From: Actinacidiphila rubida
Lineage (GTDB): Bacteria; Actinomycetota; Actinomycetes; Streptomycetales; Streptomycetaceae
DNA: 64,000 nucleotides
Direction: 5' to 3'
Assembly: GCF_900110255.1 (NCBI RefSeq)
Contig: NZ_FODD01000002.1
Location: 248,001 to 312,000, forward strand
Below, piece after piece: positions 1 to 64,000 of this stretch (the stretch's first letter is position 1; the number at the start of each line of letters is the position of its first letter). The translations under genes and the position numbers were made by a program. The notes beneath the pieces are model-generated. The model saw nothing but the letters and a program-made list of their open reading frames with translations. It ran no database searches and was not told where the DNA came from.

Positions 1-71
1 CAGTGGTACACGGAGGCGCCAGCCTTGTCGGGAGGTGTCCCGCTTCGGTCCTGTTCCGGTCCCGGATCGTT

Positions 72-95
72 CCCGGCGGGTTCCCGCCCGCCGGG
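72..95 (-). terminator. Hairpin downstream of hpgT
   Basis: A 9-bp perfect G/C stem (72-80 with 87-95, loop TTCCCG) lies about 15 bases past the stop codon of hpgT. It is the likely end of the leftward Hpg operon. There is no clear T-run, as is common in streptomycetes. Bases 1-71 hold nothing I recognise. Confidence 0.5.
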
Positions 96-109
96 GGGGT
101 TGACGGTCG

Positions 110-1501
110 TCACGGGCTCCCGGGCGACGCGCCCGCGCAGGCGTGGACGAAGCCGGCGAAGCGGTCGAGGGCGTCGTCGACGTCGTCGGGTTCCAGGGCG
201 CTGATCGACAGCCGCAGGGAGCGCAGCACGGGCCGGCCGTCGTAGAAGTGGTGCAGCGGCGTCCACAGCACGCCGTGCCGCGCCGCGGAGTACTCGAGGG
301 TGGCGTCGGTCACCTCGAAGGGCACGTCGACCACCACGAAGAAGCCGCCGTCGGGCGTGTTCCAGGTGACCGGGGACGGAGCGGGGAAGCGTGCCGCCAG
401 ACCGTCGACGAGCTGCCGCAGATTCCGCCGGTAGACCTCCCGCACGTCCTGGGTGGCCCGCGCCAGGCTGCACCCGTGCTCCAGCAGCCACCCGCCCGCC
501 ACCGCCTGGCTCAGCGGCGCGGTGTTGACGGTGACCATGCTCTTGGCCTTGGCCAGCAGGTCGGCGAACAGCACCCGGTCACCCGGGCCCTGGCGGACCT
601 GCTGGTCGGCCACGGCGAAGCCGATCCGGACGCCCGGGAAGACCGACTTGGACAGCGAGCCGAGGTGGACCACGCGCCGGTTCGTGTCCAGCGCCTTGAG
701 CGTGGGCAGCCGCTGCCCTTCCAGCGGGAACAGGCCGTACGGGTTGTCCTCCAGCAGCAGGACGTCCTCCTGCTCCGCCAGGTCGAGCAGGGCGAGCCGG
801 GTGGCCAGCGACAGCCGCAGGCCGGTGGGATTGGCGAAGTCCGGCACGAGGTAGCAGGCCCGCGGCCGCTGCCCCGCGGCACGCGCGCGGTGGATCCGGC
901 GGCGCAGGTCGCCGAGGTCGACCCCGTCCGTGCCGCCCGCCACCGGATGCACCGGCAGGTCCAGCAGCCGCGCGGCACCGGTCACGCCGACGTACACGGG
1001 GTCCACCGCCAGCAGGACGTCCCGCTCGTCGCGCTTCAGCGCCCGCATGGTGAGCAGCAGCGCCTCCTGGCAGCCGGTGGTCACCACGATCGCCTCGGGG
1101 TCGACGTCCACGCCCTCGTCCACGCTCAGGTAACGGGCGATCAGGTCGTGGATGATGCCCTTGGTCCGGCCGTACTGCAGCAGGGCCCGCCGCACGTGCC
1201 GTTCGTCGTAGCCCCGCTCCTCCCGCAGGTGCGCGCAGTACGCGCGCAGCGCGCGGTGCACGTCCTCGACGTCGTAGAAGCCCTCGTACGGCGTCCCCGC
1301 CGCCAGGGACAGCGCCTCGGGATGGCGTCCCGCGACCTCGTTGAGGAAGGTCATGGCGGACAGCAGCGGGTCGGTGAGGGAGCCGTGCAGGCCGGACGCG
1401 TCCAGGTCGGCCCGCTCGGGCGCGGCGTCCCGCGCGGGCAGCGGCGGACGTACGGGTGCGGCTTCCGGCGCCGGCAGCGGCGGACGTACGGGCGCGGTCA
1501 T
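110..1501 (-). CDS. hpgT: 4-Hydroxyphenylglycine aminotransferase (HpgT)
   Basis: This 463-residue PLP-dependent class I/II aminotransferase should convert 4-hydroxyphenylglyoxylate to L-4-hydroxyphenylglycine, with tyrosine as usual amino donor in this family. Visible marks are the ANPTG turn in VPDFANPTGLRLS, the LLLEDNPYGLF stretch, and SLSKSVFPGVRIGF near residue 284, whose Lys should carry PLP. The start is the ATG at 1501, overlapping the hmo stop as ATGA, so the two are translationally coupled. The first 30 residues contain APVRPPLPA twice, from a 36-bp-period DNA repeat at 1437-1497, and look disordered. Position after hmaS and hmo makes the HpgT assignment firm; by sequence alone it could be another aromatic aminotransferase. 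Confidence 0.9.
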   Translation of the reverse strand: MTAPVRPPLPAPEAAPVRPPLPARDAAPERADLDASGLHGSLTDPLLSAMTFLNEVAGRHPEALSLAAGTPYEGFYDVEDVHRALRAYCAHLREERGYDERHVRRALLQYGRTKGIIHDLIARYLSVDEGVDVDPEAIVVTTGCQEALLLTMRALKRDERDVLLAVDPVYVGVTGAARLLDLPVHPVAGGTDGVDLGDLRRRIHRARAAGQRPRACYLVPDFANPTGLRLSLATRLALLDLAEQEDVLLLEDNPYGLFPLEGQRLPTLKALDTNRRVVHLGSLSKSVFPGVRIGFAVADQQVRQGPGDRVLFADLLAKAKSMVTVNTAPLSQAVAGGWLLEHGCSLARATQDVREVYRRNLRQLVDGLAARFPAPSPVTWNTPDGGFFVVVDVPFEVTDATLEYSAARHGVLWTPLHHFYDGRPVLRSLRLSISALEPDDVDDALDRFAGFVHACAGASPGSP

Positions 1502-2625
1502 CGCACGCTCCCCGCGGCCGTTGCCGGCACGGGTCCGCCCGTGGTGGCCAGTCCGGCCACCGCCGCGAGGTCCGGGCAGCCGGCCAGCGCCATCGCGTTG
1601 TGCAGTTCGGTGCGGAACAGGTCGAGGACGCGGTGCACCCCGGCCTGCCCGGCCGCGGCGAGCCCCCAGAGCACGGGCCGGCCGACGAGCACCGCGCCCG
1701 CGCCCAGCGCGAGCGCCTTGAGGATGTCGGTGCCACTGCGGATCCCGCTGTCGAACAGCACTTCGCACCGCCCCGCCACGGCGGCGGCGACCGCCGGCAG
1801 CGCCGTGATCGCGGGCTGCGCGCCGTCGAGCTGGCGGCCCCCGTGGTTGGACACCACGATCGCGTCCGCGCCCAGCCCGGCGGCGGCCGCCGCGTCCCGC
1901 GGGTCGAGGATCCCCTTCAGCACCAGCGGCAGCCGGGTCCGCTCCCGCAGCCACTCCAGGTCGCGCCACGAGAGCGAGGGGTCCACGAGTCCGGCCGTCT
2001 GGCTGGCGATGGCACTGACCCCGGTCCTGGCGGCCGCGGGCAGACCGTCCGCGGAACCGTCGAAGTGCGCCGCGCGCACGCCGTCGGGGAGCCGGAAGGA
2101 ACCCCGCAGATCCGCCTGCCGCCGTCCCATCCGCGGTGTGTCCACCGTGAGCACCAGGGCCGAGCAGCCGGCCGACTCCGCCCGCGCCAGCAGGTCGGCG
2201 GTCACGCCGCGGTCCCGCAGCCAGTACAGCTGGAACCACGTCGTCCCGCCGGCGGCGGCGATCTCCTCGACCGGCACGCTGCTGAAGGTGCTGACGGTGA
2301 ACGGCATGCCGGCGTCGCGGGCCGCTCGGGCGACGGCCAGTTCGCCGTCGGGGTGGAAGGCGTGCTGGTAGGCCATGGGCGCCACGGCCGCGGGGACCGC
2401 GCACGGGGCGCCGAGGAGCACGGTGGAGCTGTCGGTCGCGGAGACGTCCCTGAGCACGCGCGGCACGACGCAGATCGCGTCGAGCGCGGCCCGGTTCGCC
2501 CGCAGGGTCAGACCGTCCCCGGCGGCCCCGTTGACGAACCGTTCGATCATCGGCTGCAGCACGGCCGACGCCGGGCCCTCGGCGTCGGCCGGTGCGAGCA
2601 GGTCCGCGGGGAGGACGGCGGTCAC
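1498..2625 (-). CDS. hmo: 4-Hydroxymandelate oxidase (Hmo)
   Basis: This 375-residue FMN-dependent alpha-hydroxy-acid oxidase oxidises (S)-4-hydroxymandelate to 4-hydroxyphenylglyoxylate, the second Hpg step. Family marks are VAPMAYQHAFHPDGE, WFQLYW and VLTVDTP in the first half, LVLKGI with its FMN-binding Lys, SNHGGRQLDG near residue 258 with the catalytic His, and DSGIRSGTDILKALALGA for FMN phosphate. The start is the GTG at 2625, which overlaps the hmaS stop (GTGA). A glycolate or lactate oxidase would have the same fold; the neighbours decide the substrate. Confidence 0.92.
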   Translation of the reverse strand: MTAVLPADLLAPADAEGPASAVLQPMIERFVNGAAGDGLTLRANRAALDAICVVPRVLRDVSATDSSTVLLGAPCAVPAAVAPMAYQHAFHPDGELAVARAARDAGMPFTVSTFSSVPVEEIAAAGGTTWFQLYWLRDRGVTADLLARAESAGCSALVLTVDTPRMGRRQADLRGSFRLPDGVRAAHFDGSADGLPAAARTGVSAIASQTAGLVDPSLSWRDLEWLRERTRLPLVLKGILDPRDAAAAAGLGADAIVVSNHGGRQLDGAQPAITALPAVAAAVAGRCEVLFDSGIRSGTDILKALALGAGAVLVGRPVLWGLAAAGQAGVHRVLDLFRTELHNAMALAGCPDLAAVAGLATTGGPVPATAAGSVR

Positions 2626-3722
2626 AGCACGCTCTGCAGCGACGCGTCGCGTTCGGCCTGCACGGCCTCGTACAGGGCCCGGACGTTGCCGTTGCCGAAG
2701 GTCTCCGCGCCGATGCGCTCGACGACCTCGAAGAACATCGTCCGGCGCGGGTGCGTCGTCCGGGTGAAGATCTGGTACAGCTGGCCCGCGTGGTCCTCGT
2801 CGGCGAGGATGCCGGCGTCCCGCAGCGCGGCGATCGGGTGGCGCGTGTGGTCGAGGCGCCCGGGCAGGCGGTCGTAGTAGGTGTCGGGCGTGCTGAGGAA
2901 GGCGACGCCGCCCTCGGTCATCCACGCCGTCGCCTCGACGATGTCGCCGGTGGCGAAGGCCAGGTGGTGGACGCCGCCGCTGCCGTGCCGCTCGAGGAAG
3001 TCGCCGATGTGGCCGGCGTCGTGGTCGGGGCTGGGCGCGAGGACGGTGAAGGTGAGTTCGCCCGAGGGGCTGCGCACCGCCTTGGAGTCCATGGCCTCCT
3101 TGTCCTGCACCATCAGCTCCTGGTAGACGCTCTCGAAGCCGAAGACGCGCTCGTAGTACTCGGTGCTGGGGGCGAGCTGCCCGACGGGCACGCTGACCGC
3201 GACGTGGTCCAGGAGGGTCAGGCCGGGCGTGCCGCCGCGGGCCTCGATGCCGGGGGCGACCGGGCTGAAGCCGGGGAGCGGACCCGGCTGCGCGCCGTCG
3301 CGGGCCGGCGCCTGGACGAGGGTGTGCCGCACGTCGTCGAAGCCGGAGTGGAGGACCGCCGTGGTCCAGCCGCGGTCCTCGGACGGGGCGGTGTGCGGCA
3401 GCGCGGACCGGGACAGCGCGCCGTCGAAGGCGGCCCTGGCGTCGGAGGTGCGCAGGGCGATGTCGACGACGCCGTCACCGTGGCGGTCGAGGTACCCGGC
3501 CGCCGCGTGGGCGTCGTCCAGGGGCTGGGTGAGCACGAGCACGACGGCGCCCTGCCGTAGCGCCAGCGACCGGCTGCGGCCGCCGTGGTCGGTCCGCTCG
3601 GCCTCGGCGTGGACGTGGAAGCCGTAGCCGTCGGTGAACTGCCGGGCGACTGCGGTGACATCGGAGACGTACATCTCCGTGTGGCTGACGTGCAGATCGT
3701 CGAAGGCGCTGGTGGAGGGCAT
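2622..3722 (-). CDS. hmaS: 4-Hydroxymandelate synthase (HmaS)
   Basis: This 366-residue Fe(II) dioxygenase of the HPPD family makes 4-hydroxymandelate from 4-hydroxyphenylpyruvate, the committed Hpg step. It has two vicinal-oxygen-chelate halves. The likely iron ligands are the His of LLDHVAVSVP (about residue 174), the second His of GVHHLAFATGD (about 253) and the Glu of TMFFEVVERIG (about 331). HPPD itself shares these ligands; the choice of HmaS rests on coupling to hmo and hpgT and on the nearby NRPS genes. The ATG at 3722 has an AGGA site upstream. No prephenate dehydrogenase for precursor supply lies in this window. Confidence 0.9.
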   Translation of the reverse strand: MPSTSAFDDLHVSHTEMYVSDVTAVARQFTDGYGFHVHAEAERTDHGGRSRSLALRQGAVVLVLTQPLDDAHAAAGYLDRHGDGVVDIALRTSDARAAFDGALSRSALPHTAPSEDRGWTTAVLHSGFDDVRHTLVQAPARDGAQPGPLPGFSPVAPGIEARGGTPGLTLLDHVAVSVPVGQLAPSTEYYERVFGFESVYQELMVQDKEAMDSKAVRSPSGELTFTVLAPSPDHDAGHIGDFLERHGSGGVHHLAFATGDIVEATAWMTEGGVAFLSTPDTYYDRLPGRLDHTRHPIAALRDAGILADEDHAGQLYQIFTRTTHPRRTMFFEVVERIGAETFGNGNVRALYEAVQAERDASLQSVL

Positions 3723-3833
3723 GGCGAATCCTCGTTCCTGGTGTGGCGACGGGGTGGTGGAGCTGCGGCGCGGGCCCGGTGACGCGGGCGGCGGGGCGGA
3801 GGGGGCTGGGCAGGCCGGGCAGATGACGGGGCG

Positions 3834-4046
3834 TCAGGTGCGCGCCATCTGCTCGGCGAGGCTGCGGGGACGCATGTCCGTCCAGTGCGCCTCGATGTAG
3901 GCGAGGCTGTCCGGCCGGCTGCCCGTGTCCCGGACGACCGTCCAGCCGGCCGGGACGTCGGCGAACGCGGGCCACAGCGAGTACTGGTGCTCGTCGTTCC
4001 TCAGCACCCGGTACTGGGCGTCGGGGTCGTCGAAGGGATTGGTCAC
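3834..4046 (-). CDS. MbtH-like NRPS chaperone
   Basis: This 70-residue protein has the full MbtH signature: [10 protein letters not shown], then VPAGW, then a C-terminal stretch of WTDMRPRSL. MbtH-like proteins bind adenylation domains and are often needed for their solubility or activity, so it should serve one or more of the four A domains of the two NRPS proteins. The start is a GTG at 4046 with AGGAG seven bases upstream. It precedes hmaS by 111 bases in the same direction. Confidence 0.97.
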
Positions 4047-4105
4047 GGCTGGTCTCCTGTCGGTGGGGCGGGGGTGCGGGCAACGGGGTCGGCGGTGCGG
4101 GCGGG

Positions 4106-4160
4106 CGGTGACCCGGGCGGCGCCGGTGACGGCGCGGGTCCCGGGGGCGTCACCGTCACG
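4106..4160 (-). promoter_or_regulatory. Alternative hairpins between leader ORF and mbtH
   Basis: CGGTGAC occurs on the plus strand at 4106-4112 and 4124-4130, and its complement GTCACCG at 4149-4155. In the leftward transcript the first-made element can therefore pair with either of two later ones; the nearer pairing extends to 8 bp (4124-4131 with 4148-4155). Two mutually exclusive hairpins between a short ORF and the first structural gene resemble an attenuator. This is structural inference only. Confidence 0.35.
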
Positions 4161-4169
4161 CGGGCGGGG

Positions 4170-4232
4170 TCATCCGCCCCAGGACGTGTCGTCGGCGGTG
4201 GGCTCGTGGGCGGTCGACGTGCGAGCAGGCAT
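4170..4232 (-). CDS. 20-residue leader ORF ahead of mbtH-hmaS-hmo-hpgT
   Basis: An ATG at 4232 has AGGGAG at ideal spacing (six bases between) and opens a frame of only 20 codons, MPARTSTAHEPTADDTSWGG. It is the first ORF of the leftward Hpg operon, 123 bases before the mbtH start. The ribosome site is better than that of several real genes here. Four of the 20 residues are Thr, the predicted third residue of the peptide product, and there is one Trp. It could be a translated leader of an attenuator, a small regulatory peptide or, less likely, a ribosomal peptide precursor; no modifying enzyme for such a precursor lies nearby. It is too short for composition statistics. Confidence 0.5.
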   Translation of the reverse strand: MPARTSTAHEPTADDTSWGG

Positions 4233-4643
4233 GGGTGACTCCCTGTCAGGGACGGCGGAACGTCGGTCGGGTGTACGGGGAAGGCGCGGCACACATGTGC
4301 CGCTCGGCCGGCGGCCGCTGAGCCGCACGGGCGGGCTCCGGCACGCATCCGGCGCGCATCCGGCGCTCTTCCCGCCGCGATTCAGGCTGCCAGCGCGGCC
4401 CCCGGCGGTTCCAGCCCTCGCGCCCTTCACCAAACTGCCGATCCGCGCGGTGTCCCCCTCCGGTCGTGCGCGGGTCGGAGGGCCCGGATTCCCGAGCCTT
4501 TCGGGCACATCGCTTCGGGGTGGCCGCCCGGCCTCGCTACTTTGCCCGTGATCCACCGCGACGCGGCAGGCGGCCGCGCACCGGGGACCACACGCGTGAT
4601 GAGGGTCCTCGCCCTGCCGGGACCACAAGGCACGGAGGCTGAC
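4233..4643. promoter_or_regulatory. Divergent promoter region, Hpg operon and LuxR gene
   Basis: These 411 bases separate the leftward leader-mbtH-hpg operon from the rightward LuxR regulator and must hold promoters for both. I found no confident -35/-10 pair. A small inverted repeat CCCGA-N5-TCGGG lies at 4491-4505. No gene is visible here. Confidence 0.5.
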
Positions 4644-5693
4644 ATGCAGCTCGGCGACACCCACGAGACACACGACCCGCTGCCCCGGGCCGACCTGCCC
4701 CCCTGGCTGGCCGACGACGAGGTCGCCCTGTACGGGTGGGCGGCGGTCCACGAGCACCTCGACCTGCGGGCCGCGGCACGTGACCTCGACGTCGAGCCGG
4801 ACCGCCTGGCCGCCTCGCTGGCCGCGCTGGGCGAGCGCGGGCTGCTGCGGGTCCTGCCGGGCGAACCCCCGCGCATGCAGGTGGTGGACCCCGATCTGGC
4901 CGCCGAGGCCGTCATCATGCCGTTCGAGGAGACCATCAGGCGGCAGCAGGCGGTCCTGCGCGTCCTGCGGGACCACGTCGCCGGCCTGCGCCAGCACTAC
5001 GTGGAGGGCCTGCGGGCCAGGACACCCGGGGCCGAGCTCATCCCCCGGCTCGACCAGGTGCGTGTCGCGCTCAACCGGGCCTCCGCGCAGTGCCGTTCGG
5101 AGATCATGACCAGCCAGCCCGGCGGCAACCGGGACCCGGAGGCGCTCGCGGAGGCGCTCGTGCGCGACACCGCGACGCTGGCCCGCGGGGTGCGGATGCG
5201 CACGCTGTACCACCACACCGCCCGGTTCAACGCCCCGAGCCAGGCGTACGTGGCGCAGGCCTCGGCGCTGGGCGCCGAGTACCGGACGGCGCACGAACTC
5301 TTCGGCCGGCTCATCGTCTTCGACCGCGAGATGGCCTTCCTCCCGGACACCTCGGGCGACTGGGGCGCCGTCGTCGTCCGGGAGCCGAACGTCGTGCACT
5401 TCCTCTGCGAACTGTTCGAGCAGGTCTGGACGCTGGCCCAGCCGTTCTCCAACGCGGCTGCCGACGGGCTCGAGATGATCTCCCGCGAGATCGACGGCAA
5501 GATCGTCAAGATGCTCGCCGCGGGGCTGAAGGACGAGACGATCGCCCGGCGCCTCGGCATCTCGCTGCGGACCGCACGCCGCCACATCGCCGACATCATG
5601 CAGTCCCTCGGCGCGGGGAGCCGCTTCCAGGCGGGCGTGCTCATGGCCTCGCGCGGCCTGCTGACCGAGGACCGTCCCGTCCTCGCGGACTGA
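4644..5693 (+). CDS. LuxR-type regulator with TrmB/effector-like N-terminus
   Basis: This 349-residue regulator has a C-terminal LuxR helix-turn-helix (IVKMLAAGLKDETIARRLGISLRTARRHIADIMQSLGA, about residues 287-324). Its N-terminal region begins with a winged-helix-like segment (DLDVEPDRLAASLAALGERGLLRV), followed by a long helical domain of the kind found in streptomycete pathway regulators. It has no receiver domain. The start is the ATG at 4644, preceded by GGAGG with five bases between; the open frame extends further upstream but has no ribosome site there. Lying between the Hpg operon and the NRPS genes, it is the obvious candidate cluster activator. Confidence 0.85.
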   Translation: MQLGDTHETHDPLPRADLPPWLADDEVALYGWAAVHEHLDLRAAARDLDVEPDRLAASLAALGERGLLRVLPGEPPRMQVVDPDLAAEAVIMPFEETIRRQQAVLRVLRDHVAGLRQHYVEGLRARTPGAELIPRLDQVRVALNRASAQCRSEIMTSQPGGNRDPEALAEALVRDTATLARGVRMRTLYHHTARFNAPSQAYVAQASALGAEYRTAHELFGRLIVFDREMAFLPDTSGDWGAVVVREPNVVHFLCELFEQVWTLAQPFSNAAADGLEMISREIDGKIVKMLAAGLKDETIARRLGISLRTARRHIADIMQSLGAGSRFQAGVLMASRGLLTEDRPVLAD

Positions 5694-5721
5694 GGCGCCG
5701 CACGGCCGCAACGCCCACGGG

Positions 5722-6321
5722 TCAGTCCTGGAGCCGGAGTTCGACGAGCGTGCAGGAGGCGTGCACCCCGGTCAGGGCATAGCTCCCGGGCCGGGCCATG
5801 TACAGCGCCTCGCCCGCGCGCAGCCGCACCCGGACACCCGCCGGGTCCGCGTCGCCCGCCGACGGGCCGTCCGCCGCCGGAACGCCCACGTCGTCCGCGG
5901 CCGGGCTGTCCGCTGCCGGAACGTCCACGTCGTCCGCCGCCGGGCCCGGTCCCGCGACCCGGCACTCGCAGGAGCCCGCGAGCTGGACCAGGACCGTGTC
6001 GTGCTCCAGCTCGCACGGCGCGGTGCTCCCGCCCTGCCCCAAGGCCCAGTACCCGGCGCGCACCGGGCGGCCGACGAACGTGCCGAGGCGGTCCGCCATC
6101 TCCCGCATGCGCGGGTCCGCGGGGCGCAGGACCGCGGAGTCGTCCCCGGCACGGCCGGCCCCCGCGTCCCCGTCCGGCGCGCGCTCGCCGTAGGGGTCCA
6201 CGACGGCGCCGGAGCCGGCCGGCCAGACCATGGCCGGGCCGCCGGCCCGGTACGTCGCGACGCACAGTGCGATGTCGCGGAAGAACGCGTCGGCCTCTGA
6301 GTGCCGTGTCCGGGTGTCCAC
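5722..6321 (-). CDS. Degenerate cupin/JmjC-like protein
   Basis: This protein has 199 residues from the GTG at 6321, which has GAAGGG upstream. Segments resemble the bacterial JmjC/ribosomal-oxygenase fold: FVGRPVRAGYW, LEHDTVLVQLAGSCECRV and LRAGEALYMARPGSYALTGVHASCTLVEL. In that family the HxD iron ligands precede the DVFVLQ-like strand. Here the aligned positions read C-E-L, and the distal His after LYMARPG is also missing, so iron binding seems lost. A low-complexity insert of repeated PAADDV/PAADSP units sits where active relatives have a short loop. It converges on the LuxR gene 28 bases away. Function unknown; it may bind a small molecule or a partner protein. The fold match was made by eye and is moderate. 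Confidence 0.6.
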   Translation of the reverse strand: MDTRTRHSEADAFFRDIALCVATYRAGGPAMVWPAGSGAVVDPYGERAPDGDAGAGRAGDDSAVLRPADPRMREMADRLGTFVGRPVRAGYWALGQGGSTAPCELEHDTVLVQLAGSCECRVAGPGPAADDVDVPAADSPAADDVGVPAADGPSAGDADPAGVRVRLRAGEALYMARPGSYALTGVHASCTLVELRLQD

Positions 6322-6408
6322 ATCGATGCCCTTCGTCGTTGTCGGGGCCCGCGCGCCCAGCTCCGCGGGCGGGCGCGCGGGCGGCAGGCCGTGGACCCGG
6401 GCCGGCCG

Positions 6409-6428
6409 GCCCGCCACGGCCCGCCACG
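6409..6428. repeat. Tandem 10-bp repeat
   Basis: Two adjacent copies of GGCCCGCCAC lie close upstream of the cupin-like gene start. It may be no more than G/C-rich slippage. Confidence 0.35.
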
Positions 6429-6484
6429 GCCGCGCCGACTCCCGCGTGCGGAACGCGAGTCGTCCGGCGGATGGGCGCGACCGT

Positions 6485-6504
6485 GGTGTCAGGTGGTGTC
6501 AGGT
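6485..6504. repeat. Tandem GGTGTCAGGT pair
   Basis: Two exact head-to-tail copies of GGTGTCAGGT occur in the divergent region between the cupin-like gene and NRPS1. A 10-bp period puts both copies on the same DNA face, which would suit a dimeric activator binding direct repeats. There is no direct evidence of binding. Confidence 0.4.
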
Positions 6505-7029
6505 GAACCAGGCTGGCAGTGCGGGCCACCGCCCTCAATCCCCCGTCCCCCTCATCAACCGGCCGTTCCCGGCGCCGCCTTGCCGTCGGTCCGGTGCCCG
6601 TCCACGCACCCGCCGCGAAGGCCTGATGAGCGATGTCCCTTTGCGGCCATGGCCCTTAGCAGAGCGCGCCGGACATCTCCGCGCGAAATACGCCAGATCG
6701 AGAGAAGCTGAACGGGCTCTCCGGCGGCGGATGGGCGACCTCGCGCCGCAAATCCCCAGATGGCAGGGCGTGTTGGTGAGTCACGGGGCGGCCGGGGACC
6801 GCTCGGGACGGCGGGGCTGGGAATGCCCGTGGTGGCCGTGGCAGCATCCAAGCCGTCTCTGAAGGGGCCAGCGCCGCACGGGAGTCGACCGGCTACAGGA
6901 AGGGCCGGGCCACCCCGTCGCGGACCCCCGCGCCCCTCCGCCCTGCCGGGGCCTGACGGCGACGGACGCCGGCCGGCCCGCGCGGCCGGTGCGGCGTCCT
7001 GCCGTGGCGCTCCGCGACCGCGCTCCCCC

Positions 7030-7095
7030 TCCGCACCTCCCCCGTCCGCACCTCCCCGGTCCGCACCTCCCCCTCCCCTGCGCACCTCCCCCTCG
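7030..7095. repeat. 15-bp tandem repeat, TCCGCACCTCCCC(C/G)(G/T)
   Basis: Three contiguous near-identical 15-bp units (7030-7074) plus a fourth after a six-base spacer (7081-7095) lie 120-180 bases before the NRPS1 start. The minus strand reads GGGGAGGTGCGGA repeatedly. The plus-strand pyrimidine tract would be transcribed into the NRPS leader. It may be a simple slippage product or a binding array. Confidence 0.55.
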
Positions 7096-7211
7096 CGAAC
7101 GCGGACCCGTTCCGCTCCTGGTCCTGCGTCTTCCGCCGTCCGCCGCGTGCCGGCCCCTGGTGCCGCCCCCGCGCCGACCCCCAGCCCCGCCCTGCCACGA
7201 GGAGGCACCCC

Positions 7212-10200
7212 GTGAGTGATCCGTCCCGCCACGCCGCACCGCCGCCCCCCGACCCGCCCGCGCCCCGGCCTCCGCGACCAGGTGCCCACGTCCTGCCCGC
7301 AGGGCCCGGTGCGCAGGGCCTGCCCGCTGCCGAGCCGTGGAACGACACGGCCCGCGGGATCGCCCCTGCGACCGTCGCCGAGCGCTTCGCGCGGCAGGTG
7401 GCGCGCACGCCCGGCGCGATCGCCGTGGCCGGCGGGAGCACGACTCTGACCTATGCCGAACTGGACGCCCGTGCCGAGCGGTTGGCGCGCGTGCTGGCCG
7501 CCCGCGGGGTGGGGCCCGAGTCGTTCGTCGCCGTGGTCATGGACCGGTCCGTCGACCTCGTGGTGGTGCTGCTCGCGGTCGTGAAGGCCGGCGGCGCCTA
7601 CGTGCCGGTCGACCCCGGGTACCCGGCCGCGCGCATCGACACGATGCTCGGTGACTGCGCCCCCGCCCTGGTGCTGTGCGGGCCCGGACAGGCCGGGCTC
7701 CCCGGCGCGCTCGTCGTCGACGACGCCCTCGTCGCGTCCGGCGCGGCGCTGCCCGCCGTGACCGCGGGCACCCGGCCGGACCATCCGGTCTACGCGGTCT
7801 ACACCTCGGGGTCCACCGGCGTGCCCAAGGGCGTGCTCGTGCCGCACGCGGCGGTGGACCGGCTCGTGCACGGCGAGTCCTTCGCGCGCGTGCGCGGTGA
7901 CGACGTCGTGGCCCTCCTGGCGTCCGTGGCGTTCGACGCCGCGACGTTCGAGTTGTGGGGTGCGCTGCTCAACGGGGCCACGCTGGCGGTCGCGCCGCCC
8001 GGGCCGCTGTCGGTGCCCGCGCTCGGGGCCTTCCTGCGACAGCACCGGGTGAGCGTGCTGTGGCTGACGGCGGGGCTGTTCCACCAGGTCGTCGACGCCG
8101 ACGTCGCGGTGCTCTCCGGGGTGAGGTGCCTGATCGCCGGCGGTGACGTCCTGTCCCCCGCGCGCTGCCGCACCGTGCTGGACCGGCTGCCCGGGACCCG
8201 GCTCGTCAACGGCTACGGCCCGACGGAGAACACCACGTTCACCACCACGCACGAGGTGACCGGGGTGGCCGCCGGGACCGGTGTGCCCATCGGCCTGCCC
8301 GTCGCGGACACCCGCGTCCACGTCCTGGACGCGCGGCTCGTGCCGGTCGCCGCCGGGGCCACCGGCGAGCTGTACACCTCGGGCACCGGTCTGGCCCGCG
8401 GCTACCTCGGCCGGCCGGGACTGACGGGCGAGCGGTTCGTGGCGAGCCCGTTCGGCGACGGGGAGCGGATGTACCGCACCGGCGACCTGGTGCGCCGCAG
8501 CGCGGACGGCGTGCTGGAGTTCGTCGGCCGCTCCGACGACCAGGTCAAGCTCCGCGGCTTCCGCATCGAGCCCGGCGAGGTCGAGGCGGCCCTGCTGTCC
8601 CACCCGGAGGTGGCACAGGCCGCGGTCGTGGTCCGGGAGGACGTCCGCGGCCGGCCGGACCTCGTCGCCTATGTCGTGCCCGCGGGCGCCGACACCGCGG
8701 CGCTGCGCGCGTACCTGCGGGCGCGGCTGCCGGCGTACCTGGTCCCGGCGGCCCTCGTCGGCCTGGCGTCGCTGCCGCTGACGGCCAACGGCAAGCTGGA
8801 CCGCGGGGCGCTGCCGGCGCCCCGGTTCGGGTCGGCGGCCGGCGGCGGCCCCCGGACGGTCCGGGAGGAGGCCGTCTGCGCGGCGTTCGCCGAGGTCCTC
8901 GGCATGCCCGAGGTCGGCGTCGAGGAGAGCTTCTTCGATCTGGGCGGGACCTCGCTGTCCGCCGTCGCCCTCATGGAGCGCCTGCGGGCCCGGGGTGCGG
9001 CGGTCGACATCAGGACGCTGTTCGCCGAGCCGACGGTGGCCGGGATCGCCGCCGCCGCGGCCCCCGCGGCGATCGACGTGCCGCCCTGCCGCGTCCCGCC
9101 GTCCGCCGCGCGGATCACCGCGCGGATGGTCCCCTTCGCGGGTCTGACCACCGAGCAGCTGGACGCGGTGGTGGCCCCCCTCGCGGGCGGCGCGGCGAAC
9201 GTCGCCGACGTCTATCCGCTGGCGCCGCTCCAGGAGGGCCTGCTCTACCACCACCAGCTGACCGCGGGTCAGGGCACCGACCCTTACGTGGTACGGGAGT
9301 TGTTCCGCTTCGGCTCGCGCGCCGGCCTGGACGCGTTCCTCGCCGCGTGGCAGCGCGCGATCGACCGGCACGAGATCCTCCGCACGTCCCTCGCGTGGGA
9401 GGGACTGCCGCATCCGGTGCAGGTGGTGCACCGGCGGGCGACGCTGCCCGTGGTGGAGGTGGCGCTCGCGGACGACGACGTGGTGGGACGCCTGCTGGCC
9501 GCCAGCGACGGGCCGATGGACCTGGGCCGGGCGCCGCTGACGGACGCCTTCGCGTCGCCGGACGGGGACGGCTGGGTCCTGGCGCTCCGGCTGCACCACG
9601 TCACCCAGGACCACACCACGCTGGAGGTCGTCCTCGACGAGGTGGCGGCGATCATGCGCGGCGACGAGGCGCGGCTGCCCGAACCCCTGCCGTACCGCGC
9701 GTACGTGGCGCAGTCGCTCCTGGCGGTCCCCGCCGAGGAGCACCAGGCGTACTTCGCCGCGCTGCTCGGCGACGTCACCGAGCCGACCGTGCCGTTCGGG
9801 GTCGTGGCCGTCCGCGGGGACGGCCGGGACGTCACCGAGCGGAGGCAGGCGCTGGACGCCGCTCTCGCGGCCCGGGTGCGGGTCGAGGCCCGGCGTTTCG
9901 GGGTCAGCCCGGCCACGCTCTTCCACGTGGTGTGGTCACGCGTCCTCGCCGGTGCCTGCGGGCGGGACGACGTGGTCTTCGGGACCGTGCTGTTCGGCCG
10001 CCTGCAGGGCGGCGCGGGTGCCGACCGCGTCCCGGGCCTGTTCATCAACACCCTCCCGGTGCGGGCCCGGACGCGGCAGGGCGGCGTGCCGGACGCGTTG
10101 CGCGCGATGCACCGGCAGCTCGCCGAGCTCCTGGTGCACGAGCACGCGTCGCCCGCCGCGGCACAGCGCGCCTCCGGCGTCCGGCCCCCCGCGCCGCTGT

Positions 10201-12470
10201 TCACGGCGCTCTTCAACTACCGCCACGAGACCGCGCGCGCGGGTGCCTCACCCGCGCCGTTCGAGCGCCTGCTGGAGAGCGAGCGGACCACCTATCCGCT
10301 GACGGTGTCGGTGGACGACGACGGCACCGGTTTCGTCTTCGTCACGCAGGCCGCCGAGGGGATCGACCCGGCGCTGGTGGGACGGCTGCTGGCCGCCGCG
10401 ACCGAGGAGGTCGTGGGCGCGCTGGCCCACCACGGCGCGGGCTCGCGGGCCGCGCGTCCGGAGGGCGGCGACCGCGCTCCGACCCGGGCCGTGACCGCCG
10501 ACGAGCAGCCGGACACCCGGGCCGCGGCGCCAGACGGTCAGCTCGACGACCGAGCCACGACGGCAGACCCGCTCCCGGACGCCCGAGCCACGACAGCGGA
10601 CCAATTGGCGGACGAGGACCGGCACAGGGTGCTGGTGGAGTGGAACGACACGGCCGTCCCGCCGGTGGTCGTCACGGTGCCGCAGCTGTTCGCCGAACGG
10701 GTCCGGCAGGCGCCGGACGCGCCCGCGGTGGAGCTCGGTGACGAGGTGCTGTCCTATGCCGAACTCGACCGCAGGTCGGACCGGTTGGCGCTGCGGCTGA
10801 TCGAGCGGGGCGTGCGCCCCGGCGAACCGGTCGCCCTGTTCCTGGAGCGTTCGCCCGACCTGGTCGTGGCGACGCTGGCCGTGCTGAAGGCCGGCGGTGC
10901 CTACGTGCCGCTGCACGCGGGCCACCCCGCGGAGCGTCTCTCCTGGGTGCTGGCCGACTGCGGGGCACGCGTGCTGGTGACCGACGAGGTCATGGCGCGG
11001 CGGGAGTTCGCCCACGACGCGCACGTGATCGTCCTGGACGGAACGGGCGGGCCCGACGGGCGGGTTCCGCTTCCGGCGGTCCGGATCCGGCCCGCGGAAC
11101 TCGCCTACCTCATGTACACGTCCGGCTCGACCGGGCAGCCGAAGGGCGTGGCGGTCACCCACCGGGACGTGGTCGCGCTGGCCACCGACCGGCGCTGGGA
11201 GGGCGGCAACCACCGGCGGGTCCTGATGCACGCCCCGCACGCGTTCGACTCCTCGACCTACGAGATCTGGCAGCCGCTGCTGAACGGCGGCACGATCGTG
11301 GTGCTGCCGCCCGGGGAGTTCGACCCCGAGGCGATGCGCCGCACCGTGGTGGACGGCGGCGTGACGGGCATCCTGCTGACCGCGGGGGTGTTCAACCGCC
11401 TGGCGGAGGACGGCAGCGACCTCTTCGGCCGGGTCCGCGAGGTGCTGACCGGCGGCGACGTCGTCTCGGCCGCCGCGGTGCGACGGGTCCGCGCGGCCTT
11501 CCCCGGCACCGTGCTCGTCGACGTCTACGGTCCGACCGAGACGACGCTGTTCGCGACCTCCTACCGGGTGGGGCCCGGCAGTTCCCTGGACGAGGGCGTG
11601 CCCATCGGCCGGCCGCTGGACGGCATGCGCGCGTACGTCCTCGACGAAGCCCTCCGTCCCGTCCCGCCCGGCACGACCGGCGAACTGCACCTCGCCGGCG
11701 CCGGGGTGGCCCGCGGCTACCTCGGCCGGCCCGGGCTGACCGCCGAACGCTTCACCGCCTGCCCCTTCGGGCCGCCGGGCGAACGGATGTACCGCACCGG
11801 CGACCTCGTGCGGTGGCGCGCGGACGGGCAGCTGATCTTCGCCGGCCGCGCGGACGACCAGGTGAAGGTGCGCGGCTTCAGGGTCGAACCGGCCGAGATC
11901 GAGGCGGTGCTGGCGGGACGTCCCGAGGTGCGCCGCGCGGCCGTCGTCGTCCGCGAGGACCGTCCGGGCGACAAGCGCCTGGTCGGCTACGTGGTGCCGG
12001 CCGCAGGCGCGGACGCGGTGCCGGCGGCGCTGCGCGCCGCGGTCGCGGAGGTGCTGCCGGACTACATGGTGCCGGCCACCGTCGTGGTGGTGGACGGCTT
12101 CCCGCTCACGCCGAACGGCAAGCTGGACCGCGGCGCGCTGCCCGCCCCCGTGTACGCGGCCGCCGGGAAGGCCAAGGGGCGCGGGCCCGCCGGCCGCACC
12201 GAGGAACTGCTGTGCCAGGCCTTCGCCGAGGTCCTCGGCGTGCCCGCGGTGGGCGCCGAGGACAGCTTCTTCGACCTGGGCGGGCACTCGCTGCTGGCCG
12301 CACGGCTGATCAACCGGATCCGCTCGGCCTTCGGCGCCGAGCTGGCCATCGGCGCCTTCTTCGAGGCGCCGACCGTCGCGGGCGTCGCCGCCCGGCTGGC
12401 CGCGGCTCCCGCGACCGCCGCCCGGCGCCCCGCGCTCCGTCCCCGCGCGCTTGTGAAGGAGTCGTCGTGA
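7212..12470 (+). CDS. NRPS, modules 1-2 (A-T-C-A-T)
   Basis: A 1752-residue nonribosomal peptide synthetase. A1 spans about residues 54-540 (TSGSTG near 197, NGKLDRG at its end). T1 has LGGTS near 576-580. A condensation domain covers about 640-1075, A2 about 1140-1640 and T2 (LGGHS) about 1688-1692. Having no starter C domain, it is an initiation protein with a free amino acid first. The hand-read A1 code, about D-A-F-W-I-G-G-T-F-K, is a classic Val code; A2 reads about D-S-Y-L-L-G-V-L-F-K, not a standard code but nearer to Hpg codes than A4. The C domain has [16 protein letters not shown] and HHVTQDH, marks of the dual condensation/epimerisation group, which predicts D-Val. GTG start with AGGAGG upstream. 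Confidence 0.95.
10482..10613 (+). repeat. Four 11-residue repeats in the NRPS1 linker
   Basis: Codons 1091-1134 encode four tandem 11-residue units (for example [11 protein letters not shown] and [11 protein letters not shown]) between the dual C domain and A2. The pattern is [TDA]-R-A-x-x-[AP]-D-x-x-x-D. It forms an acidic, Ala/Thr-rich flexible linker that probably varies in copy number between strains. Confidence 0.75.
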
Positions 12471-15400
12471 TCGCACCGTCGTACGCGCAGAGCCGTCTGT
12501 GGTTCCTCAACCGGCTGGAGGGCGGCGCCACGTACAACCTGCCGGTGGCCGTCCGGCTGACCGGTCCGCTCAGCGCGGACGCGCTCGAAGCGGCCCTGGG
12601 GGACGTCACCGACCGCCACCACAGCCTGCGCACCCGTTTCCCGGAACTCGACGGCGGTCCCGTGCAGGAGGTCGTCCCCGCCGCGCAGGGCCGGCCCGTG
12701 CTGCGCCGGGCCCGCACGTCGGCCGACCGGCTGGCCTCGGTCCAGGAGGAGTTCGCCGAGGCGGGCTTCGACCTGGAGAAGGACCTGCCCCTGCGGGCCC
12801 TGCTCCTCGAACTCGCCGCCGACGACCACGTGCTGGTCCTCGTCATGCACCACATCGCCTGCGACGGCTGGTCGATGAGGCCGCTGTGGCACGACCTGTC
12901 GGTCGCCTACGCCGCGCGCCGCGCCGGCCACGAGCCCGGCTGGGAGCCGCTGCCCGTGCAGTACGCCGACTACGCGGAGTGGCAGCGTGACCTGCTGGGC
13001 GCGCCGGACGACCCGGACGCGCTGCAGTCGCGGCAACTCGCCTACTGGCGCGACGTGCTGGCGGGTGCTCCCGAGGAGCTGGCCCTGCCGGCGGACCGGC
13101 CGCGTCCGGCGGTGTCCGGCCGGGGCGCCGGCCGGGCGGGGCTGGCGATCCCCGCGGACCTGCACGGCCGGCTGGCGGGGCTGGCCCGCGCGCACGGCGT
13201 GACGCTCTTCATGGTGCTCCAGGCCGCGGTGGCGACGCTCCTGTGCCGGATGGGCGCGGGGACGGACGTCCCCCTCGGCACACCGGTGGCCGGACGCACC
13301 GACGAGGCGCTGGACGACCTGGTCGGCTTCTTCGTCAACACGCTCGTCATCCGCACCGACCTGTCCGGTTCCCCCACCTTCGCGGACCTCCTCGCCCGGG
13401 TGCGGGAGCGCAGCCTGGGCGCGCTCGACCACCAGGACGTGCCGTTCCAGCGGCTGGTCGAGGAACTGGCACCGTCGCGTTCGACCTCACGCCACCCGCT
13501 GACGCAGGTGCTGGTGGTCCTGCAGAACAACGAGGCCGCGGTGCCCGATCTGCCCGGGATCGCGGCCCGTCCCTACCTGGTCGGCCGTCCCGTCGCGAAG
13601 ACCGACCTGACCTTCGAGTTCGGCGAGCGGGCGGCGGAGGCGGACGGCCGTCCGGCCGGGATCGACGGTGCCGTGTTCTACGCCACCGACCTCTTCGACG
13701 CCGGTACGGCGGATTCCCTGGCGACGCGGCTGCTGCGGCTGCTGCAGGCGGTGGCGGCCGACCCCGCGCGGCGGGTCGGCTCGATCGACCTGCTGTCGGA
13801 GGAGGAGTGGCGCGAGATCCTGGCGCCGGGCGCGGAGGTGGCCCCCGCGCCGGCCGCGGCCGCCACGCTCCCCGGCCGGTTCGAGGCGCGGGCGGCCGGG
13901 AACCCGCACGCGCCAGCGGTCGTGGACGCCGACGGCACACGGCTCACCTATGCCGAGCTGAACTCCCGCGCCAACCGGCTCGCCCGGCTGCTCGTCGCGT
14001 GCGGGGCCGGCCCGGAGGGCCGGGTGGCGGTGGCCCTGCCCCGCTCCGCGGAGCTGGCCGTCGCCCTGCTCGCCGTCCTCAAGTGCGGTGCCGCCTATGT
14101 GCCGTTGGACCCCGACTATCCGGCCGACCGCGTGGCGTACATGCTGGCGGACTCCGCCCCCGCGGTGCTGGTGACCTCTCGCGGCACCGTCGCGGCCGGC
14201 CGGGAACGGGGCATGGGGGCACCCGGCCGGGAACAGCCCGCGCCGGCACCCGGCGGGGAGCGGCCGGCGCCGGTCACGCTGCTCCTCGACGACCCCGCCA
14301 CCGCGGACCGCCTGCACCGCCTCCCGGACGGCGATCTGACCGACGCGGAACGGACGTCGGCCCTCCTCCCGTCCCATCCTGCCTACACGATCTACACCTC
14401 GGGGTCGACGGGCCGCCCCAAGGGCGTCCTGGTGCCGCACGCGAGCGTGCTGCGCCTGTTCACGGCCACGGACGCCTGGTTCGGTCCCGGCCCTGAGGAC
14501 GTGTGGACGTGGTTCCACTCGTTCGCCTTCGACTTCTCCGTGTGGGAGATGTGGGGCGCGCTGCTGCACGGCGGGCTGCTCGTCGTGGTGCCCGTCGACG
14601 TCGCCCGCTCCCCGGCCGAGTTCCTGGCGCTGCTGGCGCGGGAGCGGGTGACGGTCCTGAACCAGACGCCCTCGGCGTTCTACCAGCTCGACCGGGCGGA
14701 CGCGCAGCACCCCGCGCTGAGCGCCGGACTGGCCCTGCGCACCGTGGTGTTCGGTGGTGAGGCGCTGGACGTCACGCGCCTTTCCGGCTGGCACGAGCGC
14801 CACGGCGACCGGGCTCCGCGGCTGGTCAACATGTACGGCATCACCGAGACGACCGTGCACGTCAGCTACAAGGAGCTGGCAGCCCTGCCCACGGGCGGCG
14901 GCGCGGTGCCCGGCACCATCGGCCGCGGCATCCCGGACCTGAGGGTCCATGTGCTGGACGACGCCCTGCTGCCGTGCCCGCCCGGCGTGCCCGGCGAGAT
15001 GTACGTGTCGGGCGCCGGCCTGGCCCGCGGCTATCTGGGGCGCCCGGACCTGACCGCGGGCCGGTTCGTCGCCGATCCCTTCGGACCGCCGGGACAGCGG
15101 ATGTACCGCAGCGGGGACCTGGCGAAGTGGAGTGCCGCCGGGGAGCTGGAGTACCTGGGGCGCAGCGACGACCAGGTCAAGATCCGCGGCTTCCGGATCG
15201 AGCTCGGCGAGATCGAGTCGGTGGTCGCCGGGCACGACGCGGTGACGGCGGGCACCGTCCTGGTGCGGGAGGACCGGCCCGGTGACCTGCGGCTGGTCGC
15301 CTACGTCACCACGTCCGGCCCGCACGCGCCGGCCGACCGGGACCGGCTGGCGGCCGCGCTCCGGGCCCACTGCACGACCCTGCTGCCCGGCTACATGGTG

Positions 15401-18400
15401 CCGTCGGCGTTCGTCGTGGTCGACGCGTTCCCCCTGACGGTGAACGGCAAGCTGGACCGGCGGGCGCTGCCCGCGCCGGAGGCCGCGGCCCCGGCCCCGT
15501 CCCGCGCACCGGGCACGCCCGAGGAGGAGGTGATGTGCGGCCTGTTCGCGGAGGTCCTGGGCGCGGGAAGCGTCGGCGCCGACGACCACTTCTTCGACCT
15601 CGGGGGCCACTCCCTGCTCGCCGTCCGGCTCATCAGCCGCATCCGCGCCGTGATCGGCGTCGACGTCGAGGTCCGCACGCTCTTCGAAGCGCCCACTCCC
15701 GCGATGCTCCTCGCCCGCATCGCCGGCGGCGCGGGGGCGGCCGCGGGCACCGATGCGGCGACGCGTCCCGTGCGCGGGCCCAGGCCGCCGGTGATCCCCC
15801 TGTCGTCGGCCCAGCGGCGCCTGTGGTTCATGGCCCAGTGGGAGGGTCCGAGCCCCACGTACAACATGCCCGCCGCGTACCGGCTGACGGGCCCGCTGGA
15901 CACGGCGGCGCTGCGTGACGCGCTCGCGGACCTGGCCGCCCGGCACGAGAGCCTTCGCACGGTCTTCCCCGCGACGGGCGGCGAACCCCGCCAGCTGGTG
16001 CTGCCGGCCGACCAGGCGCGCCCCCGGCTGCCGGTGCGCGCCGTGGCCCGCGGCGGGCTGGACGCGGCCGTGGCGGAGGCGTCGGGCCGCAGCTTCGACA
16101 TCGCGAACGAACCTCCCCTGCACGCCGAGCTGCTGGCGCTCTCCCCCACCGACCACGTCCTCGTCCTCGTCCTGCACCACATCGCCGGCGACGGCTGGTC
16201 GATGAAGCCGCTGCTGCGCGACCTGGCCACCGCGTACACGGCACGCCTGGCGGGCCGGCCGCCCGGGTGGCCCGAACTGCCGCTGCAGTACGCCGACTAC
16301 GCGGTGTGGCAGCGCGACCTCCTCGACGCGGAGGACGACCCCGGCAGCGCGATGAGCCGCCGGCTCGACGCGTGGCGCCGGCAGCTCGCCGGACTTCCGG
16401 AGGACCTGCCGCTGCCCACCGACCGGCCGCGTCCGGCGGTCCCCTCCTACGTCGGGGCGGGCACTCCGGTGGAGATCGCACCCGAACTGCACGCCCGGCT
16501 GGTGCGGCTCGCGCGCTCGCACGGCGCGAGCCTGTTCATGGTGGTGCAGGCGGCGTTCGCCGCGCTGCTGTCCCGGCTGGGCGGCGGCACCGACATCCCG
16601 CTGGGCACGCCCGCGGCGGGGCGCCGGGACGACGCGCTCCACGACCTGGTCGGGATGTTCGTCAACATGCTCGTCCTGCGGACGGACCTGTCCGGGGACC
16701 CGCGGTTCACCGACCTGCTCGCCCGCGTCCGGGAGACCGACCTGGCGGCGTACGACGGGCAGGACGTGCCGTTCGAGCGGCTGGTGGAACTCCTCAACCC
16801 GGGCCGCTCGACCGCACGGCACCCGCTGTTCCAGGTGATGTGCGCGCTGGACAACACCGCCCCGGCGGAGCTGTCCCTGCCGGGCCTCGAGGTCCGGGAG
16901 CGCCCGGGCGTCCGGGCGGCGGCCCGGTTCGACCTGTCGCTGAGCCTGACCGAGCACACCGCGGGCGACGGCGGTGCCGGCGGTGTGCGGGGGGTCCTGC
17001 AGTACGCCACCGATCTGTTCGACCCGGCCACGGCCGAGGCGATGGCGGCCCGGCTGGTCCTCGTGCTGACCGCGGTGGCCGACGATCCGACCGTCCGGAT
17101 CGGGGCGCTCGGCATCCTGCCGGAGCACGAGCGCGAGACCGTTCTGGCGGCCTGGAACGACACGGGGACGAGCGCTCCGGCCCGCACGCTACCGGACCTC
17201 TTCCAGGAACAGGTACGGGCGGACCCCGACGCGACGGCGGTCGTCTGCGAAGGCGAGCGGCTCACCTACGGCGAGGTGGACGCCCGGGCCAACCGGCTCG
17301 CCCGGCTGCTGATGGCGCGCGGCGCGGGGCCCGAACGGACCGTGGCCCTGGCGCTGCCGCGGTCCGCCGAGGCGATCGTGGCCCTGCTGGCCGTGGCCAA
17401 GTCGGGGGCCGCCTACCTGCCGCTGGACACCGAATACCCCGCCGAACGCCTCGCGTTCATGCTCGACGACGCACGGCCGCTGCTGGTGCTGACCACCGCC
17501 GCGACCGCCGGGCGCCTGCCCTGCGTCGCCGCGGCGCCGCACCTCCTGCTGGACGCGGCGGCCACGGCCGCGGCGCTCGGCGCCGCCTCGGCGCGGGAGG
17601 TGACGGACGGCGAACGCCGCCACCCGCTGCTGCCCGCCCACCCCGCCTATGTCATCTACACCTCCGGATCCACCGGCCGTCCCAAGGGCGTCCAGGTGAC
17701 CCACCGCGGCATCTCCGGATTCGCCACCACCCAGCGGGAGTTGCTGGACATCGGACCGCGCAGCCGGGTGCTGCACTTCGCCTCGCTCGGCTTCGACGCC
17801 GCCACCGCGGAGATCTGCCGCGCGCTGCTGTCGGGCGCGACCCTCGTGGTCAGCCGGCGCAGCGTGTTCGGGCGGCACGGGCTGGCCGAGACGGTGCGGA
17901 CGGAGGGGGTCACGCACGCCTTCCTGCAGCCGGCGCTGCTCGCCGCGGGCGCCGACCTGTGCCTCGACGGCGTCCGCACGCTCACCGTCGGAGGGGAGGC
18001 GTGCCCGCCGTCGCTGGTGGAACAGTGGGCGGGAGGCCGCCGGATGCTCGTCTTCTACGGCCCCACCGAGGCGACCGTCCTCGCCACCCACCACCTGATC
18101 GGGCCCGGCGACGCGGACCATCCGTCCGCGGCGCTGCCCATCGGCAGGCCGCTGGCCGGGATGCGGGCCTACGTGCTCGACGCACGCCTCCAGCCGGTGC
18201 CCGCCGGCGTGACCGGCGAACTCCACCTCGCGGGCGGCGGCCTGGCCCGCGGTTACCTCGACCGCCCGCAGCTGACCGCGGAACGGTTCGTCGCGTGCCC
18301 GTACGGGGAACCCGGCGAGCGGATGTACCGCACCGGCGACCTGGTCCGCTGGAGCGGGGACGGCGAGCTGCACTTCGTCGGCCGCACCGACGACCAGGTC

Positions 18401-19795
18401 AAACTGCGCGGTTTCCGGATCGAGTTGGGCGAGATCGAGTCGGTGCTGGCGCGCCTTGACGAGGTCGCGCAGGCCGTGGTCGTCGTCCGTGAGGACCGGC
18501 CGGGCGACCGGCGCCTGGTCGCGTACGTGCTGCCGGCACCGGGCGCCGTCCCCGATCCGGCCCGGCTGCGGGCCTTCGCCGCACGGACGCTCCCCGAGCA
18601 CATGGTCCCGTCGGCCGTCGTGCCCCTGACGGCCATGCCGACGACGGCGAACGGCAAGCTCGACCGCCGGGCGCTGCCCGCGCCGGAGGTGCCCGCGCCC
18701 GCGGCCTCGCGGGCTCCGCGCACGGCCGACGAGGAGATCCTGTGCGGGCTCTTCGCGGAGGTCCTGGGCGTGGACGGCGTCGGCGTGGACGACCACTTCT
18801 TCGAACTGGGCGGCCATTCCCTGCTCGCCACCCGCCTCATCGCGCGCGTCCGCGCCGTGTTCGCCACGGAGGCGGACGTACGCACCGTGTTCGAGGCGCC
18901 CACCGTCGCGCTGCTCGCGTCCCGGCTCGGCGCCGCTCCCGCAACGTCGGGCCTGCGAGCGGTGCTGCCGATCAGGGACGCGGGCGCCGGTGAGCCGCTG
19001 TTCTGCCTCCCGCCGGCCGGCGGGCTGAGCTGGGCGTACGCCAGGCTCCTCGGCCGCCTTCCGGCCGAGCAGCGCGTGTACGGCCTCCAGGCGCCCGGGA
19101 CGTACGGGGAGGGGCCGGTACCGGAGGCGGTCGAGGCGATCGCGGCGGACTACGCGCGCCGGATCCGCCGCATCCAGCCGCACGGTCCCTACCGGCTCCT
19201 CGGATGGTCCTTCGGCGGCGTCAACGCCCACGCCGTCGCCGTCCGGCTCCAGGAGGAGGGCGAGCGCGTGGAGTTGCTCGCACTCCTCGACGCCTACCCG
19301 CACGGCGCCGCGGGAGGGGACGCGGACGAGGCGGCCCTGCTCGCCGATCTCGCCCGCTCACTGGGGGTGCCGCCGTCGCCGGCCGACGTCCCGGCGCTGT
19401 CGCCGGAGTGGATCCTGCACCGGCTGCGCGCCGACGACCACCCGCTCCGGGACATCTCGGAAACGGTGCTGCACGCCATGCTCCACGACTACCGCATCGC
19501 GCGCGCCTCCCGGCTCACCCACGCGCCCGGGGTGTTCCGGGGGGACGTCCTCGCGTTCACGGCGGCGGCGAGCGCACCCCCGGACGTCACGGCCACGGGC
19601 ACCTGGTCGCCCTACGTCGACGGGCGGATCACCGAGCACCGGATCGCGTGCCGGCACGAGGACATGCTGCACCCGGCCCACGTCGGCGCTGTCGCCGCCG
19701 CGGTGGCCGGGGCGTTGAGGTCCGGAGGCGAGGGGCCGGGCGTCGCCCCCGAGAGCGCGGGCCCGGAACTCGCGGCGGCGGGGCGGCGGGCCTGA
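12467..19795 (+). CDS. NRPS, modules 3-4 with thioesterase (C-A-T-C-A-T-TE)
   Basis: A 2442-residue synthetase that starts at a GTG overlapping the NRPS1 stop (GTGA), with AAGGAG upstream. Order: C (HHIACDG near residue 128), A3 (TSGSTG near 642), T3 (LGGHS near 1049), C (HHIAGDG near 1238), A4 (TSGSTG near 1731), T4 (LGGHS near 2118), and a C-terminal thioesterase with nucleophile motif GWSFGG near 2246 and a late His in HEDMLHPAH. The A3 code reads about D-F-W-N-V-G-M-V-H-K, a Thr code. A4 reads about D-A-A-F-T-G-F-V-L-K, which I cannot assign. Both C domains look like ordinary LCL types. With NRPS1 it makes a tetrapeptide, predicted D-Val-X-Thr-Y, with Hpg probably at X or Y, released by hydrolysis or cyclisation. 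Confidence 0.95.
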
Positions 19796-19814
19796 CGCCC
19801 CGCTGATGCGCGAC

Positions 19815-19858
19815 CGAGGGGCGGTGCCCCGGCCGGACGGCCGGGGCACCGCCCCTCG
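19815..19858 (+). terminator. Strong terminator after the NRPS operon
   Basis: A 20-bp perfect stem (19815-19834 with 19839-19858) closed by a GGAC tetraloop lies 20 bases after the NRPS2 stop. Confidence 0.85.
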
Positions 19859-20258
19859 CCGCGTGCCGGGCCGGCCCGCGACGCACGTGCCGACTCGGCG
19901 CGGGACGCGACGCGGTGGCTCGGCGCGGGGCACGACATGGTGGGCCTGGGGGTGGGGACTTGAGGCACCTGAAGGACGAACAGGTCTTCCTGGCAGGGGA
20001 CGTGACCGAGAACGTCCGCGCCGAACGCGCCGGCCCGGGCCGGGACCGGCGCCGGGCGGGGCCCGGCACGGCGGGGCTGCGCGCGGCTGTTCGGGGCCGG
20101 ACGCGAGGCCGAGGCGTGGGGGACGGGCCGACGGGCGGGGGCCGGGTGCGGGAACCGACGGCTTCCCGTGGGACGGGAACGCCGCGCACCCCCGCGGCGC
20201 CGGGCGGCGTCGGGGGGTGCGATGACGTGCGGGTCGGACCGGAGGCTGCCGCGGCGGC
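19859..20258. other. Intergenic stretch with no gene seen
   Basis: These 400 bases lie between the NRPS terminator and the 3' end of larC. Open frames here are uniformly G/C-rich without codon-position bias. A bulged hairpin at 20185-20221 is the only structure. Confidence 0.5.
20185..20221 (-). terminator. Hairpin downstream of larC
   Basis: CGCACCCCCG (20185-20194) pairs with CGGGGGGTGCG (20211-20221) with a one-base bulge, and the inside can pair further. It lies about 38 bases after the larC stop and probably ends the DAHP synthase-ICS-larE-larB-larC operon. Confidence 0.5.
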
Positions 20259-21686
20259 TCAGGGGTGCCGCGCGGGCGGCGCCCCGGCCGCCGTCCCGGG
20301 GATGGCCGGGCCGGTCCCGCCCTGGACGTGCTCGCCGCCGTCCTCGGCGGGGGACGGCGCGGGGATCGCCGCGCTCCAGGCAGCCGAACTCGGCGCCAGC
20401 TCCTGGGCCTTCGCCGAGGCCCGGGCGAGGGCCGTCTTGAGCGGGATGCCGAGCGCGGCCGCGGCCGCGGCGACGTCCTCGTACTCGGGCTGCCCGTTCA
20501 CGAGCCGGCCGCGGTGGCGGGCGAACTTGATCCGGACCGGCCGGCCGTCCAGCGACACCGTGGCGAAGTGCCGCGCGAGTTCGTGCTTCCCGACCCGGTA
20601 CTCGCGCAGGCCCAGCGTGGACGTCTCGGTCAGGACGACGTCCCGGAGCGCGGCCAGCCGGGACGGCGGGCACAGGACCGACAGGGTGTGCGCGGGACGT
20701 CCCTTCTTCATCACGATCGGGGTGAGCCACGCGTCGGCCGCGCCGGACGCCAGCAGCCGGGACAGGACGTACGGCCAGACGCGGGGATCGAGGTCGTCGA
20801 CGTTCGCGTCGACGACCACCGCGTCCGTGAGGCGCGGCTCCCCGCCGCCTTCGCCGCCGCCCGGGCCCACCGGGCCGTCCGCGTCCCCTTGCGCTTCCCG
20901 CCCTGCCTCCCCCTCGGCCTGCCCGTCCGCGGCCGCGCCGTTCCCGCCGCCCGCCGTCGTGACGGGACGGCCGAGGACGACCCGGACGACGTTGGGGCTG
21001 TGCGGCAGGTCGCGGGTGCCGGCGCCCATGCCGACGCCCCGCACCCGCAGCAGCGGCATGGCGCCCCAGGAGCCGCACAGGGTGAGCAGCAGAGCGGCGC
21101 CGGTGGGGGTGCACATCTCGAAGGGCTGGTCGCCGGAGCGGACGGGTGCGCCGTGGTCGGCGGCGAGCCGCAGCACGGCGGGGACGGGCACGGGGATCGA
21201 TCCGTGCGCGGCGGTCACCCGGCCCTGACCGAGCACCAGCGGGGTCGATGTCGCCTCGGTGATGCCCAGTTCGTGGTGGGCCGCGCAGACGGCGGTCACG
21301 TCGGCGATCGCGTCGAGCGCCCCCACCTCGTGGAAGTGGACGTCGTCGGCGGGGACGCCGTGGACCGCCGCCTCGGCTCGGGCCAGCCGCGCGAACACCG
21401 ACAGCGCGGTGTCGCGGACGGGTGCGGCGAGGGGTGCGTCCGCCAGCAGGGCCCGCACGGACCGCCACGTGCGGTGCGCGGGCCCGGGCTCGGTGTCGAC
21501 GTGGGCCTTGGTGGCGGCGAGGCCGCCGCGCACGACGCGTTCGGTCCGGAGCCGGACCGCTCCCGGCACGACCGCGTCGACGGCCCGCTGCAGCGTCTCC
21601 AGCGAGGCCCCCGCGTCGAGCAGCGCGCCCATCAGCATGTCCCCGCTGGCCCCTGACGAGCAGTCGAACCACGCGGCGGCGGCCAT
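20259..21686 (-). CDS. larC: Nickel-insertion protein LarC
   Basis: This 475-residue LarC/DUF111 protein uses CTP to insert nickel into the bis-thiocarboxylate pincer nucleotide, the last step of nickel-pincer cofactor synthesis. Marks are FDCSSGASGDMLMGALLDAG at the N-terminus, HFHEVGALDAIADV, CTPTGAALL, and NVDDLDPRVWPYVLSRLLASGAADAWLTPIVMKKGRPA in the C-terminal half. The two halves are joined by a Gly/Ala/Glu-rich linker of about 45 residues. In Lactobacillus plantarum this boundary is bridged by a programmed frameshift; here it is one frame. The last 35 residues are a disordered tail. The ATG abuts the larB stop (TGAATG), with GGGAGG upstream. Confidence 0.93.
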   Translation of the reverse strand: MAAAAWFDCSSGASGDMLMGALLDAGASLETLQRAVDAVVPGAVRLRTERVVRGGLAATKAHVDTEPGPAHRTWRSVRALLADAPLAAPVRDTALSVFARLARAEAAVHGVPADDVHFHEVGALDAIADVTAVCAAHHELGITEATSTPLVLGQGRVTAAHGSIPVPVPAVLRLAADHGAPVRSGDQPFEMCTPTGAALLLTLCGSWGAMPLLRVRGVGMGAGTRDLPHSPNVVRVVLGRPVTTAGGGNGAAADGQAEGEAGREAQGDADGPVGPGGGEGGGEPRLTDAVVVDANVDDLDPRVWPYVLSRLLASGAADAWLTPIVMKKGRPAHTLSVLCPPSRLAALRDVVLTETSTLGLREYRVGKHELARHFATVSLDGRPVRIKFARHRGRLVNGQPEYEDVAAAAAALGIPLKTALARASAKAQELAPSSAAWSAAIPAPSPAEDGGEHVQGGTGPAIPGTAAGAPPARHP

Positions 21687-22493
21687 TCAGGCCACCTCCC
21701 GCTCCGCCGCTCCCGCGGCGGGGGCGCGGCGGGCGATCCGGGCGGCGGCGACCGCGGCCCCGAAGCCGTTGTCGATGTTGCAGACCGTGATGCCGGGGGC
21801 GCAGGAGTTGAGCATGCCGAGCATCGCGGTCAGTCCGCCGAGCGCACTGCCGTAGCCGACGCTCGTCGGGACGGCGATGAGGGGGACGCCGACCAGGCCG
21901 CCGACGACGCTGGGCAGCGCGCCCTCCATGCCGGCCACCACCACCAGGCAGTCGGCCTCGTGGAGGTCGCCGAGCACGGCGAGGAGCCGGTGGAGGCCGG
22001 CCACACCCACGTCGCGGATGCGGCGGACCGCGCAGCCGTACTCCGCGGCGACGAAGGCCGTCTCGGCCGCCACCGGTTCGTCGGAGGTGCCCGCCGACAG
22101 GACGGTGACCGAGCCGCCGGGCGCCGGCCGGTCGCCGAGTGCGGCGCAGCGGGCGACCGTGTCCACCCGGGCGTCCGGCAGGGCGGCCGCGACGGCCGCC
22201 AGGGTCTCGTCGGACAGCCGGGTGGCCAGGGCCGGGCGGTCCCCCGGCTGCTCGCGCAGGGCCCGCAGCAGCGCCACCGTCTGCTGCGGGGTCTTCCCCG
22301 CCGCGTAGACGACCTCGGGGTCGCCGGTCCGCAGGGCGCGGTGGGTGTCCAGCCGCGCGAAGCCGAGGTCCCGGACGCCCCCGGGGCCGGTGCCGGTCAG
22401 CGGCCCGTCCCGCAGGGTGACGAGCGCGTCCTCGACCGTGCCGGCTCCGGAGGCCACGCGTTCCAGCAGGATGCGCACTTCGTCACTGTCCAT
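21687..22493 (-). CDS. larB: Nicotinate-nucleotide carboxylase LarB
   Basis: This 268-residue LarB carboxylates the pyridinium C5 of nicotinic acid adenine dinucleotide and releases AMP, giving pyridinium-3,5-biscarboxylate mononucleotide. The C-terminal half is a PurE-like domain with SAGTSDEPVAAE, GMEGALPSVVGGL, PTSVGYGSALGGLTAMLGMLNSCAPG and NIDNGFGAA. Cys231 in LNSCAPG is the likely residue forming the covalent adduct with the substrate pyridinium. The ATG has GGAGG upstream, and its start overlaps the larE end by 11 bases. Confidence 0.93.
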   Translation of the reverse strand: MDSDEVRILLERVASGAGTVEDALVTLRDGPLTGTGPGGVRDLGFARLDTHRALRTGDPEVVYAAGKTPQQTVALLRALREQPGDRPALATRLSDETLAAVAAALPDARVDTVARCAALGDRPAPGGSVTVLSAGTSDEPVAAETAFVAAEYGCAVRRIRDVGVAGLHRLLAVLGDLHEADCLVVVAGMEGALPSVVGGLVGVPLIAVPTSVGYGSALGGLTAMLGMLNSCAPGITVCNIDNGFGAAVAAARIARRAPAAGAAEREVA

Positions 22494-23544
22494 TGCTGCC
22501 CTCCGGGCTGCGTGGGGCGGCCGTCGGTTCGACGGCCATGGTGTTGAGGGATCCCGAGCGGAATCCGAGCGGGTCGACCTCGACGTCGTCGAAGCCGGCG
22601 TCCCGCACGGCGTCCAGAGCGGGCCGGCAGTCCCCCAGGTCCCGCACCGCGGACGGGGTGACCTGGATCAGGGCGCGGTTCCCGAGATCACGGACGCGCA
22701 GATCGCCGGAGACGATCCCGGCCTCCCGCAGTGCCGTGCGCAGCGCCTCCTCCGCCCGCTCGACGCGGGACAGCCGTTCCCGGGTGATCGTCAGCCCGTA
22801 GGCGATCCGGCTGGACAGGCAGGGTGAGGCGGGTTTGCTCCAGGTGGGCAGGCCCCAGCTGCGACTCGCGGCCCGCACCTGGGCCTTCGTGAGGCCCGCG
22901 TCGGCGAGCGGGGTCAGGGCGCCGAGAGCGGCGGCGGCCTTGACGCCGGGGCGGAAGGGGTCGAGGAGGTCGTCGGCGTTGGTGCCCGTGGCGATGGCGT
23001 CCATGCCCTCCTCGGTCGCGAACTCCCCTAGTTTTTGTAGGAGTTCGGTCTTGCAGAACCAGCACCGCGAGCGGGCGTTGCGCCGGTAGCCGTCGCTCTC
23101 CAGCTCGCGGGTGGTCACGAAGGCGTGCCGCACGCCCAGGTCGTGCGCGATCGTGCGGACGGCACGGCGTTCACGGTCGGACAGGCTGGCGGAGTCCCCG
23201 GTCGCCGCGAGTACGCGGTCGGGGCCGAGGGCACGCGCGGCCGCGGCCAGGACGAGCGTGGAGTCGGCCCCGCCGGAGAACGCCACCACCAGCGAGTCGA
23301 GGGCGGCCAGTTGGGCGTGGAGGTTCTCCAGGCGCCCGGCCAGGTGCGGGTCCTCCGTGACCGCGAGGTGTGCGGTTCCCGAGACCGGGCGGTGTCCGGC
23401 CGCTGCGGGCGCCGCCGGGGACGGGCCCGATGGTGCGGTCGGGAGCGGCGTGGTCGGGAGCGGAGTCATCCGTTGCGTGGTCCGCGTGACGGGCGTCGTC
23501 CGCGTGATGGGCGCGGTCTGCGTCAGGTGCGTGGTCTGCGTCAC
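22483..23544 (-). CDS. larE: Sulfur transferase LarE, three-cysteine type
   Basis: This 353-residue PP-loop enzyme adenylates and thiolates the pincer nucleotide carboxylates. SGGADS (90-95) is the ATP loop. Cys161 and Cys164 (CWFC) and Cys242 (SPCLSSRIAYG) form the three-cysteine set. LarE of the single-cysteine class sacrifices its sulfur, while three-cysteine homologues are reported to hold an iron-sulfur cluster. The frame opens at a GTG three bases after the isochorismate synthase stop, with only a weak ribosome site (GGGTGA), consistent with coupling. The first 60 residues are a Thr/Pro-rich extension absent from typical LarE; an ATG at codon 26 is a possible alternative start. Confidence 0.9.
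   Translation of the reverse strand: MTQTTHLTQTAPITRTTPVTRTTQRMTPLPTTPLPTAPSGPSPAAPAAAGHRPVSGTAHLAVTEDPHLAGRLENLHAQLAALDSLVVAFSGGADSTLVLAAAARALGPDRVLAATGDSASLSDRERRAVRTIAHDLGVRHAFVTTRELESDGYRRNARSRCWFCKTELLQKLGEFATEEGMDAIATGTNADDLLDPFRPGVKAAAALGALTPLADAGLTKAQVRAASRSWGLPTWSKPASPCLSSRIAYGLTITRERLSRVERAEEALRTALREAGIVSGDLRVRDLGNRALIQVTPSAVRDLGDCRPALDAVRDAGFDDVEVDPLGFRSGSLNTMAVEPTAAPRSPEGSNGQ
23440..23544. repeat. Thr-rich repeat encoding the LarE N-terminus
   Basis: Degenerate repeats encode TQTTHLTQT, TRTTPVTRTT and PLPTTPLPT at the start of larE. They look like tandem slippage. The segment may be disordered or lie upstream of the true start. Confidence 0.55.
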
Positions 23545-23547
23545 GGG

Positions 23548-25110
23548 TCACCCGATTCCCAGGGCCTGGAGCATGGGGCGCAGCTTCGCGCAGGTCTCGG
23601 CGTACTCGTCGTCCGGGTCGGAGCCGGTGACGATGCCGCAACCGGCGTAGAGCGAGGCCGTGTGGGAATCGACGACGCCGCTGCGGATCGCCACCGCGAA
23701 CTCGCCCTGGCCCGCGAGGTCGGTCCAGCCCACGGGAGCGGCGTACCAGCCACGGTCGATGCCCTCGTTGTCGGCGAGCCAGTCGAGGGACTGCGCCCTG
23801 GGGTGGCCGCCGAGTGCCGGCGTGGGGTGCAGGCGCTCGACGAGGTCGAGGATGCCGGCCGATTCGTCGGCCAGTCGGCCTTCGACCGCCGTCGACAGGT
23901 GCTGGACGTGCGGGAGTTGGACGACGCGGGGTGCGGGCGCCTCGGTCACGGCGGTGCACGCGTCGCGCAGGGCGTCGCGCAGCGCCCGGACGACCACGTC
24001 GTGCTCGTGCCGGATCTTGGCGCTGGCCGCGAGTTCCCGTGCCAGGGCCGCGTCCTGCGCGGGGGTGGCGCCGCGCGGGGCGGTCCCGGCGAGTCCGAGG
24101 GTGTGCACCGAGCGGCCGGTGAGCCGCACCAGGTACTCGGGCGTCGCGCCGAGGAAGGTCCGCGAGCCGTGGCCCACGGCGAACACGGTGGCGTGCGGGT
24201 GCGTCCGCTCCAGTCGCCGGAGCGCCACCGGGAGGTCGAAGGGTGCGGTGGAGGTGACCCGCACCTCGCGTGCCAGCACGACCTTCTCGAACCCGCCGGC
24301 TCCGATGTGGCGGACGGCGCGCCGGACGAGGTGCTTCCAGTCCTCGGCCGGCGGCACCTCCTCCGTCAGGGCGGCGACCGCGGGAGCGCAGCTGTCGGCG
24401 GCGGCGTCGGCGGACGGGTGAGGAGCGGGCGGCGCCGTCAGGCACCGCGCCGCGAGGCGGAGCAGGGACCGGGCGGTGCGCACCGGGTCGTCGCCGGGGT
24501 GGAGAACGGCGTTCAGGCGCACTTCGGCCGCGGAATCCGCCCCGCCCGCCCCGGAGTTCGTGCCGCGTATCTGGAGGGCCGGCACCCACATCAGGCCGTC
24601 GGGCCAGGCGGACGGCGACGGAGTGCGCGCCGGTGCGAAGGAGAAGCCGCCGACCAGCACGGGGCCGGACCCGCTGGTGCCCTCGGCCGGAGGGCCGCCG
24701 AGTACGGGACCGGTGCTCAGCCGCTGCCAGTCCGCGCGGACGGCCGCCACCCGGCCGTCGCCGCGCGCGGTCAGGTCGTGGGCGGTGCCGAGGCCGACGA
24801 GGAAGTCCCCGCCCCAGGCGGACTGCCACAGCAGGGACCGTTCGGTGCGCGTGCGGCCGTGGCTCCACAGGTCGATCGGTGGCGGTTGCGGTGCGACGGT
24901 GCGGCAGCTGGCGAGGACGGGCCGGTGTTCGCGCCGTGCGATGGCGGCGGCCCGCCGGCAGACGTCGAGCAGGTCCGCGGGGAAGGAGGGGCCGAGGGCG
25001 TCCGGCGCGGTGCCGGTGGGGTGCGTGGTCGCCGGGCCGCGTGCCGCCGCGGGGCGGAACACCTGCCGTCCGGGGAGGGGGCGGCGGGTCGGGTGGGTGT
25101 CGAGGGACAT
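23548..25110 (-). CDS. Isochorismate synthase family enzyme
   Basis: This 520-residue chorismate-binding enzyme of the MenF/EntC/DhbC type should isomerise chorismate to isochorismate. Visible marks are GFEKVVLARE near the middle, the LERLHPTPALGG-like HPTPALGG, DRGWYAAPVGW, EFAVAIRSG and AGCGIVTGSDPDDE in the C-terminal third. The N-terminal 45 residues are a Pro/Arg-rich extension. It starts at an ATG with GGAGG upstream, 16 bases after the DAHP synthase stop. No isochorismatase, isochorismate-pyruvate lyase, SEPHCHC synthase or aryl-acid adenylase lies in the window, so the fate of isochorismate is open. A salicylate synthase or aminodeoxyisochorismate-type activity cannot be excluded by eye. 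Confidence 0.85.
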   Translation of the reverse strand: MSLDTHPTRRPLPGRQVFRPAAARGPATTHPTGTAPDALGPSFPADLLDVCRRAAAIARREHRPVLASCRTVAPQPPPIDLWSHGRTRTERSLLWQSAWGGDFLVGLGTAHDLTARGDGRVAAVRADWQRLSTGPVLGGPPAEGTSGSGPVLVGGFSFAPARTPSPSAWPDGLMWVPALQIRGTNSGAGGADSAAEVRLNAVLHPGDDPVRTARSLLRLAARCLTAPPAPHPSADAAADSCAPAVAALTEEVPPAEDWKHLVRRAVRHIGAGGFEKVVLAREVRVTSTAPFDLPVALRRLERTHPHATVFAVGHGSRTFLGATPEYLVRLTGRSVHTLGLAGTAPRGATPAQDAALARELAASAKIRHEHDVVVRALRDALRDACTAVTEAPAPRVVQLPHVQHLSTAVEGRLADESAGILDLVERLHPTPALGGHPRAQSLDWLADNEGIDRGWYAAPVGWTDLAGQGEFAVAIRSGVVDSHTASLYAGCGIVTGSDPDDEYAETCAKLRPMLQALGIG

Positions 25111-25126
25111 CGGTGGCCTCCGGGCG

Positions 25127-26179
25127 TCAGACGCTGGTCAGGCTGCGGGCGCGCGGCTGCCACAGGGTTCGGCCGACGGCTTCCACGACCGGCCGGAGCC
25201 GCGTCATGACGTCGGCGAACTGCGCGCCGCTGAGCGCCTGGGCGCCGTCGCACAGCGCCGCCCGCGCGTCGGTGTGGACGTCGATCAGCAGTCCGTCCGC
25301 GCCGCACGCGGCGGCGGCCAGGGACATGGGTCCGACGAGGTGGGGCCGGCCGGTGCTGTGGCTCGGATCGACGACGACCGGCAGATGCGTGCGGCGCTTG
25401 GCCTCCGCGACCGCGCTCAGGTCGAGGGTGAAACGCGTGCTGCGGTCGAAGGAGCGGATGCCGCGCTCGCACAGCACCACACCGCCGTTGCCCATGTGCA
25501 TCAGGTACTCGGCGGCGAGCAGCCACTCCTCGATGGTGGCCGCCATGCCCCGCTTCAGCAGGACCGGCCGGCCCGACGCCCCGGCCTCGCGCAGGAGGGC
25601 GAAGTTCTGCATGTTGCGCGTGCCGATCTGGAGCATGTCGCTCTCCTCGGCGACCCGTTCGACGTCCTGCGGGGTGACCACCTCGGTGACCACGGGCAGT
25701 CCGGTGCGGCTGCGCTGCTCCGCGAGCAGGGCCAGGCCGGCCACGCCCAGGCCCTGGAAGCTGTAGGGAGAGGTGCGGGGCTTGAAGGCGCCGCCCCGCA
25801 GCATGGCCGCCCCCGCGGCCACCACCGCGTCCACGACCCCCGTCATCTGGTCCTGGCTCTCCACGGCGCAGGGGCCCGCGATCACCACGAAGCCGTCGCC
25901 GCCGAGGACGGCCCCGTCCGGACCGCCGACCGCCACCCGGGAGTCGGCGGAACGGAAGTCACGGCTGGTCAGCTGCTGGGCTCCCTGGCCGTCGACCACC
26001 CGTTCCACACCGGTGGCGGTCTCCAGGACGCCCGCCGCGCCGGGGGCCTCGTTCTCGGTGATCACCAGCGTGGCGCCCTCGAACTCGCCGATCACCGGGT
26101 CGAGTCCGCTCTGCCGGAGCAGGGCCTGCACGTGCGCGATCTGGTGGGGCGTCGCGTCCTTGCTCATGACAGCGATCAT
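25127..26179 (-). CDS. 3-Deoxy-7-phosphoheptulonate synthase, type I-beta
   Basis: This 350-residue DAHP synthase condenses phosphoenolpyruvate and erythrose 4-phosphate, the entry to the shikimate pathway. Residues 1-70 form a ferredoxin-like regulatory domain (MIAVMSKDATPHQIAHVQAL). The catalytic barrel has IAGPCAVES, GGAFKPRTSPYSFQG, QIGTRNMQNF, LLKRGMAATIEEWL, VVDPSHSTGR and IDVHTDARAALCDGAQAL. Streptomycete housekeeping DAHP synthase is normally the unrelated class II type, so this copy is probably pathway-specific and may escape normal feedback. It is the first gene of the leftward operon. The ATG at 26179 has GGGAAGG upstream. Confidence 0.93.
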   Translation of the reverse strand: MIAVMSKDATPHQIAHVQALLRQSGLDPVIGEFEGATLVITENEAPGAAGVLETATGVERVVDGQGAQQLTSRDFRSADSRVAVGGPDGAVLGGDGFVVIAGPCAVESQDQMTGVVDAVVAAGAAMLRGGAFKPRTSPYSFQGLGVAGLALLAEQRSRTGLPVVTEVVTPQDVERVAEESDMLQIGTRNMQNFALLREAGASGRPVLLKRGMAATIEEWLLAAEYLMHMGNGGVVLCERGIRSFDRSTRFTLDLSAVAEAKRRTHLPVVVDPSHSTGRPHLVGPMSLAAAACGADGLLIDVHTDARAALCDGAQALSGAQFADVMTRLRPVVEAVGRTLWQPRARSLTSV

Positions 26180-26784
26180 TTGGTGCCTTCCCTGGGTGTC
26201 GTGTGGCCGCGCATTTCCCTGGCGGGACGCCGCGGTCGGGGATGATTCCCGCACCATGCGGGCACTGGGGCGCGTTGCGGAAAACCGGGGCGCGCCTCAG
26301 GATCGGCCGCGCCGGCTCTCACGGTGGGGCAGCGGGGAATTCGGGGACTTCGCAAGAAGAGCGAAAGAGGGAGAACGAAGAGAAGGAGGAACAGGACGCC
26401 TGGGGGCGCCTTTCGTGCGCCCCGTGGGGATGCGCCGGCCCGGTGGCCCGCGGTTCGGTCACCGCCGGACGGAGCTTCCCGTTCGGTGACGAGAAGGATG
26501 CTGCCACGCCGCAGCGGCCTCCACCTAGCCCCGCCCGCCGGCCGCCCCCACTGCTCGGCCGACGGTCGTGAAACCGCCTTCCACCAGGCACGATGCCCGG
26601 CTGGCATGGAATCGCCCGCGGTCGGCTTCCCCCGGTGTGCACCTTTTGCCGCCGATGGCCGGCCGCTCTCCCCATGGGGCCATGGCCACAAAGGGACGAG
26701 AGGCAGAACGGGGTTTCCGGCCCATGATATTGATGCACCGCCGGAACCGCGGCGGCCGTAAGGACGAGAGCACGGAGGCCGACG
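26180..26784. promoter_or_regulatory. 605-bp divergent promoter region, lar operon and cyclase-DUF362 operon
   Basis: No gene is supported here. The purine-rich stretch at 26340-26400 and the segment at 26690-26760 are visibly less G+C-rich than coding DNA. GGCCATGGCC (26678-26687) is a short palindrome before the cyclase gene. Shared control of the two divergent operons is likely from the arrangement. Confidence 0.5.
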
Positions 26785-27456
26785 ATGAAGATGATCGACA
26801 TCAGCCAGGGATGGTACGACGGGATGCCGTCCTACGACGCTCCCTGGTATCCGGAATTCGGGGTGCGCCGCGCCATGACGCCGGCCACCGATCCCGCGCA
26901 GGGTGGACGGACCTTTTCCGATCTGAGCCTCTTCCCGCACAACGGAACGCACGTCGAGTCCGGATTCCATTTCTTCGCCGACCGGGAGAAGATCGACGAG
27001 GTCCCACTGGAGACGTTCGCCGGCCGGGTCTGCATCGCCGACCTGTCCCACAAGGGCGATCTGGACCCGGTCACCGGGGAGGACCTCGACAAGGCGCTGG
27101 AGGGCGTGTGGCAGCCGGGCGACCGGCTGCTGATCAGGACCGACCACCCCCTCCGGTACCTGGGGCGCGCGGACTACTGGGACAACCCCCCGTACCTCAC
27201 GGTCTCGGCCGCCGACTGGGCGGTGGAGCACGGGGCGGTGCTCGTCGGGCTGGACTGCATCACCGAGCGCCCGGACGACCGCAGCGGCCAGGTCCACCGG
27301 CGGCTGCTCGAAGCGGGGATCCCGATCCTGGAGAACATCCAGAACCTCGACCGGATCTCGGGGCCCGTGGCCCAGTTGATGGCACTGCCGATCAAGATCG
27401 CCGGTGTCGAGGCCGCGCCGGTGCGCGCGGTGGTCATCGAGGACTGGCCGCTGTGA
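26785..27456 (+). CDS. Cyclase-family metal-dependent hydrolase
   Basis: This 223-residue protein of the cyclase/kynurenine-formamidase fold has the metal site HxGTHxD-like in PHNGTHVESGFHF (His52, His56), with the usual Asp replaced by Glu58, and the C-terminal HRRLLEAGIPILENIQNLDRI stretch. Relatives hydrolyse N-formylkynurenine, isatin or other cyclic amides and esters. No tryptophan-catabolic gene is nearby, so the substrate is unknown and may come from the chorismate branch opposite. The ATG has GGAGG upstream. It overlaps the DUF362 gene by GTGA. Confidence 0.85.
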   Translation: MKMIDISQGWYDGMPSYDAPWYPEFGVRRAMTPATDPAQGGRTFSDLSLFPHNGTHVESGFHFFADREKIDEVPLETFAGRVCIADLSHKGDLDPVTGEDLDKALEGVWQPGDRLLIRTDHPLRYLGRADYWDNPPYLTVSAADWAVEHGAVLVGLDCITERPDDRSGQVHRRLLEAGIPILENIQNLDRISGPVAQLMALPIKIAGVEAAPVRAVVIEDWPL

Positions 27457-28682
27457 CGCCCGGCCCCACCGGCCACGACGGCCCGGACGCCACCGCGGTG
27501 GCGCTCGCCCGCTCCGCCGCGCCGACGGCGCTCGCGGTCGACCGTGCGGTCGAGGAGGTGCTGGGGCTCGTCGGCGACCCGCTCGACGCGCTCGGGCGGG
27601 GCGACCGGGTCGTCATCAAACCCAACATGTTCCAGCGCCAACGGGACTTCCACACCAACGCCGACCTGCTGGTGGCGCTGGCCCGGCGCGCGGCGGCGCG
27701 CGGTGCACGGGTGTTCGTCGCGGAACGGACCAGGGCGCTCCTGGAGATCCTCCGGGACAGCCCGGTCCACCGGTACGCCGAGGTCGTCAGCTTCGACGAC
27801 CGGCCGCTGCGGATCGTGCAGATCCCCGCGGCGACGTCGCTGCGGGTGCCGATCGCGGTCCCCGACCTCGTCACGGACTGCGATCTCTTCGTCGGGGCAC
27901 CGCAGTTGCGCACGCATTCCAGCGTGGTCTTCACCAACGCCATGAAGAACCTCGTCGGGCTGCTGCCGGGATTCACCACCCGCATCGTGCACATGGCAGG
28001 CGTGGAGGAGAGCATCGTGGACCTCAATCTGCTGCGGCCGCAGCACCTGGTGGTCAGCGACGCGACGACGGTCATCGAGGGCAACTACCCGATGGCCGGC
28101 CGGAGCAGGAGGGTCGGCGTGGTGGCCGCCTCGCGCAACGCGGTGGCCCTGGACACGGTGACGGCGGCCATGGCCGGGATCGACCCGTCGGAACTGGCCT
28201 ACCTCCAGGACGCCGGGAGGCGGGGACTCGGCCCGGCGGACCTGGGGTCCCTCGCGATCCGCGGGGAGGAACTCGCCGACGTCTCCTTCCGGATCGAACG
28301 GGGTCCGGTGGACCTGACTCCGCCGCGGGCGGGCATCCACGTCCACGCGGAGACCGCCTGCCCGGACTGCCGGCGCTGGATCGCCGCGGCACTGGGCCGC
28401 CTTCGGTCCGAACTGCTGGCGTACGAAGGGGAGATGACGATCATCTCCGGCCCCAGGACGGAACTTCCGGCACTGCGAGGCGCGGTGGTGCTCGTCGGCA
28501 ACGCGACCTACGAGCACCGCGAGGCCGGGGTGTACCTGGAGGGCTGCCCGCCGCGGGCCATCCAGGTCGCCGGGTTCCGCCAGGCCATGGGCCTGCCCGC
28601 GTCGGAGGCGGAACTCAGCCAGTCCCGCCTGCCGGTGGCGGGCGTCGATCCCGCGTGGCCCCGGCTGGAGGAGTGTGTCTGA
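27453..28682 (+). CDS. DUF362 family protein
   Basis: This 409-residue DUF362 protein has VVIKPNMF (residues 53-60), THSSVVFTNAMKNLVGLLPG (154-173), CPDCRRW (303-309) and GCPPRAIQVAGF (364-375). Its function is not established. The ordered layout of a KPN loop, a His-rich loop and a KN-x-x-GxxPG loop recalls LarA, the nickel-pincer racemase, in which corresponding loops hold the cofactor. With larBCE opposite and no larA present, it is the best candidate user of the cofactor here. Relatives often carry ferredoxin-type Cys clusters; only CPDC and one further Cys remain, too few for a standard cluster. It starts at a GTG that overlaps the upstream stop. Confidence 0.8.
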   Translation: MTPGPTGHDGPDATAVALARSAAPTALAVDRAVEEVLGLVGDPLDALGRGDRVVIKPNMFQRQRDFHTNADLLVALARRAAARGARVFVAERTRALLEILRDSPVHRYAEVVSFDDRPLRIVQIPAATSLRVPIAVPDLVTDCDLFVGAPQLRTHSSVVFTNAMKNLVGLLPGFTTRIVHMAGVEESIVDLNLLRPQHLVVSDATTVIEGNYPMAGRSRRVGVVAASRNAVALDTVTAAMAGIDPSELAYLQDAGRRGLGPADLGSLAIRGEELADVSFRIERGPVDLTPPRAGIHVHAETACPDCRRWIAAALGRLRSELLAYEGEMTIISGPRTELPALRGAVVLVGNATYEHREAGVYLEGCPPRAIQVAGFRQAMGLPASEAELSQSRLPVAGVDPAWPRLEECV

Positions 28683-28693
28683 ACGTGCGGGCG

Positions 28694-28736
28694 CCGGGTG
28701 AGTACGGGGGACGTCGTTCCCCCCGAACTCACCCGG
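28694..28736 (+). terminator. Terminator after the cyclase-DUF362 operon
   Basis: CCGGGTGAGT (28694-28703) pairs with ACTCACCCGG (28727-28736), followed inward by one mismatch and CGGGGG with CCCCCG. It lies 12 bases after the DUF362 stop. Confidence 0.75.
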
Positions 28737-28853
28737 CTCCGCGCCGTTCCCGCCGCCGTACTGGCAGCCGGTAACGCGGCGGGAACCCATCGGGAAAGGC
28801 GGTGTCCAGCATCAGTGGTGTCAACAGCGACCACCACGCGAAAGGCAACCGCC

Positions 28854-29006
28854 ATGGGACGCAAGCTGGCAGGACTGGCCGGAATCATCGTCGCGGTGCT
28901 GGCCTTCGGGCTCACGGCCACCGGCACGGCGGGACACGCGCCGGCCTCCTCCCCCGCCCACCACGCACTGGCCGAGGGCAAGGGCCCGACCTCCACCGGT
29001 TCGTAG
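28854..29006 (+). CDS. 50-residue secreted-type small peptide
   Basis: This small protein starts with MGRK, then about 20 hydrophobic residues (LAGLAGIIVAVLAFGLTATG) and a short polar tail rich in Ala, His, Ser and Thr. The plan is that of a signal peptide with a mature part of about 25 residues, or a single-span membrane peptide. There are no Cys residues. AAAGG lies eight bases before the ATG. It sits upstream of, and in the same direction as, an atypical LuxR regulator, so a signalling role is possible but unproven. Confidence 0.6.
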   Translation: MGRKLAGLAGIIVAVLAFGLTATGTAGHAPASSPAHHALAEGKGPTSTGS

Positions 29007-29362
29007 GCCCGGCGCGAGGGATCCCGCCGGCCCAGTGGCCCCTGGCACGCACGACCGCCCGGGCGACCGCCGCGGACGCGGCGCCACCGGAAGGGTCCCG
29101 GCCGCCGGAACGCCCGACGGATCCGGCCGCGGGAACGCCCGCCGGATCGCAGCCGCCGGAACAGCACAGCGCACCACGCGACGACGCGCCACAGCGCGAG
29201 CGACCGCGGCACGCACCACCGAACCGCCGCCCGGGAAGCACGACGACGCCCCGGGGGCGGCGCGCGGAGCCGGTACTCACACCGGACCGGCCGCGTACCG
29301 AGCCCTGGAGGACGAACCGCCGCCAGGCGCCGGCCAGCACCTACGCCCGACTTGGAGAAGCC
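29007..29362. other. Gap between small peptide and LuxR gene
   Basis: These 356 bases stay open in the LuxR frame but show no credible start or family match. A near-direct repeat GGAACGCCCG(A/C)CGGATC occurs twice at about 29108-29150. It probably holds the promoter of the LuxR gene. Confidence 0.4.
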
Positions 29363-29974
29363 ATGCCTCAACCCACGGTCGTCGTCATCGCTGACGATCC
29401 CATCGTCAAAGAAGGCACGGACGCCTACCTCAGCCGAGTCGACGGGTTGCGCCTCAGCCCGATCGACGACCTGCCGAGCGCCGACGTCCTGCTCCTCCTC
29501 ACCACGCGCATCACCGAGAGCACCCTGACGCTGCTCCGCAACGCCGCGACCGTCAACCGCAACCGCGGCCGGCGCGTGGTGCTGGTGGTCAACGAGATCA
29601 GCGAGCGGGAGCTGGTCCGCGCCGTCGAGCTGGGCCTGACGCACCTGCTGCTGCGCCCGGACAGCACGTACGAGCGGATCGTCGAAGCGGTCTGCCACCC
29701 CGGCGACTGCGTGCTGCCCACCTCGGCGATCAGGCTGCTGGCCGAGCACGTCAAGCAGGTGAACTCCACCGGGCCCCAGTCGCACGGTCTCTCGCACCGC
29801 GACATCGAGATCCTCAGGATGATCTCGGACGGCGCCAGGACGGCGGAGATCGCGGCGAAGCTGAGCTACTCGGAGCGGACCATCAAGAACGTCCTGCAGG
29901 CCCTCATGAAGCGGCTCAGGGTCCGCAACCGGGCGCACGCCGTCTCGTGGGCGATGCGCGCCGGCCTCATCTGA
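29363..29974 (+). CDS. LuxR-family regulator with degenerate receiver domain
   Basis: This 203-residue protein has the NarL/FixJ plan. The N-terminus (VVVIADDPIVKEG) keeps acidic residues, but the strand that should end in the phospho-acceptor Asp reads DVLLLLTT, so phosphorylation is unlikely. The C-terminal LuxR helix-turn-helix is intact (LSHRDIEILRMISDGARTAEIAAKLSYSERTIKNVLQALMKRL). GGAG lies five bases before the ATG. No sensor kinase is adjacent. It is probably an orphan regulator controlled by ligand or protein binding, possibly linked to the upstream small peptide. Confidence 0.85.
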   Translation: MPQPTVVVIADDPIVKEGTDAYLSRVDGLRLSPIDDLPSADVLLLLTTRITESTLTLLRNAATVNRNRGRRVVLVVNEISERELVRAVELGLTHLLLRPDSTYERIVEAVCHPGDCVLPTSAIRLLAEHVKQVNSTGPQSHGLSHRDIEILRMISDGARTAEIAAKLSYSERTIKNVLQALMKRLRVRNRAHAVSWAMRAGLI

Positions 29975-30020
29975 CGGGCCGTCCGCCGGGCCCGTCGGTC
30001 CCACCGAGCCCCGGCCGGGC

Positions 30021-30458
30021 TCACCCGGAGGACCGGTCCTCCGGCACGTCGTGCAGCACGGGGGCGTAGGAGATGCCCACGATCAGGCCGTCCGCCGTGA
30101 GGAGCCGGGCCACCGTCTGGCCCCACGGCTCGGTACGCGCCGCGTGCACCAACGCGAAGCCCGCTCCGCTCAGTTCGTCACCGGCCGCCGCGACGGCCTC
30201 CGGGCTCGCCACCTCGAACTCGATCGACGCCTGCGGCACCACCCGGTCGGCGGGCCACTCGGCCGTGCCGAAGCACGCCTGCGCCGCCTCCGACAGCGGC
30301 CACAGGCCGAAGTGCCTGCTGCCGGGGACGTTCCCGCTGGAGTAGTAGCCGTCGCCCTCCCCTTCCAGCGGGAGGCCGAGCGCGTCGATGAACAGCGCGC
30401 GGCTCAGCGGCGGGTCGGCGACGACCGCTGCCACGCTCGTGATGAAGAGAACGTCCAT
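30021..30458 (-). CDS. VOC (glyoxalase/bleomycin-resistance fold) protein
   Basis: This 145-residue protein of the vicinal-oxygen-chelate superfamily contains SRALFIDALGLPLEGEGDGYYSS in the first half and a second module with GDELSGAGFALVHAARTEPWGQTVARLLTADGLIVGISYAP. Such proteins are often small-molecule binding or resistance proteins. No specific substrate can be named. It converges on the LuxR gene 46 bases away. A 20-bp perfect palindrome (30025-30044) within its last codons may act as a bidirectional hairpin. Confidence 0.8.
   Translation of the reverse strand: MDVLFITSVAAVVADPPLSRALFIDALGLPLEGEGDGYYSSGNVPGSRHFGLWPLSEAAQACFGTAEWPADRVVPQASIEFEVASPEAVAAAGDELSGAGFALVHAARTEPWGQTVARLLTADGLIVGISYAPVLHDVPEDRSSG
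30025..30044. terminator. 20-bp palindrome at the end of the VOC gene
   Basis: CCGGAGGACCGGTCCTCCGG is a perfect palindrome between the convergent LuxR and VOC genes. It overlaps VOC codons, so it may serve as the terminator of the LuxR transcript or be chance. Confidence 0.4.
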
Positions 30459-30698
30459 GCCGGTCGGGGCCCTCCCTGCTGCGATGCGGCCGCGGACCGC
30501 GGACGGCGGCTTCGTCCGCGCCGCGTCCGGCCGGTCCCCGCAACCTATCCACCCGCCCCGGGACGGCCTGGGCACGCGGGCCGACACCCGCCGCGCGTCA
30601 CCCGATCGGTCCGCGCCGGCCGGCCGCCGCCTGCCGTACGGGCCCTGACCTGACAAACCCGTTGTCCGCACTCCGCTGCGTCCGGCATGATCCGCGGG

Positions 30699-31262
30699 AT
30701 GGACACGTATCTGGAGACCGAGCGCCTGACCCTGCGCCGCTTCACGGCCGACGACGCGGACCTGCTGATCGAGCTGGACAGCGACCCGGCGGTGATGCGC
30801 TACCTGACCGGGGGCGAGGCGACCGCCCCGGAGATCGTCCGCGAAGGCCACCTGCCGTACATCATCGCCGGTTACGAGCGGTGGGACGGCGAGCTCGGGC
30901 TGTTCGCCGCGTACGAGCGGGACGGCGGAGCGTTCATCGGGTGGTTCTGCCTGCGTCCCGAAACGGACGGCCCCCGGGAGGAGGCCGAACTCGGTTACCG
31001 GCTGCGGCAGTCGTCCTGGGGCAGGGGCTACGCCACCGAAGGCTCGAAGGCCCTGCTGCACAAGGGGTTCACCGGCCTCGGCGTGCGCCTGGTCTGGGGC
31101 GAGACGATGACCGTGAACGACGGCTCGCGCAAGGTCATGGAAAAGCTGGGCATGACCCTCGTGGGCACCCTCCCCACTCCCCCGGACATGGAGCAGGTCG
31201 AGGGCTCCGAGCACGGGGGCGTGCGGTACGAACTCACGAAGGAGCAGTGGGCGCAGCGTTGA
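30699..31262 (+). CDS. GNAT-family N-acetyltransferase
   Basis: This 187-residue acetyltransferase of the RimJ-like group has LETERLTLRRF at the N-terminus, the acetyl-CoA loop RQSSWGRGYATEGS, and the late NDGSRKVMEKLGM. The acceptor is unknown. I start at the ATG at 30699, because family members begin close to ETERL; an ATG at 30687 is possible. It is divergent from the VOC gene across 240 bases that hold both promoters. Confidence 0.85.
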   Translation: MDTYLETERLTLRRFTADDADLLIELDSDPAVMRYLTGGEATAPEIVREGHLPYIIAGYERWDGELGLFAAYERDGGAFIGWFCLRPETDGPREEAELGYRLRQSSWGRGYATEGSKALLHKGFTGLGVRLVWGETMTVNDGSRKVMEKLGMTLVGTLPTPPDMEQVEGSEHGGVRYELTKEQWAQR

Positions 31263-31313
31263 GTCGCGCCGGACGGTGCTGACGTGAACGTGCCGCCGGC
31301 CGGGCGGCTGCGA

Positions 31314-31619
31314 TCAGGCCCGCAGCGGGGGTTCGCCGTCGAGGAGCTCGCCGTCGAGAGGCTCGTCGAGGTCCGGCGGATCGGGGTTCCAGCGGTACTG
31401 GATGTCGTCGTTCTTCAGCAGGACGCCCGCCTTGACCATGCTCTCCAGGATCTCGTCCACCATGATGCCGAGCGGGAATCCGTCGATCCAGAAGTGGCCC
31501 TTCATGGATCCGAAACCGCGATCGGGCGGGATCGCCCCGAGGAACCTGCCCAGCCGGTATCCGGCCTGGTCGAAGTCCGTCCATTCAGCCAGAATCTCCG
31601 GCAGCCCCGCGGATTCCAT
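31314..31619 (-). CDS. Hypothetical protein, 101 residues
   Basis: A small acidic soluble protein (ILAEWTDFDQAGYRLGRFLGA, GHFWIDGFPLGIMVDEILESMVKAG, NDDIQYRWNPDPPDLDEP). It has no signal or membrane segment and no family I recognise. Codon bias and conserved-looking hydrophobic pattern support coding. The start is the ATG at 31619 with a G-rich but weak ribosome site. Confidence 0.65.
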   Translation of the reverse strand: MESAGLPEILAEWTDFDQAGYRLGRFLGAIPPDRGFGSMKGHFWIDGFPLGIMVDEILESMVKAGVLLKNDDIQYRWNPDPPDLDEPLDGELLDGEPPLRA

Positions 31620-31753
31620 GTCCCCCCGTTCCGCTCCTCGCCGGACCGGCATCCGGCTCTCACCGCCATCGTAGGGCCGCCCGGCACGGGGTCCTCGCTC
31701 GATCCGGAGCCGAGCCTCCGCAGGAGATGAGGCGTGAGGATCGAGCGGCGTGT

Positions 31754-31777
31754 GCGTCTGAACAAGTGGACGGGATT
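31754..31777 (+). promoter_or_regulatory. Possible SigB-type promoter of csbD
   Basis: GCGT-N14-GGGATT partly fits the streptomycete stress-sigma pattern (GNNT, 14-16 bases, GGGTAY). It lies about 90 bases before the csbD-like start. CsbD genes are commonly stress-sigma controlled, which is the main reason to look; the match is weak. Confidence 0.3.
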
Positions 31778-31865
31778 ACCCGGCCCGCTTGCGGACAGGC
31801 GTCGTGGAGCAGGGACGGCCCTCCGTGAGCGGGTGTCCTCAGCCGGAAGATCAAGGAGTTGCCTG

Positions 31866-32051
31866 ATGAGCGCCAGCGACAAGGCCCATGCCAAGACCGA
31901 CCAGGTCAAGGGGAAGGCGAAGGAGACCGCCGGCCACGCGGTCGGCAACGAGCGCCTGGAAGCCGAGGGGCGGGCGGACCAGGCCAAGGGTGATGCCCGA
32001 GAGGCGGGCGAGAAGATCAAGGACGCCGCCAAGGACGTGCTGGGCGACTGA
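31866..32051 (+). CDS. CsbD-like stress protein
   Basis: This 61-residue, highly charged protein has the repeated amphipathic pattern of the CsbD family (KTDQVKGKAKETAGHAVGNE and GRADQAKGDAREAGEKIKDA). Members accumulate under general stress; their molecular role is unclear. AAGGAG lies seven bases before the ATG, and a terminator follows. Confidence 0.9.
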   Translation: MSASDKAHAKTDQVKGKAKETAGHAVGNERLEAEGRADQAKGDAREAGEKIKDAAKDVLGD

Positions 32052-32073
32052 CCGGCACGGTCAGCAGTGTGGG

Positions 32074-32104
32074 GCGGCCCGTCGCGATCAGCGCGACGGG
32101 CCGC
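32074..32104. terminator. Bidirectional terminator between csbD and mmsA/iolA
   Basis: A 13-bp perfect stem (32074-32086 with 32092-32104) with a five-base loop lies between two converging genes. Confidence 0.8.
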
Positions 32105-32156
32105 CGCACGCGTACGCCGCGTGACGGTGCCGTACCAGGCGGTGCCGGCGCGGCCG

Positions 32157-33656
<1,500 letters not shown>

Positions 33657-33700
33657 GGCAGGCTCCTTCGATGGTGGTGCGGACGGGACGGAGCGCCGGG

Positions 33701-35701
33701 TCAGTGCCCGGCGGCCTTCCCTTCGTGCGGTGGGGTACGCTCCCCCTCGCCCGCCGGCTGTGCGGGGGCGAGGTACGGGCGCTGGGCGGCCTTGTGCCGG
33801 ACGTACTCCTCGTGCGCGGCCCGGGTGGACGTGAGGGTGGCGGTCTGGCTGACCGGGACGTCCCACCAGCTCGCACTGTCGGGCGCGGGCACCAGCGGGT
33901 CGGTCTCGACGTGGATGACGACGGGTCCGCCGTCGGCCGGCCACGCCTTCGCCTCGGCGACGGCGGCCGCCAGCTCGTCGCGGGAGTGCACCTCGATCAC
34001 GTGCGCGCCCAGGCTGCGGGCGTTGGCGGCGAGGTCGGTCGGCAGGTGGGGCCCGTCGAGGCGGCCGCCGGCGCCGCGGTAGCGGTACTGCGTGCCGAAC
34101 CGCTGGGAGCCCAGGGACTCCGAGAGCGAACCGATGGAGTGGAAGCCGTTGTTCTGCACCAGGACGACGACGATCTTGACGCGTTCCTGGACGGCGGTGG
34201 CGAGTTCCGTCGGCATCATCAGGTAGCCGCCGTCGCCGACCATCGCGAACACGTCGCGGGTGCCGTCGGCGAGCCGGGCACCGATCGCGCCGGGGATCTC
34301 GTAGCCCATGCAGGAGTAGCCGTACTCCACGTGGTAGCCCTTGCGGTCCCGGACCCGCCACAGCTTGTGCAGGTCGCCGGGCATCGAGCCGGCCGCGCAC
34401 AGCACGACGTCGCGCGGGTCGGACAGCTCGTTGACGCAGCCCAGCACGGCGGACTGGGTGAGGACGCCCTCGGCGAGGCGGTCGGTGACGGAGGCGTCCG
34501 GGTGGTACGCCGCCTCCACGACCGCGTCCCACTCGGTCCGCAGCCGCGTCTGCTCCTGCTCGTGGTCCTCCGGCACGCGGTGGCCGGCCAGGGCCGCGGT
34601 CAGCGCGGTCAGGGCCTCGCGGGCGTCGGCCACGAGTGCCAGACCCGCCTGCTTGCCCGCGTCGAAGGCGGCCACGTTGATGTTGACGAACCGCACGCCC
34701 GGCTGCTGGAAGGCCGTGCGGGACGCGGTGGTGAAGTCGCTCCAGCGGGTGCCGACGCCGATGACGAGATCGGCCTCGCGGGCCAGGGCGTTGGCCGCGG
34801 TGGTCCCGGTGGAACCGACCGCGCCCATCAGGCGCGGATGGCCGTGCGGCAGGGAGCCCTTGCCGGCCTGCGTCTCGCCGACGGGGATGCCGGTCGCCTC
34901 GGCGAAGGCCCGCAGCGCGTCCTCGGCGCCGGAGTAGTGGACGCCGCCGCCCGCCACGAGCATCGGGCGCCGGGCGGCGCGCACCAGGTCCGCCGCGTCC
35001 TGGACGCGGGCGGTCTCGGCGGGCGGGCGGGCGATGTGCCAGGTGCGGGGGGCGAACAGCTCCACCGGCCAGTCGTGCGCCTCGGCCTGCACGTCCTGCG
35101 GCAGCGAGATCGTGGCGGCGCCGGTCTCGGCGGGGTCGGTGAGCACCCGCATGGCGCCCAGCAGCGCGCCCGGCAGCTGCTCGGGCCGGCTCACCCGGTC
35201 GAAGAACCGCGACAGGGGGCGGAAGGCGTCGTTGACGCTGAGGTCGGCCGCGTGCGGCTGCTCCAGCTCCTGGAGGACGGGGGCGCTCACGCGGGTGGCG
35301 AAGGTGTCCGAGGGGAGCAGCAGCACCGGGATGCGGTTGACGGTGGCCAGGGCCGCGCCGGTGAGCATGTTGGTGGAGCCGGGCCCGATGGAGGCGGTGC
35401 ACGCCCAGGCCTGCAGCCGGTCCCGCTGGCGGGAGTAGGCGACGGAGGTGTGCACCATCGCCTGCTCGTTGCGGGCGAGGACGTACGGCAGCGGTGAGTG
35501 TCCGGCCGCGGCCAGGCTCTCCTGCTCGAGCTGGAGCAGTGCCTGCCCGAAGCCGGCCACGTTGCCGTGGCCGAAGATCCCGAAGACTCCGGCGAAGAAC
35601 CGGTGGCGTTCGCCGTCCCGTTCCGACCACTGGGCGGCCAGGAACCGGGCCGTCGCCTGGGCCACCGTGAGCCGCACCGTCGCGGCCTGCTGCGTGCTCA
35701 T
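33701..35701 (-). CDS. iolD: Trihydroxycyclohexanedione hydrolase (IolD)
   Basis: This 666-residue thiamine-diphosphate enzyme opens the ring of 3D-(3,5/4)-trihydroxycyclohexane-1,2-dione in myo-inositol breakdown. It has the acetolactate-synthase-like three-domain plan, with FGIFGHGNVAGFGQAL near the N-terminus, ACTASIGPGSTNMLTGAA, a central VGVGTRWSDFTTAS, and the cofactor motif MVGDGGYLMMPTELATA in the C-terminal third. Its start overlaps the iolB stop (ATGA). Confidence 0.95.
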   Translation of the reverse strand: MSTQQAATVRLTVAQATARFLAAQWSERDGERHRFFAGVFGIFGHGNVAGFGQALLQLEQESLAAAGHSPLPYVLARNEQAMVHTSVAYSRQRDRLQAWACTASIGPGSTNMLTGAALATVNRIPVLLLPSDTFATRVSAPVLQELEQPHAADLSVNDAFRPLSRFFDRVSRPEQLPGALLGAMRVLTDPAETGAATISLPQDVQAEAHDWPVELFAPRTWHIARPPAETARVQDAADLVRAARRPMLVAGGGVHYSGAEDALRAFAEATGIPVGETQAGKGSLPHGHPRLMGAVGSTGTTAANALAREADLVIGVGTRWSDFTTASRTAFQQPGVRFVNINVAAFDAGKQAGLALVADAREALTALTAALAGHRVPEDHEQEQTRLRTEWDAVVEAAYHPDASVTDRLAEGVLTQSAVLGCVNELSDPRDVVLCAAGSMPGDLHKLWRVRDRKGYHVEYGYSCMGYEIPGAIGARLADGTRDVFAMVGDGGYLMMPTELATAVQERVKIVVVLVQNNGFHSIGSLSESLGSQRFGTQYRYRGAGGRLDGPHLPTDLAANARSLGAHVIEVHSRDELAAAVAEAKAWPADGGPVVIHVETDPLVPAPDSASWWDVPVSQTATLTSTRAAHEEYVRHKAAQRPYLAPAQPAGEGERTPPHEGKAAGH

Positions 35702-36660
35702 TCGGTCTCCTTCGTCGCCGGGGCCGCGGCCGGTCCGGGCCGCGTTCCCGCCGGGTCGGCGAGCGGCAGCCGGGGGTCGAACGGCTGGTCCGGCCAGGTC
35801 TCGCGGACCCAGGCGTGAGCGGGGTCGTCGCAGATCAGCCAGGCCCGTTCGGGACCGGGGCCGGCCATGACGTTGAGGTAGTAGAGGTGGGCGTCGGCCG
35901 CGGCCATCGAGGGCCCGTGCCAGCCGTGCGGCACGAGCACGGCGTCGCCGGTGCGCACCTCGGCGAGCACGTCGATCGGCCGGTCCGCGCGGGAGGCGTA
36001 GACCCGCTGGTAGCCGACCGGGTCGGTGCAGCGCGCGTCGGTGCCCTGGGTCTCGAAGTAGTAGATCTCCTCCAGGGCGGTCTCCTCGCCCGGGCGTTCC
36101 GCGTCGTGCTTGTGGGGCGGCCAGGAGCTCCAGTTGCCGGCCGGGGTGACGACCTCGCAGGCGATGACGGACTCGGCGTCGAGCACCGCGGGCGTGCCGA
36201 AGTTGCGGACCTCGCGCGAGGCGCCGCCGGCGCCGCGCCGCTCGACGGGCACGGCCGCGGCGGGGACGCGGTGGACGGCGCGGCCGGTGCTGCCCGGTGC
36301 GAGGGCGCCGGCGACGGCCACGCGCGCGGGGGCGCCGCCGGCCGCGCGGAGGGTGAGGCGCGCACCGGCGGGTACGTATGCGACGTCGGTGGGTCCGGCG
36401 AAGACGTCCGCCCGCCCGTCGAGCCCGATCCGGTGGGCCTGTCCGCCGGCCGTCTCGGCGGTGACGTGCACGGCGCCGGACAGCGGGACGACCAGGTGCT
36501 CGAAGGCGTCCGCGGCGAGGGTGCGGGTCTCGTCACCGGCCAGCCGGGCGGTGTGCAGGCTGGTGTGCTGCCAGCCGGGGTGGGCGTCGGTGACGGCGAG
36601 GTCCCAGCCGCCGGCACCGGCGGTGCCGTGCGGCAGGACCCAGCGGGGGTCGTCGGTCAC
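35698..36660 (-). CDS. iolB: 5-Deoxy-glucuronate isomerase (IolB)
   Basis: This 320-residue double cupin isomerises 5-deoxyglucuronate to 2-deoxy-5-keto-gluconate. The metal-binding region is visible as SSWPPHKHDAERPGEETALEEIYYF and VPHGWHGPSMAAADAHLYYLNVMAGP. The start is the GTG at 36660, which overlaps the stop of the upstream aldolase-like gene by four bases. Confidence 0.94.
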   Translation of the reverse strand: MTDDPRWVLPHGTAGAGGWDLAVTDAHPGWQHTSLHTARLAGDETRTLAADAFEHLVVPLSGAVHVTAETAGGQAHRIGLDGRADVFAGPTDVAYVPAGARLTLRAAGGAPARVAVAGALAPGSTGRAVHRVPAAAVPVERRGAGGASREVRNFGTPAVLDAESVIACEVVTPAGNWSSWPPHKHDAERPGEETALEEIYYFETQGTDARCTDPVGYQRVYASRADRPIDVLAEVRTGDAVLVPHGWHGPSMAAADAHLYYLNVMAGPGPERAWLICDDPAHAWVRETWPDQPFDPRLPLADPAGTRPGPAAAPATKETE

Positions 36661-37535
36661 CTGCTGCTCCCATGGGTGAGGTCGGCCGCGATGTCCACGG
36701 CGGCGGCCACGTCGCCGTCCGGCGGGTACAGCAGGGCGCGCCCGACGACCAGGCCGCGCACCTGGGGGATGCGCAGGGCGGCGCCCCAGGAGGCGTAGGT
36801 GTCGAGCGGGTCGCCCTGGGGGTCGCCGCCGAGCAGGAGGGTGGGCATCGTGGTGGCGTCCAGGACCCGTTCCAGGTCGTCGACGACCGGCAGTTTGAGC
36901 CAGGTGTAGGCGCTGGTCGCGCCGAGTCCGCTCGCCACGTGGATCGAGGTGATGACGCTGTCCGGGTCGAGCAGGTTGCGGGACCGGCCGGCCTCGCGGA
37001 CCGACAGGAACGGCTCGATCATCGCCATCAGGCCGCGGCCGGCGAGTCCCGTGACGGCCGCCGCGGTCGACTCCAGCGTGGCGGCCGTGGCAGGGTCGCC
37101 GAGGCAGATCCGGGTGAGGGTCTTGCCGCCGTCGAGGCCCTGCTCCGCGATGGCCTGCGGGGTGTACGCGGTGAAGCGGTCGTCGAACTCGAAGGCGGCG
37201 CCCTGCAGTCCGCCGCGGTTCATCGAGCCGATGACGACCTTGTCCTCCAGGGCGCCCATCAGCAGCAGGTCGTCCAGCAGGTCGGGGGTGCTGAGCACGC
37301 CGTCCACGCCGGGCCGTGCGAGCGCGGTGGCCAGGCGGTCCAGCAGGTCGGTGCGGCTGGCCATGGCCCGCCCGTCGCCGCGCACGCCGAGGGCGCCGCG
37401 GGCGGGGTGGTCGGCGGCGACGATCAGCAGACGGCCGTCGTCCCCCAGCAGCGGCCGGCGGGCCCGCTTCTGCCAGGCGCGGCCGATGCGTTCGGGCTCG
37501 CGGGCCCGGATCTCGGTCAGCTGTGGGGCGTCCAT
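36657..37535 (-). CDS. Aldolase-like TIM-barrel protein of the inositol operon
   Basis: This 292-residue (beta/alpha)8 protein resembles the DeoC/LacD-like group common in actinobacterial iol operons. Visible stretches are LLIVAADHPARGALGV, LLLMGALEDKVVIGSMNRGGLQGA, GLMAMIEPFL and PTLLLGGDPQGDP. The likely role is cleavage of 2-deoxy-5-keto-gluconate 6-phosphate to dihydroxyacetone phosphate and malonate semialdehyde (the IolJ step), by position after iolC. The catalytic Lys is not certain by eye. Its ATG overlaps the iolC stop by one base (TGATG). Confidence 0.8.
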   Translation of the reverse strand: MDAPQLTEIRAREPERIGRAWQKRARRPLLGDDGRLLIVAADHPARGALGVRGDGRAMASRTDLLDRLATALARPGVDGVLSTPDLLDDLLLMGALEDKVVIGSMNRGGLQGAAFEFDDRFTAYTPQAIAEQGLDGGKTLTRICLGDPATAATLESTAAAVTGLAGRGLMAMIEPFLSVREAGRSRNLLDPDSVITSIHVASGLGATSAYTWLKLPVVDDLERVLDATTMPTLLLGGDPQGDPLDTYASWGAALRIPQVRGLVVGRALLYPPDGDVAAAVDIAADLTHGSSR

Positions 37536-38506
37536 CAGGCCGTCCTCCCGGAAGGGCGCGCCCCGGAGGCCAGCGCGGCCTCCACCTCGGCGGTCGTGGG
37601 CATGGCGGTGGAGCATTCGAGGCGGGCGGCGACCAGGGCGCCGGCCACGTTGGCGAACTCGATGACACGGCGCAGTTCCCAGCCGGCGAGCAGGCCGTGG
37701 ACGAGTGCGCCGCCGAACGCGTCGCCGGCACCGAGGCCGTTGACGACCTGGACGGGGAACGGGGCGACCTCGACGCGTTCGTCCCGGGTGGCGGCGAGGA
37801 CGCCCCTGGGGCCCTGCTTGACGACGGCGAGGTCCAGGCCGCGTTCCAGCAGGGCGTCGGCGGCGCGCTGCGGGTCACGCTCGCCCACGGCGACCTCGCA
37901 CTCCTCGCGGTTGCCGACGGCGACGGTGACGTGCTCCAGCGCCCGGCTCACCTGCTCGCGCGCCTCTTCGGCGTCCGTCCAGAACATCGGCCGGTAGTCC
38001 AGGTCGAGGACGGTGGTGGCCCGCCGGCCGCGCGCCTGCCAGGCGGCGAAGTGGGCGGCGCGGCTGGGCTGCGCGGACAGGCCGGTGACGGTGGCCCAGA
38101 AGACGGCCGTCTCGCGGACGGCGTCCAGCGGCAGGTCGCCGGGCTCGATCATCAGGTCGGGCGCGGTGCCGTAGCGGTAGAAGTAGAGCGGGAAGTCGTC
38201 CGGCGGGAAGACCTCGCAGAAGGTGACCGGGGTGGGCGGGCCGTCCGGGTCGGTGATCGCGCCGATGTAGGCGGGGTCGACGCCGAGCCGGGCCGCCTCG
38301 GCGCGCACGTAGCGGCCGAACGGGTCGGCGCCGGTGCGGGTGATGAGGGCGGCGTCACGGCCGTGGCGGGCCGCGGCCACGGCGACGTTGGTGGCGCTGC
38401 CGCCCAGGAACTTCTGGAAGGTGCGCACCTCCTCCAGACCGACGCCGTGGTCGAGGGGGTAGATGTCGACGCCGGTACGGCCGAGGGTGACGAGGTCGTG
38501 GGCCAC
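37535..38506 (-). CDS. iolC: 5-Dehydro-2-deoxygluconokinase (IolC)
   Basis: This 323-residue PfkB-family sugar kinase should phosphorylate 2-deoxy-5-keto-gluconate. It has GRTGVDIYP at the N-terminus, KFLGGSATNVAVAAARHG, LDLDYRPMFW, VKQGPRGVL and the C-terminal NGLGAGDAFGGALVHG with the catalytic Asp. GTG start two bases after the iolE stop. Confidence 0.93.
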   Translation of the reverse strand: MAHDLVTLGRTGVDIYPLDHGVGLEEVRTFQKFLGGSATNVAVAAARHGRDAALITRTGADPFGRYVRAEAARLGVDPAYIGAITDPDGPPTPVTFCEVFPPDDFPLYFYRYGTAPDLMIEPGDLPLDAVRETAVFWATVTGLSAQPSRAAHFAAWQARGRRATTVLDLDYRPMFWTDAEEAREQVSRALEHVTVAVGNREECEVAVGERDPQRAADALLERGLDLAVVKQGPRGVLAATRDERVEVAPFPVQVVNGLGAGDAFGGALVHGLLAGWELRRVIEFANVAGALVAARLECSTAMPTTAEVEAALASGARPSGRTA

Positions 38507-38508
38507 CG

Positions 38509-39429
38509 TCAGTCCCTCGCCGGGGCGGGCGCGTCCGGGGTCCCGGCGGCCACGGCGAGCAGGTGGGCCACCGAGGCCCGGACGTCGTCGCGCGGGTCGG
38601 CGCCGCCGGGCTCGCCGGGGGCCGCGTGGAGCACGGTGTCCTGTTCCAGGACGTACCAGCCGGCGTAGCCGGCGCCCTCCAGCACGCGGACGATGGCGGC
38701 GATGTCGACGTCGCCGGCGCCGAGCGGCACGTACATGCCCTCGGCGACGGCCGCGGTGTAGGCCGTCTCACCGGAGCGGACCCGGTCGGCCAGGGCGCGG
38801 CGGACGTCCTTCAGGTGGACGTGGGCGATGCGGTGCGGGTGGGTCGCGGCCAGCGCGACGGGGTCGCCGCCGCCGATGAGCAGGTGGCCGGTGTCCAGGC
38901 AGAGCCCGATGCCGCTGCCGTCCAGGACCCGCTGCGTCTCCACGCCGGACTCGACCATGGTGCCGACGTGCGGGTGGAGGGTGGCGGTGAGCCCGGCGGC
39001 CGCGGCCGCGGCGGCGATCCGGTCGAGGTTGGTCAGCAGGCGGGCCCAGCCGGCGTCGTCCAGGACCGGGCGGGCGTCGTAGCCGTCGGTGCCGGTCGCG
39101 GCGGCGACGACCACGGTGCCCGCGTCGGCGGCGACCAGGCCGGCGATCGCGGCCTCGACCTCGGGCAGCGGATCGTGGGCGGGGTCGTGCAGGACGACGG
39201 GGACGAACTGGCCGACGGCGCGCAGGCCGTGGGCGGCCAGGACGGCGGCCTTGGCGGCGGGGGCGTCGGGCAGGAAGCCGTCGGGGCCGAACTCCGTCGC
39301 GGCCAGGCCGAGTTCCCGCATCTGGGGCAGGACGGTGCCCGGGCCGAGCTGGTGGCCCCAGCCGGGGACCTCGCACACGCCCCAGGAGATCGGTGCGCCG
39401 GCGATCCGCTCGGCGAGGGGGGCGGTCAT
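38509..39429 (-). CDS. iolE: Inosose dehydratase-like protein (IolE)
   Basis: This 306-residue xylose-isomerase-like TIM barrel should dehydrate scyllo-inosose. Metal-site stretches are ISWGVCEVPGWGHQL, TATLHPHVGTMVES, LCLDTGHLLIGG and HVHLKDVR, then LGAGDVDIAAIVRVL and a final Glu in WYVLEQDTV. The ATG overlaps the stop of a 25-codon ORF upstream (ATGA), and GGAG lies seven bases before it. It is the first large gene of the operon. Confidence 0.9.
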   Translation of the reverse strand: MTAPLAERIAGAPISWGVCEVPGWGHQLGPGTVLPQMRELGLAATEFGPDGFLPDAPAAKAAVLAAHGLRAVGQFVPVVLHDPAHDPLPEVEAAIAGLVAADAGTVVVAAATGTDGYDARPVLDDAGWARLLTNLDRIAAAAAAAGLTATLHPHVGTMVESGVETQRVLDGSGIGLCLDTGHLLIGGGDPVALAATHPHRIAHVHLKDVRRALADRVRSGETAYTAAVAEGMYVPLGAGDVDIAAIVRVLEGAGYAGWYVLEQDTVLHAAPGEPGGADPRDDVRASVAHLLAVAAGTPDAPAPARD

Positions 39430-39503
39430 GACCGGGCTCCGTTCGCCCGGCCGGCGTCCGGCCCGGCGGTGCGGCCGTGCTGGCCGGCCGACGTGTTCCG
39501 CAT
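39426..39503 (-). CDS. 25-residue ORF translationally coupled to iolE
   Basis: The ATG at 39503 has AAGGA six bases upstream. The 25-codon frame ends in a TGA overlapping the iolE ATG. The product (starting MRNTSAGQHGRTAG) is polar and Arg/Gly-rich, with no signal. The exact overlap suggests that ribosomes ending here restart on iolE. It may be a coupling leader rather than a functional peptide. Confidence 0.5.
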   Translation of the reverse strand: MRNTSAGQHGRTAGPDAGRANGARS

Positions 39504-39613
39504 GGCGCGTCCTTCTTCCCGGTAGGTGTCCGTGGGGCGTGGTGCCGCCGCGTACGGCGAGGTGCGGCGACCCGCACCCCTCACCCGGGCGCACGGCCCG
39601 AGCGTGTGCACCG

Positions 39614-39658
39614 AGCCTGCCTCCGAAGCCGACACCCTGTCAATAGTTTGTCCTGACA
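39614..39658 (-). promoter_or_regulatory. Promoter and probable GntR operator of the iol operon
   Basis: On the minus strand the motif TGTCAGGACAAACTATTG (39658-39641) runs into TTGACA (39643-39638), followed after 18 bases by CAGGCT. The TTG of the -35 box is the end of the motif. A near-identical motif sits in the same position at the divergent iolG-like promoter. The product of the neighbouring gntR gene is the likely binder. Confidence 0.7.
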
Positions 39659-39709
39659 TTCGGACCTTCAGGCAGGCAATCAGCGGGCAGGACGGCCGCT
39701 GACCGCGGA

Positions 39710-40453
39710 TCAGTGCGCGGCGACCGTCATCTCGAACGCGTAGCGCGAGGCGCGGTAGACGTGCGAGCCGTACTCCACCGGCCGGTCCGTGGCGTCGCGC
39801 GCGGTACGGACCATGGTCAGCAGGGTGGCCCCGCGGCTCTCGTCCAGCAGCCGCGCCTCGGCCGCGGTCGCCCGGCGGGCGCCGATGACCTGCTCCGCGG
39901 TACTGAGCACGACGCCCGCGCGGCGCAGCAACTGGTAGAGCCCGGCACCCGCCAGCGCCTTCGGGGTGAGGTCGACCAGGCCGGCCGGCAGGTGGTTGTG
40001 CAGCAGCGCTATCGGCTCGCCGTCGGCCAGCCGCAGCCGCTCCAGCGCCACCACCTCGGCACCCTCCTCGACATGGAGGGCGGCGGCGACCTCGGGCCCG
40101 GCGGGGACCGTCGCCATGGAGAGCAGTTCGGTGGCCGGGTGCCGGCGGTCGCGGGCCAGGTCCTCGTAGAGGCTGGTGAACTCCAGCTGGCGGCGGATGC
40201 GGTTCGCCACCACCTGGGTGCCGACGCCGCGCTTGCGGGCCAGCAGGCCCTTGTCGACGAGGTGCTGCATGGCCTGACGCATCGTCGGGCGGGAGAGCCC
40301 GAACTGATCGGCCATCGCGACCTCGTTGCTCAGCCGGGTGCCGGGCGGCAGCACCCCGGACTCGATGAGGTGCTGCAGCTGCTGGGCGAACTGGAAGTAC
40401 AGCGGGACCGGGCTGCTGCGGTCGATGGTGATCTGCTGCGCGAGCGACTCCAC
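39710..40453 (-). CDS. GntR-family regulator, HutC-like (probable inositol repressor)
   Basis: This 247-residue regulator has a winged helix (PLYFQFAQQLQHLIESGVLPPGTRLSNEVAMADQFGLSRPTMRQAMQHLVDKGLLARKRGVGTQVV in spaced motifs, about residues 15-80) and a UTRA ligand domain (about 95-240). I choose the GTG at 40453, because AGGAGG lies seven bases before it; an earlier GTG is too close to that site and the ATG at 40528 lies in the operator. It sits between the inositol operon and a divergent iolG-like gene, both with a matching motif over the -35 box, so it is the likely repressor, released by an inositol metabolite. Confidence 0.88.
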   Translation of the reverse strand: MESLAQQITIDRSSPVPLYFQFAQQLQHLIESGVLPPGTRLSNEVAMADQFGLSRPTMRQAMQHLVDKGLLARKRGVGTQVVANRIRRQLEFTSLYEDLARDRRHPATELLSMATVPAGPEVAAALHVEEGAEVVALERLRLADGEPIALLHNHLPAGLVDLTPKALAGAGLYQLLRRAGVVLSTAEQVIGARRATAAEARLLDESRGATLLTMVRTARDATDRPVEYGSHVYRASRYAFEMTVAAH

Positions 40454-40529
40454 GTGCACCCCTCCTGGAGACTTCTGCCGACGCACCCCAGTATGACTCA
40501 TCAGGCAGCGTAATCTCTGTACGTCCATA

Positions 40530-40573
40530 TGTCATAACAAACTCTTGCCTTGTCATCCATCGAAGAGTAGAAA
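40530..40573 (+). promoter_or_regulatory. Promoter and probable GntR operator of the iolG-like gene
   Basis: TGTCATAACAAACTCTTG (40530-40547) matches the iol operon motif at 15 of 18 positions. Its last TTG begins TTGCCT (40545-40550), followed after 17 bases by TAGAAA (40568-40573). The geometry equals that of the iol promoter. Confidence 0.7.
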
Positions 40574-40616
40574 GCAAGAGGCCGCTTCCCGCGCTCCGCT
40601 CGAAAGGCACCCGCAC

Positions 40617-41612
40617 ATGCGCATCGGACTCATCGGCACGGGCCGCATCGGCGCCTTCCATGCCGCCACTCTCGCCGGCCTGGACGCCGTGACCGGCCTC
40701 GTGGTGCACGACGCCGACGAACGCTCCGCCCGTACCGTGGCCGACCGGGTGGGCGCGCAGTACGCCGGCGACCTGGACGGCCTGTTCGGCGCGGACCTGG
40801 ACGGCGTGGTGATCGCCGCGCCCACCGCCTTCCACGCCGAGCTGATCCTGGCCGCCCGCAAGGCGGGCCTGGCGACCTTCTGCGAGAAGCCGGTGTCCGG
40901 CACCCTCGCCGAGACCGACGCGGTGCTCGCCGCGCTGGACGAGACCGAAGTCCCGCTCCACATAGGCTTCCAGCGCCGCTTCGACGCCGGGTACCAGGCA
41001 CTGCGCGAGGCCGTCGCGGACGGGCGGCTCGGCTGGACGCACACGCTGCGCGCCGTCACCGCCGACCCCGCCCCGCCGCACCCGGGCTACATCCCGGCCT
41101 CCGGCGGCATCTTCCGCGACTGCTCGGTGCACGACTTCGACATCGTCCGCTGGGTCACCGGGCGCGAGGTCACCGAGGTCTACGCCACCGGCGCCAACCG
41201 CGGCGAGGACTTCTTCGCCGCCGCCGGGGACGTCGACACCGCCGTCAGCCTGCTCACGTTCGACGACGGCACCCTGGCCACCTGCACCGCCACCCGCTAC
41301 AACGGCGCTGGCTACGACGTGCGCCTGGAGGTCTGCGGCTCCGAGGGCACCCTGGCCGCGGGCCTGACCGACCAGAGCCCGCTGACTTCCGCCGAGGGCG
41401 GTTCCTGGCCCGCGGGAGCCCCCTACGGCGGCTTCATGGAGCGGTTCCGGGACGCCTACCGGGCCGAGTTGGCCGCCTTCACCGAGGTGGTCGCCGGCAC
41501 CCGGCCGAGCCCCTGCACCGGGCAGGACGCCCGCGCGGCCCTGGCGATCGCGGAGGCCGCCACGCGCTCGCGCCTGGAGGGCCGCCCGGTCCGGGTGGCC
41601 GACGTGGGCTGA
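40617..41612 (+). CDS. iolG: Gfo/Idh-family dehydrogenase, probable inositol 2-dehydrogenase
   Basis: This 331-residue NAD(P)-dependent dehydrogenase has the Rossmann loop IGLIGTGRIGAFHA, the substrate-site motif CEKPVSGT with its Lys, and HDFDIVRWVTG with conserved Asp/His residues. The role as myo-inositol 2-dehydrogenase, making scyllo-inosose for IolE, is inferred from context: the other inositol steps are present and the promoter shares the operator motif. AAAGG lies nine bases before the ATG. Confidence 0.85.
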   Translation: MRIGLIGTGRIGAFHAATLAGLDAVTGLVVHDADERSARTVADRVGAQYAGDLDGLFGADLDGVVIAAPTAFHAELILAARKAGLATFCEKPVSGTLAETDAVLAALDETEVPLHIGFQRRFDAGYQALREAVADGRLGWTHTLRAVTADPAPPHPGYIPASGGIFRDCSVHDFDIVRWVTGREVTEVYATGANRGEDFFAAAGDVDTAVSLLTFDDGTLATCTATRYNGAGYDVRLEVCGSEGTLAAGLTDQSPLTSAEGGSWPAGAPYGGFMERFRDAYRAELAAFTEVVAGTRPSPCTGQDARAALAIAEAATRSRLEGRPVRVADVG

Positions 41613-41784
41613 CGGCCCGCCACCGCACTCGCGGCCGCGGCGACTGCCTCCCGTCGCGGTCGCGAGCCGTCCCGGCGCGGCCCAGGCCGCGTGCGGTTCC
41701 CGGGCCGCCGCACCGGGCGCGGGGCATCCCCCGCGCCCCGGTCCCGGCCGCCGTCCGCCGCCGGGACGGCGCGGCGGACCCGCG

Positions 41785-41823
41785 CCGTACGCGGCGCGGC
41801 ATCGGATGCCGCGCCGCGTACGG
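41785..41823. terminator. Bidirectional terminator between iolG-like and lacZ-like genes
   Basis: An 18-bp perfect stem (41785-41802 with 41806-41823, three-base loop) lies between converging genes. A second hairpin with GGGCGCGGGG paired to CCCCGCGCCC stands at 41715-41738. Confidence 0.85.
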
Positions 41824-41846
41824 AAGGACCGCGGGCCGGTCACGCG

Positions 41847-47656
<5,810 letters not shown>

Positions 47657-47740
47657 GGGTCGGCGACCTTCTGTCGGCAGGGCCTGGCGGCCTCGGGGAG
47701 CGAAGGGGGCTGCGGGCGCGTCGGGCCCGCGGGTGGGGTC

Positions 47741-47778
47741 GGGCGGTACCGGCGGCTCGGGGCACGCCGGTACCGCCC
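47741..47778 (-). terminator. Intercistronic hairpin between permease and GH38 genes
   Basis: GGGCGGTACCGGC (47741-47753) pairs perfectly with GCCGGTACCGCCC (47766-47778). It lies five bases past the permease stop and may reduce read-through into the glycosidases. Confidence 0.6.
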
Positions 47779-47782
47779 GGGG

Positions 47783-48655
47783 TCACTTCAGCGAGCCGGC
47801 GGCCAGGCCGGTCCGCCAGAACCGCTGGAGCAGGACGAAGACGATGATCACGGGCACGATCGAGACGAGCGAGCCGGTGATCACGGACTCCTGCAGCAGC
47901 GGCGCGCGGGCGGTCTGCCCGTTCCACTCGAACAGGCCGAGCGTGACCGGGAAGAGCGACTCCTTCTGCAGCATCACCATCGGCAGGAAGAAGTTGTTCC
48001 AGATCGCCACGAACTGGAAGAGGAAGATCGTCACCAGCGACGGCGCCATCAGCCGGGAGGCCACCGAGAAGAAGGTGCGGAACTCCCCCGCGCCGTCGAG
48101 CCTTGCCGACTCCAGCAGTTCCTCGGGGACCGCCGCCGAGGCGAAGATCCGGGCGAGGTAGACGCCGAAGGGGCTGACGATGCTCGGCAGGAACACCGCC
48201 CAGTAGGTGTTGACCAGCCCGATCGAGGAGAACAGCAGGAACAGCGGCAGGGCGAGCGCGGTGGTGGGCACCAGCACCCCGCCGAGTACGACGGAGAAGA
48301 GGAACTCGCGGCCGCGGAACGCGAACTTCGCCAGCGCGTAGCCGCACATCGCGGAGATCAGCGTGCCCACGCCCGCGCCGAGCACGGCGTAGATCACGCT
48401 GTTCAGCGCCCACTTCAGGAAGATGCCGTCGCTGCGGGTGAACAGCGTGTGCAGGTTGTCGAAGAGGTTGAAGTGGGAGAAGGCCAGGCCGTTGGTGGCG
48501 GCGAGGTCGCCCTGCGGCTTGGTGGCGGCGACGATCAGGAAGTAGACCGGCAGCAGGAAGTAGATCATCAGGACGAGCATCAGCGCCATGACCGCGGTGC
48601 GGCTGGCGAGGCTCTCTCGGGAGGCGGACCGGCGGCCCGCGGTCGGGGTGCTCAC
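47783..48655 (-). CDS. Sugar ABC transporter permease (MalG type)
   Basis: This 290-residue inner-membrane protein has six predicted spans, starting with VMALMLVLMIYFLLPVYFLIV. The EAA loop reads VPEELLESARLDGAGEFRTFFSVASRLMAPSL. It forms the transport channel with the adjacent permease. Its GTG overlaps the upstream permease stop (GTGA). No ATPase gene lies in the window; such importers usually share the MsiK ATPase encoded elsewhere. Confidence 0.93.
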   Translation of the reverse strand: MSTPTAGRRSASRESLASRTAVMALMLVLMIYFLLPVYFLIVAATKPQGDLAATNGLAFSHFNLFDNLHTLFTRSDGIFLKWALNSVIYAVLGAGVGTLISAMCGYALAKFAFRGREFLFSVVLGGVLVPTTALALPLFLLFSSIGLVNTYWAVFLPSIVSPFGVYLARIFASAAVPEELLESARLDGAGEFRTFFSVASRLMAPSLVTIFLFQFVAIWNNFFLPMVMLQKESLFPVTLGLFEWNGQTARAPLLQESVITGSLVSIVPVIIVFVLLQRFWRTGLAAGSLK

Positions 48656-49611
48656 AGTCCGGCCCTCTTCGAGGTCAGTCGCATGAACCCGAAGCTCAAG
48701 ACGAAGGTGATGAGGGCGATGACCACGGAGATCGCCGCTGCCTGCTGGTAGTTGTTCCCCGAGGCCACCGTGTAGGCGAGCATGTTCGGGGTGAAGGTGC
48801 TCGAGATGTTCGAGGAGATCTGCCGCAGCACGGCCGGCTCGGCGTAGAGCTGCAGCGTGCCGATGATCGAGAACACCGTGGTCAGCACGATCGAGGGCGC
48901 GATGATCGGCACCTTGATCCGCCAGGCGATGGCCCAGTTGCTCGCGCCGTCCAGCTTGGCGGCCTCGTACAGCTCCTGCGGGATGGCCTGCAGCGCCGAG
49001 TACATGATCAGCATGTTGTAGCCGGTCCACAGCCAGGTGGAGACGTTCGCCGCGGACCACAGCACCGCGCCCGGCCCGAGGAAGTCCGGGTGCAGCCCGA
49101 GGTGCCCGAGCAGGTCGACCACCGGGCTCAGCTGCGGCGAGTACAGGTAGGACCACATGATCGCGGCGATGACGCCGGGCACCGCGTAGGGCAGGAACGC
49201 CGAGATCCGGAAGAACGCCTTGATCTTCAGCAGCGGGGTGTCCAGCAGCAGCGCCATGACCAGCGCGACGAACAGCATGACCGGCACCTGCACGACGCCG
49301 AAGAGCCCGATGCGCCCGATGCTGGACCAGAACTCGCTGTTCTGCAGCACCTGCGCGTACTGGTGGAAGCCGCCGAAGGTCGTGTACGAGGTGCCGTACT
49401 GGCCGCCGGTGCGGCGCACGACCCGGAAGCTCTGCCACAGGGCGTAGCCCACCGGCACCAGGTAGAACAGCACAAACGGCAGGAAGAACGGCGTCAGGAA
49501 CGCGGCGATGGTGCCCGCCCGCGGGCCGCCGCCGCCGAGGCGGCGACGGCGGCGGCGGGGTGGCTCGGGCGCCGCGACCACGCGCGGTGCGCGGGTTTCG
49601 GTGTCAGTCAT
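48652..49611 (-). CDS. Sugar ABC transporter permease (MalF type)
   Basis: This 319-residue protein has six spans. The first is AAFLTPFFLPFVLFYLVPVGYALW, after an Arg-rich cytoplasmic tail. The EAA loop reads IPQELYEAAKLDGASNWAIAWRIKVPIIAPSI. It starts at the ATG at 49611, seven bases after the binding-protein stop. Confidence 0.93.
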   Translation of the reverse strand: MTDTETRAPRVVAAPEPPRRRRRRLGGGGPRAGTIAAFLTPFFLPFVLFYLVPVGYALWQSFRVVRRTGGQYGTSYTTFGGFHQYAQVLQNSEFWSSIGRIGLFGVVQVPVMLFVALVMALLLDTPLLKIKAFFRISAFLPYAVPGVIAAIMWSYLYSPQLSPVVDLLGHLGLHPDFLGPGAVLWSAANVSTWLWTGYNMLIMYSALQAIPQELYEAAKLDGASNWAIAWRIKVPIIAPSIVLTTVFSIIGTLQLYAEPAVLRQISSNISSTFTPNMLAYTVASGNNYQQAAAISVVIALITFVLSFGFMRLTSKRAGL

Positions 49612-49618
49612 GCTGCGG

Positions 49619-50959
49619 TCACTTGCCTGCCTCGGCCGGAATGGCCAGGTCCTTCATCGACTTCAGCGCGGTGGCCTGGGATGTGGACAGCGCTCCGGTG
49701 AGGGTGCCGTTGCCGGCCGCGGCCTTGGCCATCGCGTCCTGGAGGCTCAGGTTGACGGTCTTCTGGGTCGGGCCCCAGGCGAAGCTGGTGTCGATGTTCC
49801 TGGACGACTCGGCGAAGACGTCGAAGATCTTCTCGTTGTTGTAGTAGGGCACGCCCTGCGAGAGCGAGGGCAGCTGGAGGCCCGCGGTGGCCGCCGGGTA
49901 GAGGCCGCCGAGCTTGTTCTCCAGCGCGAGGGCCTGCGGGTCGGTGTTCAGCCAGCTGTTGAACTTCACCGACTCGTACAGGTGCGTGCTGCCCTTCATG
50001 AACGCGACGGTGGAGCCGCCCCAGTCGCCGGACGCGGCGTTCGTGCCCCACGTGGGCATCGGCACGATCGACCACTTGCCGGCCTGGCTGGGGAGGTTGT
50101 CGCGGAACATGCTGTAGCCCCAGGCGGCGCCGACGTAGCTGGCGATCTGGTCCTTCTGGTAGGCCGCGTACATCTGGGTCGAGCCGTTGGCGAGGTCGGT
50201 GCGGACCGTCTTGGCGTCGATCAGCTTCTGCCAGTAGTCGGCGACCTGCTTGCTCTGCGCCGAGTCGACGCTGACCTGCCACTTGTCGTTGCTGTAGGCG
50301 TACATCTTGGCGCTGTTCTGCCACAGCAGGCCGTTGAACCACTCGGCGTTGTTCGGGTCGAAGAACGTCATCGTGAGGTTCTTGTCGGCGGCGTGCATCT
50401 TCTGCGCGTCGGCCGCGTACTCGTCCCAGGTCTTGGGGACGGGCAGGTGGTACTTGGCGAAGATGTCGCTGCGCACGTAGAGCGCCATCGGGCCGGTGTC
50501 CTGCGGGAAGGCGAAGACGCCGGTGCCGCCGAAGCTCGTCTGCGACCAGGTCCAGGGCACGAACTTCGACTTGGCCGCGGTGGCCGCGTCGCACGCGGAG
50601 GCGTCGACGAAGGCGTTCTGGGTCCGCAGGTTGGGCAGTTCGTCGTAGCCGACCTGCGCGAGGTCGGGGGCGGTGCCCGCCTTGAGGGCGTTGCTGATCG
50701 TGCCGTACTGGTCGTTGGAGATGTTCTTCATCTGGACCTGGATGTTCGGGTTCTGCTGGTTCCAGAGAGCGACGACCTTGTCCATGCCCGGAACGGTGTT
50801 CCAGTACTGGAGGGTGACCTTGCCCTTCGCGGGCGCGCAGGAGGCGGCGGCCGAGGTGCCGTCCGAGTGGCCGGACGACGAGCAGCCGGCGAGCACGGCG
50901 ATGCTCGCCACAGCGGTGACCGCGGCGGCGAGGCGGACGCGCGAGGCGGTGTTTCTCAT
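49619..50959 (-). CDS. Sugar-binding lipoprotein of the ABC importer
   Basis: This 446-residue extracellular binding protein has a lipobox VLAGC with Cys26 as the lipidation site, and a CUT1-type solute-binding fold (KVTLQYWNTVPGMDKVVALWNQQNP near the N-terminus). The substrate is not readable; the downstream GH2 and GH38 enzymes suggest a galactoside or mannoside. I start at the ATG at 50959, with AAGGA upstream and a proper signal peptide. The frame continues upstream but without a ribosome site. Confidence 0.92.
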   Translation of the reverse strand: MRNTASRVRLAAAVTAVASIAVLAGCSSSGHSDGTSAAASCAPAKGKVTLQYWNTVPGMDKVVALWNQQNPNIQVQMKNISNDQYGTISNALKAGTAPDLAQVGYDELPNLRTQNAFVDASACDAATAAKSKFVPWTWSQTSFGGTGVFAFPQDTGPMALYVRSDIFAKYHLPVPKTWDEYAADAQKMHAADKNLTMTFFDPNNAEWFNGLLWQNSAKMYAYSNDKWQVSVDSAQSKQVADYWQKLIDAKTVRTDLANGSTQMYAAYQKDQIASYVGAAWGYSMFRDNLPSQAGKWSIVPMPTWGTNAASGDWGGSTVAFMKGSTHLYESVKFNSWLNTDPQALALENKLGGLYPAATAGLQLPSLSQGVPYYNNEKIFDVFAESSRNIDTSFAWGPTQKTVNLSLQDAMAKAAAGNGTLTGALSTSQATALKSMKDLAIPAEAGK

Positions 50960-51120
50960 GGGTTCCTTCCAGGGCGTCCAGCTCCAGTGCTGGACCGGTC
51001 GACGTTGACACTCAAGGCGGGGCTGCCTTCTGGTTGGAATCACGTTCTCGGCGCTGGACGGTGCGGACACGGGCGGCGCCGCACCGGGCGCCGAACGCTG
51101 GGCGAGGCTGGTGGACCCCG

Positions 51121-51146
51121 TCCCGTGAACGTTCACGGGAACGTTC
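51121..51146. promoter_or_regulatory. Palindromic LacI-type operator before the ABC importer
   Basis: TCCCGTGAACGTTCACGGGA (51121-51140) is a perfect 20-bp palindrome with the central CG typical of LacI-family operators. A second GAACGTTC core lies 12 bp further on (51139-51146). It stands just downstream of the predicted importer promoter, where a repressor would block elongation. The adjacent lacI-family gene encodes the likely binder. Confidence 0.75.
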
Positions 51147-51170
51147 ACGGACGCTCGTGAATTGCTCGGA

Positions 51171-51200
51171 AGTCTGCGCTTCGCTCCAGACGAATGTCAA
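51171..51200 (-). promoter_or_regulatory. Predicted promoter of the ABC importer operon
   Basis: On the minus strand TTGACA (51200-51195) is followed after 18 bases by CAGACT (51176-51171). The same TTGACA-N18 plan is seen at the iol and GH27 promoters. The transcript would cross the LacI-type palindrome some 25 bases later. Confidence 0.55.
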
Positions 51201-51230
51201 GACATACGGGTCAATCCCGAGTCCGGCAGA

Positions 51231-52238
51231 TTACGAGGAACCGGCCGGCCGGAGTACGGCGCGGACCTCCAGGTCCTCCGGCGGCAGCGGATCCGCGCCG
51301 GTCAGCAGCCGTCCGACCTGTTCCACGGCGAGCGAGCCCAGCCGGTGGGTGTCGAGCGCCACGCTCGACAGCGGCGGTTCCATGAGCGCGCCGAGTTGCA
51401 GCCCGTCGAAGCCGATGACGGCGAGATCGGCGGGCACGCTGCGCCCGAGCCGGCGCGCCTCCCGCAGGGCGCCGACCGCCACGATGTCGTTGAACGTGAA
51501 GACCGCGGTGATCTCCGGATGGGCGGCGAGCAGAGCGCGCAGTCCCGCCCCGCCGCCGTCCGCGGACTGCTCCGCCCCGGCCACCCGGCCGGGGTCGATG
51601 CCGTGGCCGAGCGCGGCGGCGGTGAACCACTCGCGGCGCAGGCTGGGTTCGGCGCGGTTGTCGTGGTCGAGCATGCCGATCATGGTGTGCCCCTTGGCGA
51701 CCAGGTGCGCCACCGCCTCACGCACGCCCTCCTGGCCGTCGATCCGGATCGAGCTGAACCGGGCCATCCGGTGCTCGCGGCCGATCAGCACCAGGGGCAT
51801 GCCGCGGGTGTACCGGTCGAGCTCGTCCTCGGCACAGCTGAAGTAGCCGACCACGCCGTCCACCTGCGAGCCGATCACCTGGAGCGTGCCGAGCTCCTCG
51901 GCGGGCCGGTCGGCGGTGTCGTAGACGACCACGTGCCAGCCGCGGGCGCGGGCGCACTCCAGGGCGGAGGCGGCGACCTCGGTGAAGAACGGGTTGCGCA
52001 GGTCCGGGATGACCAGGCCGATGGTGGTGGTGTCCTGGCGGACCAGGCCGCGGGCGAAGCGGCTGGGCCGGTAGCCGAGTTCGCGGGCGGCGTCCAGGAC
52101 GCGCTGCTTGGTGGACCGCTCGATCTCGTCCTTGCCGTTCAGCGCGCGTGAGACGGTCTGCCGGGAGACCCCTGCGGACCGGGCGACATCATGGATCGTG
52201 ACCCTGCGGGCCGAGTCCGGCCCCGACGACGACACCAT
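51231..52238 (-). CDS. LacI-family transcriptional regulator
   Basis: This 335-residue regulator has the LacI helix-turn-helix and hinge (VTIHDVARSAGVSRQTVSRALNGKDEIERSTKQRV, about residues 13-47, then LGYRPSRFARGL) and a periplasmic-binding-protein-like effector domain (TIGLVIPDLRNPFFTEV, FNDIVAVGAL, VIGFDGLQLG). It should repress the adjacent importer-glycosidase operon through the perfect palindrome downstream of it and respond to a sugar. The ATG at 52238 has GGAGG upstream. Confidence 0.93.
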   Translation of the reverse strand: MVSSSGPDSARRVTIHDVARSAGVSRQTVSRALNGKDEIERSTKQRVLDAARELGYRPSRFARGLVRQDTTTIGLVIPDLRNPFFTEVAASALECARARGWHVVVYDTADRPAEELGTLQVIGSQVDGVVGYFSCAEDELDRYTRGMPLVLIGREHRMARFSSIRIDGQEGVREAVAHLVAKGHTMIGMLDHDNRAEPSLRREWFTAAALGHGIDPGRVAGAEQSADGGGAGLRALLAAHPEITAVFTFNDIVAVGALREARRLGRSVPADLAVIGFDGLQLGALMEPPLSSVALDTHRLGSLAVEQVGRLLTGADPLPPEDLEVRAVLRPAGSS

Positions 52239-52648
52239 GGCGCACCTCCACTGCTCGCGGGTCACCGGCGGGCCCGCGTCGCCCGAGTATGCCCCACAGT
52301 CTTCCGCGTGGCAGCCTCCCGCCGCGGGCACTCCGCGGTGCCGCACCTCTTGACAGGCGCACGGCATCCGGTGCTATCTGTTGCACTGCGTTCGATCGTG
52401 TGCGCTCAATCCCCCTTCTCGTGGTGGATGTTGAGCGCCTTGGTGCGATCGGGCGCAGTTGGACGACAGTGAGCCGGGCGGGCTCCGGGCCGTTCCACCA
52501 GACCCGCATGCCGTGTCCCCTCAGCCGGGACGGCGGGCGCGGAGAGCGTGGTGTGCCGAGCCGACACCCCCGCTCCCCCGCGCCCCGCATCCCGGCGCCG
52601 CCACCCACCCTCTCGCGCCGTGAGGCGCCGCGACGGAGGACATCACCC
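52239..52648. promoter_or_regulatory. Divergent region, lacI-family gene and GH27 gene
   Basis: No gene is seen. On the plus strand TTGACA (52350-52355), 18 bases and CTATCT (52374-52379) form a likely promoter for the GH27 gene. An inverted repeat GCGCTCAA (52402-52409) / TTGAGCGC (52431-52438) lies downstream of it, with a further GATCG on each side. It could be an operator pair or a leader RNA hairpin. Confidence 0.55.
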
Positions 52649-54937
52649 ATGAGGAAACCGATCCGGGGCGCGCTCGCCGCGTTCGCCGGAGCGCTGCTGC
52701 TCGCCACCGGCACCACGGTGGCCGGCGGGCCGGCCGCGGAGGCCGCATCGACAGCGCAGGCAGCCCGCGCGGGCAGCAGCACCGCGACCGCCGGACCCCT
52801 GCTGGGCTGGAGCAGCTGGAGCTCCATCCGGCGCGAGCCGACCGCGCAGAAGATCGAGGCCCAGGCGAAGGCACTGAAGGACAGCGGCCTGGCGAAGGAG
52901 GGCTTCGTCTACGCCAACGTCGACGACTTCTGGTACCACTGTCCCGGCTCCCAGGGCCCGGACGTCGACGCGTACGGCCGCTGGGTCACCGACGAGGCGG
53001 CCTTCCCGCCCCAGGGCGCGAAGAACGGCATCCAGGCCGTCGCGGACTACGTGCACTCCCTCGGCCTGAAGTTCGGCCTCTACGTCACTCCCGGCATCTC
53101 CAAGCAGGCCGTCGCCCGGAACACCGCGATCGAGGGGACCTCTTACCACGCCGACGACATCGCCACGACCACCGACGAGGCGAACTACAACTGCGGCGGC
53201 ATGGTCGGCATCGACTACACCAAGCCGGGCGCGCAGGACTTCGTCGATTCCTGGGCCGGCCAGTTCGCCGGCTGGGGCATCGACTACCTGAAGATCGACG
53301 GCGTCGGCACCCCCGACATCGGCGACGTCCGCGCCTGGTCGCAGGCCCTGCGGCAGACCGGCCGCCCGATCCACCTGGAACTGTCCAACAGCCTGGACAT
53401 CGCCAACACGGCCGCCTGGCAGCAGCTCTCCGACGGCTGGCGGACCGGCGGCGACATCGAGTGCTACTGCGGCCCGAACGGCAGCAGCACCCCGCTGACC
53501 TCGTGGTCCTCCATCACCTCCCGCTTCGACCAGGTCGCGGCCTGGGCGCCGTACGGCGGGCCGGCCGGCTACAACGACTACGACTCGCTGGAGATCGGCA
53601 ACGGCACCGACGACGGGCTCACCCCCGACGAGCGCAGGACCCAGATGAGCCTGTGGTCGCTCGCCGCCTCCCCGCTGCTGCTCGGCTCCGACCTGACCCG
53701 TCTCGACCCGACCGACCTCGGCATGCTGAGGAACACCGACGTCCTCGGCGTCGACCAGGACGGCATCGACGCGCGGCGGATCGTGAAGGGCGCCGACAGC
53801 CAGGTGTTCGCCAAGACCGAGCAGAACGGCGACGCGGTCGTCGGCCTGTTCAACACCGGCTCGGCGCCCCGCGAGGTGGCCACCACCGCGGCGGCGCTCG
53901 GTCTGCCCTCCTCCCGGGACTACGCGCTGACCGACCTGTGGAGCCACGGCACCACCGAGTCGGCCGGCCGGATCGCGGCCGACGTCCCGCCGCACGGCGT
54001 GGCACTCGTCCGCGTCCACCCCGCGCGGCAGGCCGTCCGCGACGCCGCGCCGTCGGTGACACTCGCCCTGGACTGGGCACCGGCCGCGAGCGACAGCACG
54101 ACCCGGACGGTCACCGCGACCCTCTCCGACAACGGTTCGCGTCCCGTCACGAACGCCGCGCTGGCCCTGACCGGGCCGGACGGAGCGACGATCGGCACGA
54201 CGTCGCCGACGCGGACACCGGTCCTGACGCCGGGCGGCGCGCTGAAGGCCACCTACACCGTCGCGCTCAAACCCTCGGACGCGCTGTTCGCCACCAGCGA
54301 CTTCCAGGGGACGGGGTCGTACCGCTTCGGCTCCTCCGCCACGCACCTGGCGGTGGGGGACACGGTCACCGTCAACCACACGGTCGGCGCGCCGTACCGG
54401 ACGTACGCCTCCACCACGGCGAGCTTCAGCCAGTCCGGCACGCGGCTCGGCATCCGGGCACAGGGCGCCGACCTCTACACCCCCGTCGACGAGTACGGCA
54501 CGATCTACCTGCCGGGCGCCGAGCACGACGGCTCCACGACCACGGTGAAGATCGACGCCCAGGCGGACACGAACGTCTGGGCCAAGGCCGGGATCATGGT
54601 CCGCAACGACATCACCGAAGCCGGCGCCTCACCCGGCTACCTGGCTCTGGTCGAGACCCCCGGCAACGGCTACCTCCTCGACTGGGACGCCGACGGCGAC
54701 GGGCAGCTCGACTCCCAGGACTCCACCGGCACGGCCACGTATCCGTCGTGGCTGAAGCTGGTCCGCCACGGCACCACGTACAGCGGCTACTACTCCACCG
54801 ACGACTCCACCTGGAACCTCGTCGGCACCATCACCCTCCCGACCGCCGCCCCCACCCAGGACGTGGGCCTGACCGCGACGTCGCACGCCGCGGGCACGAC
54901 GGGCGAGACCGACTTCGACTCCTTCACCACCGACTGA
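52649..54937 (+). CDS. Secreted GH27 alpha-galactosidase, multidomain
   Basis: This 762-residue protein begins with a cleavable signal (MRKPIRGALAAFAGALLLATG, cut likely near AEAA). A GH27 TIM barrel follows (about residues 50-350), with GWSSWSS, NVDDFWYH, GLYVTP and DYLKIDGVG, whose Asp is the expected nucleophile; WRTGGDIE holds a second acidic residue. The canonical KYDNC box reads KIDGV. A GH27 C-terminal beta domain, a NEW3-like Ig domain (SVTLALDWAPAASDSTTRTVTATL) and a C-terminal beta-sandwich of about 170 residues (WAKAGIMVRND) probably bind sugar. It acts outside the cell. GGAGGA lies upstream of the ATG. Confidence 0.9.
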   Translation: MRKPIRGALAAFAGALLLATGTTVAGGPAAEAASTAQAARAGSSTATAGPLLGWSSWSSIRREPTAQKIEAQAKALKDSGLAKEGFVYANVDDFWYHCPGSQGPDVDAYGRWVTDEAAFPPQGAKNGIQAVADYVHSLGLKFGLYVTPGISKQAVARNTAIEGTSYHADDIATTTDEANYNCGGMVGIDYTKPGAQDFVDSWAGQFAGWGIDYLKIDGVGTPDIGDVRAWSQALRQTGRPIHLELSNSLDIANTAAWQQLSDGWRTGGDIECYCGPNGSSTPLTSWSSITSRFDQVAAWAPYGGPAGYNDYDSLEIGNGTDDGLTPDERRTQMSLWSLAASPLLLGSDLTRLDPTDLGMLRNTDVLGVDQDGIDARRIVKGADSQVFAKTEQNGDAVVGLFNTGSAPREVATTAAALGLPSSRDYALTDLWSHGTTESAGRIAADVPPHGVALVRVHPARQAVRDAAPSVTLALDWAPAASDSTTRTVTATLSDNGSRPVTNAALALTGPDGATIGTTSPTRTPVLTPGGALKATYTVALKPSDALFATSDFQGTGSYRFGSSATHLAVGDTVTVNHTVGAPYRTYASTTASFSQSGTRLGIRAQGADLYTPVDEYGTIYLPGAEHDGSTTTVKIDAQADTNVWAKAGIMVRNDITEAGASPGYLALVETPGNGYLLDWDADGDGQLDSQDSTGTATYPSWLKLVRHGTTYSGYYSTDDSTWNLVGTITLPTAAPTQDVGLTATSHAAGTTGETDFDSFTTD

Positions 54938-54953
54938 CCCCCCGTTCCCTCCC

Positions 54954-54990
54954 CCGGCGTCCGGCGGCCCCTCGGGCCGCCGGACGCCGG
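54954..54990 (+). terminator. Terminator after the GH27 gene
   Basis: A 17-bp perfect stem (54954-54970 with 54974-54990, CTC loop) lies 16 bases after the stop. Confidence 0.85.
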
Positions 54991-55180
54991 CGCACGCCGT
55001 GGTTCGTGACCGCCGCGCTGTGGTCGTGACCGCCGCTCCGGTGCCGGCCGGGAGCAGTAGCGTCGTCACATCCCGGGTGCGCCGGGAGTCGAGGGGGTGA
55101 GGGCCGCGGCCGACCGGCCGCCGGCCCGCGGCCGCACCGCGTCACGGGGAGCGTGCGGCACTCACGGGAGGATGGTGTCG

Positions 55181-55600
55181 GTGTCGGATCGTATGCAGCG
55201 AAACATGCGGGTGATCGAGGAGTTCCGGTCTTCCGGGGGCGTGGTCGGCGGTGACTTCGACGGCGTGCCGCTCCTTCTGCTGACCACCACGGGCGCCCGG
55301 AGCGGGGAGCCGCGCACCACGCCGCTGACGTATCTCAGCGACGGGGCACGGCTGGTGGTGTTCGCGGCCAACGGCGGCAGGAAGAGCCACCCGGGCTGGT
55401 TCCACAACCTGCTCGCGGACCCGACGGCCCGGGTCGAGGTCGGCACGGAGGCCTACGGCGTGGCGGCGGCGCTGGCCGAGGGCGCGGAGCGCGAGCGCTT
55501 GTGGGCCGAGCAGTTGCCCGCGACCCCGTACTTCGCGGAGTTCCAGGAGCGTGCCGGGCGTCCCACACCGGTGGTCGCGCTGACGCGGCTCGGGAGCTGA
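55181..55600 (+). CDS. Deazaflavin-dependent nitroreductase-like protein
   Basis: This 139-residue protein of the DDN/F420 split-barrel group has LLLLTTTGARSGEPRTTPLTYL, VFAANGGRKSHPGWFHNLLADP and the conserved TPYFAEFQERAGRPTPVVALTR. Members bind coenzyme F420 and reduce quinones or nitro compounds. Three in-frame starts lie within ten bases; the GTG at 55181 has the best distance (nine bases) from GGGAGG, while the ATG at 55172 touches it. Confidence 0.85.
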   Translation: MSDRMQRNMRVIEEFRSSGGVVGGDFDGVPLLLLTTTGARSGEPRTTPLTYLSDGARLVVFAANGGRKSHPGWFHNLLADPTARVEVGTEAYGVAAALAEGAERERLWAEQLPATPYFAEFQERAGRPTPVVALTRLGS

Positions 55601-55750
55601 GCCGCGCCGGATTCTCCCTCCGCCGCCCGGCAGCGCTGACCAGCGGCTGCCGGGCGGCCCAGGTCCGGCCGGACGAACGGGTCGCGGCCCGTCCTTGCTC
55701 ACCGCCCCGCTGCTTCGCCGGCGCCGGGGCGCCGGTGAGGGCGGACGGGT

Positions 55751-58129
55751 TCAGCCGGCGTCCGTGTCCAGCGCGTCGAGCTCCGCGCGGACCGCGGCCG
55801 CGGTCCGGTGATGGCCGAGTTCCTCCCACAGGCCGTGCGCCTGCAGCAGGAAGGCCCGTGCCTCGGCGGGGAGGTGCTCGGCGGCCTTGACCCGGCCCAG
55901 GTCGGCGAGGACCGTGGCCTGCGCGTAGCGGTCGCCGGCCTCGCGCGCGATCGGCAGGGCCTCCTCCAGCAGGGGCAGGCTCTCGGCGGGCCGCCCGTGG
56001 TGCAGGTGGACCTCCGCCATGTTGAGCAGTGCCACGGCCTCGCCGTCGATGTCGCCCTCCTCCCGGTGGATCGCGAGGGCGGCCCGCAGGTACTCCAGCG
56101 CCTCCGCATGGTCGCCGAGGGCGTCCGCGCAGGTCCCGAGGTTGCTGAGCGCGTTCGCTTCGAGCGGGCGCCGCCCGAGGACGCGGGACATGGCCAGGGC
56201 CTGGAGCTGGTACGTCCTGGAGTCGGCCCACCGCCCCTGCCGGGCGAACAGCGCGCCGACGTTCCCCAGCGCGGACACCTCGCCGATCCGGTCGCCGAGT
56301 TCACGGCGGATGCGGAGGGCGGCGGTCAGGTGCTCCTCGGCCTCCTCGAAGCGGTCGGCCAGGGTCAGCAGGCTGCTGCGGCCGTTGAGCAGGGCCGCCT
56401 CGCCGCCGCGCTCACCGAGCAGCCGGGCCGCCTCGAGGCCGACGTCGTTCATGGCCAGGGACTCCGCGTACCAGCCGCACTGCCGGAAGGAGCTTCCGGC
56501 GTAGACGGGGAGCAGCCAGGCGATGTCGTGGACCGCGTGCTCGGCGGCGAGCCGGGCGGCCGCCAGCAGGGCCGGGCGCTCCCGGTCGCACCAGGCGAGC
56601 GCGGCACCGGCGTCGGCGAACACGGGCGGAGGGTGGTGCGGGTCCGCCTCGGGAAGCCCGGGCCGGCGGGTGTTCGGGCTCAGGACGCGGTCGGCGTCGG
56701 CCATGCCCGCGAGATACCAGCCGGTCATCCGGCGGACCGCCGCCCGCTGCTCGGCGTCGCTCTCCTCCTGCGCCACCTGCTCCCGCGCGTAGAGTCCCAG
56801 CAGGTCGTGCAGGCGGTAGCGGCCCGGTGCCGGGCTGTCCACCAGGTGGGAGTCCACGAGGAGTTCGAGGGCCGCCTCGGCGCCCTCCTCCTGCTCCCCC
56901 AGCAGCGCGGCCGCGGCCTGCAGGCCGACCTCCTTGGGGGCCAGGCCCAGGAGCCGGAAGGCCTGGCGCGGATCGACCTCCCCGTCGGCCTGCGGCTTGG
57001 GGAGACCGGTGTAGGTCAGGTGGAAGACCGCCCGCACCGTGAGATCGGCGACCTTCAGCTCGTCGAGCCGGCGGCGTTCGTCGCGGAGCCGGGCACCGAG
57101 CGCGCCCACCGGCCAGGACGGCCGTGCGGTCAGCCGCGCCGCGGCGATCTGCACGGCGAGCGGAATGCCGCCGCACAGGCGGGCCAGCTCGGCCGCCCCG
57201 TCCGGATCCCGCTCGACCCGGTCCGCCCCGATCCGGGCGGCCAGCACCTCCAGGGCCTCGTCGTCCGCCAGCGGTCCCAGCGCCATGGGCCGGGCACCCG
57301 GGATCCCGGGCAGCCAGTCCCGGCTGGTGACCAGGACGGCGCAGGACCGCTCCGCGGGCAGGAGCGGCAGCACCTGACGGGCGTCCTTCGCGTTGTCCAG
57401 CAGCACCAGCGCGCGGCGGCCGTGCAGGGCGCTGCGCCACCGGCCGACGAGTTCGTCCAGATCGTCGCGCGGGTCGACGTCCCGGCCCAGGGCCCGGAGC
57501 CACCAGCTGAGGACGTGGTGCGGTTCGCGGGGCGCGAGATCGGTGCCGCCCAGGTCGGCGAAGAACTGGCCGTCGGGGAAGCGGTCCGCGAGGCGGTGGG
57601 CCGCCTGGAGGGCGAGGGACGTCTTGCCCATTCCACCGCCACCGGTGACCACCGCGATCCGGACCTGCCCGGCCGGTCCGTCCACCGGCGTGAGCGTCTC
57701 GTCCAGCGCCCGCAGGTGCTCGTCACGGCCGGCGAACCCGGCCACCGCCGAGGGGAGTTGCGCGATGCGTGGCGCCGATGCCGTTCCGGGTGCGGGGAGG
57801 TGGGCGCCGGTCGCGGGGGCCGGCCCGGGCGACGTGGCGGACGGCTGCGCGTCCTGCCCGGCGGCCGGCTGCCGGGGGTCGGCGGCGATCGCGTGCAACC
57901 GGAGGAGTTCGTCGTCACCTCGGGTCGCGGCCAGGAGGCTCGCCAGTGCCGCATGCGTGACGAGGCGCTTGCCGTTGAGCCAGCGCTCCCACGAGGCACG
58001 GCTGTAGTGCGTCATCCGGCCCATCTGCTGGTAGGTGAGCCGCAGTTCGTCCTTGAGCGCCCGTAACCGGCTCACCAGCTCCCGGTGTGCCGGACCTAAG
58101 TCATCGGGCAGCGGAGCCCAGTACGGCAC
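55751..58129 (-). CDS. STAND regulator: XRE HTH, NB-ARC and TPR domains
   Basis: This 792-residue protein has an N-terminal XRE-type helix-turn-helix (RLTYQQMGRMTHYSRASWERWLNGKRL, about residues 30-56), a Pro/Ala linker, an NB-ARC ATPase with P-loop TGGGGMGKT (162-170), Walker B-like ALVLLDNA and CGGIPLAVQIAAARL, and a C-terminal run of TPR repeats (about 560-780). Such proteins switch by nucleotide exchange and oligomerisation and control secondary metabolism or development. It has no SARP domain of its own but lies divergent from a SARP gene. GTG start with GGGAG upstream. Confidence 0.9.
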   Translation of the reverse strand: MPYWAPLPDDLGPAHRELVSRLRALKDELRLTYQQMGRMTHYSRASWERWLNGKRLVTHAALASLLAATRGDDELLRLHAIAADPRQPAAGQDAQPSATSPGPAPATGAHLPAPGTASAPRIAQLPSAVAGFAGRDEHLRALDETLTPVDGPAGQVRIAVVTGGGGMGKTSLALQAAHRLADRFPDGQFFADLGGTDLAPREPHHVLSWWLRALGRDVDPRDDLDELVGRWRSALHGRRALVLLDNAKDARQVLPLLPAERSCAVLVTSRDWLPGIPGARPMALGPLADDEALEVLAARIGADRVERDPDGAAELARLCGGIPLAVQIAAARLTARPSWPVGALGARLRDERRRLDELKVADLTVRAVFHLTYTGLPKPQADGEVDPRQAFRLLGLAPKEVGLQAAAALLGEQEEGAEAALELLVDSHLVDSPAPGRYRLHDLLGLYAREQVAQEESDAEQRAAVRRMTGWYLAGMADADRVLSPNTRRPGLPEADPHHPPPVFADAGAALAWCDRERPALLAAARLAAEHAVHDIAWLLPVYAGSSFRQCGWYAESLAMNDVGLEAARLLGERGGEAALLNGRSSLLTLADRFEEAEEHLTAALRIRRELGDRIGEVSALGNVGALFARQGRWADSRTYQLQALAMSRVLGRRPLEANALSNLGTCADALGDHAEALEYLRAALAIHREEGDIDGEAVALLNMAEVHLHHGRPAESLPLLEEALPIAREAGDRYAQATVLADLGRVKAAEHLPAEARAFLLQAHGLWEELGHHRTAAAVRAELDALDTDAG

Positions 58130-58555
58130 GTTCGTCTCCCAACGGCGGCGTCACCAGATGGTGGTGACGCGGTCTCACTGCCCAGCTCACGGGCGCGACG
58201 TCGGTGTGATTGTCACACGCATGGTGGAGGCGCTTGGCGACCTCCGCCGAACTCGCGAGGATCGGCGCAGCGGCCGTCGGGAACACGGGGGCGACGGCCG
58301 TGGTGCTCACTCTCGTCACCATGCGAGAAGGGGACTCAGGCCCGGGAGACCCACCGGTCTCCCGGGCACCCGACGAGGTGGCCACCGCCGCCGGGACGTC
58401 CTCGCGCCGGGCCGCCGACCCTGGTGGTGCCGCGGCGCCGACGGCGTTCCGGGCCGGGCCGCCTGCCGCACATCCGTCACATTCCTGAGGAACACAGTCG
58501 GCGCGGGGGCCGAACGGTCCGCGCGGCCGCGCTCGCAGACACGGGGGAAACAGCT
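58130..58555. promoter_or_regulatory. Divergent region with two inverted repeats
   Basis: Between the STAND and SARP genes, GCGTCACC-N7-GGTGACGC (58148-58170) and GTGTGA-TTG-TCACAC (58204-58218) are perfect inverted repeats close to the STAND start. The second resembles a CRP-type site. They are candidate operators for either regulator. No gene is seen in the 426 bases. Confidence 0.55.
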
Positions 58556-59320
58556 ATGCGGTTCAGGATTCTCGGTCCGCTGGAGGTCGTCGACGTCACC
58601 GGCCGATGGCGGCCGGTCAGCGGTCCACGCCAGCGCGTGCTGCTGGCCACGCTCCTCCTTCGTCCCAACACGCCCGTCTCCGTGGACGAACTCGCCGAGA
58701 CGGTCTGGGACGGCGTCCCGCCGGCCGGCTACGCGCAGACGCTGCGCAGCCATGTGATGCGCCTGCGCCGCAGCCTCCAGACGCAGGACGCGGTGCGCCT
58801 CCAGACCCGGGCACCCGGCTATGTGCTGGCCGTCGCGGAACGCGAACTCGACGCGCACGCCTTCGAGTCCCTGTGCCGTGAGGCGTCCGCACAGCTCCGC
58901 GACGGCGCCTGGAATGCGGTGGCGGACACGGCGGAACGGGCACTGGACCTGTGGCGCGCCCGGCCGCTCCTGGACGTGCCGTCCCAGTCGCTCTCCCAGA
59001 CGGTCGTGCCGCACTTGGAGCAACTGCGGCTCCAGATCACGGAGTTCCGGTTCGACGCGGAACTCCGCCTGGGCCGCCATCAGGTGCTGGTGCCGCAGCT
59101 CCAGTCCCTCGTGGCGGTCCATCCCCTGCACGAGCGCTTCCACGCCCAGTTGATGCTGTCCCTGTCGCGGACAGGACGCCGCGTCGAGGCGCTGGCAGCC
59201 TACCGCTCGGCCCGCCGCACACTGATCGACGAGCTCGGCGTGGAACCGGGGCCGGAGATGGCGAGGCTGCACCAGCGCATCCTGTCCGGCGACGACCCGG
59301 TCCTCGACCGCGCGGCCTGA
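58556..59320 (+). CDS. SARP-family transcriptional activator
   Basis: This 254-residue protein has the minimal SARP plan: an OmpR-like winged helix (MRFRILGPLEVVD, PVSGPRQRVLLATLLLRPN, SVDELAETVWDG, LRSHVMRLRRSL; residues 1-92) and a bacterial transcriptional activation domain (about 97-240, ending VEALAAYRSARRTLIDELGVEPGPE). SARPs usually activate antibiotic clusters in cis. The nearest biosynthetic genes are 30 kb to the left, so its target may lie right of the window or be remote. Confidence 0.92.
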   Translation: MRFRILGPLEVVDVTGRWRPVSGPRQRVLLATLLLRPNTPVSVDELAETVWDGVPPAGYAQTLRSHVMRLRRSLQTQDAVRLQTRAPGYVLAVAERELDAHAFESLCREASAQLRDGAWNAVADTAERALDLWRARPLLDVPSQSLSQTVVPHLEQLRLQITEFRFDAELRLGRHQVLVPQLQSLVAVHPLHERFHAQLMLSLSRTGRRVEALAAYRSARRTLIDELGVEPGPEMARLHQRILSGDDPVLDRAA

Positions 59321-59337
59321 CCCCTCGATCCCGCCCC

Positions 59338-59377
59338 GGGAGCACCCCGGCCGCGTCCGCGCGGCCGGGGTGCTCCC
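59338..59377 (+). terminator. Terminator after the SARP gene
   Basis: An 18-bp perfect stem (59338-59355 with 59360-59377, four-base loop) lies 17 bases after the stop. Confidence 0.85.
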
Positions 59378-59603
59378 GTTGTGGCCGCCGTCGCCACCAC
59401 CCGCGACGTGACGGCCCACGGCCTCCCCCCGCTCCCCCGCTCGGCCCCGCGCCGATCCCCCCGCGGCTGCTGCCACGCGAATTCCACACCGGTCGCACGG
59501 AGTTGCCACGCCCCTCCGACATCGTCCTCGTGACGGCAGCGACTGCGGAAAGGCGGTCGCCCAGGCGTCACAGACATCGTCCTTCTGAAGGGGGAACGGA
59601 ACC

Positions 59604-60017
59604 ATGGCATCTCGCTCACTCACCCAGCCGCTCCGTCGCCGCATCGCCGCGGCCACCGTCGGCGTACTCGCCGTCGGCGGCCTCACGATGGTGGCCAGCG
59701 TGCCGGCGCAGGCCGCGAGTTCGAGCCTGTGCAGCTACACGAACGCCCAGCCGGAGATCAGCGTCGGCAGCCAGGGCATCGCGGTGGAGCAGGCCCAGTG
59801 CGAGCTCAACTTCGCCTACGCGAGGGCCCACTCCACCAACTACGGCAACGGCTCGTACAACGGCCTGACCGTGGACGGCGACTTCGGCGGGAACACCGAG
59901 GCCGCGACGAAGAACTTCCAGATCCACTGCATGGGCGCCACCAACCCCAACGGCATCATCGGCCCGAACACCTGGTCCGCGCTGAACTACTGGGTCGCGC
60001 AGCCGACGTACTGCTGA
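59604..60017 (+). CDS. Secreted peptidoglycan-binding protein
   Basis: This 137-residue protein has a signal peptide (twin Arg then AAATVGVLAVGGLTMVASVPAQA) and one peptidoglycan-binding-1 domain (GIAVEQAQCELN, GLTVDGDFGGNTEAATKNFQ, GIIGPNTWSALNYW). Three or four Cys residues probably form disulfides. It has no catalytic domain. It is probably a cell-wall or exported protein. AAGGGGG lies upstream of the ATG. Confidence 0.85.
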   Translation: MASRSLTQPLRRRIAAATVGVLAVGGLTMVASVPAQAASSSLCSYTNAQPEISVGSQGIAVEQAQCELNFAYARAHSTNYGNGSYNGLTVDGDFGGNTEAATKNFQIHCMGATNPNGIIGPNTWSALNYWVAQPTYC

Positions 60018-60208
60018 GCCCGGCCGGCGACCGGCGCCCCGCAGCGCACCGGCGGGGCGCCACCGCCGTCCGGCACAGCCGCCCGACGCACCGGGCCACG
60101 GTTCCGCTCGAAGCAACGCACCGCACCACACGGTGCCCGCGCCGGTGCGGGTTGGGCGCTTCACCCCGCCCGCGCCCCGCTGCTCCCCCTCGCAGAAAGG
60201 AAGAGGCC

Positions 60209-61204
60209 ATGCCTCTCAAGAGACGTTCCGCGATGTTCGTCGCGGCCGCCGCCGTGTCGCTCGTCGCGCTGGCGCCGACCGTCGCGAACGCCGTGCCGCA
60301 CACGGCGGTGGCCGCGGCTGCCGTCACGCCGGACTCCTCGGTCAACGGCAGCATCTCGGCCTCGGAGATCCTCTCCCGTGCCGCGTCCTGGAACGGGACC
60401 CCGTACAGCACCACGACGTACAAGTACGGGCCCGGCAACGACATCGCCTACCGCACGGACTGCTCCGGCTACGTGTCGATGGCGCTGCACCTGTCCAGCA
60501 GCCGGACCACGGTCACGCTGCCCTCGGTGGTCCACTCGATCAGCAAGTCCGACCTGCAGCCCGGCGACATCATCGGGGTGCTCGGCCCGAACACCGACGG
60601 CAACGCCGGTCACGTGCTGATCTTCGACGGCTGGGCGGACACCGCTCACACCAAGTACAACGCCTGGGAGAACTCCGGCGACGCCGGCGTCCACCACCCG
60701 ACGATCCCGTACCCGTACTGGCCGAACACCAGTGGTCCGGCGGCGTCGTTGTACCAGCCCTACCGCTACGACAACGAGTCCGGTGCGGCCGGCGGCGGCG
60801 TGCCCCCGTGGCCGAACCTCATGCAGGGCAACTCCGGCACGAACGTGGAGGCCGCGCAGTACCTGCTGGACGACCACGGCGCGTCCATCGCCACCGACGG
60901 CCAGTTCGGCGCGAACACCGCCGCGGCCGCGAAGGCCTACCAGTCCGCGCACGGCCTGGGCGCCGACGGCCAGATCGGCCCGCAGACCTGGGGCTCGCTG
61001 ATCGTCCAGATCCAGCAGGGCTCCACCGGCGACGCCGTCAAGGCCGCCCAGCTCGAACTGAACAAGTACGGCTACGGCGTGTCCGTCGACGGCCAGTTCG
61101 GCCCCGGCACCGACAGTGCCGTCCGGGCGTTCCAGTCCGCGCACGGCCTCGGCGTCGACGGCCAGATCGGCCCGCAGACCTGGGAGACCCTCGTCGGCGA
61201 CTGA
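60209..61204 (+). CDS. Secreted NlpC/P60-like hydrolase with two peptidoglycan-binding domains
   Basis: This 331-residue protein has a signal peptide to about residue 28 and an NlpC/P60-like domain (about 48-200), with probable catalytic Cys85 in YRTDCSGYVSMALH and His135 in NAGHVLIFDGW. Two peptidoglycan-binding-1 domains follow (about 212-268 and 275-331), each with DGQFG and DGQIGPQTW. The predicted role is cutting peptidoglycan stem peptides. GGAAG lies upstream of the ATG. Confidence 0.85.
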   Translation: MPLKRRSAMFVAAAAVSLVALAPTVANAVPHTAVAAAAVTPDSSVNGSISASEILSRAASWNGTPYSTTTYKYGPGNDIAYRTDCSGYVSMALHLSSSRTTVTLPSVVHSISKSDLQPGDIIGVLGPNTDGNAGHVLIFDGWADTAHTKYNAWENSGDAGVHHPTIPYPYWPNTSGPAASLYQPYRYDNESGAAGGGVPPWPNLMQGNSGTNVEAAQYLLDDHGASIATDGQFGANTAAAAKAYQSAHGLGADGQIGPQTWGSLIVQIQQGSTGDAVKAAQLELNKYGYGVSVDGQFGPGTDSAVRAFQSAHGLGVDGQIGPQTWETLVGD

Positions 61205-61226
61205 GCCTCCACCGGCACGCCCCGAG

Positions 61227-61257
61227 GTGGCGACCGCGGCCCTGCCGCGGTCGCCAC
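61227..61257 (+). terminator. Terminator after the NlpC/P60-like gene
   Basis: A 13-bp perfect stem (61227-61239 with 61245-61257, CCCTG loop) lies 22 bases after the stop. Confidence 0.8.
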
Positions 61258-61398
61258 TCACGACCCCGCAGCCTCACGGATCCCGGCCCGCACACGTCCT
61301 GCGGACCGTCCCGGCGGGCGGTGCCGGCGGGTGCGGGAACGGCTTCCCCGGTGCGGTAATCTCTGCCGACTCCCGCCGAGAACAAGGGCATGTGGCAC

Positions 61399-62598
61399 AT
61401 GACTACCGCACCTCCGCCTCCCCGCGAGGAGGACGACGAGCCGTCGGACCTTCCTGACACGGTCTGGGAGGAGTTCGCGCGGGACACCGCCGCGAAGATC
61501 CGGTCGGACGCGCCGAAGGAGCCCTCCGCGCGCGCTCGCATGGTCACCGAGCGGCTGCGCCGCGAGGACGCGGACGCGCAGGAGCGGGCGCGCGCCGCGA
61601 AGCCCCGTGGCAGGCGGCAGAAGCGCCAGGAGCCGGAAGGCTGGCGGACCGGCCCCGCCTGGCGGGAGATGCAGCGGGGCGAGCGGGGGCCGTGGCGTGA
61701 CCGCATACGGACGCCGGCCATCGTCGCGGCGGTGGCCGTGCTCGCACTGATCGCCGTCAACCCGTCCGGCGCGCGCTCGCTCGTCCTCGGCCACGGGCAC
61801 TCCTCCGGCAGCGACGAGACCTCGTCCACCGGCACGCCGCTGCCGCCCGAGACGGCGACGCCGACCGCCGCGCCGACCGTCGCCGCCGAGCCCGACGCCC
61901 CCACCCCGAGCCATCCCTTCGCGGGATCGCCGGCCCTGCAGTGGGCGGACGGCGCGGCGGGCATCGTGCTCCCGCATCCGGCACCCGCCGGCGACCTGAC
62001 GGCGAAGCAGGTCGCCGCGGTGCTGCGGACGACGAAGGCGTTCCTGGTCGCGACCAACCTCGATCCGGAGGAACTCCGGGGCGGCTACCCGACCGCGGCG
62101 CTGCGCCTGACCGATCCGGTCAACGGCGTGCGCGCCATGATGACGGCGGATCTGCGCTCGCCGAGCGCGAAGGCCGACCCGACCGTGTGGTTCACGCGCT
62201 ACAACCCCGCGCACTTCCGGCTCGTGGGCAGCGTGGTCAAGGTCCGCGGGCGGATGACCTTCGCCCGGGCCGACCACGGAGCCGTGCGGGTGCGCACCGA
62301 CTACAGCTACGTGTATGCCTTCACCCAGGCCGGGGATCCCCACGGGACGGTGGCGCGGCTCATCGTGCGGCGCGAACTCGACACCCAGTGGTACCCGCAC
62401 TCGGATCCGGGGAAGGTGCAGATCGTCGCGCAGGGCGCGGAGTTCGGCGGCTCCGGCTGCGGCTTCGTCGACGGCTACCTGCACCCCTACTTCGGGGGCA
62501 CCCCCGGCGCGGCCCCGACCGGTCCCGCCACCGACCCCTACGACCGCACCAAGTCCCTCGCGAAGGCGGGGAGCTGCGGAACCGTCAGCCGCACCTGA
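61399..62598 (+). CDS. Single-span membrane protein of unknown function
   Basis: This protein has 399 residues. An N-terminal cytoplasmic region of about 100 residues is highly charged, followed by one transmembrane segment (TPAIVAAVAVLALIAV), a Ser/Thr/Pro-rich spacer and an extracellular domain (VRTDYSYVYAF, VARLIVRRELDTQWY, VDGYLHPYFGG) with two Cys. I recognise the layout from streptomycete genomes but know no function. The ATG at 61399 fits the AAGGG site better than the ATG at 61390. Confidence 0.8.
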   Translation: MTTAPPPPREEDDEPSDLPDTVWEEFARDTAAKIRSDAPKEPSARARMVTERLRREDADAQERARAAKPRGRRQKRQEPEGWRTGPAWREMQRGERGPWRDRIRTPAIVAAVAVLALIAVNPSGARSLVLGHGHSSGSDETSSTGTPLPPETATPTAAPTVAAEPDAPTPSHPFAGSPALQWADGAAGIVLPHPAPAGDLTAKQVAAVLRTTKAFLVATNLDPEELRGGYPTAALRLTDPVNGVRAMMTADLRSPSAKADPTVWFTRYNPAHFRLVGSVVKVRGRMTFARADHGAVRVRTDYSYVYAFTQAGDPHGTVARLIVRRELDTQWYPHSDPGKVQIVAQGAEFGGSGCGFVDGYLHPYFGGTPGAAPTGPATDPYDRTKSLAKAGSCGTVSRT

Positions 62599-62704
62599 GC
62601 CGGCTCAGGGCGTTCCGCCGCTCCCGCGGAAGCCTCGCTGATCCCCGGGCGTCACGAGGGTGACGGGCTGGTGCACGCGGAAGGCGCCCGCCGGCGGTGG
62701 CCGC

Positions 62705-64000
62705 TCAGCCTTCCGGCGGTGGCGCGAGACGTGCGAGGACGCGCGGGGCGAGGGCGGCGGCGACCGTGGCCGTGGTGGAGCAGGTCGCCACGGTCGTCCA
62801 GGCCACGGGGCCGAGCGGGGTGCAGCCGAAGAACTGGCTGACGCCGGGGGTCTGGATGACGGTGACCAGCGCGGCCGTCGAGATCGCGGCGGTGGTCACG
62901 ACCAGCGGGCTGTGCCAGTCGGTGATGAGGGTCTGGCCGAGCTGGGTGCCGACGAGAGCGGCCAGTCCCATGGTGCCGGCCCGGGTGGCGCGACCGGTCA
63001 TGCGCCCCGTCTGCCAGGCGCAGGCGGCGCCGAGCGTGGTGGCGGCGCCGCGTACGGCCAGGACCCGGGCGAGCTCGGGCCCGAGCAGGGCGGGGACGGG
63101 GCCGCCGGCGAGCGGGTCCTCGCCGGTGTCGGGGGTGCGGGCGGGCGCGAGGGCGACGGCCAGCGCGGGCAGCATGTCGGTGAACATGTTGACCAGCAGC
63201 AACTGGCGGGTGCCCAGCGGCGCGCGCCCGGACAGGGCGGTGCCCAGCACGGTGAACGCCACCTCGCCCGCGTTGCCGCCGACGAGGATGCCGACCGCGT
63301 CGCGGACGCTGTGCCACAGGGTGCGGCCTTCGAGGAGGGCGTCGAGGAGGCGGGCCGGGTCGGGATCGGTCAGGACGAGGTCGGCGGCGGCCCGCGCGGA
63401 GGTGGAGCCGTGGGCGGTCAGGCCGATGCCGACGTCGGCCAGCCGGATCGCGGCCGCGTCGTTGACGCCGTCACCGGCCATCGCCACGACGTGCCCGGCA
63501 CGCTGGAGGTCCTGGACGATGCGGACCTTGTGCTCCGGGGACACCCGCGCGAAGACGGCGGTCCGGGAGACCTTCTCGATGCGGTCGCGGTCGGCGAGGG
63601 CGTCGAGTCCGGGGCCGGTCAGCACGGTGTCGGCCTGCGGGATGCCCAGATCCCGGGCGACGGACGCGGCCGTGGCGGGGTGGTCGCCCGTGATCATGGC
63701 GACCCGCACCCCTGCGTCGGCGAGCCGTTTGACGGTCTCCGCGGCGCTGGGCCGCGGGGTGTCGGCGATGGCGAGGAAACCGACGAGCGTGAGGTCGTGG
63801 GCCAGCGCGGAGAGGTCGTCGTCCGGGGCCGGAGGCCGGTCGGGGAAGCCCTCGGCGACGGCCAGGACGCGCAGCCCGTCGTCGGCGAGGCGCCGCACCA
63901 AAGCCTCGGCGGTGCGGCGGCGCGCCGGTCCGAACGGCACCCGGGCCGCCCGGCCGCCGTCCTGCTCCGACGGCCCGCCGGGGCCGGTGGCGGTGGCGGT
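62705..64000 (-). CDS. P-type cation ATPase, C-terminal part (cut by window edge)
   Basis: The frame stays open to base 64000, so the N-terminal part lies outside. Present are the end of the nucleotide domain, the hinge and P-domain motifs GVRVAMITGDHPATA and AMAGDGVNDAAAIRLADVGIGL, and the C-terminal membrane spans (NMFTDMLPALAVALAP and later). The phosphorylation motif DKTGT is not in the window. The final spans and lack of a metal-binding tail resemble mycobacterial CtpH/CtpI-type pumps, but the ion cannot be named. It converges on the one-TM protein gene 106 bases away. Confidence 0.88.
   Translation of the reverse strand, partial: TATATGPGGPSEQDGGRAARVPFGPARRRTAEALVRRLADDGLRVLAVAEGFPDRPPAPDDDLSALAHDLTLVGFLAIADTPRPSAAETVKRLADAGVRVAMITGDHPATAASVARDLGIPQADTVLTGPGLDALADRDRIEKVSRTAVFARVSPEHKVRIVQDLQRAGHVVAMAGDGVNDAAAIRLADVGIGLTAHGSTSARAAADLVLTDPDPARLLDALLEGRTLWHSVRDAVGILVGGNAGEVAFTVLGTALSGRAPLGTRQLLLVNMFTDMLPALAVALAPARTPDTGEDPLAGGPVPALLGPELARVLAVRGAATTLGAACAWQTGRMTGRATRAGTMGLAALVGTQLGQTLITDWHSPLVVTTAAISTAALVTVIQTPGVSQFFGCTPLGPVAWTTVATCSTTATVAAALAPRVLARLAPPPEG

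Follow-up and report, generated by a model that had tools for sequence, protein, structure and literature searches.

A DUF362 protein encoded beside larBCE in Actinacidiphila rubida as a candidate enzyme of the nickel-pincer nucleotide

We propose that a DUF362 gene of Actinacidiphila rubida most likely encodes an enzyme, from a family long left uncharacterised, that uses the rare nickel cofactor of lactate racemase, and that it does so within a small-molecule gene cluster. In the reading that we consider likely, the adjacent larBCE genes make the nickel-pincer nucleotide (NPN) for which this protein is the apoenzyme, and the protein acts in a small-molecule pathway. NPN binding as such is judged probable; hydride chemistry on an isochorismate-type substrate is a weaker suggestion, held with somewhat less than even confidence. 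The sequence-only reading had already put the protein forward as a candidate nickel-pincer-dependent enzyme, and this is supported in silico by the predicted fold and by the pairing of H155 and K165 with LarA residues. The absence of LarA from the genome, the gene-cluster linkage, a natural co-loss and a phylum-wide co-occurrence all agree with the same idea.

The DUF362 gene and its surroundings

The window (the whole 64,000-nt stretch of DNA analysed) carries the features listed in Table 1. The DUF362 ORF begins with GTG, and this start codon overlaps the stop of the upstream PF04199 'cyclase' gene. The Pfam DUF362 domain (PF04015) spans residues 53-238 with 110.2 bits, over a gathering cut-off of 24 bits, and a Pfam search at E values up to 1 found no match to Lar_N (PF09861) in the protein. 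Its best NCBIfam match was the Npun_F2552 family (NF052623), which covered the motif region (residues 141-271) and, at 56 bits, fell far below its curated cut-off of 500 bits. No relatives of the protein were found in a viral contig collection.

Table 1. Features of the window discussed in the text
Feature	Position	Strand	Evidence and remarks
NRPS: two A, two PCP, one C	7212..12470	+	Far side of larC; 81% identity and same order in NZ_CP109481.1
NRPS: two C, two A, two PCP, one TE	11813..19795	+	ORF start over-extended; 80% identity in NZ_CP109481.1
LarC, LarC1 + LarC2 in a single ORF, nickel insertion	20259..21686	-	TIGR00299 and NF052512 over cut-offs; PF01969
LarB	21687..22493	-	NF033503 262 bits, cut-off 175
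LarE, sacrificial sulfur transferase	22483..23544	-	TIGR00268 272 bits, cut-off 150
Isochorismate synthase	23548..25110	-	TIGR00543 297 bits, cut-off 224.75; motif FEKVVLAR
DAHP synthase	25127..26257	-	Domain/profile searches
PF04199 'cyclase'	26785..27456	+	E 1.6e-24; adjoins DUF362 gene, 4-nt overlap
DUF362 protein, 409 aa, candidate NPN-dependent enzyme	27453..28682	+	PF04015 E 1.8e-31; LarA-family predicted fold; sole PF04015 match in genome
K56-P57-N58 loop, region of LarA D72...R75 loop	27618..27626	+	Invariant in 21/21 rows
T154-H155...K165-N166; H155 opposite LarA H174, K165 opposite LarA K184	27912..27950	+	Profile alignments; H and K invariant in 21/21 rows
H180, possible equivalent of LarA H200	27990..27992	+	Spacing; invariant in 21/21 rows
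C-terminal domain, residues 276-409, H296 + C303-x2-C306 + G-C365-P-P	28278..28682	+	Possible degenerate NuoB/hydrogenase-small-subunit-like Fe-S domain
LuxR-family regulator, start uncertain	28802..29974	+	PF00196 E 1.4e-13; adjoins DUF362 gene in NZ_CP109481.1 too

Divergent from the cyclase-DUF362 pair lie the genes for DAHP synthase, the entry enzyme of the shikimate pathway, isochorismate synthase, LarE, LarB and LarC, with the two NRPS genes on the plus strand past larC. The DUF362 protein had been described as the only uncharacterised large enzyme divergent from larBCE, and this was wrong: the 'cyclase' precedes it, and the longer divergent run contains the lar genes along with those for isochorismate synthase and DAHP synthase. 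The lysine in the FEKVVLAR motif of the isochorismate synthase is presumably the lysine of water-using enzymes. The true start of LarE may lie about 65 codons further in than that of the ORF. A search of 25900-30100 for consensus sites of promoters and terminators gave none.

As larB, larC and larE all score over their NCBIfam cut-offs, the NPN-making gene set is present in this 9.0-Mb genome (99.95% complete, in 111 contigs), with one LarB over cut-off. There is no LarA (PF09861) match anywhere in it, and its NPN pathway is therefore without a known apoenzyme.

The KPN loop (residues 56-58), the loop at 154-166 (THSSVVFTNAMKN) and the GxxPG turn (GLLPG, 169-173) that had been picked out from the sequence are all present, and K56, P57, N58, H155, K165, N166, P172, G173 and H180 are invariant in 21/21 aligned rows. 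The description of the 154-166 loop as 'His/Lys-rich' was not borne out, because its 13 residues include one His and one Lys.

Predicted fold

The predicted DUF362 fold is a match for that of LarA. An AlphaFold2 model of the A. rubida protein (pLDDT 77.8, pTM 0.77) was compared with solved structures by VIA-align, a check set beforehand in which a fold unrelated to LarA was to count against the idea. LarA-family structures occupied rows 1-12, with Z 13.9-16.3 over 200-218 residues and rmsd 2.9-3.5, the best match of the predicted model having Z 16.3, 204 residues and rmsd 2.9; the next row dropped to Z 5.4. One of the LarA-family rows was 4nar, from Thermotoga, a protein that is likewise retrieved by sequence with LarA as the query. 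Foldseek likewise placed LarA-family structures at ranks 1-15, yet with low TM-scores (0.31-0.38).

Profile comparisons gave a result that depended on depth. A shallow hhalign comparison of DUF362 with LarA was not significant (probability 0.2%), and significance was reached only with more DUF362 rows: 34 of them against 6 LarA rows gave a probability of 81% (E 1.3e-5), and the addition of 10 ferredoxin-type rows to the DUF362 set raised this to 90% (E 1.7e-6). The ferredoxin-type set alone was not significant against LarA (3.4%). Run against PDB sequences, the 21-row DUF362 profile returned one match only, at E 0.69. DUF362 and LarA (DUF2088/Lar_N) are placed in the same Pfam clan, CL0471, in a passage of PMC11770544.

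Active-site residues

In LarA, NPN is bound by R75, K184 and H200, and the catalytic residues are D72, H108, H174 and K298, as given in a section of PMC7583248. Three profile alignments, of which two reached significance, paired LarA His174 and Lys184 with H155 and K165 of the DUF362 protein. The spacing of 10 between H155 and K165 is that between H174 and K184 of LarA, this H-x9-K arrangement is invariant in 21/21 rows, and K184, the LarA equivalent of K165, is the lysine that carries NPN. For H180 the match with LarA H200 is one of spacing only (K-to-H 15 in DUF362, 16 in LarA); the pairing was absent from the DUF362-LarA profile alignments, and H180 falls in a low-confidence loop of the model (pLDDT <50, residues 173-187).

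Other LarA positions were less constant. LarA D72 stood opposite N58 in the non-significant shallow alignment or M59 in the larger one, and Arg75 opposite Q61 in the non-significant shallow alignment or R62 in the larger ones. R62 is variable (Arg in 7/21 rows), and no invariant Arg opposite R75 was found among the 21 DUF362 rows. At the position of His108, 13 rows have His, four have Arg, and Ala and Gln occur in two rows each, the A. rubida protein having Arg; no DUF362 residue was placed opposite K298. A racemase working by the LarA scheme is described as needing two catalytic histidines, in the part of PMC12611868 consulted. Together with the Arg at the His108 position, this leads us to guess at a non-racemising hydride reaction for the A. 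rubida protein, a fair guess but only a guess. A partial parallel is offered by the single-catalytic-histidine LarA homologues described in that part of the same source (PMC12611868), NPN enzymes in which one of the two catalytic histidines is replaced. They have Asn at the His174 position, whereas DUF362 keeps His174 and varies at His108; one of them, 9q3k, matched the DUF362 model in VIA-align with Z 14.3.

Linkage, co-occurrence and co-loss with the lar genes

A scan for relatives that was seeded with the DUF362 protein, and not with lar genes, yielded 18 loci from Kitasatospora, Streptomyces, Actinoplanes, Catenulispora, Geodermatophilus, Pseudonocardia, Mycobacterium, Mycolicibacterium, Amycolatopsis, Nonomuraea and Tengunoibacter. 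A PF04199 cyclase gene adjoins the DUF362 gene in 18/18 of these, and also in L068, L071, L073 and L124. Together with A. rubida, two further Streptomycetaceae (G075, G100) and Streptomyces sp. NBC_01450 they make up 22 intact loci, in 18 of which LarB lies within 20 kb of the DUF362 gene. The four others differ among themselves. In L007 the DUF362 gene is about 3 kb from a contig end, and the LarB of this genome, which falls with the DUF362-type LarBs in a LarB tree, lies on a different contig; in L008 LarE is linked and LarB was not found in the locus; the sole LarB over cut-off in the L015 genome adjoins LarA; and in L018 LarB is on another contig. The NBC_01450 locus, on the 2.35-Mb plasmid NZ_CP109481.1, was the sole match among 72,556 plasmid records. 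It has the same gene order as A. rubida from NRPS to LuxR and a DUF362 protein 84.7% identical, at a place where the record has no annotated features.

When genomes were reached via the DUF362 protein, 23/24 had a LarB over cut-off and 6/24 a LarA domain (two of the 24, G156 and G196, are the L002 and L005 genomes listed twice, leaving 22 distinct). Two Amycolatopsis genomes (G212, G215) have two LarB copies each, one about 1 kb from LarA and one in the DUF362 cluster, and the two copies fall in different clades of a LarB tree. The LarBs of DUF362 clusters do not form one clade in that tree, those of G207-G209 standing apart; the LarB of G206 in the tree was not found near a DUF362 gene.

The one genome of the 24 without a LarB over cut-off, G051, has a cluster whose DNA is 95-96% identical to the G075 cluster, and the match (L073 1423-19901) is interrupted at two places only. 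One gap (8507-11483) contains larC, larB and larE; the other (16551-17312) removes 762 bp within the DUF362 gene, including the H155/K165/H180 region. The genes for ATP-grasp, isochorismate synthase, AMP-binding protein, DAHP synthase, cyclase and the aldehyde-dehydrogenase-like protein are kept. Thus larC-larB-larE and most of the DUF362 gene were lost from one of two near-identical clusters.

In a survey of the same family that covered 200 genomes, 33 had LarB, 30 had LarA and six had the DUF362 protein, one of the six being the truncated G051 copy. Six genomes had LarB and no LarA (G000, G075, G100, G133, G156, G196), and all but G133 carry the DUF362 protein; it was thus present in 5/6 LarB-positive, LarA-negative genomes vs 0/27 with both (Fisher 2.5e-5, calculated by hand). 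The PF04015 model matched 6/200 genomes. Five are the carriers just counted; the sixth, G131, encodes a different DUF362 protein and lacks both LarB and LarA.

The survey was widened to 376 genomes of the Actinomycetota, with LarB counted at E 1e-30 or better: DUF362 was present in 168, LarB in 223 and LarA, by the stricter count, in 160. Where LarA was absent, LarB occurred in 59/70 genomes with DUF362 vs 23/146 others (odds ratio 28.7, Fisher 8e-23, a test that ignores kinship). Where LarA was present the association was not detectable, LarB occurring in 89/98 genomes with DUF362 and 52/62 others (p 0.21); LarA and LarB co-occurred in 141 of the 160 LarA genomes. Lar_N matches totalled 183, with 167 over the Pfam cut-off. 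Of the 183, 23 were weak (E 4e-7 to 9e-4) and came solely from genomes with DUF362; these were classed as no LarA because they may be cross-hits to DUF362. If all 183 are counted as LarA, a hand count gives LarB in 40/47 DUF362 genomes vs 23/146 others. By family, the 24 families having DUF362 without LarA divided into 20 mostly LarB-positive, three mostly negative and one tied. Eleven DUF362 genomes lacked both LarB and LarA. Five belong to one family (f19) and gave no match to the A. rubida DUF362 profile; three others (G250, G275, G581) did match it. The profile also matched 7/9 LarB-negative, LarA-positive genomes, making 10/20 LarB-negative genomes overall, and 1/2 LarB-positive controls.

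These surveys bear on one alternative, that the lar genes make NPN for another host protein, be it an undetected LarA-like enzyme or a member of a different family, and that the adjacency of DUF362 is incidental. The 23/376 genomes with LarB and neither LarA nor DUF362 indicate that the lar genes also serve other proteins, or that some users were overlooked, and G133 has larE, larB and larC with neither LarA nor DUF362. However, the G133 LarB sits in the LarA-type clade, and linkage in 18/22 loci over many genera, together with the joint loss of lar genes and DUF362, argues against an incidental neighbour; we regard this explanation as improbable.

Pathway context

A chorismate-using enzyme is encoded near the DUF362 gene in 21/22 loci, the exception being L018, viewed with 10-kb flanks, and for this reason we propose that the cyclase and the DUF362 protein catalyse consecutive steps on a ring acid derived from chorismate. 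Comparison of 19 loci with the A. rubida enzyme gave eight with Lys, as in A. rubida, and 11 with Gln at the same place, which we take to mark isochorismate-synthase-like and anthranilate-synthase-like enzymes respectively. A glutaminase partner of the latter was not found in the next ORF of L010 or L013, the two loci inspected. The other genes vary by locus: A. rubida has NRPS genes; Kitasatospora has an ATP-grasp ligase along with AMP-binding-like and aldehyde-dehydrogenase-like proteins; Mycobacterium has a nitrosuccinate-lyase-like protein and ATP-grasp ligases; and Amycolatopsis has a lyase and an NAD_binding_9 protein. The NRPS adenylation domains were inspected for an aryl-acid signature. 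All four carry FD, the mark of amino-acid-activating domains, and the product could therefore not be read from the NRPS.

Such a setting, a cluster of secondary-metabolite type that includes NRPS or ATP-grasp genes, would also suit an explanation in which the thiocarboxylated pyridinium intermediates of LarB, LarE and LarC are themselves a building block of the product and are processed by DUF362, NPN not being its cofactor; the co-loss fits this too, but the LarA-like predicted fold keeps the cofactor-site Lys and the catalytic His, a ring precursor is already supplied by the isochorismate or anthranilate-type synthase, and DUF362 and LarB co-occur phylum-wide, past the A. rubida subfamily, so that we think it quite unlikely.

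Ferredoxin-type relatives and the C-terminal domain

Portions of two papers (PMC5742341, PMC7955657) describe DUF362 as a frequent domain of Fe-S proteins, and ferredoxin-type motifs were present in 15/15 ORFs picked by script from 31 DUF362 loci. Ferredoxin-type DUF362 proteins share the PF04015 domain with the A. rubida protein, and H-x9-K is kept in those read. They differ in having CxxCxxC motifs, of which the A. rubida protein has none, another C-terminal domain standing in their place. The two f19 proteins read were ferredoxin-fused and retained H-x9-K and the later His, so these residues alone are no proof of NPN; H-x9-K by itself was dropped as a marker of NPN use, being present in ferredoxin-type proteins of f19 genomes that have no LarB.

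The C-terminal third of the A. rubida protein weakly resembles a NuoB/hydrogenase Fe-S domain, possibly a degenerate one. Residues 276-409 were modelled alone by AlphaFold2 (pLDDT 82), and VIA rows 1-13 were chains of complex I, formate hydrogenlyase, membrane-bound hydrogenase or NiFe-hydrogenase (Z 5.2-6.2), which, partly from structure titles, we take to be NuoB/PSST-type or small subunits. The best match had Z 6.2 and rmsd 3.8 over 95 residues; row 14, an unrelated glycosyltransferase, had Z 5.2, a tie by the rule of the tool. Foldseek gave no match below E 1.6 for this domain, and sequence searches of Pfam and the PDB gave no match. NuoB and the NiFe-hydrogenase small subunit have a four-cysteine pattern of CxxC, GxC and GCPP. 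Here CxxC and GCPP are invariant (21 rows), and the third position (G-N-C) is Cys in 12/21 rows and Ala in 9/21 including A. rubida, giving a set of four cysteines in 12/21 rows and three in the A. rubida protein. The latter had been credited with CPDC and one other Cys; this was a miscount, as there are five (143, 303, 306, 365, 408), four of them invariant in the 21 rows, and the argument from cysteine poverty was dropped. To reason from missing ferredoxin cysteines to a different cofactor is weak, given that a possible Fe-S-type C-terminal domain remains.

It could be argued from these data that DUF362 is an Fe-S redox enzyme which acts via its C-terminal cysteines and not NPN, its likeness to LarA reflecting old common ancestry. 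The prevalence of Fe-S and ferredoxin-type DUF362 proteins, the f19 genomes that carry DUF362 without LarB and the weakly NuoB-like domain all lean this way; the linkage and co-loss with lar genes and the Ala at the third cysteine in 9/21 rows lean against it, and we give it little credence.

Discussion

Use of NPN by the DUF362 protein thus remains the reading that we prefer. LarB, LarE and LarC would make NPN from nicotinate nucleotide, and the cofactor would sit in the LarA-like N-terminal domain of DUF362, with K165 in place of the NPN-carrying lysine of LarA, H155 in place of the catalytic His174 and H180 probably a nickel ligand. The enzyme would take a hydride from an isochorismate-derived hydroxylated acid, and may return it, the isochorismate presumably coming from the DAHP and isochorismate synthases encoded nearby. 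Together with the overlapping 'cyclase', it may form a building block of a small molecule, in A. rubida perhaps a peptide from the linked NRPS.

The LarA superfamily (DUF2088/Lar_N, PF09861), which comprises NPN-dependent 2-hydroxyacid racemases and epimerases, resembles DUF362 in predicted fold (about 200 residues), in H-x9-K and in co-occurrence with larBCE. Unlike that superfamily, the DUF362 protein and its genome are without a Lar_N match, Arg75 and His108 have no invariant counterpart, and the gene sits among chorismate-using genes. A bolder proposal, which we regard as speculative and rather doubtful, is that DUF362 constitutes a second NPN superfamily that explains much of the occurrence of larBCE without larA, and that this branch joins its nickel-hydride site to an Fe-S domain of NuoB-like type. 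Such a junction could allow electrons to move out of or into the NPN hydride. If this were true, the enzyme could carry out net redox chemistry, or isomerise an isochorismate- or aminodeoxyisochorismate-type ring at an allylic position, and not only racemise, which would make it an NPN enzyme of natural-product biosynthesis.

About 15% of the genomes analysed in one study contain larB, larE and larC without larA, from which non-LarA NPN-binding proteins were inferred, according to the part of that report consulted (PMC11796402). Among open-licence papers in PubMed Central we found none that assigns NPN to DUF362 and none that names a non-LarA NPN-binding protein; the only one found to mention 'nickel-pincer' together with 'DUF362' takes the latter family as the outgroup of a tree. 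The DUF362-larBCE set, being compact, linked and co-lost, provides a testable candidate for the puzzle of larBCE without larA, and DUF362 may help to explain microbes that make NPN and have no lactate racemase. If the proposal is true, the role of NPN would extend from hydroxyacid racemisation into specialised metabolism.

Distribution of LarB, LarA and DUF362 proteins

Among the control genomes, Synechococcus elongatus and Haloferax volcanii encode LarB and DUF362 proteins in the absence of LarA, the pattern expected if DUF362 proteins use the nickel-pincer nucleotide where LarA is missing. LarB is accompanied by neither LarA nor DUF362 in M. jannaschii and C. glutamicum, and Bacteroides ihuae has DUF362 and no LarB at the threshold used (E 1e-30 or better).

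Additional larE-larB-larC sets were present at comparison loci L074 (genome G207, contig C32) and L069 (G133, C1), both from genomes with no LarA match, and their LarBs cluster with LarA-adjacent LarBs in the LarB tree. G207 carries a second, DUF362-linked lar set; G133 lacks DUF362 as well as LarA.

A second DUF362 class (loci L089, L094, L092 and L105), with two ferredoxin-type motifs, has a GHE..GFGG..KN stretch that is strikingly like the H..AGFSGG.K of LarA; the source genomes of L089 and L094 are without LarB. An unusual 737-aa ORF containing DUF362 (L067; G131, C350) comes from a genome with neither LarB nor LarA.

Gene neighbourhoods

Gene sets near larC and in variant DUF362 clusters
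Feature	Location	Strand	Content
Two NRPS genes	window 7212-19795	+	four adenylation domains, terminal thioesterase; adjoin larC
Amycolatopsis version	L077 4843-11989		NAD_binding_9 protein, lyase, AMP-binding protein
Mycobacterium version	L010 716-3837		nitrosuccinate-lyase-like protein, mycothiol-dependent nitroreductase

The same two NRPS genes are kept on NZ_CP109481.1, a plasmid of Streptomyces sp. NBC_01450. ORFs at about 32157-38506 of the window (minus strand), read by eye, resemble the IolA, IolD and IolB genes of inositol catabolism. The Amycolatopsis and Mycobacterium gene sets are reminiscent of nitrous-acid-forming pathways of the CreE/CreD type, and it is possible that these versions of the cluster make a product with an N-N bond or a diazo group.
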